Assembly (NCBI GenBank): GCA_025716815.1
Contig: JAIXMN010000014.1
Span: forward strand, 1 to 64,000
Length of the DNA stretch: 64,000 bases
Source: Dichotomocladium elegans
Lineage: Eukaryota; Mucoromycota; Mucoromycetes; Mucorales; Lichtheimiaceae
Direction: 5' to 3'
Shown: positions 1 to 64,000 of the stretch, one piece after another
Numbering within the stretch: the first letter of the stretch is position 1
Layout of the letters: each line of letters opens with the position of its first letter
The notes under the pieces: model-generated
Told to the model about the DNA's origin: nothing
The model's database searches: none
The model's input: the letters and a program-made list of their open reading frames with translations, nothing else
Translations under genes and position numbers: made by a program

Positions 1-11
1 TCCGTCGATGA

Positions 12-874
12 GTGTGTGAGGTCCATTCCTTCCAGGAGCGGCCGCGTCAGCATTCGCGACATCCCTCTGTTCCAGTGCAGGGATTGACCCTGTCCGACCC
101 CGGCCAAAAGGTGTTCAGCTCGGTGGAAGAGTTCCTCCGCCGCTTCCAGCTCGTTCTTGAGGCTGGTGAGGTGGATGTGGACCACGACTGGCAGCGCTGG
201 CTCGCGCTTGCTATGCCCGCCAACCTGAGTAACTGGTTTGATTCTTACGTTGCTAACAAAGGATATGACTGGTCACAGGTTTGCCGAGTGTTCGCCGAAC
301 GTTTCCATGGTACGAGTCGTTCGCTGTCTGCCGCCACCAAGGTGTTCACGATGGAGATGCCCCGTGGGGCAAATATCCTCGACTACGGTGACGAGTACCA
401 AGACGCGATGAAGAAGGCTGGCATCAAGGACGACGAGAATATGGCGATGCGTTTCTTGTTTTCCCTGGAAGCCGACTTCCAGCAGGACGTTCGAGTTGCG
501 TGGCATGGCCAGCATGGCTCCCGTCGACCCCAATGCGTTGAGGAGGTTGTCCGACTTGGCGTACTGATCCAGGCGACGGAGATCCGCACTCGCAATCGTA
601 GTTCGCGTGCCCAACGTGACGACCCTGCCGAGCACCACCACCACCGCTATTCCGATCGACGATCGAGAAACCGTTCCTTCCGCGCGACGGACACGATTGG
701 CGTCACGAACGTCGTGAACGTTCAGAGCGTCGTCGGCGCAGCAAGTCCCCCCAGCCCAAGCCAAAACCTACCAAGGAACTCACCGAAGAGCAGCGTGCCA
801 TCAAGGAAAGCCGCTGCATCTATTGCAAGAAGGACTGGAGCAAGGGCCATCGCTGCGAGGAATACAGATCGCGA
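12..874 (+). pseudogene. Gag of the decayed Ty3/Gypsy element
   Basis: The stretch from about base 60 to 600 reads as a retrotransposon Gag capsid region (W-rich helical core, with WQRWLALAMP and WSQVCRVFAERF). After a frame change near 660-700 a second frame gives a basic tail followed by a zinc knuckle, CIYCKKDWSKGHRC, at about 817-860 and a stop near 874. The true start is outside the window; the first in-frame codon seen here is GTG, so it is not a start. A further frame carries the linker towards the protease. Gag would package the element RNA in cytoplasmic particles. The frame break is seen directly; that it is decay rather than programmed frameshifting is inferred from the other breaks. 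Confidence 0.8.
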
Positions 875-1117
875 TGAAGGAGAAGAGGGAGCGCAAGAGG
901 CTTAACCGCCTAACCCTCAACAAGACCGCCACTGCCGATTCGTGCCCTGCTCGACAGGTTGCCGAAAAGAAGCACCCCGCCGACGAGGAGCTCGAGCTCA
1001 TGGAGCTTGATGCCGATGCCTGTCTGGAACTGGCTAAACATTCGTCCGGTAAGCGATTGCGTTTGAATGCGTTGAATACCCGAAGCGATTCTTTAAGGCT
1101 GACAACTCCTATCCTCA

Positions 1118-4100
1118 TACAGAGTGAGCGTCTCTTGGGTCTCTCGACACCGGAGCGGAAATGTCGGTTCTTAATAAAGATATTTGCTTAAAAAACAACT
1201 GGGTTATCAATGACGCTTCAGGACTCATCCTATACGCTGGAAAAAATGATCAATTACCCCGTTTGGGCACCACCGATCGCTTCTTATACGCTACAACCAT
1301 CGAACTATCAAGCATTCGTTTGAAGTTATGGATCTTAATGATGACACCGATGTCATAATAGGTCTAGACTTACTGCCAAGACTTGGTGTTGCTTTGACTG
1401 GCGTTGCGACAAGGTGGGATGATGACGACGAACTATTAAACAAGAAGGATGAACGTGTCGTGCCATATGAAGATGAAGCCGAACCGAACAATTCACCTGC
1501 AGGTACACCGTCTGAACAAACTGCATTCCATAGGGCACTCGAACCATATATCAAGGCCAATGCAACGATCCCGAAAGATGCTTTCTGTACGGTACCTGAG
1601 TCAGTCATCTATCTCGACACTCCCAAAGGTGTATCCGCATATCAACGACAATACCCTTTACCTTATGCTGTACGTCCCATTGTTGATGATGCTGTCAAAA
1701 GTTGGCTCGAAGACGGTATTATTGTCAAGGCATCCGTCAATTCCAGCTGGAACAGTCCTCTCACTTTGGCCGACAAGAAGGATGAATATGGCAACAAGAC
1801 TGGCAAACGTCCATGTCTGGATCCTCGCCACATTAATAAGTATCTTCCTGATGACCGATATCCATTACCTTTGATCAAGGAAATCTTTTCATCCTTAGGT
1901 GGTTCAGCTGTATTCACTACGCTAGATCTCAAGAGCGCGTTCCATCGATTCCAGATTAATGAAGCTGACCAGCACAAGACCACATTCACTCACGATGGAA
2001 TCCAATACATGTTCCGCGGATGTCCTTTCGGTTTGAAACCCATATCGTCCAAGTTCCAAAGAGTGATGTCGTCGATTTACAAGGAGATGCCATTTGTCCA
2101 AACCTTCGTGGATGATATCGTAGTACACTCGCGTACAATGGCTGAACATACACGCCACGTCCAATTGGCTATCCAAGCACTGACCAACGTCAATTTGCTC
2201 CTCAATCCCGCAAAGTGCCATTTTGCCCAACGATCGGTTTATTTACTTGGATTCTGTATCTCGCAGAGTGGTATTACCCCTGATGAACGAAAACTTACCA
2301 ATGTCCTACAGTGGCCTATACCCGAACGGGCAAGGATGTAATGCGTTTCATGGGGATCATCAATTATTTCCGCGACCATATTCCAAAGGTTTCTGAGATC
2401 AGTGCGCCACTCGATGCGTTACGTTCCGCTGGATCTTTGAATCAGCTCTGGACTGACGAGCATACTGCCTGCTTCAATAAGCTGAAAGCTCTGTTAGCTG
2501 AGCGTACCCTCTTGCGATACCCAGATCTCTCATTACCGTTTTACGTGGCTACTGATGCATCCAACTACGGGATTGGCGCCGTCCTCTTTCAAATGAACGA
2601 TGGTGTGAAGCAATATGTATCGTTTATGGCTCGCTCTCTCAGCAAATCCGAACGCAACTATTCAACAACCAAACGAGAGCTGCTAGCAGTTGTATATGCG
2701 CTACAGAAGTTTCATCAGTATCTATGGGGAAATCCATTCACCCTATACACCGATCATAAAGCGCTGACATACCTACATACCCAGAAGATTGCTAATCCTA
2801 TGATGATTAACTGGTTAGATACTCTTCTCGATTATTCCTTCCAAGTGATTCATCTACCAGGTATTGAGAATGTGCTGCCCGATAACCTTTCTCGCTTGTT
2901 CGCCCCTGCCGACCAGCTGGAGGGGGGTGATGTTCCTATTATACGGTCAGCAAAGAAAAATCCGTCCAACAAACGTGTATTCGTCATCAAGCCTTTCGAA
3001 TTTCCACAAGATACGATGTGTCCACCTGAGGCCGAACGTCCAGCATTGTTGGAAAAGGCACACTTAACGGGCGGTCATGAAGGAGCAGAGCATATTGTGC
3101 GATCGCTGCATGCCGATGGTGTCCACTGGGCAAACTTGTTCCAAGATGCGGTAGAGCACGTACGATCATGCATTCAATGTCAACGTTACAACATTGGCAA
3201 ACGAGGTTTCAATCCCTTGCGACCAATATACGCATACTTACCAGGTGATCACTGGGCAGTTGACTTGATTAACTTTCATCGCACTTCATGCAAAGGAAAC
3301 AATTACATTATCGTCTTTGTCGATGTGTGCACACGCTTTTGTATACTGCGCGCACTACCAGACAAGGCGGCCGATACCATCATTGAAGTTTTCAAGTCTG
3401 TATTCTGCGATTTCGGACTACCCAAGATTATTCAGTCAGATAACGGAAGCGAATTCAAGAACTTCAAGATGAAGACCTTTGTTGAGAATCTGGGAATTGA
3501 CCACCGACTTACTACGCCTTATCACCCACGCGCTAATGGTGTTGCCGAACGATGGGTGCAAACCACGCTGAGTGTCATTCGCAAGAAACTACAAGGTGCT
3601 GGTAAAGACTGGGATTTCTACGTTCCCAGTACACAGCTGGAAATCAACAGCCGCATTTCTGAGAGGTTGGGTTCCTCCCCATTCTCCCTCATGTTCGCGC
3701 GACGAATTAACGAGTTGAAAGACTACCGCGACAAGAATGCTGTTGAAAAACGCGCGTCCACACACGAGGAATTAATGGAGCGTGCCGCGTATATGCACGA
3801 TGTCGTCTTTCCTGCCTTGAAACGAAAAGTGGAAGAGCATGGAGATAAACAGAAGAAAAAATTTGACGAAAAACATCACTTGACAGACTTCCCAGAAAGG
3901 AGTCATGTGATGGTCCGTGTACAGAACCGGAAAAGCAAGCTAGCTCCGATCTTTGAAGGACCTTATACCGTGCTACGCAAAACACAAGGAGGATCATATG
4001 TGTTGCAAGACGAAACTGGAGCGTTAATGCCTCGCGACTATTCACCCTCTGAGATGAAACTGATCAATCAAGACGAAGTTGTCCCTCAAGATGAATTATA

Positions 4101-4395
4101 TGAAGTACAGGCCATCATTGCACACAAAGGAAAGCCAGGAAACCGTCAATATCGCGTACGATGGAAGGGTTATGGACCTGAAGATGATCAATGGTTGACA
4201 CCCGACAAATTCACCGATCCTGGATTCATCATCGAATACTGGCATAGACTGGGACAAGATGAAAAGAATGCTGATGTACCACCCGAAATTGAGTCATCGC
4301 ACAAAAAGGATAAAGTACCCAGCAAGAAACGATCACGATCTGACTATAACAAGACCGACAAGAATTTGAGAAGAAGTCAGAGACGACGATCTTAA
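1118..4395 (+). pseudogene. Pol (protease, RT, RNase H, integrase, chromodomain) of the decayed element
   Basis: The protease active site LDTGAEMSVL is at about 1141-1170 and is followed by a frame break. Reverse transcriptase runs from about 1600 to 2330 with TTLDLKSAFHRFQI and the catalytic box FVDDIVV. A one-base frame change near 2325 separates it from the block at 2335-4395. That block holds the end of RT, RNase H (YVATDASNYGIGAVLF), the integrase zinc region (CIQCQRYN), the DDE core (DHWAVDLI, QSDNGSEF, ANGVAERW) and a C-terminal chromodomain ending near residue 640 (RVRWKGYGPEDDQW). Chromodomain integrases steer insertion by binding histone marks, which is family knowledge. The copy cannot make one continuous polyprotein as it stands. 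Confidence 0.92.
2914..2932 (+). promoter_or_regulatory. Central polypurine tract-like copy
   Basis: The sequence cagctggaggggggtgatg lies between the RNase H and integrase parts of pol. It nearly repeats the 3' polypurine tract just before the LTR at 4455-4470 (ctggaggggggtaatg). The intact element at 8454-14209 has the same arrangement. A second plus-strand priming site is the obvious reading, but this is inference. Confidence 0.6.
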
Positions 4396-4454
4396 TTTAC
4401 TCAATATCCCGCAATCGACCATACTCCCTACAATTCCTTCACGATTGTCCCAAT

Positions 4455-4468
4455 CTGGAGGGGGGTAA
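4455..4468 (+). promoter_or_regulatory. 3' polypurine tract
   Basis: The G-rich run ctggaggggggtaa directly precedes the first TG of the LTR. It is the expected primer site for plus-strand DNA synthesis in an LTR retrotransposon. Confidence 0.8.
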
Positions 4469-4948
4469 TGTCGCATAGGTGATTGCAAGAGCACCAATGA
4501 AGTGAATATCCATGGCAATGATGTAAAGAACTGGAACAACCGCAATACAGAAACACGACTCAGCCAAGGGAAACACGATCATACATAGCCACTAGATCCA
4601 TATCCACAGTCTTTTCTCCTCTATTTTTTCCCACTGGGTTTTTTGAGGTTTTACCGACGTGAGGATGGTCTGGGATTCAGCTACAGGAACGAACGAAAAG
4701 TTTTTCTATGACTTGTCAAGTACCGCACCCCAACAACTCTCTTATGGAAATTTCCAGGACAATTGACCCATGTCAATCGGGCGGAATCTATTTTACCCAT
4801 AACAATATATAAACAACTATGTAGTGTAGGAGTAAACAGACAGAAGAATTTTTCTTTCTATTAAAAACACCTCCAAGAGTCTCATTGTACTTTGACAGTC
4901 TCTACAAACCTTATTTACCACACATATGACGCATGAGTGAGTACAACA
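4469..4948 (+). repeat. 3' LTR of the decayed Ty3/Gypsy element (right edge uncertain)
   Basis: The LTR begins with tgtcgcatag directly after the polypurine tract. It contains a TATA-like box (aatatataaac, near 4804) about 120-150 bases before its end, and runs to a CA near 4933 or 4948. The right border is uncertain because the partner LTR is not in the window. Confidence 0.65.
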
Positions 4949-4986
4949 TACCTTATTAAAACCTCGAGACGCAGCTTCATCAAGAA

Positions 4987-5357
4987 TACAGGATTTTCAA
5001 GAAGAAGTTTGCCACAAAATTTAGTTGTTTGTATAGACCGTCTAGGTTTTTCGTTTTTTTTTGGCTTCAAATTCGAATACAAATTTTAGTATTTCGTTTC
5101 TCTTCTTCCTTTGAAATTAGAATGAAACATAAATGGTTGGCCTCCCAAAATTATTCTGGTGTAAAAAGAAGAGAAGGAAGACTCACCTATAGCCTTGATT
5201 GAAATGTTCTTGCTACTATTGCCTTTAAATTTGACAAAAGGGTAGCAACGAAATACTAAAATTTGTATTCGAATTTGAAGCAAAAAAAAACGAAAAACCT
5301 AGACCGTCTATATGAACAACTAAAATTTGTGGCAAAGTTCTTCTTGAAAATCCTGTA
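4987..5357. repeat. MITE copy 1, long terminal inverted repeats, TA-flanked
   Basis: The unit starts CAGGATTTTCAAGAAGAA and ends with the reverse complement of that sequence, and both ends are flanked by TA. The inverted repeats extend for about 108 bases with few mismatches. A TA target and CAGG ends fit a non-autonomous Tc1/mariner-class element. It encodes no transposase. It is related to copy 2 at 5729-6096 but lies in the opposite orientation. Confidence 0.9.
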
Positions 5358-5728
5358 CCTTGTCCTGGTCGAGCCTCGGTCCTGTCCTGTAAACCGTTTC
5401 TGCTCTTATCCCGAAGTATCTGATCCGTCTTGTCGCGCCTCTCCAGCTCTGCCTTGTTCCTGGTAGTTATCCGACTTGGTGTATGCTGCGTAATGGAAAG
5501 TACCTAACACCCACCCCTTTAGTCTAGCTCTTGACTTGCTTCCTGTTCTCTTCTTGTCTTGTTTTGATCTGCCATCTGGCATACTTCTGGTTAGTAGTAC
5601 TAGCGTTGATTTTAGAATAGCTTCCTGATCTTTCCACTTTATTCCATTACTTCTGCATTACTGCTATCTTCCAGTTCCTAGTCCGTGCCTTCCTCTTATC
5701 CTGTCCTCTGTCCGAGCGCAAGTCCTGT
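5358..5728. other. Spacer between the two MITEs, no gene recognised
   Basis: This is pyrimidine-rich sequence with no convincing coding potential on either strand. It may be the remaining flank of the DIRS element or older host DNA; nothing in it decides this. Confidence 0.5.
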
Positions 5729-6096
5729 TACAGGATTTTCAAGAAGAAGTTTGCCACAAATTTTAGTTGTTCATATAGACCGTCTAGGTTTTTCGTTTTT
5801 TTTTGCTTCAAATTCGAATACAAATTTTAGTATTTCGTTGCTATCCTTTTGTCAAATTTAAAGGCAATAGCAGCAAGAACATTTCAATCAAGACTATAGG
5901 TGAGTCTTCCTTCTCCTCTTTTTACATCAGAATAGTTTTGGGAGGCCAACCATTTATGTTTCATTCTAATTTCAAAGGAAGGAGAAACGAAATACTAAAA
6001 TTTGTATTCGAATTTGAAGCAAAAAAAAACGAAAAACCTAGACAGTCTATATGAACAACTAAATTTTGTGGCAAACTTCTTCTTGGAAATCCTGTA
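5729..6096. repeat. MITE copy 2, inverted relative to copy 1
   Basis: The 364-base body (5731-6094) has the same CAGGATTTTC ends, flanked by TA on both sides. Its interior matches the reverse complement of copy 1 at most positions, with small indels. It directly abuts the truncated DIRS recombinase reading frame, so it either inserted into that gene or marks a later rearrangement. Confidence 0.9.
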
Positions 6097-6641
6097 TCTA
6101 GACTACCCCCAGTTGTATTCTGACAGTTATGTGTCCTCCGCATATCCGCTAAGAAATTCACCAGATCCTCCGGCGTGAAATCGGTGCACGAGACGTTGTT
6201 GGCAGATGCCCAGGCCAGGAACCGTAATTGATTTTTGCGGTAACACTTATTGGTACCATTAGCTGCAAGTTGCTGCGCCAGAAGGTCCTCGATCGCCTGC
6301 GCATTGAGGTTCCGGCGTTCTAATTTGTTCCTGATAATTGCCACACGGAGAGCATCCAATTGTGGTGCAATAGGGGGTGAGTGGTCTTCGGAGAGGTCGT
6401 TATGATTGACTCCAGAGGTAATAACCAAGGAGGAGTCAGAGCTAGTCGCTGTATCACCGGGAACCAAAGGGCGCTGGGCCAATACGGAACCACTAGCGTC
6501 ACCATAGGTAGCTGTTCCTGTATGATCTTGTTGACCACCCGCGTGATGAGGTTCCAAGGTGGGTTTATGAACGGGTTGTGAAACGTCGTCCATGGAATGG
6601 AGAACGCATCCGTGTGGATGGCATCCGGGTCGGGCATCCAA
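6097..6641 (-). pseudogene. DIRS tyrosine recombinase, N-terminal part only
   Basis: The frame opens with a long polar leader. From about residue 90 it gives a helical segment of the kind that forms the DNA-binding SAM-like domain of tyrosine recombinases (NKCYRKNQLRFLAWASANN, then FTPEDLVNFLADMRR). The catalytic domain with its R-H-R-Y residues is missing because the reading ends at the MITE border near 6096; beyond it the frame runs into MITE sequence. It overlaps the end of pol in another frame, as is usual in DIRS elements. Such recombinases insert the circular cDNA without a target duplication, which is family knowledge. The assignment rests on position and the helical domain rather than on catalytic residues. 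Confidence 0.75.
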
Positions 6642-8448
6642 GATACGTACTTTGACAACAATCTGGTTGTCCTGTCAGCGAATAGATCGACCGAGAATGG
6701 GCCCCATGTACGGTGGATTTGTTGGAAAAGGGCAGGCCGGATCATCCATTGATTCTTGAAATATTGGCGGCAAGACTCGAAATCGGCGATGGTGTTGTGG
6801 ACTCCTTGGATATGTTGGGCCTGGAGCATAATCTTGTTCTCCAGACACCACCGCCAGACTTCGGTGGCCAGTTCCAGGAGGGGAAGAGAGCGAGTTCCAC
6901 CTTGCTTGTTGATGTATGTCATGCTGGTGGTATTGTCGGTTCTGATCAGTACTGTCGAGCGTTGTGGTGGGTGGAAGGTTTGGAGAGCCAGAAGAGCTGC
7001 CTTGGGTTCCCGCCAATTTATGGATTGGGCCGCCTCCTCTTTTGTCCAATAACCATGTGCTCGACGATGATTCCAACTGCAACCCCACCCGGTATCGCTT
7101 GCATCGACAAAGATTGTCTGTGATGGCGTCGAAGGGAGCAGTGAGCGTCCGTTCCATTTGCGGATGTTCGTGTACCACCATTGAAGTTCCTCCAAACTCG
7201 CTTGATCGAGCGGGCGAGGCGAATCCCAATCCGCATCTGCCTTCACTGTTTGGTTCTTGTAATATAGCAGGCGTCGAGTATATAAACGAGCAGGGAAGAT
7301 AGCAAAGGTTGCTGACTGAATACGCATCGTTAGGCTGTGGATGATCCATGGAGACTGCCGAAGGGGGTTGTCCAGGACTTGCTTGATCGAACGGCGGATG
7401 TCCCGAAGTTTCGCTGGCGGAAGTAAAGCAGTCATTGAACGGGTATTCAATACAAAGCCGAGATGTTCCAGTTGTTGGGTGGGGATGAGAACGGACTTCT
7501 TGTAGTTGACTAGCCAACCGAGATGTTGCAAGAGGGAGACAACCTGATGAGACTGTTCCATCGCCAATTGCTTGGACTCGGCGAGGAGAAGCCAATCGTC
7601 CAAGTATGCGGAGATCCTGATGCCCAGCGAGCGCAGATGTTCTAAGATGGGCCTGCACACTTTGGTGAACACAAAGGGACTTGTGGACAAGCCAAAGGCG
7701 GTCGTACAGTATTGGTAGACTTGGCCTTTCCAATTCAGGCGTAGGAACCGTCTCGAAGCTGGGTGAAGCCCTATGTGAAGAAAGGCGTCGGACAAATCGA
7801 TTGAAACCAGATAATCGTTGGGTCTTATCATTAGTGCGACTTCCCGGATGGTTTCCATCTTGAAATGCGGAGCCTCCAGGTATTGATTCAGACGTTTGAG
7901 ATTGAAAACTGGGCGGACGCCGCCATTCTTCTTGGGGATCACGAACAGAGAGCTGTAAAAGCCTGGTGTTCGTCGAACTTCCATATCGGAGACAGGTTCG
8001 ATTGCTTGCTTGGACAGCAGATCGTTGATTGCTTGGTCGATCAACAGAATCTGGTCAGGGCCAAAAGGCTGGATGGGTGTTGGGGTTGTTGTGGTTGGTG
8101 GCTGGGTGTGAAATTGAATGTTGTAGCCGTGTTGTATGGTGGTGTCGACAAATGAGTTGAGAGAAAGTTGGGTCCAATGTGTATAAAACTTGCTGAGCCG
8201 ACCTCCTACTGGGTCGGATGGTGGCCTGGTTGGGGCAGTTGTTGAGATTACTGACGGAAGGGATTGGTGGACTGCTTGTTGTGGTTGTTGCTGCGGTGGT
8301 TGGTCCGAAAGGAGTTGCTGTCGCTGTTGCTGTTGCTGTTGCTGCTGTTGTTGTTGGTGTTGTAGTTGTTGGCATTGTTGAAACCACCCTGCTGAGAGGG
8401 TGGACCTGGCCAAAAAAATGGTTGATCTGGGCCATTCGAGAAAGAGCC
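6320..8448 (-). CDS. DIRS Pol: reverse transcriptase, RNase H, methyltransferase-like domain
   Basis: The frame is open from the LTR junction to a stop at 6320. After a glutamine-rich leader, the RT domain shows GVRPVFNLKRLNQYL, SIDLSDAFLHIGLHP and the catalytic AYLDDWLLLA. RNase H follows (IFVDASDTGWGCSW, RTDNTTSMTYINKQGG). The C-terminal third carries the DIRS-type N6-methyltransferase-like segment with FSVDLFADR and NPPW. The start codon is unknown: the frame overlaps the end of gag in another frame, so translation may depend on frameshifting or reinitiation. An upstream ATG at 8464 belongs to the inserted LTR and is not the native start. The frame itself is intact, so this DIRS copy was probably young before it was hit. 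Confidence 0.92.
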
Positions 8449-8453
8449 CGAAG

Positions 8454-8835
8454 TGTGGAATCAAGGGGTTTTAAGAATAAAAAGAGACAGAATATGATTC
8501 TGTGAGACTCGCAAAAGGATTGTTTTTTATTGAGTGCCAATAATGGGCCTATTTATAAGAAGTGCTTATCAAAACGGTCACTCTGGAGGTTGGGTGTGGA
8601 TAATCATCTAGGCGGTCTCCCGGGACGGTGGACCAGTTAAAAGGTTGATAAAGAAGTTCATCATTTACCCTTGTGATTATAACTGCGTCCTGAGACAGGT
8701 CCGGGATAAAATTATGAATCCGGATAGCGCGAGAGTAATTATGATAACGGCGCTCGAAGAGTGAAACAAAGTGTTGATGTCCCGTATAATCCAGGGACAC
8801 TGCTGTTAGGTAAGAAAATAGTCGTGGATACGACA
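8454..8835 (-). repeat. 3' LTR of the intact Ty3/Gypsy element
   Basis: It is 382 bases long, identical to 13828-14209, and preceded on the minus strand by the polypurine tract. On the minus strand it holds a TATA box (complement of 8550-8557) and AATAAA-like signals downstream. Confidence 0.97.
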
Positions 8836-8849
8836 TTACCCCCCACCAG
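8836..8849 (-). promoter_or_regulatory. 3' polypurine tract
   Basis: On the minus strand this reads cctggtggggggtaa directly before the 3' LTR. It matches the internal copy at 10453-10466. Confidence 0.85.
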
Positions 8850-8969
8850 GTTGGATCAACCGTTGATAAGTTATCAGAGCACTAAATAATGAGTGATGGC
8901 GTTGTCTGGAAAAAACCCTTAAAGAAGTAAAAACCCTGTGGGAGAAAAAGTGAAGGGAAAAAGACGTGC

Positions 8970-11900
8970 CTAAGTGCGTCTGCGTTTTGCCTGTCGATCA
9001 GAGCGACGTGTAGGCAGTGTATTGCGTTTATCTGGCTCTGTCATTGACGCTGTAGCCAAATGTTGCGCAGTTGCTTGATGACTTGTGCGTGGTGTCGGAT
9101 TGCGGCGATTCCAGTATTCGTTGATTAGCTTAAGATCGTTGAAATGCTCGGCTGGCTCCCATGTGTCATCCTTTGGCTCATAGCCTTTCCATCGGACACG
9201 GTAGAGGTAGTTGCCAGATGAGCCCTTGTGATCCACTATTGCCTGAGTCTCGTAAAAGTCATCGCCCGAAGCAATGCTGTCTTGTGAGATCAGCTTAATG
9301 TGGGAAGGTGGAATGTCGCGTGAAAGCAAGGAACCCGTTTCATCAGTCAAAGTGTAGGGTCCACCATGTCTGCGACGACCATGCACTGTAAATGGACCTT
9401 CGTAACGAGGATCGGTCTTTTTCTTCCTGTTGACATTTAGGATCATGACCTTGCTACCAACAGGGAATTCGCTTAAGATGCGATGTTTGCTGTTGAATTT
9501 CCCTTGCTGGGCCTCGTGAAGAGCTTTGACACGTTCAGAGATAGCTGGAATGACGACCTCGTTCATGTAATGTTCACGGGTGTCTGCAGCTCGTGTCACA
9601 TCGTTGATATCGGCGACTTCGACGCTTGAGTAGTCCTGCCAGAGATTAGGCTGTCGAGCAAACATGAGAGAGAAAGGACGAGAGTCGTGCAGCGATGTGT
9701 GTTTGCTGTTGATAGCTAATTGTGCACTGGGAAGATACATATCCCAATCCTCTGTTTTTCCTTCTAACCTCTTGATGACTGTTGCTTTAGCCGTTTGTAC
9801 CCAACGCTCAGCCAAACCATTGGCACGCGGATTATAGGGTGTGACAAGACGATGGTCAATTCCGGAATGTTCCACCACAAGGCGTACTAATTCGTTTACA
9901 AACTCTGTACCGTTGTCTGACTGTAAGATCTTCGGAAAGCCATAGTCACAAAAGACGTGGATGAGTTGTTTAGCGATTGAAAGAGCCGATTTGTCAGGTA
10001 TAGCTCGAAGAATGCAGAATCTCGAGAAGACGTCTACCATGACCAAAACATAATTATTGCCAGATGGAGAAGTGGCGTTAAACTCGCACAGATCAATAGC
10101 CCAGTGATCACCTGGCTTGTCTGCGGTAATGTTGCGTAAAGGGTGGTAACCGTGTTTGCCGATGTTGTAGCGTTGGCACGCTTGACACTTGGCAACGGTA
10201 TTGAGAGCATCTCTCTTCAAGTTAGTCCAATGTATACCTTCTTTGTGCAACTCAGTCACAATTGTATCAGCACCAAAGTGACCATTGAGATGAGCCTTTT
10301 CTAGTAATATGGGACGTTCTTCCTCAGGAGGCGTCATGAAGTCCAAAGGCGTAGCAGAAGCAGAACGCTGAAGAAGCGGTTCAGCATTGCTTGTAGGGCG
10401 TACAGGTTTTAAACTGCCCAAAGTAGGGGTGCGACCAATGGTTTCGGAGATATTACCCCCCACCAGCTTCTTCGGAGAGAAGAGGCGACTGAGAGTATCC
10501 GGAAGAATGTTGGTGATGCCAGGAATATGAACAACCTGAAAGTTGTAATCACACAACGTGTCGAACCAGTTCACCATCATCGGATTGGCAATTGGTTGAG
10601 TGTGCAGAAACGTTAGAGCACGATGGTCGGTGTAAAGAGTGAATTTGTTGCCCCACAAAAACGAGTGAAACTTCTTGAGAGCATATACGACAGCGAGAAG
10701 CTCACGTTTCGTAGTGGAATAAGAACGTTCAGCTTTGTTCAGAGCACGCGCCATAAAACCAATATAACGGTACTGATTGTTCTGGATTTGATAAAGACAG
10801 CAACCTATGCCAGTGTCAGAAGCATCTGTGGCAACATGGTAGGGCAAAGTCTCATCCGGATAGCTCAATACAGGAGCAGCATGGAGAGCAGCCTTGATAG
10901 CATTAAATGCATGAAGATGGTGTTGTGTCCATAATCCTGAAAGCTGTTTAGCGTTGCGTAGACGGTCCAAAGGAGAAGTGAGGACGGCAACGTTCGGAAT
11001 GTGATCGCGGAAGTAATTGACGAGGCCCAAAAATTTCTGGATGTCATGGCCTGTCGTGGGCACAGGGATCTGGTCCACATTGCAAATTTTCCGAGGGTCC
11101 AAATTGACACCCCTGGCACTTACACAAAAGCCCAATAAATAAACGGCGGATTGTGCCAAATGCGATTTTTCCGGATTGAGAACCAAGTTAACCTCTGAGA
11201 GACGTCTGATAGCCTCCTGCACGTGCAACACGTGGTCAGATAAATTGTTCGAAAAGATAATAATGTCATCGATGTAAGTGACTGCGTTGGGCATGTTGTC
11301 GAAAACAATGTGCATTACACGTTGAAATTGGCTCGAAAGAAACTTGAGACCAAAAGGTGCGCCAACAAAGCAGTACTGTCGATCCTTGAATGTGAAGGTG
11401 GTTTTGTGCTGACGCTCCTCATGAATCTTGAAGCGATGAAATGCGCTCTTCAAATCCAGAGTTGTGAACACCGTAGCACCCTTCATTCGTTGGAAAATCG
11501 ATCGAATGAGTGGAACAGGATAACTGCTATCAGGAAGCAAGTTATTGATCAAGCGTGGATCCAGACAGGGACGAAATGCAGTCGGGTTTCCCTGGGAATC
11601 CTTCTTAGGAGCGAAAGTCATGGGGCTATTCCAACCAGAACCAGCTGGAGCAGGACGAATGATCCCATCAGCAAGCCAATTGTCAATGTGTTCCTGCAGA
11701 AGAGGAATCAGCTTGTCAGCTAATGGATATTGTCGGCGGCTCACGACTTTGCCAGCAGGAGTATGCAAATAAACAACAGATTCCGGAATAGTACAAAATG
11801 AAGACGGCGGAATGGATGCGTTTTCCTGAAGAAATGGTTCAATATCAGCCAAGAAGCGAGAATGCTCCTCAGGTGTGCCAGCCGGAGAATCATTTGGCGT

Positions 11901-13790
11901 AGGCAAATCAATGTCCTCAGAAGGAGAGGGTAAAGTGGAGCGATGCCAGCAATGGGCGAGACCTCCAAGAAATATACCAATAAGTGGCATGAGATCAGTG
12001 CCAATGGAAACATCGGCTTCACAATTAAGTGTCATAACTTCAAAAGAGTGCGAAACAGTAATTCCGTTGTGAAGGACTTTTATTGCAGACGTGGTACCAA
12101 TTCTATTAATGCTATGACCAGGGTGAGCTAATCCGATCGTTCCAGAAACAGTGGAAACTTGGATGCCCAGCTGTGCGGCCAGCGAAGGAGAGATGGCGCT
12201 GAAGGTGGCACCAGAGTCCACAAAGGCCCATAAATCAGTCTCCTGTAAAGTGATAGGTACGTAATACGTGTTAGTCCTCTGGAGAGAGTACTGTTGCAAA
12301 GCAGATAATGACTTACAGTCAGCACATGCCTGGTTCAACGACGCAGACACGTCAGCCATGGAGATATCAGTCTCCATAGGGACAGCAGCAGGCGCAAGGC
12401 CAACTGGAACAGCAGCGGGAACTGCACCCACTGGAACAGCCACTACGCTTCCAGAAGCGGTAGCAGGGACACGAGAAACAGAGGCAGGAGCGGAAGCAGG
12501 AGCGGACATTGCCAATGTGGCTGAGCGTATTGCCAAGTGGTTGACGCGGCACTTGTGACTACGCGTCCAACCGGGCTCACCACAGCGGAAACAATTCTTG
12601 TCACTTTCGCTCTTTGTTATTGTTGACGCGGCGACGGAAGCGGCAGATGCAACAGCTGACGACGTGGACGGTTTTGACACCCGGTTTCCTTGTGAGCGGG
12701 GCACGGCACCAGCTGCCAGTTGTCGACAATCACTGGTGGAATGTCGTCCTTTGCCATGCAGGCGGCAAAATTTCGTCGTGGCCTTTGTTTTGTTCTTTGG
12801 GGCGGCGACGGAACCAGGTGACGGAGCGCGAGTGGTTTGTGTCGGTTGCTCGTTGGTTAACTCCTTGCTGTGCATTGACAGCACGACACTGGAATAGAGG
12901 CTGCGCGCCATAGCGGCGGCCTGCTCGATCGTTGAGCGCATCTCCACTGGAACGTTAACTTGGCCGATCATGACGTGTTTGGCCAATTCCGGTAACAAGG
13001 CCTCAATGAAGATGGTTGTGGTTGTAAGGTCATTTGCCAGACCAGCCTCGCGACGCACCCGATTAAACCGGTCAGTGAAAAGTTCAACCGATTCGTTGCG
13101 GTTCATGCGCATGCGAAGCAGTTCGCGCAACTTCTGCACCTTGCGTTCCGTGTCTTGAACACCATATCGAGAGATAATAATAGCTCGCACCTTGGACCAC
13201 GGAAGATGGGGGTACGGCTTCAGATTTGCACCAAACCAGTAGCGTTGCTCAGGTGAAAGCATGCGTGGGACAAATAGTGGCCAAACGTCATTGGCGTCGT
13301 ATTGCCATGAGGCAACCACGTCCTCAAACGAGTCCAAACACTCGTCCACACTGCCGAAGACGGTCTTGTTGGGGGCGTGGATGTTGTCTGCCCACTGAAG
13401 TGCAGGTAAGTCTGCAGGCACCCGAACTTGAGTAGATGGGCTGGTTCTTGCATTGGCCGAAACCAAGTGGCTGGCCGAGTTTAACAGCTGGAGGTCGCGA
13501 GTGATTGCCTCGAACTCTTGGTGGATGGCCTGACGTTCCTCCGGTGTGGCGCCTAAGGCCAACTGCTCTGCCAAAGAAGCAGCACGAGCGTTGAGAGTCC
13601 GTATCGCCTTTTCAGCACGGGCGGAAGGGGAGATACCCGCGGCCGTCATTGCGCTGTCGATGATCATGTCAATCTCTGTGTGAGCCGGGGAGTTGGGATC
13701 ATGGAACGCTCCATCGTTCTGGCTGTGATCCACATGGACGTCTTGGATGGCTCCAGAGGCAGGAGAAGCAGAAGCGTTGTTGAAGGACAT
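8970..13790 (-). CDS. Gag-Pol polyprotein of the intact Ty3/Gypsy element
   Basis: This is a single 1606-residue frame with no frameshift between gag and pol. Gag fills about residues 1-400, with the capsid core at about 130-300 and a zinc knuckle CFRCGEPGWTRSHKCRV near 400. The protease motif FVDSGATFSAI is near 525. RT spans about 690-870 (TTLDLKSAFHRFKI, VTYIDDIIIF). RNase H is near 970 (VATDASDTGIGCCLY). Integrase has an HHCC region (HFGADTIV, CQACQRYN), a DDE core (DHWAIDLCEF, QSDNGTEF, NGLAERWVQ) and, at about residues 1525-1570, a chromodomain (YRVRWKGYEPKDDTWEP). All catalytic boxes are present. A single fused frame implies that Gag:Pol stoichiometry is set after translation, as in Tf1-like elements; that comparison is inference. 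Confidence 0.97.
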   Translation of the reverse strand: MSFNNASASPASGAIQDVHVDHSQNDGAFHDPNSPAHTEIDMIIDSAMTAAGISPSARAEKAIRTLNARAASLAEQLALGATPEERQAIHQEFEAITRDLQLLNSASHLVSANARTSPSTQVRVPADLPALQWADNIHAPNKTVFGSVDECLDSFEDVVASWQYDANDVWPLFVPRMLSPEQRYWFGANLKPYPHLPWSKVRAIIISRYGVQDTERKVQKLRELLRMRMNRNESVELFTDRFNRVRREAGLANDLTTTTIFIEALLPELAKHVMIGQVNVPVEMRSTIEQAAAMARSLYSSVVLSMHSKELTNEQPTQTTRAPSPGSVAAPKNKTKATTKFCRLHGKGRHSTSDCRQLAAGAVPRSQGNRVSKPSTSSAVASAASVAASTITKSESDKNCFRCGEPGWTRSHKCRVNHLAIRSATLAMSAPASAPASVSRVPATASGSVVAVPVGAVPAAVPVGLAPAAVPMETDISMADVSASLNQACADCKSLSALQQYSLQRTNTYYVPITLQETDLWAFVDSGATFSAISPSLAAQLGIQVSTVSGTIGLAHPGHSINRIGTTSAIKVLHNGITVSHSFEVMTLNCEADVSIGTDLMPLIGIFLGGLAHCWHRSTLPSPSEDIDLPTPNDSPAGTPEEHSRFLADIEPFLQENASIPPSSFCTIPESVVYLHTPAGKVVSRRQYPLADKLIPLLQEHIDNWLADGIIRPAPAGSGWNSPMTFAPKKDSQGNPTAFRPCLDPRLINNLLPDSSYPVPLIRSIFQRMKGATVFTTLDLKSAFHRFKIHEERQHKTTFTFKDRQYCFVGAPFGLKFLSSQFQRVMHIVFDNMPNAVTYIDDIIIFSNNLSDHVLHVQEAIRRLSEVNLVLNPEKSHLAQSAVYLLGFCVSARGVNLDPRKICNVDQIPVPTTGHDIQKFLGLVNYFRDHIPNVAVLTSPLDRLRNAKQLSGLWTQHHLHAFNAIKAALHAAPVLSYPDETLPYHVATDASDTGIGCCLYQIQNNQYRYIGFMARALNKAERSYSTTKRELLAVVYALKKFHSFLWGNKFTLYTDHRALTFLHTQPIANPMMVNWFDTLCDYNFQVVHIPGITNILPDTLSRLFSPKKLVGGNISETIGRTPTLGSLKPVRPTSNAEPLLQRSASATPLDFMTPPEEERPILLEKAHLNGHFGADTIVTELHKEGIHWTNLKRDALNTVAKCQACQRYNIGKHGYHPLRNITADKPGDHWAIDLCEFNATSPSGNNYVLVMVDVFSRFCILRAIPDKSALSIAKQLIHVFCDYGFPKILQSDNGTEFVNELVRLVVEHSGIDHRLVTPYNPRANGLAERWVQTAKATVIKRLEGKTEDWDMYLPSAQLAINSKHTSLHDSRPFSLMFARQPNLWQDYSSVEVADINDVTRAADTREHYMNEVVIPAISERVKALHEAQQGKFNSKHRILSEFPVGSKVMILNVNRKKKTDPRYEGPFTVHGRRRHGGPYTLTDETGSLLSRDIPPSHIKLISQDSIASGDDFYETQAIVDHKGSSGNYLYRVRWKGYEPKDDTWEPAEHFNDLKLINEYWNRRNPTPRTSHQATAQHLATASMTEPDKRNTLPTRRSDRQAKRRRT
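10453..10466 (-). promoter_or_regulatory. Central polypurine tract-like copy
   Basis: On the minus strand the sequence agctggtggggggtaat lies between RNase H and integrase. It repeats the core of the 3' polypurine tract (ctggtggggggtaat) exactly. Confidence 0.65.
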
Positions 13791-13794
13791 TGCA

Positions 13795-13827
13795 AAATAA
13801 GGGTAAGTGAGAATTCACAGAAAAAAA
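13795..13827 (-). promoter_or_regulatory. Primer-binding region after the 5' LTR
   Basis: On the minus strand the LTR is followed by tttttttctgtgaattctc and then the gag ATG within 40 bases. I see no obvious complement to a tRNA 3' end. TTCTGTGA here is complementary to TCACAGAA within the LTR transcript (complement of about 13873-13880), which could allow self-priming of the Tf1 kind. Confidence 0.35.
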
Positions 13828-14209
13828 TGTGGAATCAAGGGGTTTTAAGAATAAAAAGAGACAGAATATGATTCTGTGAGACTCGCAAAAGGATTGTTTT
13901 TTATTGAGTGCCAATAATGGGCCTATTTATAAGAAGTGCTTATCAAAACGGTCACTCTGGAGGTTGGGTGTGGATAATCATCTAGGCGGTCTCCCGGGAC
14001 GGTGGACCAGTTAAAAGGTTGATAAAGAAGTTCATCATTTACCCTTGTGATTATAACTGCGTCCTGAGACAGGTCCGGGATAAAATTATGAATCCGGATA
14101 GCGCGAGAGTAATTATGATAACGGCGCTCGAAGAGTGAAACAAAGTGTTGATGTCCCGTATAATCCAGGGACACTGCTGTTAGGTAAGAAAATAGTCGTG
14201 GATACGACA
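13828..14209 (-). repeat. 5' LTR of the intact Ty3/Gypsy element
   Basis: This 382-base LTR is identical to 8454-8835. On the minus strand its TATA box (complement of about 13924-13931) should start the element transcript. Confidence 0.97.
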
Positions 14210-15117
14210 CGAAGATTGCGAGTTGTCCTTGTGAGCCCAGCGATGTTGACAGGGGTTGAAAGATGCCGCGCGAGTAGCTTTGCGTGCCGCGGATTGTTGA
14301 ATCAATGTGTTCTGGAACTCGTCCAGAGGGAGGGTGTAGGTGACCTCGTTACTAGATTTCAAGGAAAAGGAAGGATTGATGGCACGAAGGGCGATGTTGG
14401 TACGAGCATAAGTCATCGAGGCACCGACGTGTAGTAAAAGCTTGCAAACATCGTGAAGCATTGCACAATAGCGTTCCAAATTAGGGTTGCCGGCTTCACA
14501 TGTCACCAATTCATGACTGAGGATGTCCAGAGGACGGTAAACAGCTGACAATTGATATTGCAGCTGCCGCAAAGAACTGTCCTCATGGCGCTGACCTTTG
14601 TTCATCGCACGTTCAGCAGTAGGGATCGTCGCGGGGGCCTTGTAATCCACATGGGCCATAGGGGGGTAGGACTCAATGATCGCTTTACGTTCCATGTCCG
14701 TGAGTAGTTCCGAAGTGTGTAGTGGCACATCCAACTTCATTAAGGCCGTGAGACCATCTGAAGGAGACCAGTCATAATGGGGTCGAATACCCATGGAATG
14801 CAGGGGGAGAGTGGCAGTGTCATCACCGGACTGCATAGGAGTGGCCATAGCGCCTTGGAGCTGTTCCTGGAGCGCAACAATTTGTTGTTGCATCATGAGC
14901 AATTGTTCTTCCAGAGAGGACATGGAAATGGATGAATGCTGGAAAAAGGTAAGTGCTAGATGCAATCGTAATGTGTATAGCAAGCTGGTAATGACCGAGC
15001 AAAAAAGAAGATTAACCTTCAAAAATTTTTGTTTATTTGTCTATATTTCTTTGAATTCGCTCCAGAATAAACTCCGAGAAGATTACAGCACTATAACATT
15101 TCCTATTTTGTTCTGAT

Positions 15118-15174
15118 GGTCTCAAGAAATTCTTACGAGAACTTCTTTCGACCAGAATCTGCTTATTTGAGACC
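15118..15174. repeat. Short inverted-repeat unit GGTCTCAA...TTGAGACC
   Basis: GGTCTCAAGAAATTCTTACG opens the unit and TTGAGACC closes it. A near copy of the opening motif is found at 39037-39067, followed about 110 bases later by TTGAGACC. It lies just outside the DIRS gag and over the end of the MULE fragment, so it may be a transposon terminus. Confidence 0.5.
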
Positions 15175-15516
15175 CCCTAGTCTAAGCTGGCCACTTTCAC
15201 CACCAGGCACACGTTCTAAATGAGGTCGTGGTTTACCAGCCCGATGGCACTCGAATTTCTTGGACCACAACACCGATTGCGAAGTCAATCGTTTCTTTTC
15301 CACTATAAACATTATGAACATCGCGTTCACATCTAGATCGGCGACATTACCATTGGGTTTAACACTCCAGCCCTTTGACACCCAATGTTCACCAGACTCT
15401 AGTGCTGAGTCCTTCAAGGTTTGTTCCCAGTTGTGAATGCTGACAATGAGTGTACTGGTAGTTGCGCGCACAGGAACAATGATGGTCGACGGCGTGTTAT
15501 CTGAAAGTGCTGACAT
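15163..15516 (-). pseudogene. MULE transposase N-terminal fragment
   Basis: About 117 residues from an ATG at 15516. The middle reads like the N-terminal DNA-binding segment of Mutator-like transposases: HWVSKGWSVKPNG, followed by a single-cysteine KKFECHRAGKPR box. The remainder (catalytic DDE part, SWIM finger) is missing and the frame ends in the inverted repeat at 15118-15174. It is therefore a truncated leftover. The family call rests on one motif block and is moderate. Confidence 0.5.
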
Positions 15517-15528
15517 TTGAACGAGCAA

Positions 15529-16645
15529 TGAAGGAAAAGAAAGTACATCGTCTAAAACTTTTTTATTTATTTATTCACAATTTCGGATATTCTGTGAAAG
15601 TGCATATCATCGCCGAGCAGTTTTCAGCTTATACTCGACTTCACTATTATGTGCACATCAGCAATACTCCTGTCAATAATCTCAGCACATCACCTCCTAA
15701 TTGTCACGCTGTTCAGTCTTTCCAAGCGTTTGCGCTGCTGACTGGTTCTAGCCGCACAAGCTGCTGGTAGGTCTGACGTTCCATTATTCCTCGGCGTATA
15801 GTTTTGGCATATTGTTCAGAGTGATGTTGTTACGAAATGCGGTGATGATTCACTTTGCTGCTGATTGTGATTGACTTATTGTTAATGCAGCAAGACAATT
15901 TCCTAATCGATGACGAAACTGTTGTGCATTTCGAGTATACTACCCTTTCCATTAGAAAACCGCGCAGTACTTGAACTCTCTTGTAGAGTCAGTAAGCAAA
16001 AAAAAAGGGGGGGAGGAGAACGGCAGTTGAAGCATTGCGTAATGTCTCTAAAGCATACAAACATCTGTTCAACACAAGATTGGAGCAAATGTCTGCAAAA
16101 TGGACGGAACATCTAAGCTGTTTCTTTTTTTGCCAAAATCCCAAACCGCCCTGAATTGCCTGCAACTTACCGCTAAATGATGAACACAAATGCGCTGTCC
16201 GAGTACACATTTGAGATTAGTAAACGAATTAGTGAAAAAAAAACTGCACAATCAAAAAGATGTCGCGTTTTTTTTTTTTATTCCAAGAGGGATGACGTAT
16301 GTTGAAGTGCGCCATAATTGTTAAGGAAAATGTGGAAGGCTGCATCAGTTGTTTTTGGTGGCGAGAAAAGCAGAGAATTGCGTTTGGACTGAATGATTCG
16401 GCACAAAGGAATTCAAGGATCAAATGGCATGCTCCAGCCAGGTGATGTTGTCTGTTTCGTGAAATAATGAGTCAAAGAATCACGATGCAAGAAACAGAGA
16501 TTTGAGCAGATTGTGGTAGACAGTTGCAGCAGTGAAGGCCAACTTAGAAAAATTTCGCGGCAAAGTGAATGGCTGACGAGCAAACCTGCGGGTTTATAAA
16601 TTCAAAAAATTCGCGTTGACGGGAAAAGATCAAAGCCCGGCCGAA
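15529..16645. other. Intergenic, no gene recognised
   Basis: AT-rich sequence with homopolymer runs (A near 16000, T near 16270). The last 100 bases are the likely promoter and 5' leader of TRM1. I see nothing coding. Confidence 0.6.
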
Positions 16646-18952
16646 ATGCACTGTCACACTTTCGTTAAGTGCATGTTCGCTTCTTCGACTGTTCATTTAT
16701 TTCAGCGATTAAGGATCACAACGAGAGCAAGGAACTTCTCCAAACGTACTTTTACCGCCAGAATTTGCCAATTGTTTCGCGCCTCGATTGCAAAGAAAAT
16801 GACCACTGCGAGTTCTGAGATTGATGTCTCGCTGTACAACACTGTTACTGAAGGAAAGGCGACCATACTTTTTCCCAAAGGGAATGAAGTGTTCTACAAT
16901 CCTGTGCAAGAATTTAACCGTGACATGTCTATCGCTGCGATCCGCACTTGGAGTGAGTTATTTTTCGCGGAGAAGCGTGAAAAAATCGAAAGAAAGTTGA
17001 TGAACGCGACTGGTAAGTGAAAAGAATCCGTCTGTATGCACGTTTAGTCCACGAAAGAATGGCGATAATTGAGAATATCTGAACAGACGAGAAGAGAAAG
17101 AACGAACTTCAAGAGGTAGATGAAATGTTAGCATCGCACATATACTGAGCTTCTATCTGATATTCCCGTTATTGATTAGCGTCTGGATCATCAGGCCAAA
17201 ACTCAGAATTTCACGATACTCGAAGCATTATCTGCAAGTGGGCTACGATCTATTCGGTATGCCAAAGAAATTCCGCACTTGAAACTGGTGACTGCAAACG
17301 ACCTCGAGGCAGATGCGGTTGAGTCAATCAGGCGCAATGTCAAATTTAATGAACTGGAAGGCCTTGTACGACCCAACCAGGGCGATGCCATGTAATTTTT
17401 CTTTTTTATTGTCTGGACGCACTGATCCCTTTAACTTTGATTGCTGAAAATGTTTACATGTATACTAGGCGAGTCATGTATAGCGCTATCGGCGATGGTG
17501 AAAAATACGACGTGGTGGATCTAGATCCTTATGGTTCCGCTGCGCCTTTTCTCGACGGTGCGGTCCAGGCTGTCTCAGAAGGCGGTAAGATGCTGCGCAG
17601 TGATACCATGTAGAGTCATGTCCATAATGGAGTCAATTTATATTGCCACATAGGCTTGTTATGCGTGACATGCACGGATCTCGCCATTTTGACGGGTTCA
17701 ATGCACCCAGAGACTTGGTAAATTGACGGGAAATATTGGGTTTATCGTCTCTAGAATACCTATAACCTTTTTCGGTGAACATTAGCTTTGGAAAGTACAA
17801 CGGTATGCCCCTAAAGGGGATGTTCCCACACGAGATGGCATTGCGGCTGTTGCTGAATACCATCCAAATCTCGGCTGGTCGCTACCGTCGATACATTGTT
17901 CCATTGATGTCATGCAGTATCGACTTCTATATTCGAGTATTTGTGCGGGTTTATACATCCCCGCAAGGCGTGAAGAAGGCTGCGAGGTGAGCGTGTGACA
18001 TAATGCTGGAGACAAAACTGACTATTGATATTTCTGCAGCAAAACCGCTATAATGTATGAATGTTCTGGTTGCCATTCTTACAGCATCCAGCCGCTCGGT
18101 AAAATAGAGCGAAAGGAAAATGGACAGGATCGACATACTCCAGGGCTAGGCCCTCCGGTAAACTCACATTGCGACCACTGTGGAAGTGTGCACCATGTAA
18201 GCTACTGTTCTTAACAAAACTCTCAAAGAGAAGAGAGAACGGTAATAAGTAATATATACGCGTATGAAAGGTTGGAGGACCTGCATGGGGAGCAGCCCTA
18301 CATGATAAGACGTTTGTTAGCAAAATGCTGGAGCATGTCAAGGGCAACGAAGCAAATTATGGCACGAGTCAACGTATGAAAGGAATGATCACTGTTATTA
18401 GTGAAGAGATAGATGCTCCCTTGTATTGGACTCTACAAAGACTCACAGGAACGCTGCACTGCAACAGCCCACCTATAGTGGACCTCTAGTAAGTTAGATT
18501 CATCTTGAAGATGGAAGTTGCCCAACGTAGGAAGAAATTCATATAATGGAAAATAGCTCTGCAATTTTGAACGCTGGCTACAAGGTGTCTGCATCTCACT
18601 GTGGACCTGCAACTCTGAAAACCGATGCGCCGGCACAGGTGATGTGGGATGTCTTTAGATGCTGGGTAAGTTCGTGTGGAAGAAAACATGCTAGCCGAGA
18701 AATGTCTCTGACATAGAACTTGGCGGACAGATCAAGGAGCACCCTGTCACAATGGATAATATCCCGGCGAATTCGCCCGCACGGGCCCTTCTTAGCAAGG
18801 AGCCAGCTATCGAAGCTAACTTTGAGCGGCACAAGGACGCATACCCTGAGTCTCGCTCAATCAAATTGACCCGTTATCAGATGAATCCGACGCCAAATTG
18901 GGGCCCTAAGGCTCGGGCTGGCAAGAAGAGAAAGCAGGAAGAAAACGTATAA
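16646..18952 (+). CDS. TRM1: tRNA (guanine26-N2)-dimethyltransferase
   Basis: It uses S-adenosylmethionine to make m2,2G26 in tRNAs of nucleus, cytosol and mitochondria. Exons read: first exon to 17012, 17087-17115, 17180-17391, 17469-17584, 17654-17717, 17786-17986, 18040-18196, 18271-18488, 18557-18665, 18731-18952. From the ATG at 16799 the protein has 513 residues, close to the family's usual length. Motifs are [10 protein letters not shown] (35-44), the SAM loop [13 protein letters not shown] (95-107), [11 protein letters not shown] (169-179), and zinc cysteines at about 287, 290, 323 and 326. An in-frame ATG at 16646 adds 51 residues rich in Arg, Ser and Thr with no acidic residue, a likely mitochondrial presequence. 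A 29-base micro-exon is needed to keep the frame. The family call is secure; the choice of start is open. Confidence 0.96.
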
Positions 18953-20595
18953 ATCCTACCAATTGTTACTTTATTTTCGAAAATATATTTCGTATAGAAG
19001 ATAAAATAATGTCGCATAAAGTTATACGACGTTGTCGAAGCAAATTTTTAGCCCGAAAATATAATTTAATCCTTCCCCATGCGCTTTAACTTACACCTAT
19101 GTCCCAGGGATTAGTCAGACATGTGCTGCTGATAACCAGCAAGGAGAAATCCGGGGGAGAGGCGGTGAAAGAGCAACGGCAGAACCACCGGCGGAAGAAA
19201 AGAGGGTCCCTGCCACGAAATAGCCAAATCGCGGCCCAACTGCGAGGTCTGGTATCCTTGCATACCTTTCCATGACCTTAGATACCGGTGAAATTGGCCA
19301 ATCTAGAAGAAGCAATGTGTATCAGGCAAAGAATAAACTCAAGTCAATATCGTAAAGATTCATCCCGGGTAAGGCCATGGAAGGGAGGCTAAGAACGGAT
19401 TGATAAGATAGCAATCATGTGTGCAGGACTTCAGTTATATATAGGAAATCAAAGTGGCATAGGAAGTGTGCGACCATGCATAACTATTTGTGATGGACAA
19501 CAAGCCATATATATCATATGATATCCTCCTTTAAAAATTTGCATCTACAACGCTCATCGCTGTTAATTTACAATGCTTACTCTATCCCTGACGTTCAACA
19601 TAAAGCCCACAAGGTTGCTACAAGCTAACGTAAACGGGCGGTTTTTCGCGGATAAGCACGGTTGTTTTGACAACAGACGTCATTTTCTTGATTTCCCATA
19701 AAGTATATATTACATGCAGTTTTAAGTTTCATTATTTCTGGTACGAGGACAATCTGCCGCAAGGAGAGGATTATCTAACAGGTAAACGAAAAATTATACT
19801 ATGGAAAGGTCAACTGAAAGCTTCCCGAAAAGACAATAGCTGCGGTTCAGGGCATGGAGAAACCGAAAAACGAATACCGCAGCTTTATCTGTGAAATAAC
19901 AGGAGTAACTCGTGTCGCAAACAAGACGTCCACAATGCTGCATACACTTACTTATCTCACAGCTGCCTATTCCCTTTAACTCGTCCATCCAAGAATGCTC
20001 AGGAGACCCGGAGACGATAATTTAATCGAGAGGATATTTAGCCCAAACATTTTATCAAGGGTAATGGAATCTATCAGAAGCTATATCGCCTGATAATGAG
20101 ATCTAGCACTAAGATTACCCACATTGCACCTCAGGTAGTGGAGGGAGTCCATGCTGAGACATATGGGAATGTGCACTTAACCGCCACCGCATCAAAATTG
20201 TTTTATCGCTATCCGGCATATGCAATGTCTTCATGGAGTTTCAGCTCTTTGTACTGCCGTCCATAACAGCGTCTGATCTGAATATGTCTGCCAGTATCAT
20301 CAATTATGCGCAAACATTACACACCACAGAGACACAGCCCTGTGAATGACAAGGTCTTTATCATCTGTTTCGCTTATGAATTATTCTATATAAATCAGAC
20401 AAATGACCATCCACTTGTCATACCGTAGTTATAGGGTCTGTTTCTTTATTTTATCCGAGTTCCAATCTCATACTACATGATTGGATATAGAAGTAATGGT
20501 CTTTATATCTTAGCGACACGTTCATATAGTCAAACTAATCTGGAATCAATATCTTATCATATTCACTCTTTTTTCACCTTTATTTTTTACATATC
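18953..20595. other. Intergenic with a dispersed repeat, no gene recognised
   Basis: AT-rich. A stretch at about 19265-19405 is clearly similar to 46900-47046. Bases 19065-19145 resemble 24708-24790 (ccttccccacactttaactt-like). I see no coding sequence. Confidence 0.55.
19265..19405 (+). repeat. Dispersed repeat, copy 1 (partner at 46900-47046)
   Basis: Shared blocks include ctttccatg, gtcaatat-taaagattcat and gaagag/gg-agcc/t-aagaa-gg-ttgata. Identity is roughly 75-80 percent over the last 80 bases by eye. Both copies lie on the same side of a Tc1/mariner fossil. Confidence 0.55.
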
Positions 20596-20599
20596 TATA

Positions 20600-22145
20600 T
20601 ACGTACTATGATGACTACTGTAGAATTATCACAAGTCGGATCATAGCTTTCTCCGATTACGACAGTTAATCAGACATCTGTAAGAATGAGAGAACGAACC
20701 CTTCGAATCGCCTCATTAATTCGGGTTATCAGTGTCTCGCATTCCAAAAATCTATTCCGATTTGCTTTGTTCCTAACAACCGACCAAAACCGTTCAATAG
20801 GATTGAGTTCAGGCGAAGAGGATGGACGGTAAGGCAATGACATCCTCGAGAGTCGATGTACTTAGAGTTATCCTCAGTTTTATGAATAGGTACATTACCC
20901 ATTACCGGATAATGGTCGTTCATATGTTCATACTTGTTCATTTCATCCATAATAGCCTTAAGAAAGCTGAGATAATGACCGGTTACAATTTCTTTGCTTG
21001 CAACTGTGGAATGCTCCGCTCTTTTACGCTTTCTGGGCTCGTGGTTGTGGGAGACTCAAGCTACATTCAATGATGCATGCTGTCGATATCACTTCTAATA
21101 TGGTCGTTGTTTAGATCTTGTTACTGCGACGACTGTAATTACTGCAGAATTCCCTTTCTTGGACCATGCCATGCTGCGCTTCAAGTTTATATGGAAGTCA
21201 GGTCCATCAAGGAAACTATGGTTTTTTTCTATAGTCGATGTCGGTCATGTCTCATCGACCCACCCAATCATGGTGCTCTATGATCTTTACGTCGCTATGT
21301 CTGTCTACAGGCTGAACTGACCCCTATTCAGTGACGAGTTTCATTCATTTTTTAGAAGTCGGTGGAGCGTCATCCGCGATACTTTAAGGTCCTCGAATCT
21401 CTGGAGCAATTACTCCATTAGTTAATCTAAGACAACTGACTGATTTTTATCAATCTATTCTAAAATAACACTCTTATGCTCGCCATTGAAAATAAGTGAA
21501 CGATCTCTACGTCCACGTTCTTTAAAACAATTGAAAGGGTCTTTTTTGTACTGTGATGCCCATTCCTGAGCTAAACCGAACGCGGATTCCTCGCTGTTTT
21601 GCAGAAGTTGATGCACTCAAGATCTTCTCGAACATCAGTTTGAAAAATCTGACCTTATATTTGCCGTTGTACATTGTGTAGATGCGCTTAAAATCTGCCT
21701 CTTTCATCAGAATGTCTGTATCCTTTCGCTTGGGGGATATGAGAAGCAATAAGATCAGGGTTACCCCTGGAAGATAGACTACGCAGATCTTCAGTGCGAG
21801 AACAAACGGGTTGCGGAGAGTACGTTTCTTCATCGACAACATAGTCCATAGGTTCAGGACAACCACACTCATCAACAACATGCCATTGGCCATCTTCCTA
21901 TAAAATAGGTTACTCATTTCAGCATGTAAAATCGTATAAAAAGAAAGAGTCAAAGGACGAGACGGATTTGCCAAAGCGGCATCTTTCCATGTATTCATGT
22001 GACATTTGCTTTGCCATCGTGTGTCTTCTGGACAAAACGCGACTTTGTTTTGTGATCTTGCGATTTCGGTTTTGGGAAATAGTGTATGTTTCTGATGCAA
22101 AAGGCATCGATTGTGTGTAGATATAACTATACGATCCCCAACCAA
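20600..22145 (-). pseudogene. Tc1/mariner-type transposase fossil, copy A
   Basis: Read on the minus strand, the right part (22145-21540) matches the N-terminal region of copy C (KRKDTDILMKEADFKRIY, VRFFKLMFEKILSAS). The left part (20950-20650) matches its C-terminal catalytic part (NKYEHMNDHYPVMGNVPIHK, followed by SRGCHC). Multiple frame changes and stops lie between them. The position expected to hold the second catalytic Asp reads Gly (VMGNVPIHK). The fossil is about 1.5 kb, slightly longer than a minimal mariner, and it has a predicted membrane-like garbled section that is only frame noise. Terminal repeats were not resolved. Confidence 0.85.
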
Positions 22146-22149
22146 ACTA

Positions 22150-23183
22150 AACCGATATTACTACCTCTTCAACACTATGCTTGGTTCTCGGATTGGATTG
22201 ATCAACATTAACTATCTATAATCATATAATAAATATTCGTTGATCCATACAGAAGCAGACACTCTTTTTGTTGGCTGGGAGTCTGATGAATCTCCAATTT
22301 TGACAAGTTTCTACAAACCCCATTAGGTCCCATTGTAGTAAACCGGATTTCACAACAATATATACGTTAACATGGATAATGACGGCCTCGGCTGTGGTTT
22401 TCACGGTTTTTCACAGAAAAATTTGCAATGATCAGTGGACATCTTTACTATTATGGGATGGTCCCCATTTATCAGGTCTATGGGTTTTCCATACTCAAAG
22501 CAGTTTGTGAATATTGTGTTAACAAATGGACTCTTTGTGAAGGGTGTGTATGAAATAGAAAGCGGAGGCTGTGAACAGCCGATTATTTAGTATAATCGCG
22601 AATACACATTGCCCGTAGCATTGATATGGATAATAAGGCAAATACTACTTTTCTCCTTTATAAAAGTCCTTAGTAGTACAGAATGAGATAGTCTTCTTAC
22701 TTTTTCCTAGACAGGAATCAGAAGCATGGAGTAGGAATATATGAGGTATATGGGTCATTCTATTATCGAAGAATAGAAGCATCAACAGAGGAACCTTGGT
22801 AAGTCCTTTTGATAAAGTTTGTGTTCAGCATTTCAAAAGAGATAGGGGGCTGCTGAGGAAAGAAAACAACAACTCCCCTCTATCGTTACTTGATCAAGAG
22901 CAGGTTATGTCCATTCTGACAGGACTAGGAGGATATTAATTGGATTTTCCCCAGAGTCTAAGAGATACATAATCCGTAAGGCGCGACTTCATTTTTGGAA
23001 AACGGCGTATATCAGTGTTCAGACCAGGAAATAAACTAGCTATAATAGCAGCCGAAGAAAGAGCGGCTATGAACGCCCTCAATATAATAGTTTTATTTTT
23101 TTATTTTTCAAAAAAAAGGTGCGGGAAGGTGGAATGCAAGTTTCCCCTACCTTGTCCCCGTTACAAGACAAGGAAGAGTTCAT
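22150..23183. other. Intergenic, no gene recognised
   Basis: AT-rich DNA downstream of the minus-strand methyltransferase gene. I see no coding sequence or clear repeat. Confidence 0.5.
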
Positions 23184-24375
23184 TTACATCGGCTTCCTTA
23201 ACCAGTATATTTCGCAAGGCGAGCAATCGACAGTTGTCGTGTCTTGATCGCACTTCCAGCCCTTATTCCGAATCTTCTCAAAAAATATGCGTTCTTCAGT
23301 TGGATATCTCGGCTTATAGCTTAATAGGACCGACAAGCCCGGATTGCATTCTTCCAACTGTATTATCGTCACGATAAGTGCGTCGTGGCTTGACGGATTA
23401 TACAGCAAGTCTGCCATAATCACCAAGTCAACCGGGCTTTCAATGCTGTTGATGTGTGTCCCCCACTCAAGCGGCGCGACAGTCGCATTGATCACCCCAT
23501 TCTGGAGAGCTACATTGCGACTAATGTCAGCCAGAGCTTCAGGAAGGTCTGTGAGATAGACATGATCTGGTCGCAGTACGCAGGCCCCATAAATGCCTGA
23601 GATGGCAGTCCCACTGCCTATTGCAGAAGGAAGATAGTTATTCGGCAGTCAACCAAAAGCCACGTAAAGACAAAAGGTCATAAGTAAGAGTAAAGAGCGA
23701 CAGCCACCAATGCGACTTGCCAAGTTCAAGGAGGCGCTTGTAGCGACTGCGTTGAATAAATGGAAGATGGGCGAAATAATAGCACAGCATGAGGCCGCAG
23801 TCCCTAATATAGCAGCAAATGAGCTTCTTCATGGAGGCGATGAATTGAATAGGCGTGTACCAGACATGATGTGCCATGCTTGTCCCTACGCTCTCTCGTA
23901 TTCGTACAACTTCTGTATTCATATTGTTGACAACAACCCGTCGCTCGTGTTCGTGGGATGTACGTCCTGTAGACTTCTTTGCAATTGCAATGGTTTGTGA
24001 CCAGACCGGTATTATCCATTCCAATGTATTCGCGTGTTGCTTTGCGCGTAGCCACACATTGTGTTTTCGAGATATCGAGCAGGACGACGCACACGCGAGG
24101 CTGATTTGTAATTGTGCATCAATAGATCCTGCGATTGTCAGGATGCTCTGCGCCACCCCACCGTTCTTGGCAGGATCGTATGTAAGATCAACGGTTTTGG
24201 GCGCCGACTTCTCTCGTACTACAAAATACGCATTACCCTCAAGTTGGCAAGTTACGGTTACAAGCTCCGAGAACTGGATCTCGCCAAGATCATTAGTGAT
24301 GGTCCAGACAATGGTGAATGACTGATTAACAGAAACTTCGTCAGGAGGTAGTTTAAGCAGGCGAATATAGAACAT
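23184..24375 (-). CDS. METTL21-like protein-lysine methyltransferase (family-16 type)
   Basis: It probably transfers a methyl group from SAM to a lysine of a protein partner; the target is unknown. Exons on the minus strand: 24375-23861, 23803-23721, 23617-23184, giving 343 residues from the ATG at 24375. The catalytic half shows HVWDCGLML (about 168-177), then LLELGSGTAISGIYGA (about 196-211, SAM loop), VYLTDLPEAL, and VIMADLLYNP. This is the order of seven-beta-strand METTL21/EFM enzymes. The first about 120 residues are beta-rich and unlike the core. The true start may be further upstream in another exon; an ATG near 24510 was not joinable in frame. The second intron has a GC donor (GCAAGT). 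The neighbours are transposon fossils. Confidence 0.85.
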
Positions 24376-24894
24376 TTTCCAAAAGAGGTTACTACGCGCA
24401 GAGAAAATCGAAGGGTTAGTTTAGAGCCACAGGTCACATACAGAAAAGGAAATCCCAGCTCGCACACGGAAAGTGCTCGGTAAGTAGAAACCTACTTTCA
24501 GCAGTTCGTTCATAGAAATATTTTTACATGATGCATGTATTCCTGGTCTGTATCAGCTTGTGAACAGAAAATGAACCAACTGTGAGTTAGTGGACAGTAA
24601 TGTGAACTAGCAGTACTTTTACTTTTGGCAGCAATCAAGGGAAGGAAACAAGTATTTGGATTTGCAAGATTGTGCATGTACTTTTAAATTTCGCAAGTGG
24701 GGAAAATATTATCCCTTCCCCAACACTTTAACTTACCCCAAAGGTATCCAGATGTGTGCCGGCGATAACCGACACGGAAATCATCGCTGTTGGCGACCTC
24801 GTCCTGGTCCTCTTCGTCTCACCTTCGCTCCTCGGGCTCTGGTGATCTAGCCCTTCTTGCTAGGCGCCTGTCACCGCCCGCAGGTGCTCCCCGA
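24376..24894. other. Intergenic, upstream of the methyltransferase
   Basis: This should hold the methyltransferase promoter and perhaps a missed first exon. Bases 24708-24790 resemble 19065-19145. Nothing else is recognised. Confidence 0.45.
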
Positions 24895-25790
24895 AACCTT
24901 TCCGGGACCATGCCATGCTGCGCTTCATGGTAATATGGAATCCAGACTCATCAAGAAAAACGCAGTTTTTTCTAACGTCGATGTCGGCCATGTCCCATCG
25001 CGCACCCAGTCAAGGCGTTCTTGGACCTTTGCATCGCTATTCCTGTCTACAGGCTGAAACCAAGCCATTTTCAATGACAAGTTGCATTCATTTTTCATAA
25101 ATCGATGGAGTTTTGGATACTTTTAGACCCTCAAATGTCTGGAGCAGTTGCTCCATCAGCTGCTCTAGGACAATTGACGGATTCTCATCAACCAGTCTAA
25201 AATAGGATACGTGGACGACCCCTGCCTCTACATTTCTTGAAAATGCTGTCAGGGTCGTTTTCGTACTGTGATGCCCGTCGCTGAGCTGAACGAAGATGGA
25301 TTCCTAGCTGTTTTGCAGCAGCTGACGCACTCATTACCTTCTCATACATCCGTTTGAAAAATCTGACCTTGTCTTGGTCAGTGTACGCTGTGTACTGCGC
25401 TTGATCCCCGCTTCTTTCATCCGAATGTCTATATCCTTCCTCTTGGGAATGTGCGTGGCAGTAAGCTCAGAGTTATCTTTGCAAGATATGCTACGCAGAT
25501 ATTCTGTATGAGAACAAACGGATTGCAGAGAGTACATTTCTTCATCACCGACATGGCCTTGACCATCGTAAAAAAAAGTAGATTGCTCATTTCAGAATGT
25601 AAATGGGTAGAGATGGATTTGCCAAGTTTTTTTGAGCAACATCTTTCGCTGTGCATGCGACAGTTGCTTTGTCATCACGCGTAAAGATTTCTGGGCAAAA
25701 CGCGGCTTCTATTTTTGTAGTCCTGCGACTTCAGAACTGACTGGGTACGACTTTAATTTTGGGAAAACAGTGTATGCAGAATATGCGTGA
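24895..25790 (-). pseudogene. Tc1/mariner-type transposase fossil, copy B, truncated
   Basis: The minus strand matches the N-terminal two thirds of copies A and C, including RKDIDIRMKEAGIKRS and the helix-turn-helix region. The left end stops near 24895 at the conserved accatgccatgctgcgcttc block, so the half with the second and third catalytic residues is missing. Several frame changes are present. The right end reads ttttgggaaaacagtgtatg, comparable with the right end of copy A. Confidence 0.8.
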
Positions 25791-25799
25791 AGTAATTAT

Positions 25800-27540
25800 G
25801 ATCTGTGCTGCTTTTGAAGCCGGAAAAAAGCCCAAGTCGACCGCCGCAAAGATCATGTACTATCTTCGACCGTTTAGTTTATGTGAATGCTCGAAAACCG
25901 AGTGGTGACATTCAAGTCAAGATTGTGGAGATGCCCAGTACTGGGTTAAGCCTGCTCAAATTTGCCGCACGACCGGCAGATTATGATAGGAGGCTCAACT
26001 TAGTTGCCAAGGATATCTGCAATATCTAACATAAGGTCGCACAGAAGAATCAAATCAGCCCTATAACCTTCTCCTGGCCAGGGGAATATACAATACGCTA
26101 CAGCTTTCCGGAAGAACCCATGGCCTCGCTTTTTATCACCCATCCTTCATCTATAAAATGGGCTAACCTTTTCCCGAGTTTATCGGTATCGGTGCAGCAT
26201 ATAAGATCAACAACGACTTTGTTGGAATAGACAACATAGAGTCAACAATGCATACCACCTCTTGCAGAAACTTTTTCATTGCAAGCGCGCTCCTCTCAGG
26301 CGAGAAGGAGGCATCTTACGCTGGGATATTTGCTAGATTGAAGTTGATCACCTCCCTGCTAGTCGATTCAGTGTTAGTTTCGTAAATCAGGCCTATGTGT
26401 CACAGATGATGACAAGGCTCTCCGCGATGTTTTCCCAGGCACCACACATAGCCTTTGTGGTTGGCATATCGGCAATAACTTCACCGCCCATGATGCTGGA
26501 TATTTCCAAGATGACGATCTCCAGACGGAGCAGGACATTGTTTGTCTCAGCGATGATATTCTGCTGCGAGTTTGCGCTTTCTCTTTTGCCACCCAGGAAT
26601 CTCGGAGCCTTGTTCTACACTCAAAAACATCAGAATAGCTTAGTCGCTGTATTATCAGCTATCAATTTTTGTAACCTACTGGTGTCTTATACTTATTTTC
26701 AACTTTCAAAGTCTTTTGGCATATAAGGAAATGTGGTGTAGTCCCTGGGCAGAGCAGCATCAACATCTTGAAGCGAGATTAACCCAACAAGTCGAGGCGT
26801 ACATTCGGGTCTTAAAGAGATTGGGATGAATCCTTGTGGAGCGGTGAAGCTAATAAGCCTTATATATCAGTAGCTCACGAAGCATGTAAGAATAATTACC
26901 AGAAAGGTTCCAAAAAAAGAAACACCTAATATTTACTTGTTTTGTAGAATTTAGGTAGGCATACTGCCTATAATAAGAAAGCACGGACAAGGATTATTTA
27001 ACGAAGACCGTTCACTGCTACGTGTAGATACAGAAACGCCAGATGCCCTATGTCATTTACAGGGTCGCCAGACATCTGTTTGCGATAACACATATCCACA
27101 AGAATTTGGTGAAGCTTTGGATAGAGATGCTAAAGAGTGCCTCGAGGATTGCTGTTACAAGTATTGCATCAACTATAAACTACCTTGTCGCAACATTCTT
27201 CCAGAGAAAAGGATATCTATAAATCCATCCAGAATTGCACACTGACGGCATGTAGCAAGCGATGCGTGGGCAGAAAAGACGTTTGCTGCAATATAGTTTA
27301 AATGATCGTAGCAGCGTTTGATCATATGAGACATCAGGCGCACTTGATATGCTCCTATTCAGTGATGTGGACTCCATCCCTGTGTATGGCAATGAAGTAC
27401 GTACAGTAATGCCAAATGCCCACACTTGGCACAGTGTTCCTCCTCTGCACGGCCGATCAACAGTCAATTCACCTGATAAGACCAAAGGCCGACCAAAAAA
27501 CACAAGATAACGCCTCTCTTCTGATTTCGAATGAGCAACG
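25800..27540 (+). pseudogene. MULE (Mutator-like) transposase fossil
   Basis: Plus-strand pieces in different frames follow the MULE order. VGIDNIESTMH, then RNFFIASALLSGEKEASYA, are near 26215-26345. CVTDDDKALRDVFPG, then THSLCGWHIGNNF, are near 26396-26480 and correspond to the block with the second catalytic Asp and the CxxWH motif. A basic tail SPDKTKGRPKNTR ends at a stop near 27510. Where DATYKTN is expected near 26195 the frame reads GAAYKIN, so the first Asp looks lost. Frame changes and stops make it non-functional. The leader at 25805-26029 may be its N-terminal part, which is less certain. Confidence 0.75.
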
Positions 27541-27699
27541 GGATGAAAAGGCATTAGGCGCAGTAAAGGCACTTTGACTACGTCAATAGTGATGCTAATG
27601 CTCACTGCCCGTTGTAGTTAAAAAGGCAGATATTGATGTAAGTATATATGAATTGTTTTCTTTTAACTTCTCCTATATATAAATCATCTTCTTCTTTCC

Positions 27700-28240
27700 A
27701 CTCGATAATAGAACTGACAGTTTAATGCGCATACATACTGGTTTACGCGATGTCACTGTTTACAAAATTGATATCGATTCTGATGGATGGTGCTGGATAC
27801 AGAAGTATAGCACATGCACAGCTTGGTTCCCAAGGTCACTTCGTCGAAGTGAAATAGAGGATGTACTAGCACATTGTTACCAATCGTGAGAGATGCAAGC
27901 ATATTATACGCGCATCCTCAGATGATGAGTTATCCTCGTTAGTAGGATGTCATATGGTGTTGCGATGACACACAACGCATGTAATTGACCAATTTTGCCG
28001 AACCAAGGTCTGGTTTGATGGTATCCGCTGATCGTCAAATTGCTGCTGAAGTGTTTACTCGTCAATCGCAGCCTTTTCATCTGGCGGGCAATACAATTAT
28101 GCATCGAGGCTCTACCTTTCGTTCCAGTTACCACCGAAGGTAAGACAGCGACCAACTGGGATGCATTATGTCAACAGTACTCATTGGGAGGCCATACAAC
28201 TATGTGAAAGCATCAGTCAATATGGAGCAGCCACCGGCAT
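27700..28240 (+). pseudogene. OTU-like peptidase tail of the MULE fossil
   Basis: Downstream of the MULE tail, DVTVYKIDIDSDGWCWIQK at about 27750-27800 resembles the Asp-Gly-x-Cys catalytic segment of OTU-type cysteine proteases. An STHWEAIQL block near 28182-28208 resembles the segment that carries the catalytic His. Frame changes and stops separate the two. OTU-like domains fused or attached to MULE transposases are known in fungi. The call is an inference from two short blocks in the right order. Confidence 0.5.
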
Positions 28241-28249
28241 TTGCATATA

Positions 28250-28947
28250 GAGAGACTGCACCAACTATAGGTTGCCACCCATTATAAATTAATCTGGAGA
28301 TATCTGCACATAAAAAGAAAAGCTGCTGGTGAGTAAAGGAGAGTAATACAAGTTTTTCTCTCTTAGCTCATTTTAATGTTAGATTTAACTACGAGTATAT
28401 GTATATAAACTGTTGACTATAGTAATGTAGACTATTACATTCTCCCAATAGCACTGTAATTATCATATGTGAGCTGTGGATGCACTTTCCGAGCATATGC
28501 TGCGATTTCCTTTCTGTATGTGAGCTAATGGTTACACTTTCTGTGCACGTAGTAATTCCCATTGCGACTAAAGCGGTAGAGGATATGGAACAGAAGAGCT
28601 TTAACATGTTCTTTTCATAGTGCACTAGAACGGTTAAAATTAGCCAATTCATGAAGAAGATTAGTGTCGGATTTCATAACACTCGAAAAAGAATGAGGCT
28701 CGTTAATAGGATTCTGTTGATACTGTGGTCTCCATTACTTCACATCGAATCATAAAGAAACCAAGCATGCTTTATGATAATTGGATTGTGTAAGCGGTGA
28801 CCGCATTGACATAGTAAACAATAAATTCGGTATGGTGGCTTTGTGCGATTTCTCTAGAAGGTTGCTTTGGTATGATCCTGACCGGATTAGTATATTTTAC
28901 CCTATTTTTCTCCTTCTGTTTACTATTCATGCCCAATCAGAGTAACA
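28250..28947. other. Intergenic, no gene recognised
   Basis: AT-rich, downstream of URM1 (minus strand). Nothing supported. Confidence 0.5.
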
Positions 28948-29397
28948 CTAGCCGCCATGCAAGGTGCTGATGAAAACAATCTCATCCTTGTCCTTGAGCT
29001 CATATTCTAATTCGTCGCAGAGCTCCCAATCCACATTATTGATTAAGACCAAAATACCCGGACGCCTACAAGAAAAATGGAACTGTCAGCAACTGCTATT
29101 TCGGAAACCCGACCACACGATTATCGCAGCGCACACTGTATTATCGTCGACAAAAAGTTCCTTCTTGTCAGTCATGATTTTGTCCCGGATATGGAAGATC
29201 AATTCCTGCATTGTGGTCGCCTTATCCGCGCTTGTCCTCGCAGGCAAAGTAATAATGTGTTGTCGGACATTATTGAAAAGCAGCTCCATGCCGCCGCTTT
29301 TCATTATAACCATGATTAAAATTCTTGGTTCGAGATTGTATCTGTTCGAGGGAATGATTAAGTACCTGAATTCCGTCTTGATCGTAAGAGTTGCCAT
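28948..29397 (-). CDS. URM1: Ubiquitin-related modifier 1
   Basis: Urm1 is a sulfur carrier for thiolation of wobble uridines in tRNA and a protein modifier (urmylation), activated by Uba4. Exons on the minus strand: 29397-29366, 29296-29135, 29065-28948, giving 103 residues, the usual length. It begins [10 protein letters not shown], has GGMELLFNN and [13 protein letters not shown] in the middle, and ends [12 protein letters not shown]. The C-terminal Gly-Gly is the thiocarboxylation site. The second intron has a weak donor, GTGCGC, but the join gives [12 protein letters not shown], as expected. The ATG is the only one that gives the short N-terminal strand. UGP1 lies 309 bases upstream on the same strand, so the two promoters are separate. 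Confidence 0.97.
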
Positions 29398-29705
29398 TGC
29401 CACAGAATGAGATAATGCCGCGAAAGGGAAAAACAAGGGGCGGTGGAAGGAGAACTGATTTATGTGACGACTGTAAATTTTGTTGTCAAATGCTACAAAA
29501 CAAACCAGCACCTCCGACAGAAACAGTGAGGAGAATAGGCAAATCAGCAGCAGCCGAAGCTTTAGGAATGGAAGCGCCCTTTATGGTCAAATCTCAACGA
29601 CAGATACTACGGCGCATATATAAACATGATAAATAAGCCATTGGATTGGCCGACGACTTTCATTGCTGGAAATATTCCAAAGTGAAGGGGGGTGGATGAT
29701 GGAGC

Positions 29706-31570
<1,865 letters not shown>

Positions 31571-32000
31571 TGGGTAGTGACTAGATGAATGCCAGAGAAC
31601 GAAAGAAAGACGGGCTCAGACGACGCGTCCAAAATTTGCATAGTTTCCAATTATTATTACTGTAATCTTTGCTATCGGATAAAGTCCGCTTGCGCTATTA
31701 TTATTATTATTATTATCATCCATCGAACAACAACACGCTTGCATGTTCCCAGCATAACAGCGTTGAGCTTGTGATAATAAAATAAATACATGACTAGAGG
31801 TATTGGGCTGACCCTATGTTTGCGGCCCGCGTTTCTATGGCGCAAGCTGGAGAACCCCGCGTTTTGAGAAAGCCGAGAGGAGTTGAAGAGGCAGGAGGCT
31901 GTGTTAGAGGGGTTTTAAAAATAATCAATGCTCGGAGGCCCTCTTTTCCTCTTCCAGTTTCTCTTGGAGTGTCAGACCAGTTAGATAATCTGAGTCGGCC
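31571..32000. promoter_or_regulatory. Divergent intergenic region UGP1 / ENT3
   Basis: The 430 bases between two head-to-head ATG codons must hold both promoters. They contain an (ATT)n microsatellite at about 31697-31717. No specific element can be named. Confidence 0.5.
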
Positions 32001-33859
32001 ATGAACTCATTTTCGCAGCTCAATCTTCAGATTCCTGATTTGTGGGAGGTCAAGGTAAAGCTGTTCATGATATTTTATGTGCTGGATTGTCTTATTCAAG
32101 GTCGGAAAAATATATTACAGGATGTAATTAATAAAGTGTAAGCATCTGCAACAACAGGCGTTGACGCGGGATGAACAACGACTCGTACAAGCGATAAAGC
32201 AAGAATGCTTATGATGGTCTTTTTTGTAGGAAAAATGTTGTGCTTAATTTCACAGAGATGGAGGCAAAGGTGCACGAAGCCACCAACAATGAAGCTTGGG
32301 GCGCCTCGAGCACACTCATGCAGGAGATCGCACAAGGAAGCTACAACTAGTAAAGTGTCCGCCCTATTTTATACTTCTCTATATTGCCGCACCTCATGTC
32401 TTACAACATATACTGCAGCCAATACTTCAACGAGATTATGCCAACGCTCTACAAGCGTTTTACTGAAAAGGAAGCCAAGCAATGGCGCCAGATTTACAAG
32501 GTAATTCAGACAGACGAAGATATTGAAGATATTGATTTTTTTGTAAAGGCATTAGTCCTTTTGGAATACCTCATCAAAAATGGCTCTGAGCGTGTTATTG
32601 ATGACGCTCGAGCACACATCTCCATGATCAAAATCATGAGGAACTTCCACTACATAGATGACAAGGGGAAGGATCAAGGCATTAATAGTACGTTTTGTTT
32701 AATGATTTTGTGAGCGTCTGATTAACATACTCACACGAGTAAAACAGTCCGCAATCGAGCGAAAGAAATAATCGAGCTTCTGAACGATACAGAAAAAATC
32801 CGCCAAGAACGTAAGAAGGCCCGTCAGAACCGCAACAAATACCAGGGCGTCGGTTCAGAGACATTCGGTGGAGGCACAGGCATGAGTGGAGGATCCCGAT
32901 ACGCCGGATTTGGTAGTGATGGGATTAGTTCTGGAAGCCTTGGTTTCAGTAGTATCACTGGAATCAGTAGTAGTGGAAGTCGCAACCGCTACCATGATGA
33001 TGATGAGCAGCGAAGCAATCGATATGAGAGCAGCAAGTATGACGATTTTGATGACGAGCAGCCTTCACGCTCAAACAGCTATTCTCCACCCGCCACCAAC
33101 AAGCGTCAAAACGCTAAGCCCGCAACCACTGTGAAAAAGGCTACCGATTTGTTTGACTTCGATGACGACACAGGCTCGTCGTCCAAAGCCAATGATGATG
33201 ACTGGGGAGATTTCACTTCAGGCCCTTCTTTGAGCAATACTAACAAAGCAAGCAATACCACTGCAAACAGTAAGTTCCTTTATTTATTTTTCTCCCAGAC
33301 CACATTACTCATCCGGCAATTTTTACCGTTCCTACTAGTACTGGATGATTTTGACGATTTCCAGTCAGCTCCTGCCCCAGCATCCATTTCATCTGTTCCT
33401 TCCACGACCAAACCCTCAGTCAACTCTTCCAATGACCTCTTTGATTTACTGGGTAATGACAGTTTTCCAGCAGTAGCTCCTGCACAGACCGCTGCTTCAG
33501 CCGTCCCTGCTCAATCGCGACCTTTGTCACCTGCTTCATCGGGCAATAACAAGCCTATTTTGGGAGCTGGAAGTACTACCGTCGCGCCTGCGAAGTCATC
33601 TAACGGCAATCTTCCGGGTGGCATTTGGTCGCAGGCATCTGCTTTCGTATCATTGGATTCTCTGGGCAAGCCATCGACTCCCGTCAAGCCCGCCGTCGGC
33701 CCTTCAATGAACGCCATGAAGCATAGTAGCGTCAATGCTGGATGGAGTAACTGGGCAAGCAGCAACTCCAATGCGAGCGCTGTTGGCGGCAGCAATAGCG
33801 GCAGCAGCAACAACAGCGCAAACAAGCAGTCATCGCCTTTTGATGACCTCCTGTCCTAA
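32001..33859 (+). CDS. ENT3: ENTH-domain clathrin adaptor, epsin-related (Ent3/epsinR type)
   Basis: It should bind phosphoinositides and cargo SNAREs and recruit clathrin and AP-1/GGA adaptors at the trans-Golgi network and endosomes. Exons: 32001-32054, 32121-32137, 32230-32349, 32419-32687, 32748-33269, 33339-33859, giving 500 residues. The ENTH domain covers about residues 15-160 with NVVLNFTEMEAKVHEATNN, WGASSTLMQEIAQGSYN, EIMPTLYKRF and LLEYLIKNGSERVI. The tail is disordered and Ser/Asn/Gly-rich. It carries acidic-aromatic motifs (DDWGDF, DDFDDF, DLFDFDDD) typical of gamma-ear ligands, plus DLFDLL and the terminal FDDLLS as clathrin-box-like signals. Exon 2 is only 17 bases. The gene is convergent with the 5-phosphatase, 183 bases apart. 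Confidence 0.93.
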
Positions 33860-34042
33860 TTAACCACAAAACGAGATATCCGTCCTCCCTTCCCCATATT
33901 TTGATCTTTTCATGTTTTCTTTATTGCCCCCATAAAGTAGAATGGTGCTGAAAGAAAGAAAGAAAAAGGAAAAACCAGACATCATCCTCTGTTAAATCAC
34001 AGTAACGGTATTTCTCGTGTTTTGAAACTACAACACCATTTT

Positions 34043-37016
34043 CTATAATTTGGTTTGCGGGCTGCTGCTGCTACTGCTGCTGCTGGCGCCATGTTCATCA
34101 TGCATGTTATAGATAACTGCAGCGTCAACATCCCAGGCACACCTGTCTAATTGTTGGCGAGCCTCGCCTGCGCCACATCGTCTGTATTCCATGACGTAAC
34201 GAAGTTGATGGTCCTTCACAATTCGAGGAAGGGTATCCAGGCGCCATGCTTTTTCAATCTCTAGGACAGCTTTGTCCTTGTCTGATTTGCGAATCGTTCG
34301 CACTGGGAGGACAAATCCGGCGCTGATAGGTCGATGATCAGACGTCAGGACTTCATGTCGACCGTACGAAACTGGTTGTGGCACATTGCGATACAAAATT
34401 CGGTCGCACCAGGCAGGGACGCGTTGCTTGACAGACGAGTCGTAGACATCCGTACCAATATTGTACTTATAGGTCGGGTCAAAGTTAATGATGTGTTCCT
34501 CGAACAAGGAAAGCTTAAGAAGCGGATTTGTCATTCGCTGCTTATTCAGCTGGTCATTCTTAAGCAGCTCGAGACGCGCCCTGTTTCGGTCATCGTCCAA
34601 CAATTGAAGGATACTATCACGGGTATGAACGTCGACACGATAGTTCAGGTCACCACTTAAGAAACAATGCAAGTGATCGAGAGGGTTGTCACCTTGCTCA
34701 GTACCGCTCAACACCGGCTCGAACTTGGCTGCCTTGAGAATTTCTTCAATGTCCCCATTGCGGGCCTCAACGCGGTCTTGCCCTGCAGCGAGATGGCAGT
34801 TAACAAAGCAGATCGGCGTGTCGTCTAAAATAAACCGGATGGCGACCGCGCCTTTGTTGCCATGAAGCGATCGGCTCATCACTCTCAATCCTGTCTTCAC
34901 AACCGCCGATTCTACATGCTTAAGACGACCAACATGCTCCGCTCTAATAAAAACCAAACTGAAAAGTCCTACGAGATTCTCGCTTTTTACGAGCTCATAG
35001 ACGGCAGCAACATCGTCTGATTCATTGAGGAGGTCAGTGATGCATTTTTGCCAGGCACAGTATTGAGGCACTGCTGCCTGAACGAGCGATGGATCGAGCT
35101 CTAGCAAGCTTTGATCTCGTTTCCAGCGCCTGTAAAAGATAGATTCTAGTGGCGCGCACAAGTTCACGTATGAGAAACCCTCACGGAGCAGCTGCGAGGA
35201 AAGCTATTACGTAGCTACGTACTTGCTGTCTGCCGCTTAGACTCGAGGTCTACGATCTCTTGCAGGCCAACTACAATGATATCTGGATTTCTCATGCTCT
35301 GCAGCCATCCTTTGAGCTTCAGAAGGTTATCTCCAACTATTGTTTCTGGTTTGCAGGCGTCAATATTCCACGAGCAGACCAAAATAGACGTTTCATTGTA
35401 GTTGCAATAGTCAACTTCCTTGAGTTGTACCTGCCGGTCTGTTACAGCAATAGCATGTTTCAATAAATTTTTCCTCCTTGTTTCCAGATCAAAACCGACC
35501 TTTTTGATATTCCTCAAGCAGTCCGTCCCATACGGCAACATTTCCTTGACAATCCAAGCTGAGGACCTGGAGTAGTGGTGTGGTGTTTCCAGCCGTAAGC
35601 GAGTCATCGTTTACGACCAGCTTCACGATAGATGAACTATGGGCATCCCATGCCTTGACGAGGACCCATTCCTTGGGTTTGGAGATGTCATATACATGCA
35701 TGACACCCGTCTTAAACCCCATCCACAGATAATGATTAAGCGAGAGCGCCATGACTGTGATGCCATAGACAGACACATGGATCACCTGAATGATCTCCCA
35801 TGTTCTTGTATTCCAGATGCTGAGAACGCCTTTCTCGTGTGCACATGCAAGGTGCGTTGCACCATCGCTATAATCCGGTAGAACGCATAGCTGGGTAACA
35901 TTTCCAAGAGATGACGGGACACGATGGACACGGGAGGGCTGCTTCATGTTCTCCGATCGAGTGTCGTATATGTCAAGCGTATCACCCCGAGTGAGGATGC
36001 AGCGGTCACATTTCTCGGTAACGATAATCGCCATGGCTGCCGCGGAAGGTGTGACGCGGCGGAGGCAAGGATCAGGTGTAGTCTGGTCAGGCATTGTACA
36101 CGCGGGCCAGCGCCTCATATCACCATCTTCGGAAATCGTCCAAATTTCCCGGTTCCTCACACGGACCATGAACCGGATGCTTGCCTGATGAACACATGTA
36201 CTATGTGTCACCTCGTTCTGAATTGTATCCATTACCAGTAACCGGCCATCCTCTAATCCAGCCCATAAAAATCTTCCATCCGCGCCTTTCCAGCGAGAAG
36301 GTGCAAAGGCAAGCGTTGTCACCTTGTCGGTCATGTCTTGGTAAGCCGTTGGTGAGCTGCTTGGCGATAGGTTGGATACCATCGTGCCGCTCATTAGGTT
36401 CCATAACCGAATACCAATGGATGCTGTGGCGAGGCGATAGGACCCAGCGGCTGCTATGGCACGCGGGGTGCTGTGGTGCTGTGTTGAAAAGAAACGCTTC
36501 GTCTGTGCAATGTTTGGTGGCGAGCGGCTGACATATCGATATTGGGGATAGGATGTTGCGGGTAGTTTCAGGGACGTAGGGTGAGCGACCGAGCCGGGAA
36601 GAGCTGGGCCAACTGGAATGTCTGCAAGCTTTTCGGTGATATTCCCGAGTGGGCGTGAACGAGTGCGTTTCGGGGGAAGTGGAGGGCCGGTTAACGAATG
36701 ATGCTGTTGTTCGCTTATTGTTCTAGGACGAGTTAATGTGAGACTAGAGTGAAGAATGCGACTTGGTGAATTCCGCTTATGTTCATTTAACTTTGGTCGC
36801 GGCGGTATCGGAGGTGGCTCCAGTTCCTGCTCATACTCTTAGTGTCGGTGACTCGTGGGTTATGTTATTCTGATAATACCAGGACTGGAGTATTGGACGG
36901 ATAAACTGCCTACCAGTTACAGTCAGGTCGAGCGACGAATCAGTCTGAGACAGTGATGTCGGAGGCTTCGAATGAGTGCATTGTGCGGAAGATAACGAGG
37001 AAGTCTCGATGAGCAT
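34043..37016 (-). CDS. WD40-repeat inositol polyphosphate 5-phosphatase
   Basis: It should remove the 5-phosphate from phosphoinositides or inositol phosphates. Exons on the minus strand: 37016-36914, 36837-35500, 35438-35223, 35145-34043, giving 919 residues. The first about 150 residues are proline-rich (EPPPIPPRPK, GPPLPPKR), as for SH3 ligands. WD40-like repeats cover about 160-480 (GSYRLATASIGIRLWNL, LVMDT, LSIWNTRTWE, NVAVWDGLL). The catalytic domain spans about 498-830: SWNID (503-507), VVGLQEIVDLE, HGNKGAVAIRF, NCHLAAG, SGDLNYRVD (716-724), PAWCDRILYR (796-805), TSDHRP. The last segment, about 865-898, resembles a UBA-like helical bundle. The layout resembles plant FRA3-type enzymes. 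An intron with a poor donor (GTCGGT) joins the WD40 and catalytic parts; ignoring it looks like a frameshift. Confidence 0.93.
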
Positions 37017-38978
37017 CAGAACAGGTCAACAGGGAGGGGGCTACGAAGGAGGGGAAACAGAGAAGAACCAAGGGCGTTGAATCCATACATGCGCCAATCC
37101 ATTTTTGTGCTCAGTAGAACTCATGCGGTCAGAAGCCTATAAAGCGGCAGTGCACTTCAATTTCTTCGTGTTGTGCATACACCTTTATTTGGCAGTTAGC
37201 AGTTGCTCAAGCAGGCTATTCAAAAAAAAAGACTGCATATGCTTCTGAGTGAACATGAATCATCCGGTGGCGTCGTACGTTCCATAAACTTCTCTGTCGT
37301 TTCATTTTGATGCAAACGTATTAGTCATGTGTTGCAGTTACTGCCAATTTCATACTCTGAAACACAAATGCCGACAGCTAGAGATAAAAAGGGGTTCCTA
37401 TGGAGAGGCTGGGAGATATATCACCTAGTACCAACCAGTATGTCTTCGAGAATGACTTTACTGACATCAACTTTCGCGATGCATTTCATTAAATAATTGC
37501 TGCCCTGCTGCCGCGAAAACAAAAATGACCCCATTGTGAAGCGTTGGCCTTGAGCGTCGTTAAAGCGGGCGCGTCCAAAATTTTACATCAAGTTTAGTAT
37601 TGTAATAATTCGCATGGGAGTTTCAGTCACGACATTTTACCAAGCACATCGATCTTGAGGAAAGTTCATAGCAGCGAATTTAGTGATTTTGCTGCTTTAG
37701 TTCTATGTATAGTGCTAGCACGGAAATACGATGCATAACGACAGGAACGGATAGGTCAAGTGCATGCGGTCGGCCATTAAAAGACTCTAAGCAGTAAAGG
37801 CTGAGTAACCAACAACAGAGGATCCCATTACTAAGGACAGGCACCTAATAGAGTACTTTATTTTCAAAAATACAAGCGCTTTATATTTGCCATGACCCGC
37901 TCAGAATAATCCAGACTGAGCATTCCACCCGTTCGCCATGCAAGGAAGCAGTCCATTTTTTTAAACGTATCTTGATTTTATTGTCTTCGCGCGATCTCGT
38001 TGTAACTTCTTACCGCCATTCGTTTGCATTGCAATCCAGAATTCTAATCTTTTACCTGTGCGTGTGCTGCGGAAGAGCAGAACAACAGATCTCGACGGCT
38101 GTTTAGTGATCTTTCAGAGCAGGGCGATAAGACAGTGCTATACTTCTGCGACGATTGACTGCGGATTTGCGAAGAAAACTGAAAAAATCGTAGAGAGCTG
38201 CTGTTTACGCAACATTCTTCACTACAGCACGCATCAGAAGATATAAGCTGAACATTTCTGAGTTTGTTTGGGGGCTTTCAGATGTCAATCTTTCCATGTC
38301 AAGCGGAGGTCGTCCAATGCGGAAGATTCGTGTTCAGGCATTGCGAAAAAAAAATAGGAGTGGAAGAGGTGCCAAAAAATGATTCCGCCCTGTGCTCTTT
38401 TTCAAAGCGTACAAAGGTACGCTGCTGTTTGTCTCTTTCAGGAAGTGTCTTCTTCATATATCCTTTTATAGTAAAACTGTCAACCGTTTGCGTGCATAAA
38501 GGCTCTCCTGTGATGAATATCGTGCACCCTACGAAATAAAGGTAGCATCATGTGAATCTAGTCCTACCCGCGAAAGTTAATCGTTGCTGGCACTGATACA
38601 TTTTCCTATAGACTACAACGTCTGTGCTACGAAAAATGCCACCCATTGGACATGGACTGTTCGTTTCGTCAACTTGCCACCATAAAAATGAAAACAGGGA
38701 ATACAAACCTGAAGATGGACACAAGGTGCTTTCCCAAGGCGAAACGCATACTTCAACGGGCAATTCCTTTCTCCAACTACGCATCCTTTTTCATACTATA
38801 GACATAGAAGTAGTTCTTTCCGGAATTCTTCCCTTTCGCTTCTTGAAATATTATTGCTTCCTACTTCTTTCCTGCCTTTGACCGGTAGCCAACCGAAAAT
38901 GCTGTAATGCATTTACACGCTCGCATGCGCACACAAATGTTTATTATTTTCATTTTCATTTTTTTTTTTGAAAAAAAA

Positions 38979-39014
38979 GGCCCCGTTTAGCAGGTGTGGC
39001 TGCTAAACGAGGCC
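38979..39014. repeat. Strong hairpin
   Basis: ggccccgtttagca and tgctaaacgaggcc face each other across the 8-base loop ggtgtggc with one mismatch. It is preceded by a T11/A8 stretch that can also pair. Confidence 0.75.
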
Positions 39015-39036
39015 ATAGTTCCAAAGTAATAAAAAT

Positions 39037-39067
39037 TGAGTCTCAAGAAACTCTTACGAGGACTTCC
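39037..39067 (+). repeat. Motif shared with 15117-15147
   Basis: gagtctcaagaaactcttac followed by gaggacttc matches ggtctcaagaaattcttacg followed by agaacttc at 15118, with a few mismatches. TTGAGACC follows in both places (39176-39183 here). Confidence 0.55.
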
Positions 39068-39081
39068 TGGACCGAGAGATA

Positions 39082-39140
39082 TTGTTTTCGTTTAAATATT
39101 TTGTTTTCGTTTAAATATTTTGTTTTCGTTTAAATATTTT
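39082..39140. repeat. 19-base tandem repeat
   Basis: About three copies of ttgttttcgtttaaatatt in direct succession, without spacers. Confidence 0.85.
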
Positions 39141-41379
39141 GGGGTTTTCGTTTTCATTAACTGAGCAGCCCGTTGGTTGAGACCCTCAAAAGAGAGCCCC
39201 GTAACAAGGATAGCCACGTGAAGGCCGGCTGCTGTGTATCCCCTCAAGTTCTTTTCTTCTTTTCATGACCCCGAAACAATAAAGAACCCGAAAATGGCAC
39301 TCGGTTGGGTGGCCAGCCCACCCGAGCACCAAAAACAAAAGAAATGGAAAAAGGGGATTTCTAATAAAAAGAAGTTGCCGTAAGAAATTTCCAATTTGTT
39401 TTTGCTTTTGATTACCTGCGAATAAGGAAGGCAGCAAGATATCCAAAAGCTGCAGCTTGAATGAGGGTTCCAAGATCATCGAAAAGGGCCTTTATTTATA
39501 CCTTTTCGTTTCATGCTCAGAATTGTAATGTGACCTGTGACTTTCTACTGATTATCCGATGATAAAATAATGACGGATATCCCGTGCAGAACTCAAGGCG
39601 GGTGTCTTTGGCGTATGGTGTCTGGCATATTGTCTCCCCACGCACTCGATCCGGTAATGGCAAAAAGCTCCCGTCCACAACCATGCTCGGTGAAAGCAGT
39701 AGTAGCATCATGGATGAATGACAAATAGCCGGCTTAAAGTATACCTGGTTATTTCATGGCACACATCCTATTTGTTTCCCATGCATCCACTTTACCTTGT
39801 GCCCTCACAGACCTCTATTCTGGTTTTCCCAAGATGAAGGAAGTGCGTGAATCAACACGTGTGATTGTAAGAGCATCGGTTTTATTTTTCTTTCAGAAAG
39901 GAGACCTCAGATCGGCTCGAAAAAGAACTTTATTCTGCTTTGATTCACTATTAAGTCGGCGCGCAATCTTCTTTTTGCACTCTCTCTTTGTACACAACTT
40001 GGTACGTTAATCAATAGGGGAAATCCATTTGATCACTGTGTTCCTTGATCTTGCACTGCGCCAGATGATTTGTTTGCGCCGCGGTCGATCCTTCCACTTG
40101 CTCGCCGGTCCCGCCTTTGCAGTACAATGCTGCACAGATACCAATCATACTGGCCCAGTATAGGCTCTACCTGTGCGCACGCCCCCTCCCCACGAGCTCC
40201 TCCGGCTTAGTCGATATATTGCCTTGGCGAGTAGCCTCTAAGACTGGAGTATTCCCCGCACCAGAGGACTTTCACGCCTCGAGGCAGACCATTCCGTCGA
40301 GAACTTGTTGGATGATTGGCCTAAAAGAATAAAAACTTTCGCGATTCAGTATTTCAGTGTATTAAATATTCAGTTAAACAAAGGGAATTTACTTGCAGAG
40401 AGATATCCGTCTTGGAAGCTCAATGTGTATTGATCATAGGTAACGAGTCTCAAAGTTGAGCTTCGTTGCACGTTATACGTTCATGGCCCGACGTTGGGGA
40501 AGAGCAGTGAATGGAAAACGGATGCATACTGTGCTGTATGCCTCCAAGACCAAGACCATCGATTGAAGATATGGAATCAGCGCTTCATGAAGCTTCACGG
40601 CCCTTTGCGTTCTATGACAACGAAATGCGGACCCTCCATAGCCACGTAAAAACGCGCACGCGCAATGACCGTGTAAAAAAAAAAAGGAAAAAGACCCGCT
40701 TATTTTGCTGCGGCTGCGGATCGTGTAAAAAAATAAAGCTTTAACGAGAGAAGAACTTTTTGTTACTGTATGGATAGCAACACTATACTAATTGGCAGTC
40801 CAGTTGGCCTTAACCATGAAGGATCTGTTTCCAGAGGCAATCACGAGGAGGTCGACGGCCGTGCGCCTCCGCTCTGGGGGCCGAGATACCCGCATTTATC
40901 TTGGCCCCTTTAGCGAGCCACCAATGCCTGGTTATCGGGGTGTACCGTTGCTCCTCATAGAGGATTCCTATCAAGATGCACTATCAACTTGCGGGATGCG
41001 GGGCCTCGCAGAATATCATACACATCTGGTCATTGGACAGGTACCTCCTGGTCCGGTCTCAGGTTGTTGTTTGGGCCGTCCGGTCGATCCTTCTTGTTTT
41101 CCGGCAGGTAGGTCCACCCCTCAACTAAGCAGCGGTTAGCCATGACCTACCTTGGGATGACCTACCTTGGGACGACCTGACCAACCGGCTCGGGGGAGGG
41201 ATGAAGAGAGAAAAAGAACAAAGAGGGAAGACGTTCATTTTCCGTAGGTTAAAAAACTCGCGCCCGCCCCCGTCAGTCGCGTGAACCGCGGAGCAGATAC
41301 TGAGCAAAAAAAGTAAGACAGCAGTGTGCAAGCCGGCGCGTAGGCCCCCGATCCCTGAAGAGAACAGAAAACCGTGCCT

Positions 41380-41406
41380 AACACACACACACACACATAC
41401 ACACAC
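41380..41406. repeat. CA microsatellite
   Basis: An (AC)n run of about 27 bases with one interruption. Confidence 0.9.
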
Positions 41407-42876
41407 CTTCCACGCAGATTGGTTGCCAGGTCGCGGTAACTCGAGAGAGCAGCAGCAGCTGTTGCTGACGATGTTGCTTGAAAGGAAACAGGATGGAGGG
41501 AGAAGAAGGTAGTCCTCATTGATCGTTTTCGATAAGGCTAGCGCGCTTTCAATTGTTATTTATACGTGTGAGCAAGGAAACCGATGGGGGGGGAGATTCC
41601 CGGATCAAAGAACGTCTTCCAAAAAAGCCCTTCCTACTCTACTCATGGGCAGTTCACATTTATTTCACTCTTCGAACAAACCCATATCTCCTTTGATGGT
41701 GATGTATCTGGTCCGCGTATTTGAGTAGTAATGATCAACGAGTGTAGATAGTCTTTGTACAAAAAAGGTCCCCCCCAAGTAAACAACAGCTGTGATATGA
41801 TTTTTCATTCCTTCCCCATTGCTGTGCACGGCTTCCTTTCTATTGATTGATATCAAATCTGTGATAAAGCCGATGTTTGCGGTTCTTCTCGTACTAGTCT
41901 CGCCTTTTTCCGTTGAGTTTTGACATATTTGCATCTCTCACCGCCATGGCACTGGTTGTCACGGAGGCTGGGTGGGAGGGGATCAGCGTTCTGCAACTCA
42001 GCTACAAAAAATAAAAGATACATACGTGCTGCTCTGTGTAGAAAGGTTCGGATCCACACGCCCATGGGGCGATACGACAGAGATGGATGCTGATGAGTTT
42101 GAGAAATGAATATAATGGTCCGTGCATTCTGGGTACAAGATCCTCTGTGGTACACAGTTCCCTCCATTCCCAAAAAGAGAAATACAGTATGTGACTATGT
42201 CAATAAGACAATGGGCATCCATACGATGTGGGGTAATTCACAACATAAATGCAGATGGCTTCTTTCTCTTTGGGCTTTCCTGTTGCAACACACGTTTTAT
42301 AGCTGTTCCGTCCATGAGTACTTAGCGCGAGATATGAGGTTTATTGCTGACATCCAAATGCCTCTTATGCAGAGTCCCTGGTATTATATGTGGTGGCTTC
42401 GTTCTGATTCACCAGTGCGAACCCAACATATCGATCGCCTTTGCAAGTAATTATTTTGCTGCATGAGACCAACATACCTTACCCATCCTCCTTTTGTATT
42501 AAGAAAACAGTTATTTTTACCCTGACCTGCGGGGTTCCGGTTCCGCCATCGCAGTCCAGATTAATTGATCATTCCATTCCTTCTCGATTACCTCGATGGA
42601 AACCAGATGGACTCGACCATTTCCCGAGGCAGGTTTGGGCAAGGTTTACGAAGGTGATAGTCGTACGCGATATATAGCGACGGGTAAATCAAGCGTTGCA
42701 CGCAATACTACAGTAAGCGTGCGATATGCCGGCGGGCTCCATCTGCCTCGAGATCAGCTGTTATATTGAAATTCTGGTATAGCTTATATTAAGTCCGCTT
42801 TCGGAGGTCAGTTGGCGGAGGTTAGTAAATACATTCGCAGTGTTGTGCTTCATATTGGAAGTTAATCCTGCAGTAC

Positions 42877-44456
42877 ATGACTTATTGTCTTTCTCAAACA
42901 ATACTTTCCATGTCAAGAGTAGCTCTAACGAAAGCTCAAGAGAAGCAGCTGTGCATTTATGCACAAACCTTATTGAAAACAAGAGAAAGCAAGGCCAAGA
43001 TCCTACCAGCATGGGCCAAAGAGCGGTTTAAGCTTGAGAAAGAGCCAGGTTCCTCAACTATCAGTGACATTCTCAAGCTGCACGACAAATTGATGGAGCT
43101 GTCAGACGCTGAGCTTTCTGCAAAACGTGACAGGAAACCTGATCTTCCGCAGCCAGAAGAAATACTCGCTCAACTTGTGAAAGAAATGGTAGCAGCGGGG
43201 GCCCCTCAGCCGTTTACTATTGGAACTTGAAGAAAGGACCCAGGCGAAAAGGATGAACATTACCCTGAAACCAAACTTCAAGTTTTCGGATGGATGGATG
43301 ACAAAATTCATGAAACGACACAACTTGAAGTCGCGTCCGATGCATGGAGAGGCGAGCAGTATTGATGTAAACTGCGACAATGTTCAAGAACAGCTCCGGC
43401 AAGTCAAGTGTAAGAATGCTACGTACAAGCCAGAGCATGTGTACAACATCGATGAGACCGGTTTGTAATGGAGAATATCACCCAGACAAACCATCTCGGA
43501 AACACCTGTTGCGTGTACAAAGAAGGCGAAGGAACGGTTTACAGCTGTATTTGCATGCAATGCTGATGGGTCGCACAAACTCCTTGTGACATTTATTGGC
43601 CATCATAAGAGATCAAAAGGCCCTGGTTTCAATGGAAAGCCAAGTACTATATATAAGCAAGCGATGTGCAATATATTGTTAGCTGTTCATTAAATATGAT
43701 GTATTAGTTTCTCGATGTGGACAGAACTATCGCTGCAACACCAAGGCATGGATGACTCGGGGTCTGTTTCGAAAGATCTTAGCGAAGATTGACAGCATTT
43801 TGGGTGTGCGACATCGTGGAGAAAAGGTTCTACTCCTTCTAGACAATGCTCCATCTCACGTTGGCCTTGATACCACATCCAAGAACCTTGAGCTGCGCTT
43901 CCTACCTGACAACACGACCTCACATTTCAACTTTTTGATGCTGGGATCATAAACAGTGTCAAGGTTAAATACCAGTATGGTTTCTATAGGTTTTGTGTGA
44001 TGAGATACTACAAAGCTTACATTAATACTGTACAATAGGTCAAGCCTCATGATCGATGCCTTAGGTAAAGTCCGCCGACATTGTCATGACGATCTATTCA
44101 AGATCAGTTTGAAGAAAGTGTATGACTATGTCCTTGTCGCATGGTCACGCATCATCAAGGAAACCATTGCGAATTGCTGGAGACACACAGGCCTCCTCAG
44201 TGATATTGGTAGCTCCGATATGAAGCACGGTACCACTAAGGAGCAAGTGGAGGATGACGAGCAACGCATATCTCTTTTCAGTAAGCTCTTTGGTGAAGAA
44301 AAGAGTTCCACTGCTGTTCCTGTCTATTTGGATGTTGAGAATTCAGGTATCCATGAGATGCTTACGATAAACGAAAGGGTTGATCTCTTGGGAGAATCCA
44401 CACAGGGTGAAGGTACGTTGATTTTTGCAACCCGCTTTTGTGTGAGACATGTGTAA
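42877..44456 (+). pseudogene. pogo/Tigger-type (DDE_1) transposase fossil
   Basis: Plus-strand blocks appear in family order. A first HTH region (SRVALTKAQEKQLCIYAQTL) comes first, then a CENP-B-like second HTH (FKFSDGWMTKFMKRHNLKSR). Next come EHVYNIDETGL with Asp 1 at 43451, FTAVFACNADGSHKLL, NTKAWMTRGLF, VLLLLDNAPSHVGL with Asp 2 at 43842, and LRFLPDNTTSHF followed, after a one-base shift, by FDAGIINSVK with Asp 3 at 43937. All three acidic residues survive. The frame is broken near 43228, by a TAA at 43466 and again near 43930. The C-terminal part runs to about 44456. Terminal repeats were not found with confidence. It precedes the Fanzor-like gene on the same strand. Confidence 0.9.
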
Positions 44457-45020
44457 CAAGCAATTGCCATTTCGGTTACTGCCAGTGGGTGCTATCGCTC
44501 AGTTGGGATGTCGAACAGTCCACCAACGGATCTCTTCGTACGATCAAGGACGCCGCTCCCTTGGTGTTGTGGCAGCTGACAGAAAGACTGGGCATGGATA
44601 AAAGATATCGTAAAAAATATCTCTCTGTACATTTCGAGCTCGAATTGGAGCTTCCATGGCGAGTGAAGAGAACAAATGCCATTGGCAGCTATCAAGGCGC
44701 TCAAGATCTTCTACAAGCCACTCCAAGATGGCTTCGTCCTCGGCATCTTGCACAGTAAGCATCTCGTCATTGAGTGCATCTTCAAGAGCCAAAATGCTGT
44801 CTGCGATCGTCAAGATGATCTCGTGTTCGGAAATATTGGTGTGTTTATTCATTTTAAAGGTATGTTAAAGGCGGGTGCATAAGTGTCGCAGGTAGGTTAA
44901 GTAATATGGTCAGGCTTTCGCTTTCCGACTCTTACAAAGTTACTGAGCTCCAATCTACAGCACTTCCATAAAAGGCGCCCTTCCTTTATAAGAAATAATT
45001 GATCGATTTAATTGATGTAA
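44457..45020. other. Between Tigger and Fanzor fossils, coding affinity unclear
   Basis: Two overlapping frames look protein-like. One is plus-strand up to about 44757 (TIKDAAPLVLWQLTERLG, then KKYLSVHFELELELPWRV). The other is minus-strand 44852-44600 (acidic, SILALEDALNDEML, then EDEAILEWLVEDLERLD), which resembles an N-terminal region of a further transposase. I cannot assign either. Confidence 0.4.
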
Positions 45021-46784
45021 TTGAGAGGACCTAATGTCTTGCTGAATATTCGACAGCGGAAAGAGGAACTTGAAGAGCAGCTGATTGGCCAAGGTCTGGG
45101 CGCGACACAAATCAGTCAACGCATTCGAGAGACACCCGCAACAACATTCAAACCGATTGTAGCTCGTCGAAACATATCCAGAGACGACGTCCCCGAAGAC
45201 CCAGCTTATCTTCAGGAAGCTTTCGACGCCATCCAGCCAATTTTCGATGCCTACACCAGTACCCACGCCTTTGACAACGATAGCATCTACTACGATGCAA
45301 AGGTTCATCCAATCCAACATATGGCAGCCTTTTACCAGTTCGCTCTCCTTTTTGAGCGACTTCAGGTGCCTGCATCTGGTTGTTTCCCTCTTCGTCGGTC
45401 ATGGTCTCTGTCATACATAATGATTGATTCAAAATCATATGGGAAAACATTCTGGGTCGCTCATGGGCCAAAAAAGTTCTTTATCCTGGCGGATGGGATG
45501 AAGTCATCGATGTCCACTCGAAAGCTCTCAAGCCTGCAGAGAATGGAGTATTTCGATTTCGTGGTACGCTTGAAACCGATGGCGTAGGAGTCTCCATTAT
45601 CCAAGAAGAGAAGGGACAGGGATGCACCCCCCCAAGAACCAGTGCAGCTCCGAAGGTGGAGGAGCATTCTCCATACGTTGACAGTCTGACCGCTGAGAAG
45701 CATCGAGAAATTGCAGGCCGATGCGTAACAGTGGATCCAGGGCGTAGAGATATGCTCTATTGTGTCCATGAGCGTCCGATTTCACTTGAGCCTGTCAAGT
45801 TTGGCTACACCAAGCAAGAGCAAGACAAGATCAGGGAGATAAAGCACCGGCGATTGATACAAAACTCAAGAACCAGGACGAGGAAGTTGTACGTGGTGAA
45901 CTCTACTTCTCGGGAATCCGGAACAACACTTTGGAAGTCGATGATCACTCCCGTTTCCTCGTTGCCAGGGCTGACGAAATTGCTATTCTTCAGTAGTTTT
46001 ATAGATCATCAGAAACGATTCATAAGTCCTCTCGATTTTTGATGCGCAAACTTCGTCTGTCATCGAGCTTCAACAAACACCGTGCTGGCCTCAAGCTCAT
46101 CAACGAACTGAAAAGAAAATTTGGAGAAACCGCTGCGTTTGTGATGGGAAACTGGTCGGCTCCCCATGCCAGATATCGCGAACCCATCCGTGGAAAAGAG
46201 TTTAGAGTGCTACTGCGGAAGAACGTGTTTGAGGTGTTCCTCATTGACGAGTATAAAACAACCAAGTGCTGTCAAACTTGTCTCAATGAGAGCTTATCAA
46301 CATATAAGCGAGTGCCAAATCCACGACCAGCCCGTCGAGGAAGGGAACAAAGATGGCGTTCGGATGTGATATATCATGCTCTACTAAGATAAGGAGGTTC
46401 TTCTCACTTTGAATATATTAATAATATTCTTTGTAGATGCAGTCATCAAAACTGCAGTACTCGGCGCCTGTGTGGAACCGGGATCTGGCGGCATGTCCCA
46501 ACATGCACCACATCGTCCGTAGTCTTCGTTCTGATGGCTCAGTTCCCACAAAGATTTCGCCGAGGAGCCGTGCTGGCTGTCAGGATCCAGGATCCAGAGC
46601 CGGACCAGCGAAACGTAAGATCACGAGGACCACTGCGACAACCAGGACCACGGGGCTCACATGGGACACAATCTCCGCATTAGATCCTTCTATCACATTC
46701 ATTCCGCTACGGCCTATGCCCCATGCCACTTTTATTTTATCTTTATCTATGTATTACTTGCCTCAGAATAGCATATATTGTTGA
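45021..46784 (+). pseudogene. Fanzor-like (eukaryotic TnpB relative) RNA-guided nuclease, broken
   Basis: Fanzors are transposon-linked nucleases guided by an RNA from the element end. N-terminal part, 45033-45430: helical, with TTFKPIVARRN, a DAKVHPIQHMAAFYQFALLF stretch and CFPLRRSWSLSYI. After a one-base shift, 45432-45855 gives ENGVFRFRGTLETDGVGVSI and RuvC-I CVTVDPGRRDMLYCV (Asp at 45734). After a second shift, 45855-46388 gives SSSFNKHRAGLKLINELKRK, AAFVMGNWSAPHARY and RuvC-II FLIDEYKTTKCCQTC (Glu at 46249) with the first zinc-ribbon Cys pair. The second Cys pair (RCSHQNC) is at 46437-46455. RuvC-III VWNRDLAACPNMHHIV has its Asp at 46482. Breaks: about 45431, about 45855, TAG at 45994, about 46345, a lost splice donor at 46389, about 46460. 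It lies between Tigger and Tc1/mariner fossils. The family call is from motif order. Confidence 0.75.
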
Positions 46785-47200
46785 TTTTAATGACATTTCT
46801 TTAGCCAATGTCTCAGTTCTTCCGCACACGTCTCACCTGAGGGGCATCTGGCTAACGACATGAATGGACAAGTTAGAAACGAAAGGTAGTCGAATATCGT
46901 CTCTTTCCATGGCATTGGGGGGGGTGTTTAAAAACTGGTCAATGTACTAAAGACAGTAGGTGTTAAATTGAATGCAAAGAAAGTCAATATTATAAAGATT
47001 CATACCAGGTATGATGATGGAAGAGAAGCCGAGAATGGGTTTGATAAACAAAAAAAAACAGTTTTCTCAAACCTCCATCATACAGGAAACCAAGCCAGGC
47101 CAATGGCTAATAAAATCTATTGATGATCCCACGAAGTGAACGGTCCTCGATAGATCCAATTCTTACACGCATACACTTCCTTTCTAACCTATTTATACAG
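46785..47200. other. 3' flank of the Fanzor-like gene, contains dispersed repeat copy 2
   Basis: In intact elements the guide RNA comes from the 3' side of a Fanzor or TnpB gene. Here 46900-47046 is similar to 19265-19405. A G8 run at 46918-46925 and an A9 run near 47050 are present. No guide RNA can be called by eye. Confidence 0.4.
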
Positions 47201-47216
47201 TGTGCTCTGCGTAGAA

Positions 47217-48520
47217 TTATCCCAAGTCGGGTCTCAGTTGTTCCCCATTACGGCAGTTAACTAAGCACATATGAGAATGGGAAAGGAAACCTTCGAAATC
47301 GCTCAGCTTTAAGGTAATCGATGCTCCGCTGTTTCGTGTCATCAACGTCTCGCTTTCCAAAAATCTATTGCGTTTAACTTTGCTCTTGACCATTGACCAA
47401 AACTGCTCAATAGGATTGAGTTCAGGTGAATATGGTGGAAGATAAGCATGTCGATATCCTCGAGACTCGATGTATTTCGAGATATCCTGAGCCTTATGGA
47501 TAGATGCATTACCCCTTAGCAAACAGTGACCCTTCATAGGTTCATACTTATCCATCTTGTCCATTGTTGCCTTAAGGAAGCTGAGATAACATCCAGTTAC
47601 AGTTCCTCTGCTCGCAACTTCAGATTGACCTGTCCTCTTTCTTTTCTTGGTTGGCGACTGCTGGAGTCTCAAGCTATACTTAATGATGCCTGATGCTGAG
47701 ATTGTTCCCAAGATTGTGGTTGTCGTTGCTCTTGTCTTTGATACTGTAACCACTCCAGGAGTACCTTTCTTGAACCATGCCATTCTGCGCTTCATATTAA
47801 TATGGATTTCAGAATCATCAACGAAAACGCAGTTTTTTCTAAAGTCGATGTCGGTCATGTCCCATCGCGCACCCAGTCAAGGCGTTCTTGGACCTTTGCA
47901 TCGCTATTCCTGTCTACAGGCTGAAACCGAGCCATTTTCAATGATAAGTTGCATTCGTTTTTCATGAATCAATGGAGCGTCGTTTTGGATAATTTGAGAC
48001 CCTCGAATCTCTGGAGCAGTTGCTTCATCAGCTGCTCTAGGACAATGGATGGATTCTCATCAACGCATTCTAATATAATACTTTTATGCTCTTCATTGAG
48101 AATACGTGAACGACCTCTGCCTTTATGTTTCTTAGAAATGCTGTCAGGGTCCTTTTCGTACTGTAATACCCGTCGCTGGGCTGAACGAACCTGGATTCCT
48201 AGTAGCTGATGCACTCAAGACTTTCTCAAACATCAATTTGAAAAATCAGATCTTGTCTTGGTCAGTGTATGTTGTGTAACTGCGCTTAATCCCCGCTTCT
48301 TTCATCCGAATGTCTATATCCTTTCGCTTGGGATTGTGTGTGGCAGTAAGCTCAGGGTTATCTTTGCACGATATGCTACGCAGATATTCAGTGTGAGAAC
48401 AAACGGATTGCAGAGAATACATTTCTTCATCAACGACATAATCCAAAGGCTCAAGACAGCCACGCTCATCAACGACATGACCTTGGCCATCGTAAAAAAA
48501 ATAGATTGCTCAGTTCAGAA
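47217..48520 (-). pseudogene. Tc1/mariner-type transposase fossil, copy C (best preserved)
   Basis: Minus strand. The N-terminal piece is 48446-48246 (KRKDIDIRMKEAGIKRSYTT). The HTH piece is 48214-47969 (VRSAQRRVLQYEKDPDSI, VLEQLMKQLLQRFEGLKLS). The catalytic piece is 47858-47217, with FRKNCVFVDDSEIHINMKRR (Asp 1), KGHCLLRGNASIHKAQDI, and YSPELNPIEQFWSMVKSK (third acidic residue). The second catalytic position reads Gly (RGNASIHK). Frame breaks separate the three pieces. Ends: left near 47205 (ctctgcgtagaattatccc), shared with copy A near 20620; right near 48590. All three copies lie on the minus strand. Confidence 0.92.
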
Positions 48521-48599
48521 TTTAAAAGTGTATTTGCGATCCTGCGACTTCAGAACTGGCAGGGTGCGACTTTGATTTTGAAATATATTGTATAATTCA

Positions 48600-50116
48600 G
48601 GGAACACCAGAAAAACGCGCCCGGTACTATCAAAGTTTGCTGTTAAAGCTTTGTTGTGTGACAGCTTCTTCCATACGAGCCAAGAAAAAAGTACAATATG
48701 AATATTATATTGTGTGTTCTCAGCAATGAGAGTGTCATGTCCTATTTTTGTGATCTTGCTGCGTAAGACACGACTTCAATTGTGGAAAACGGTCTTTACC
48801 ACTTGATCGAGCTTGTTCATGCGCCAATTTAGGCTCTTTTCGGGGTAATGTACGTAAAAGGTACTACAGCAGAAGCTTATTTCGTCTGAAGGAAATCGCT
48901 ATATTCGCTCAACCGCCTGCTCACTTCGTAAAGGGTCATAATAGTGTACCGGTGATATTTTCGATAATTTTTTACATTATGAAGGCATGTAGTAACGTCG
49001 GGAACCTATTTAAAGTGTTTCATCGAAAACAAAGGCCGTAAACGAGAACACGATGGCTATTCTTACACAGAATAGTAAGCATGAGCAAACGCAAATAATC
49101 GGAAGGTATGCAATGAGATCCTCTGTAGACTGTTTTTGACGCTTCATGAGTCGAATAGCCATAAATATAGGTCCGCCTGATACACCATCTACCGCTCGTG
49201 AAGTCCCGTCCAGGTCGACCTCATCTATCGACAATAGGTAAAACTCTGAGCTCTTCAAGTCTTGTGAAATTTCATTGTCAAAGTAGTGGACCATCTGTAC
49301 GGAAGTAAACCAGCTGAATGATATACAAATATAGTAATAAAGGCCCGTTCGTGCGGAATTGCTAAAAAAAAAAGCTATCGTATCACCCACACACACGCGA
49401 TGAATATCTGTGTGTGCCTCGAACCCTTGAGATTCCAGAGACTGTGTTCTGAGGATTAATGGGTGTGACCGGAGGGCATGCCATACAAAAGGGGATGCAT
49501 ACATGATCGAAGCAAAGTTTGGCGTTTAACCACATGGAGATCAAGCATCCCTTATGAACAAAACTTACGGCGCGAGGACCCGAAACTGCACAAATAAAAT
49601 AGATAGCGTCAATGGAGAAATTGTTGACCCGCGAATAGTTTATACAGGGTTCGGCCGCTGCAAATATTTCAAGATTCCGACTGACTGAGTGCAGCTGTGC
49701 AGGTTTTCCGAGCTTTCCCATCCGACGGTATCCCAGGCAATGCAGCAGCAGAGGAAATTCGAGCATCACTTTTGAAAATGTAGCAAACATAGTTTCTTGA
49801 GCTCATGAGGTGGACAAACGATGCCAATGAAGGCATAAATGCTAAGCTTTGTCTGCCCGACAAATCTTCATGTGCTTATCCTTCCCCATTCGTGTGACCC
49901 TAATGTCGGTGCGACAAGCCCATTGTTACATTCAACTCTCGTGTTCCCGTCGTTACTGTCTTTCTATGTTATTATTATTATTATTATTATTATTATATTA
50001 CTGCTATTATTGCTAACTTCGAGATTCTCCACCTTATCCACTCCTTTTACTCATCCTTCTTTCTCTCCCAATTGTTCCAATCCAACAAGTAAAATACACC
50101 GGTACATGTGCCCCCA
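48600..50116. other. Intergenic with one doubtful minus-strand gene
   Basis: At 49863-49010 on the minus strand several open pieces could be exons of a small membrane protein: KSDARISSAAALPGIPSDGK, then FSIDAIYFICAV, then HYFDNEISQDLKSSEFYLLS, and a hydrophobic C-terminus LPIICVCSCLLFCVRIAIVF. I recognise no domain and could not build a complete model. An (ATT)n microsatellite is at about 49969-50000. The last 150 bases should hold the BEM3 promoter. Confidence 0.35.
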
Positions 50117-53100
50117 ATGGTACAGCAGTCACAGCAACAACACCCAAAAGCGTTCACATCGCCTGCTGATGAGATCGCACACTTGCGGTCGCAAAATGAG
50201 CAGCTGTGGAAGATTGTTGAAAAGCAACGCACCATGATTCAAGGCCTCCAGAAGGATAACATCCGACTTGCCAATGAGCGTGACGGGATCCTCAGCAAAT
50301 ACCAGGCGATCGACAAAGAACTGAGTGTTATGCGGCAAAATGACCCTGAACTTCTGAACGATATAAGCACCTCTACCGAGGACCTCAACTCTTTCAATTC
50401 AGACGGTCTCGCCAACGGCCCTATCCCGCCACCGCGATCACCGTTCCGAAGAGCCATTTCTGATGAAAGCTCGTCTGTGCGCTCACCACTCACGTCCCCA
50501 GGCTCGCTGGATCTCAAGTGGGCCCGTGGTGCAGCTATCATGCCAGAGACTGCGTCCCTGTCAACCATGATGCTCCAATCGCAATCAATGCACTCCCCTT
50601 CCTTGGAAGTCGACGGAAATTCTTTGAAATTATGCGATGCAGTTGTCAAAGTGATGGCGTCCTCTGTCAAAGCAGATCATCGCGGCAAGGAGGTTCTGTC
50701 ATTTCTTCTGGCTGTTGGATTGCGGAAGTCAGAGACTGGTAGCTTTCACAGGCTTTGGCTTATTGAGAAGCTTTATTCAGATGTCCTTGGTCTGGACGCT
50801 AAGGTTAGTGACGATGGCTTACTCGGAGGAAAGGGGACAGCAAGTAACTAATACACCTGATGCAGCTCAAGATGCAGCAAAACACTCTTGCAGCAAGTCA
50901 GATTAGCAAATTGCCCGAACGAGCGCTATTTAATACGCATGCACCCACCAAAGTTGACCAACGCAAAGTAAGGCAACAGCATTGGAACCGTATTTGTAAA
51001 GACTTATTTTTAAAGCCGGTTTAGATGGCATTGGAGAATTATATTCAGCATACGTTGATGCTTCCGTGGAATGATGTGTCTGATCTGTGCGAGTTTCTGA
51101 GTACCAATGTGGTCAACCAAGAAATTTACGCCAAAGTAAAGCGCCGAAAACGGCTTTTTTTTGAAGTGTTGCATGATGCTAATGATACAATAACAGCCAG
51201 CAGCACCGACCGACTACAAAGAAGGCTACCTGACAAAACGAGGCAAGAATTTTGGCGGATGGAAGAGACGTTACTTTATCATGCAGGGCGATATGATCGA
51301 CTATTTTGAATCTGTACGTTTTGTAATCAGCTGCCTTACCCTTTTTCGTTTGTTTGTCTGAGCTTACGGTATGGCCTTGATTTTAGAAAGAAGGCAACCA
51401 CCTGGGCACGATTCGCCTTGCCGATGCTCAAGTTGGCAAGCAGCAAGATGACGGTGCAACAGCGACCACGGACGATGGCAACAGCGACAGCGCTTATAGA
51501 CACGCGTTCCTTATCAACGAGAAAAAGCGACCAGGCTCGTCAACTGTATCTCGTCATATCCTCTGTGCTGAATCAGACCAGGAACGTGATGAGTGGGTTG
51601 ATGCCATCCTTCATAATATCCAATCTGCCGAAGAAGAGCTTGTGAAGACCAGCAGACGCAACAAAAAGGAGAAGGGTCGGAAGGCATCCAAGAGCGAAAG
51701 CTGTGCAGACAGCAGGAGTTCCACAAACGTTGGGATTGCTGTCAGCAGCGGAGGTTCAACCATAGTAGGCCCTACACCATCTATTTCAATGGACAGCACA
51801 AACTCAACGCATTTTCCTCCCGGGGTGGGAATGGAGTATGGTCGCAGCAGTCTCGATCATCATCTCTCACAGCAATCTCCTCATGTACACCCCCTAGCTC
51901 CTCATATCAGCCGTCGCACATCCATGGACAACTTTTCTAAAGAATCAGACCAGCCACCAACCCCACCTAGAGACCCCTCGCCCGTGGCAGAAGATTCGCT
52001 TCTCGCCCATGAAGAGCCTAATGAAAGAAAGCTAAAGGGGAGAGCAAATCGGATGACATTCTGGGGCAAGATGTTCAACTCCAACGCTGGCGACAGCTAC
52101 AATCACAGCAGTAGCAATTCGACTTCTAATATGAATAATACCTCGCGGGTGACCATCGCTTCTTCGGGACTGCGGGGCCTCTTGTCGCGGACATCAAGTG
52201 ACACGGTTGAATGCCAATCTGCACATCCACGCGGCAGGAGCAACAGCATCAGTAGTCACCAGCAACAACCTCAGCAAAAACCAAGTGAAAGCTTAGTCGC
52301 AACACCCGAAATGGCAGGTCCAAAGCGGGTTTTTGGTGTGACCCTTGAAGAGGCGGTTCGGATATCGCGTGTGGTGGAAGGTTATGAGCTACCTTCTGTG
52401 GTGTACCGATGCATCGAATACCTTGATGCGAAGAGTGCAGTGACGGAGGAGGGCCTCTACAGGCTCTCGGGCAGCAATAAGGAAATGAGAAGACTGCGAC
52501 AGAGATTTAACACTGAGGGTGACGTCGACCTACTTTCCGATGAAGAAGCGTATGATGTCCACGCAGTGGCAGGGCTATTAAAAATGTGGCTGCGAGAGTT
52601 GCCGACGAACGTGCTTACGCGCGAGCATTATTCCGAGTTTCTGCATGTCATAGACCTCTTGAACCGAAAGGACCGAGTGAATGAACTTGGCCGGTTGGTA
52701 TCACAGTTACCACTTGCGAATTATACCCTCCTCCGGGCACTTTCAGCCCATCTGCTTCGTGTTGTTCAGAATGCCGATCTGAACAAGATGACAGCGCGCA
52801 ATGTCAGCATCGTGTTCTCAATGACCCTTAGCATCCCTCCTATGATCTTCAGCCTGTTTTTGAGCGAGTTCGATTATGTATTTTGGACAACGGAAAGCGG
52901 TGACGCAGCGCCTCGCATGATTATGTCCGATCCTGACAAGTCCGTGCTCGATATCAAGCCGGCGCTCAAACTGGAGGAGGACTCTGAAGGACGCTCCAAT
53001 CGAAACAGCATGAACTATGTTGATGGGGCGCCTTCGTCGATAGTCGAGCTGGAGCGTAATCATTTGGATGGTATGTAGTCAGTCAAAGTGAAAAAAAAAG

Positions 53101-53238
53101 ATCTAGTCTAACGAATAGACAGGAGCTCGTGTATTAGATGAAGATGAGGAAGATGAGCTGACAATGTCTTCAGGGTTGCGATCATCAGAGGAAGATTCTG
53201 TTTCTATACGGAGCGAAAGGGAATATTCATATAGGTAG
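50117..53238 (+). CDS. BEM3: PX-PH-RhoGAP protein, Bem3-like
   Basis: It should stimulate GTP hydrolysis by Cdc42/Rho at sites of polarised growth; the PX and PH domains bind phosphoinositides on membranes. Exons: 50117-50803, 50866-50967, 51025-51135, 51197-51313, 51387-53070, 53123-53238, giving 938 residues (yeast Bem3 is about 1130). A coiled coil covers about 18-75. PX is at about 180-290 (VLSFLLAVGLR, FHRLWLIEKLYSDVLGLDAK). PH is at about 307-425 (KEGYLTKRGKNFGGWKRRYF to RDEWVDAILHNIQ). A long Ser-rich linker follows, then RhoGAP at about 650-850 with VTEEGLYRLSGSNKEMRRLR (catalytic Arg in LYRLSG) and AVAGLLKMWLRELP. The tail is acidic. The ATG at 50117 is the first in frame; GTG at 50108 is not a start. 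Confidence 0.94.
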
Positions 53239-53641
53239 TAGTAATAGCACGCAGAGAGCATCACACCCACCCGACATTCCCATTATTCATTATAAGTACT
53301 GCCATAATAATAATAGCACCCTTCGAAGATGAGGGATCATTCGGTTATACGTAGGCCATGCACAAGGTTACTTTTCTAACTGCAAGTTGTATTTTCCTCT
53401 CTCACTCTCTCTCTCTGTGTATCTATCTATCTACCTATCTATCTGTCTCTCTTGCTTGCCACCTGGGTAGTAGTATGACTCTATTCTTTTTCCCCAACCG
53501 TACACTCTCAACCAACTCATCCCCCCTTTTTCATTTTTTTCCCTTTTGGTGGAGAAAGTTTCCTACATTTCTCCCTCTTTTCTCTTCATTCTTTCTTCTC
53601 TCTTTCTTCTTTTTCCTTTCACTTGCTTTTGTGCTCGTTTC
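53239..53641. promoter_or_regulatory. Pyrimidine-rich intergenic region before the NIPA-like gene
   Basis: About 400 bases, with CT-rich tracts at 53395-53460 and 53540-53635. Such tracts are common near fungal transcription starts. It serves as BEM3 terminator and NIPA promoter; no specific site is named. Confidence 0.5.
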
Positions 53642-55486
53642 ATGGCAGGCGACGAAACCGTCATTAACTTTGTGATTGGCGTCTTCGTCTCATTAGGTAC
53701 AACAACTCATGTAGTTGTCATTCTACCCCATTGCCCACTGCTGGACTAACGCCGGAGATTATCTATAACACGCACCAACAACATAAAAGGTGCTTCCTTT
53801 TTAGATGCTCTTGGCCTTAACCTGCTTAAATTAGATCACGTCAAAGAAGGGAAAAAATCAGATAATGAGCGGCGATCTGACTGCGCAAGACCGCTTTGGC
53901 ACATTGGCCTGTACACATACATTGCCAGTCAACTGATCGGCAGTACGATTGCTTTAAGTAAAGTATCTGCGGGGAAGGAAGAAAGAAAGAAAGAGGAAGG
54001 GGGAGGGGGAGGGGGAGGGGGGAGAGGAGTAGGAGGAGGAAGAGAACGAGGGGAGAAGACACACCGCTTTCAATATCAACAGATCTGCTCATGCATTGCA
54101 TAGACTATCTTAAGACCCAAGTATGAGATTCATGCCATTGACCGACGCTGTGTAACGGTTGTACTAAAAAAAGTTACCGTCAGTGGGTTGCTCCTTTAGG
54201 AAGCGTTGCACTCATCTACAATTTTCTGTTTGCCAAAATACTGGTTGGCACCAAGATCACGCGTAAGGACGTCCTAGGGACTTGCGTCGTTGTGGCCTCT
54301 GTCATCTGGATTGTTGTCTTTGGCGGCATGTACAATGGCGAAGATCGTGAGTATTTCGCCCTCCAATCATATTCGTCTTTCTATTTTGTTGCTAAAGAGC
54401 CAAGGTGCATTGTGCAGCCGAAGAAACGATCTCGCTGGAGAATTTGAAGCAGCTCTTTACACGACCGATATTCATAATCTATTTCAGTGCACTCAACATC
54501 ATTACTTTCTCGGGCCTGATTTTTGCCATCTGGTCTCGCTGGATCCTTGCTGACGATGCACGAAAACATAATAGTCCATTGTTCCTTAATATGAAGCCGA
54601 AACAAATGGCTCGAGTTGTCGGTCTCATGTTCAGTCTTGATGGTGGGATGCTTGCTAGCGAAACCTTATTGTTGGCAAAGAGCGGGTAAAATCTCATAAT
54701 CTGGGTACGTACTGCTCGTTCGATTAATCAGGATATTTAGTGTCAAACTGTTCACTCTCTCTGTGAACTCGCAGGTCAACCAGTTTACAGACAACACGAG
54801 CCGCTTTATCCTGCTCGCACTTCTCATCACCGCAATTCTACAGGCAGGTTGATGTCTTTGAAGGGAATGTGGATGGGTAAGATGAATGAGATAGAACTAA
54901 TCTTCGCAAGTAGGTCTATTGTCTTAACACTGCACTCAAGCTGTACTCATCCGTTGTTGTGGTGCCGGTCTTTTATGGCACCTACACCGCGTTGGGTCTT
55001 GTCAATACCATCATCTATCTTGACGAAATAGGAAACTACCCAGGCTGGGCCATTGCACTTGTATTTGTTGGCATCGGCGTCCTTATCTACGGTGTCTATC
55101 TTTTGAGCTCCAAGCCCGACCCATCCTCTCGAAGCCCTGATCAAGAAAGCCAAGAAGGAGACGATATTGACAATGGCGCTGAGATTCCCGGGCATCTCGA
55201 GGATCTCGATCAGGATGAGAATGCTGGGATGCGAGTTATCCACCATAATAAATCATGGCCCTCTGCGCATGACGAAAAAAGCCACCAGCATGAACGTATC
55301 TTCGCAGCTTCGTCGCCTTCGCTTTTGCAACTACAACCGCTTCCGGTAGCCATGCCGCCGCCTTCTCCACATTCAACTGTTTCACGACCCACACCCACGC
55401 TGTCGCTTCGTCAGGAGCGAAGCGGGAGGATCCCAACGTGGCTCAAAGGACGACATCATGGAGCAAAGGAAGACTCAGTAATTTAG
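53642..55486 (+). CDS. NIPA-like magnesium transporter (DUF803 family)
   Basis: It is a multi-pass membrane protein likely to carry Mg2+. Exons: 53642-53696, 53790-53962, 54184-54346, 54418-54685, 54732-54843, 54914-55486, giving 447 residues. Family blocks are GVFVSLGASFLDALGLNLLK (about 13-32), RPLWHIGLYTYIASQLIGST, WVAPLGSVALIYNFLFAKIL, ITRKDVLGTCVVVASVIWIV, MFSLDGGMLASETLLLAKSG, LYSSVVVVPVFYGTYTALGL and WAIAL. About nine hydrophobic segments precede a cytosolic tail of about 140 residues, rich in Ser, His, Gln and Pro. The exon 5/exon 6 join needs a GC donor (CAG followed by GCAGGT). Intron 2 (53963-54183) contains a long G-rich run. The gene lies 404 bases after BEM3 on the same strand. 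Confidence 0.92.
53996..54027 (+). repeat. G-rich run inside intron 2 of the NIPA-like gene
   Basis: The intron carries GGGAGGGGGAGGGGGAGGGG on the transcribed-sense strand, which is enough runs of G for a quadruplex in the pre-mRNA. Confidence 0.8.
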
Positions 55487-56146
55487 CAGATAATACCGAA
55501 TTGGGCGAGGTTTACTGAGTGCGCGAGCGACATACGTATCATCCAGCACTCCTTTGTCAATCCAATGTATTAATTCGAACAAAGAAAAGGATGTCCCATT
55601 CGAAAAGCATGCAATCTAACCTTTATTAACTTCTTCTTCTCTCCTCCTCCTCCTCCTCCTCCCCTTTGTGTCCCTCCCGCTCTCCTTATGCCGTCAACAA
55701 TTCCCCGTTCCGTTACATATCTATAAGCATAGAAGCTCAAGCAGATCTATACTGCTGTCCGTGGGGGGGTGTTTTTTTTCTTGGAGGGTCGACTTTTCCG
55801 TGTACAGAAAAAGAAATAAAGTAAATCATGTAGATTGACGACTCGTGCAAGTGTGTCTGGTGATAATCATCAAGTGGGATGTGTCATCTTCATTCAACCA
55901 GACTGGTCAATGCCAATATGCAACCGCCGCGTGAACACATCCCTACTACGGGAATCCGGTTAGCATGTGAAAGCTCAACCCAAATGTTTGGTGGCACCGT
56001 ACAGAGCGTGCTTTTTTAATTTCATCAACCTTTATTGGTATAAACGGCCTGTCTTTGACTCTTGCATTTACTCTTCTTCGTACCTTCTCCTTCCTAGCCC
56101 CCCGCGCCTTTACCCTTAATTACTTTTGCTCATTTTGTTTTTCCCC
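55487..56146. other. Intergenic between NIPA-like and SLC1
   Basis: 660 bases. It contains a (CCT)n-type tract at 55636-55665 and pyrimidine-rich leader sequence just before the SLC1 ATG. No gene seen. Confidence 0.55.
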
Positions 56147-57317
56147 ATGTCTGAAATCAGTAAGTGTCTTAACATTTCTCGGTTTGCAAATTCGTCATGC
56201 TGAACAATGGTGCTATTGTTTGTTGTTGCAGTAGGCGTGGCATTGCCCCCTCGGGTATACTGGGCTGCATGGGCTCTGCTTCCTGTAGCGATGACTGTCT
56301 TTTACCGTCTCCGTGGCGGATATTACTACCGATCAACGGTGTTTCTCCTGGCAGTAGCCCTCTGCGGCGTATACGGCGTCGTCGCCTCGCTCATCCTTCC
56401 GATGATCGGCAAGACCCATCTGATCAACTGGTCCGTCTCGCACCTGTTCTACCACCTTGCCGGCTTCCTCACCGGTGTGAAGGTCACTGCCGAGGGTCTT
56501 GAACATATCGATTCCAAACGTCCGACTGTGTATGTCTGCAATCATCAGGCGAGTATCGACGTCCTCGTCATGGGCTCCGTCTTTCCGAAGGCCACTTCGA
56601 TGGTGGCCAAGAAGTCACTCAAATATTACCCCTTCCTTGGATGGTACAGTAAGTTGGGTTCAAAAACAAACCATCCCGAGCCGGAAAATAGAACCAGCTT
56701 TCGGGCTGACTCTGTGTGTGTGTGTGTTTTACGCAGTGACCTTGAGCAAAGCTATCTTTCTGGACCGCAAGAACCATGACAGCGCAATAAAACAGGCCCG
56801 TAAAGCAGCACAAGACATTCACAACAATAAGGTACTATATATAAAGAACCGAAGATGCTTAAATAAGAAAAAAAAAAGTGGCTAAGAAAAAAAAAAATCT
56901 AGACGAGCGTGTTCCTGTTCCCAGAAGGCACTCGAAGCCATCCCAAAAAAATCGACATGCTGCCCTTCAAAAAAGGTGCATTCTACATGGCCGTACAGGC
57001 AAATGTTCCCATTGTCCCCGTCGTCGTCGCCAATTACAACAACCTATACGATTCAAGGGAGAAACGATTCATACCAGGCACCATCAAGCTTAAGGGTAAA
57101 AAAATTATAAAAAAAAAAAAAAACTGACATTGATTGGGTGTTTCTTACTCTTTTCTTGCTCGGTTTAGTGCTACCACCTGTCGACACTGCAGATATCAAA
57201 GAGGACTCTGCATCCATTGATGTATTAACCAACAAAGTGCGTGACCAGATGCTAGTTGCATTGAAGGAAATCTCTTCTATAGCTCCTCCTCCAGTCGAAT
57301 CTAAAAAGGTTCAGTAA
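56147..57317 (+). CDS. SLC1: 1-acyl-sn-glycerol-3-phosphate acyltransferase
   Basis: It converts lysophosphatidic acid plus acyl-CoA to phosphatidic acid at the ER or lipid droplets. Exons: 56147-56159, 56232-56648, 56737-56831, 56903-57095, 57169-57317, giving 288 residues (yeast Slc1 is 303). Two N-terminal hydrophobic segments lie within about residues 8-70. The catalytic box VCNHQASID (NHx4D) is at about 106-114. KNHDSAIKQARKAAQ follows, then the substrate box FPEGTRSH at about 181-188, and later VPIVPVVVANYNN. The C-terminal VLPPVDT strand is present. The first coding exon is only 13 bases; this start is supported because the join gives a continuous N-terminus and no better ATG exists in exon 2. 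It converges with the exchanger gene, 225 bases apart. Confidence 0.95.
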
Positions 57318-57542
57318 ATCCAACACAATCCTTTGTATTTTCATTGTTCATAAGCACGTGCGGCAATATATCATTGTTTACCCTGCCCAGCATTCATCGT
57401 CCCCACTCGGTACTTTTGTTCGCATAAATTTATATATATCCTAACTATTTGCACAATGTTGACCTCGCGTTCCATATGAAGCGTGCAATACATAAAGGAG
57501 AAACAAAGCAAAAAAAAATAAAATAAAAAAGAATATACACGG

Positions 57543-60500
57543 CTATTTAAGGACATCGCACTCGAGTAGTATATTAATAATACAGCACGTCGAGTAGACG
57601 ATGATCATCCACCAGCCAAGCTGCTTGTTGATACAGTAGCCGTTCAAATTGACCACGACCAAGGTGCTAAGCAGTACAGTGATTAAACCGGTGCTTGACA
57701 CAAGGATCGTAGGGGCAATATCGAGCTTGTAAGGACCCCCGGTCTTGAGGATCTGGTATGTCGACGAGATTCCAACGCCTAGCACCATGTCTACAACGAT
57801 GATATGAATTATTTTTTTTGGGGGGGGGTGTGAGAAGAGTTTTTTGTCTATTCAGCTTACTGAGAAGAGGGCCAGCGTAGCACGCGGAGATAGCCATCGT
57901 CGGAAATCCCATCTAAACCGGGAAGCCGAAAGTTAATTATCATGGGATGATCCCCACCCCCCTCCCTTCCGGTGTCGCGTGTCTCTTACCTTGGCGATCG
58001 CTGTATTCGCCACCAGATCACCTACGCTATTGCCCTGGAAAAAAAAAAAAAAGAAAAGAAAAGAGGGGCATGAGACGTTTTTCAGCATGCCCAGCTTCAT
58101 TCCTTTCCTTTCCTCCTCAAAAAAAACTCACCACCGCAAAAATAGTAAGTCCCATGATGGCGTCGCTGATGCTCAAGATAGTTCCCAGTGCTTGCAAGAG
58201 ACCCACCATTTCATTTGCCAGCAGAAAAATCCAGTTGAGCGAGATGGCAAATCCAGCAAACGAGGTCATCCAGTACCACGATGGCTGCTGGTGACTAGAG
58301 GTGCTTAGGAGAACGACCGAAGCCAGTATGCCGCCGATGCACACACCGATCCAGATGTACACAGGACTGATAAACTCATTTACTAGAGACAGATTAGCCC
58401 CACAAATGAAATGAATTATGAATAATAGCAATAATAATAATAAACGTGGGACGGGGGCAGATAATGTATCCAACTTACGCGCCATAACCACAAAAATAAA
58501 CGTAGTGGCCATGACAGCTTGCGTGGCCAGCAGCCATCTTGACCATGGTTGACCGTCTGTCAGGGTTTCCTCCATCATCAGATCTTCAGTAGCCGCGCCA
58601 CCACTCTGTGCAAGGAGAGTGCTTCCGCCTCCGCCACTTGCGCAACCGTATGTGCTACCACCGCCACCACCAACGGACAGCGTCTCGATGACATCCTCAT
58701 TTGGTAAACCCAGATATTCACCCTTCGCATCATCGTCCTCCTCCTCTGTCACCACTTGCACATCGTCAATCTGCACATCCTCCGCCACCGGAAGCGTTAG
58801 CGTGAGCACCAAGACCACAGGCGCTGCCAGCAGTGAACTAAGCTTTGCGAACGCAGACTTGTTTCGCCAGTTTTGCAGGGTCGGGAAAAGTATCTGGAAA
58901 GCCTCTTCCACAACTGTCCACCAGCTCTCGGGTACGGTAGTCGCCAAGACCGACGCTGGCCTTGACGAGGTAGGAGGTAGTGGCGGCACTGCCAACGTGA
59001 CGTCCTGAGACATGTGCTGCTGTTGCGGGTTCTCGTCGGTGCTGCCATCGTGGTTGTAAATCGCGCCTGGACCACCTACTTGTAATAGAGCGGTTGGCAG
59101 GCGGATCTCCGGCACCTTATCGTGGTTGGCGGAAATGTATGTAAAGTAGTCTTCGGCTATGCCGGTGCTGCTGTGGGAGCTATCAGGCGAGCCAGACGCA
59201 GGGGTGGTATGACGGGCCCCGGTTGGCATCAGCCGGTCGCCTACGGTTGAGGACCGCGGTCTGCCCAGTCGTGCAGTAGACGATGATGCGGACGGAGGTC
59301 CAAGACTGTTGTTGTAGTTGTTGCTGCTGCTGCTGCCCTGACCACCCAGAAGACCAAGGGTCGGATGGGATGTTCGCGGATTCCACATCGGGCTCGACGG
59401 AACACGGCGCCGGTTCAGTGTACTATGCGTGCTCCCCGTGCGGCGTATTGTGCTCACTTGTTCTTGAAACTGCCGGGGAGTGGGTGTGTTGGGGGGGGGG
59501 TTGTGTTTAAGGGATGATGAACATCAGTCCTGGAGGGAGCAGAACAATCTGTCCTTGGAAAACACACGACTTGCCTCGATAGCGCTAAACACGGATGTGC
59601 GGATCCCCACGCGGGGCGTCATGGCATGTCTCGAGAGTCTTGTTGAGATCGAGCCGTTTGTGCTCGTAGTACGGGGCATGTTCATGCCGTCGATATGCAG
59701 CGAAGAGCGGTAAGATGAATTAGAGGAAACAGGCCGGATGACATGGCCGATGTGGGATTCATAGGATGACACCGAATGCTGCGAGGGAAATCCATGAATG
59801 GGAATGGAGAGGCGAGGGGGCCGACCAGCTAAAACGAAGACCAGAACGGTTCAACGATCGAACGGTGTCAGTGCCACACGAGTGGCCGTAACTGCACTCT
59901 ACCTTCATGCTGCAGCAGGCGAGCAGCCTCTGTCAGCTGATCGGGATCCACACCACTATACGCAGATGCTTTGTATTCGAGCTTGGCAGCCGTCTCTGTG
60001 TCAGAGACTTGAAACGCACCGAAGACGACGACAAGAACATAAGTCAGATAGTACGAAATCAGAGCCACCCCGTGGTACCAAAATATCCGCTGATGATAAA
60101 CGATCCAGGTTAGCATCATAATTGCACCCGTGAGAAAGGATGCGTCACGCATAAAAGTAATCCTCTCGGACTTGAACGGTCGGATGATGCCCATGCAACC
60201 TGAGACGACCGACACAATGAAAAAAGCTGCACCTATCAGTTCTCCAATAGCCAAGGATCCAGCACCCGTATCCATCGCACTAATATATCCGTGACCTGTC
60301 GATATGAGGATATCTGCACACGGAGAATTGGGGCGAGAAAGCACTTTTCCATGTGGAACTTTCTTTTGGTACCTTACCTAAATGTGCTGAATAGATCTGT
60401 GCTTCCGTTTCCAAATGCCAGTACGGTAACACCCGCCTATGGAACATTCTTAGTTTCTCTTTTCGTTGTGATAGCCTCTCTCTCTGTCTCTCTCTCTCTC

Positions 60501-61196
60501 TCTCTCGTTCGCCACTAATAAGGTCATCTAACACACCATACTCTCGGAAAGTTGGAGCTTGGCTGAGATAGTCTGAAGATTGGGGCCTGTGTCGATCCCT
60601 TGATTAATGCAGTCCGTTCAACACCCGCTACCCCACCCCCAATGTGTGTGTGTCCCCCCACCACACACACACACACGCGTGTTTTCCCAAAACATACAAA
60701 AGAAATCAGATGCGGCCACACTGACAGCGCCAAAGAGCATCAGGAGACCGGATATCTTTTACATGTAGCACGAAAATCAGTTAAGCACGCAGTCTTGGGG
60801 AACTCACCAAATTATACTTACAAGCAGTGTCATGGAGATGGGCCTCCACAATTCAGAGCAATAATAGAATGACAAGTAAAACCGGCTGAATCCTTTGCAA
60901 GCTTTCATCACGAACGCGCACTGGTCTGGGTGTTTCTCGACATTCGAGCACTGGGTAGAGGTGCAGGAGGTTACAACAGTAACAACAACAAACCCTCCAA
61001 GATAAGAAATTCAAAAAAGCGTCCATGGAATCGTGGCGCATTATACCTCTTTATGATGCGATGATAAAAGAACCTGCAAAGGCGCAGAGGAAGACGAGAA
61101 CGAGGCTTCTGTGGTGGATAGCCGCGATATGAGAACAACTGCAACCAGACAGGTTATGGCCAGCAGAGCGCCCCTTCGACTGGCTTGGACAGACAT
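57543..61196 (-). CDS. CCX/NCLX-type cation/calcium exchanger
   Basis: It should exchange Ca2+ for Na+, K+ or H+ across an internal membrane. Exons on the minus strand: 61196-61047, 60950-60822, 60755-60698, 60586-60537, 60436-60378, 60279-59903, 59828-59575, 59469-58479, 58382-58132, 58034-57990, 57912-57861, 57790-57543, giving 887 residues. The N-terminus has a signal-anchor-like hydrophobic run (10-27). HPDQCAFVMKAC, then LSFYYC, is a Cys-bearing loop typical of the CCX group. Alpha-1 repeat: GVTVLAFGNGSTDLFSTFSA at about 131-150 and GAGSLAIGELIGAAFFI. A cytosolic loop of about 340 residues, rich in Ser, Gly and Pro, follows. Alpha-2: GNSVGDLVANTAIAK at 774-788 and GFPTMAISACYAGPLLNM. The exon 7/exon 8 join needs a GC donor (GAG followed by GCAAGT). 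Confidence 0.93.
60475..60506. repeat. TC microsatellite in an intron of the exchanger gene
   Basis: A (TC)n run of about 32 bases with one TG interruption, inside the intron between exons 4 and 5. Confidence 0.9.
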
Positions 61197-61926
61197 TCTA
61201 TAGAAGCACTGAAAAGAAAGGACAGAAGAAAGAGAGAGAGAGAGAGGAAATAAGTTTTCGTCTTCTTCTAACCACCACCCCCTTTTTTTTTTATACCTCT
61301 CCAGCCCCTGATGTTTCTTTTGCCCTCCTCCTCCTTCTGACCTCCCGCATGCATATACTTCTGGCTGTTATTTGTGGCGCTATTTTTCAACTGTTTCTAC
61401 TGCGAGAACTTAGCTTGTCATTGCATTGCGAAGAACTTGAAAAAGTCCAATGGCAACACGCGATCAAATCCCCTCATTGGATCTGTTATACTACCAAGTT
61501 GCCCGGTAACACACCGCCCTATTCCCTATGGTTGAAACCACGCTTGGCGTCCAACAAACAAAAAATAGTGTCCAGGCTTTGCATACCGGAGACTCATAAT
61601 TAATGCAGCATCCTCCACCCATCTTTAGTGTTATCATATTAAATGTATTAGGAATATCCGATTGAAGGGGTTGGGTTTGTTTGTTTGCTTGTTTATGCAA
61701 AATACGAGATTAGACCCCAGACCGACAACAGTAAGTAGTTTCATTCGCACTTGTCCAAAATATGCTGTTTTCTGCTTCGTACGCATTTGTTGCAGGGCTC
61801 CTTGCATAACGCCGCTTAATAGAAAACCACCGTCAAAAGATCCTTGCTGGTTTGTTGAACAATTTTTTTTTACGGCGAAGGCTTCACAATTCGAGCAAAG
61901 AAAGCTAGTTTATTATGCCAAGAACC
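61197..61926. other. Intergenic between the exchanger and RPL6
   Basis: 730 bases that hold the exchanger promoter (right of 61197 on the minus strand) and the RPL6 3' end. T-rich and GA-rich runs near 61225-61300. No gene recognised. Confidence 0.5.
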
Positions 61927-62803
61927 TTAGAACTTCAAGGTGTGGGGGAACTGGCCCTTCTTCAGGCTGAAAGTGGACTTGAGGTAGGCAACAAGAAGAG
62001 AATCCTTGGCAACAGCAGCAAGGATTTCCTTATCAACCGCCTTTTGGTCGGCAACCTTGTTAGCGGGGAGAACAGGCTTCTTAGCCTATCCCGAAGCAAA
62101 CGTGTCAGTAAAAATGAAGCTTGATTTTTTTCCGGTGGGAATGTCGAAAACTTACAGCCTCGCCCTCAAGGAAAGCCTTCTTTGAGGTCTTGCGATCCTT
62201 CTTGAAGTAAGCATCGGTGAACTGATCAACCTGCGATGAAACAATTTTAATATTTCTCTCTCCCTCAGCGATCTCGTTTCGTGCTTTTTCTTCTATTGTC
62301 TGGTCCCCATGGCTGATTTCTCATTTTACCTTGACATTGGCAACGTTCACCTTGGTGGATGTGGCAATGACGTAGGCCTGGTTGACGCGACGGATAGGGA
62401 CACCGTTGAGCTTGAAGGGGCCAGTGACGAGCAAGAGACCGCTATCAAGCTGCTTCAAGAAGACGACACGCTTACCACGGTAGCGACCAGCGAGGAGGAT
62501 GAGGACGGTACCAGGGGTAATGCTCGAGCGGAGAGGTGCTGTCTTGGGAGATTTGCGCGAGACCTTAGGCTGAGGAACGTCTTCAGCAGGGTAGAAGCGA
62601 GGGGCCTTCGAGGCGGGAATGGTGCGCTTGCTGCCGTTCTTAGCGCCCTTGACCTCGACCACCTTGTCGGCGGGTTCAGCCTTGACGGATGCCTTGACAT
62701 CCTTCTTTTGGCGCTTATGAAGCGCCTTCTTGGCGTACATGGCCGAGCGACTGTAACGGGTGACACCGGGAACAAGGAAGCTGTTGCGGGGGGCGTGTGC
62801 CAT
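61927..62803 (-). CDS. RPL6: 60S ribosomal protein L6 (eL6)
   Basis: It is a structural protein of the large cytosolic ribosomal subunit. Exons on the minus strand: 62803-62330, 62230-62156, 62085-61927, giving 235 residues. The N-terminal extension is basic ([20 protein letters not shown]). The KOW-like core has [31 protein letters not shown] and [20 protein letters not shown] at about 88-145. The C-terminal part [20 protein letters not shown] runs to the terminal FPHTLKF. Codon use is strongly biased to G/C-ending codons, as expected for a highly expressed gene. The ATG sits at the start of a Met-Ala-His that is conserved among fungal L6 proteins. The introns are short and GT-AG. Confidence 0.97.
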
Positions 62804-64000
62804 TTCGTATAGACTTCTAGTATGGCATGGTTAGCCAAAGCATTTTTTCCCAACGATGATAGCCCTGCTCTGCGATGCGGTGTCTGTGTGTGTGTGTCCA
62901 TCCACTCCGTTTTCATTCTGTTCCATTATCCATCCATCCATCCATCCATAGGTAGGCTTTGACACCAGCGTTTGTTCTCTTCGCACCCTTTCTCTCCCGC
63001 ATCTCTATAAGGACTTTGCTACATACCTGCCGGAAATGAAGAAGGAGAATCTTGGCCAAGGCCACCAGACGATTTACTGGCCGCGCAGTGGGGTGGGTGG
63101 GGGGAGTGGGGAGAGCGCCCCTCCCCCCCGTGAGCGGGCAAGTACCATTTCCATTTTTGGATCGCGGAAATAAAAAATCAAAAACATCCTTCCCATCTCC
63201 CCACCTAGCGCGAAGCTTATTGTTCATCGCATGCTTTTTGGGTTTTGAATGCAATAACAAGAGGCCATCAGCACCAAATCATTGTTGCCTCTCTATGTAA
63301 ATCAGATCTGGAGACATGCAATCAGCTATTGAACAACCGTGATATCTTTTTGAATCCTAAGCGTAATGATCGATCGCTGAATATTCTGGTTCTACCGGAT
63401 CGCATGCCTTTCGATGCCAACAGCTACCCATCGCCTTGAAGATAATTCGCCCCCCCTCAAACTGCAAAGAGCGCAGAAAGACAAAAAGCAAACATTGCTT
63501 TGCAATTCGGTAACACACATTCAATAAAAGTCAAGTGACAGAATGGCACTGCTTCGATGAGCCGCTATGCAACGCCACAAAAACTGGGGAAGATAGACAT
63601 TAGGGTATATGCCTAAGCTTTCAGCTCAGTCCAGAAGTTGCAGGACGACAAGAAATCTTTGCACAAGATGACAAAATCAGATGGCGCACAAAAAGCTCGA
63701 CCATCGCGCGGGGCGAGGGATGACCTGCTGATCCGTTTCCATAGATATACAGAATCCACGTTTTTTATGTGCGTGAGAGCTTAATGACTAGGTCGCTAAC
63801 GAGGAAATGTTCAATGCGTTTGCTCCTACTACTCAAAGCACCGGCATATTCTATGTTTGTCGCTGCTGCGCGTAGCACCAAGCCAAAAGAAAAAGTTACA
63901 GACGTTCTGGTTGAAGGCCACACAGCTGTGAAGCAACTGTTTGACTAGTTTTTTTTTTTTTCTGTGCATCTGCTGCAGCGAAATAGCTAAAGCGATGGGC
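62804..64000. other. RPL6 upstream region, no further gene recognised
   Basis: The first about 250 bases should hold the RPL6 promoter and leader. They contain a TG run (62884-62900) and an (ATCC)n-type run (62930-62950). Beyond that the sequence is non-coding as far as I can tell. Confidence 0.5.

What the first reader, a model, noticed from the sequence alone, without database searches (positions are those of the whole stretch)
45021..46784. Fanzor-like RNA-guided nuclease gene in a transposon block
Directly seen: blocks in the order TDGVGVSI, VTVDPGRRDM, MGNWSAPHARY, LIDEYKTTKCCQTC, RCSHQNC, WNRDLAACPNM. This is the RuvC-I, bridge, RuvC-II with zinc ribbon, RuvC-III order of TnpB/Fanzor proteins. 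Fanzors are established eukaryotic TnpB relatives that cut DNA with an element-encoded RNA. This locus would be a member, and its relatives elsewhere in the genome may be intact.
Basis: partly seen in the sequence, partly recalled or inferred. Interest (0 to 1): 0.88.

Follow-up and report, generated by a model that had tools for sequence, protein, structure and literature searches.

The report
Decayed Fanzor1 nuclease in fungal transposon
This is a broken copy of a known kind of RNA-guided DNA-cutting enzyme carried by a jumping gene of a fungus; intact relatives in the same genome, with guide RNAs predicted here, make that genome a good place to study such systems.

Summary
Two pieces match only PpFz1 (9cf0) and SpuFz1 (8gkh) in the PDB; the three catalytic codons sit where stated. 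The copy is dead: 5'-truncated, at least three frame changes, altered intron donor. It is part of a larger relic (45033-48590), a Tc1/mariner-type element with a convergent DDE_3 transposase. The host is the mucoralean fungus Dichotomocladium elegans (inferred). A genome search lists 150 Fanzor places, its cap. In one family 13 of 21 examined copies give an uninterrupted 709-aa protein, dN/dS is 0.22 in 14 copies with open exon 1, and the transposase is a remnant. Beside one element end I predict a guide (omega) RNA: one stem covaries in 4 of 7 pairs across three families; 156 sites genome-wide, control 0. A TATA motif and flank-derived guide are inferred from Spizellomyces. The window's family is rearranged: the RNA lies on the opposite strand, 5' of the nuclease (15 of 16), versus same strand and 3' in the others (47 of 48). 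No transcript or activity was tested.

The parts
45033..46598 (+). Fanzor1 pseudogene, 5'-truncated, at least three frame changes plus one intron
   Evidence: tblastn of two paralogues; PDB hits of two pieces; 86.4-87.5% DNA identity to 5 family-A copies, two of them from 45033 on
45734..45736 (+). RuvC-I aspartate codon (VTVDPGRRD)
   Evidence: aligned with VLMDPGRRD of PpFz1
46249..46251 (+). RuvC-II glutamate codon (LIDEYKT)
   Evidence: aligned with LIDEFRT of PpFz1 and LLDEYKT of SpuFz1
46389..46436 (+). intron remnant; donor reads AT, acceptor AG
   Evidence: sequence compared by eye with the GT-AG intron of the 709-aa paralogue
46482..46484 (+). RuvC-III aspartate codon (WNRDLAA)
47217..48509 (-). 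degenerate DDE_3 (Tc1/mariner/IS630-type) transposase, convergent with the Fanzor
   Evidence: PF13358 1.5e-23 on 47220-47876; N-terminal pieces 47969-48509; shared with family-A copies
48566..48590 (-). surviving transposon end (CACC-type terminal repeat), flanked by TATA at 48591-48594
45033..48590 (.). whole relic of the family-A mariner-Fanzor element; left end with guide-RNA segment missing
   Evidence: no guide-RNA model hit in this stretch

Best explanation
A dead copy of a Fanzor1 gene inside a dead Tc1/mariner-type DNA transposon of Dichotomocladium elegans. Working relatives most likely act like SpuFz1 and PpFz1: the protein binds an omega RNA whose scaffold lies between the Fanzor stop codon and the transposon end and whose guide reads into the DNA beyond the end; it cuts DNA matching the guide next to a TATA-like motif, that is the site an excised copy leaves behind, and so helps the element stay in the genome. 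Shown here: homology, fold of a homologue, element structure, intact copies with a low dN/dS, a covarying RNA stem. Inferred: expression of the RNA, guide start, TATA as target motif, cleavage, and its benefit to the element.
Against: No RNA-seq or assay. Only one stem is supported: two of five covariation measures do not exceed shuffles (pairs with double change 4 against 3.1; further pair types 6 against 8.0), whole-segment folding is no better than shuffles (z -1.39, -0.72, -1.26), and Rfam gave no match in three loci. TATA may be a transposase target preference; the element end is also constrained by transposase binding. The dN/dS copies were preselected for open frames, so dN is somewhat low-biased.
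Confidence: 0.85

Rival explanations
1. The window copy still makes a shortened but useful protein (for example an RNA-binding regulator).
For: All three catalytic codons and the KCCQTC cysteines survive.
Against: Three frames, lost N-terminus, altered splice donor, no guide-RNA end. Within family A the in-frame dN/dS is 0.57 against 0.79 and 0.89 off frame (10 copies), a weak signal that cannot be dated.
Confidence: 0.03
2. The conserved segment by the transposon end is only a transposase-binding end, not a guide RNA.
For: It belongs to the element end in all three families and in elements too short for a Fanzor; fold energies are unremarkable.
Against: Base-pair-preserving double changes in 4 of 7 pairs of one stem with a conserved loop, not matched in slid controls; its place matches the Spizellomyces omega RNA.
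Confidence: 0.15
3. TATA beside the left end reflects only the transposase's choice of target, not a Fanzor motif.
For: Right flanks also favour T then A after the TA (26 of 29 and 19 of 29).
Against: Left and right differ (25 of 26 against 17 of 29, Fisher p 0.0012). In Spizellomyces a fixed CA before the left repeat corresponds to the CATA motif of one paper; another paper's sentence gives TTAA for SpuFz1.
Confidence: 0.4

Closest known systems
Parasitella parasitica Fanzor1 (PpFz1; PDB 9cf0-9cf3; PMC11423790, passages seen)
   Same: Best PDB sequence match of the intact paralogue (3.9e-120, residues 22-623); same DPGRRD active-site motif
   Different: PpFz1 has about 93 residues between the two matched stretches (chain 1001-1095), where I place its FRI insertion (inference); the paralogue lacks them. 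PpFz1 motif ATN; here TATA is predicted
Spizellomyces punctatus Spu-1 element with SpuFz1 (PDB 8gkh; PMC10432273, PMC3627910, passages and single sections seen)
   Same: Fanzor1 in a TA-flanked inverted-repeat element, several intact copies, guide RNA at the right end, ghost elements without the Fanzor, fixed dinucleotide before the left repeat
   Different: About 25% identity in the fold alignment of the Mucor homologue; here an intron, a transposase remnant, and one family with the guide RNA on the other side and strand
[quoted passage not shown]
   Same: One TA-flanked element with transposase and Fanzor1
   Different: The section read says nothing of a guide RNA or of an inverted nuclease gene
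ISDra2 TnpB with reRNA (PDB 8bf8, 8exa)
   Different: Prokaryotic and shorter; not among the PDB sequence matches at E up to 10

Membership tests
Fanzor1 | Sequence similarity to solved Fanzor1 proteins | tested here: met
Fanzor1 | RuvC D-E-D catalytic triad in order, with zinc ribbon between E and last D | tested here: met
   codons at 45734, 46249, 46482; triad kept in 13 paralogues
Fanzor1 | REC-WED-RuvC-TNB fold | tested here: met
Fanzor1 | Carried by a eukaryotic transposon other than IS607 | tested here: met
   DDE_3 transposase, inverted ends, TA at the insertion site
Fanzor1 | Associated omega RNA at the element end | tested here: inconclusive
   covarying stem in the family but absent from the window copy itself; no transcript data
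Fanzor1 | RNA-guided DNA cleavage | not testable with these tools
   needs biochemistry
Fanzor2 / TnpB | Close sequence match to TnpB-type proteins in IS607-type elements | tested here: inconclusive
Tc1/mariner superfamily | DDE_3 transposase, inverted ends, TA duplication | tested here: met
   PF13358 1.5e-23; ends and flanking TA; no empty site was recovered

The most novel reading that the evidence does not exclude
In the window's family the nuclease gene was flipped inside the transposon while the guide RNA stayed at the end, so nuclease and guide are made from separate, oppositely directed transcription units, and the family multiplied in this state; elements that keep an end and the guide RNA but have no room for a nuclease (8 of 18 A-type sites with an end within 5.5 kb have it under 2 kb away) could load nucleases made elsewhere. 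This would mean that a Fanzor guide RNA need not be cut from the nuclease's own message.
Probability: 0.25. Interest if true: 0.65.

Novelty: new variant of a known kind. Interest (0 to 1): 0.45.

Why it matters
The enzyme type is known. What is useful is a single 39-Mb genome with well over 100 Fanzor places, at least three related families, many near-identical intact copies with low dN/dS although their transposase is a remnant, a predicted guide RNA with covariation support and a predicted target motif. That makes two open questions testable: what a Fanzor does for its transposon, and whether guide and nuclease must be co-transcribed.

Tried and rejected
Pfam scans of the window pieces gave no Fanzor/TnpB family, and PF07282 hits the intact paralogue only at 15.4 bits, under its cut-off of 26.3; I do not count this against Fanzor1, since the PDB matches are decisive. 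A genome search with PF07282 found 3 places, a poor probe here. Rfam: 0 matches at E up to 1 in three loci. Whole-segment RNA folding was not significant. In six family-A copies the transposase shows no clear selection (pN/pS 0.62 in frame, 0.67 and 1.00 off frame) and the Fanzor of the same copies 0.58 against 0.81 and 1.00, so selection cannot tell whether the inverted arrangement worked. The right end of the element at C28:508906, whose left flank looks by eye like another copy of this transposon, was not found in the stretch fetched, so no empty site was confirmed. The other boundary reading (TACACC...) was considered; comparing the two terminal repeats by eye favours CACC...AAAG with TA outside. 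Papers: PMC10432273 (passages and section 7), PMC11423790 (passages), PMC3627910 (passages and section 7), PMC10711439 (passages); listings only for (40 of 82 papers shown). I found nothing in print on Fanzors of Dichotomocladium or on an inverted Fanzor/guide arrangement in those searches; that library lacks most subscription papers. The idea that TnpB-like nucleases help an element reclaim its excision site is recalled, not looked up; the names pogo/Tigger are recalled too.

Full report
What is there. Window 45033-46598 (+) carries the remains of a Fanzor1 gene. Two pieces, searched apart against PDB sequences, hit only Parasitella PpFz1 and Spizellomyces SpuFz1 at E up to 10. The copy is broken: 45033 corresponds to about residue 167 of the 709-aa paralogue (alignment start 2555, ATG at 2057), similarity runs through frames 3, 2, 1 and 3, and the intron donor reads AT. 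One tblastn alignment to the more distant paralogue is extended back to 44934, but the DNA match to the family starts at 45033.

The unit is larger than the finding. DNA similarity to five other copies (86.4-87.5%) runs up to 48533 and the right terminal repeat ends at 48590, followed by TATA. Between Fanzor and that end lies a convergent, degenerate DDE_3 transposase. The left end of the family is missing in the window: no guide-RNA model hit lies in this stretch, and the left 1.2-1.3 kb of two other copies has no counterpart next to 45033. A DDE_1 transposase relic stands upstream (43469-43949).

Host. A phosphatase gene of the window is 100% identical over 77% of its length to a Dichotomocladium elegans protein on a contig of 981,398 bases, the length of contig C29; this is a mucoralean fungus of the Lichtheimiaceae. 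The species name is thus an inference.

Relatives in the genome. Searches with two pieces scored 150 matches each, of 335 and 306 candidates, so counts are lower bounds. I distinguish three close families. Family 639 (named for its 639-codon open exon-1 frame): element of 3,944 bp, CACC...AAAG, in the copy read in full (positions); 709-aa gene with one 69-nt intron. Of 21 loci examined, 13 give the 709-aa protein, 5 give an early stop and 3 were not resolved by the first script; a second look at those three recovered no further 709-aa protein. In 14 copies chosen for an open exon 1, mean nucleotide difference is 0.6% and dN/dS 0.22, against 1.72 and 2.13 when the same alignment is read off frame. 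Only the first 0.6 kb of the transposase side of the element matches that of family A (586-1201); the DDE_3 catalytic part is gone, so this family presumably moves with a transposase made elsewhere. Family B (648-649 open codons): transposase and Fanzor in the same direction; in the copy read, the transposase is split over frames while the Fanzor exon is open, and its CACC end was not found; dN/dS of two copies 0.44 against 0.73 and 1.11. Family A, the window's: transposase and Fanzor convergent; of six loci whose frames were listed, the longest open Fanzor frame is 576 codons and lacks the N-terminus; dN/dS 0.57 against 0.79 and 0.89 in 10 copies. Proteins of the three families are 48-56% identical.

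Transposon ends. The CACC end occurs 174 times (up to 3 mismatches) and the CTTT end 326 times (up to 2), with 0 for the reversed patterns. Left flanks read TATA in 25 of 26 copies; the other is TATA shifted by one. Right flanks read TA in 29 of 29, then T 26 and A 19 of 29; 2 of 31 loci had no recognisable right end, and the pattern I used tried ends followed by TA first, though a looser pattern without TA also showed TA at the well-matching ends. Family-A CACC ends, including the window's, also show TATA, 5 of 5 found.

Guide RNA. [quoted passage not shown] family A has the same motif at its CTTT end. On 18 sequences, the 7-bp stem is paired in 92.1% of cells; 4 pairs change on both sides; the covariation score is 0.538 against 0.266 in shuffles (0 of 500 reach it) and at most 0.137 when slid. 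Two of the five measures do not exceed shuffles: pairs with double change, 4 against a mean of 3.1 (137 of 500 reach it), and further pair types, 6 against 8.0 (500 of 500). The sequences were picked by similarity to the motif and fall into three groups, so the double changes are few events. A strict pattern finds 156 sites, control 0. In Spizellomyces the guide RNA spans the same place, runs 14-15 nt past the conserved region, and a fixed CA stands before the left repeat; the motif of SpuFz1 is CATA in that paper's passages, while the later paper's passage lists CATA and TTAA for GtFz1 and SpuFz1 in that order, a discrepancy I could not settle. By analogy I predict TATA and a guide starting after AAAGTA.

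Inversion. Of the first 100 listed sites, compared with 150 rows and 149 (the window's own row dropped), 639/B-type sites with a Fanzor match within 3.5 kb have it on the same strand with the RNA 3' of it in 47 of 48; A-type sites have it on the opposite strand with the RNA 5' of it in 15 of 16; 36 of 100 have none listed (22 A-type, 7 639-type, 6 B-type, 1 unassigned), which partly reflects the capped Fanzor lists. The RNA keeps its direction relative to the transposon: among the first 100 listed of each, 46 sites (18 A-type, 28 639-type) have a CACC end on the same strand within 5.5 kb upstream, 0 on the opposite strand. So the nuclease gene was flipped, not the guide RNA, together with a short inverted-repeat element upstream of it that 639 and three of five family-A copies share. 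Whether family A worked like that is open: its copies are decayed and its selection signal weak.

Verdict. A dead member of a known enzyme class at the given coordinates, in an unusually informative family with one rearranged variant, to which the window copy belongs.

Noticed in passing
window 24735-24782 (-) and 24896-25009 (-): B-type guide-RNA segment (56.3 bits) with a DDE_3 fragment beside it and no Fanzor match: a solo remnant. The segment is one of the 16 sequences the model was built from.
   Followed up: partly
window 18967-21232 (-): Another degenerate element of the superfamily: CTTT end, weak guide-RNA match at 19103-19149 (E 0.82), DDE_3 pieces 20632-21232, no Fanzor match.
   Followed up: partly
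window 8970-13814 (-): Uninterrupted 1614-aa gag-pol-like ORF of an LTR-type retroelement; further reverse-transcriptase-like ORFs at 12-4395 and 6320-8470 (named from the translation by recall, not searched).
   Followed up: no
window 43469-43949 (+): Relic of a DDE_1 (pogo/Tigger-type) transposase just upstream of the Fanzor truncation.
   Followed up: no
joined 639 element (L066+L055) 1638-1814; L070 691-848, L072 1075-1232, L074 1113-1272 (Fanzor orientation): A short pogo-like inverted-repeat element upstream of the Fanzor in family 639 and in 3 of 5 family-A copies, not matched in the three loci L105-L107; a possible promoter source or inversion substrate.
   Followed up: partly
L107 (G000:C24:1039700-1043200): A more distant Fanzor family with a single open frame of 669 codons including the last catalytic motif, no intron before it, and a different 3' region.
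   Followed up: no
L055 and homologues: Pfam PF07282 stays under its cut-off for this Fanzor1 protein, while most homologues carry a precomputed label PF26935 that my Pfam scan did not return.
   Followed up: no
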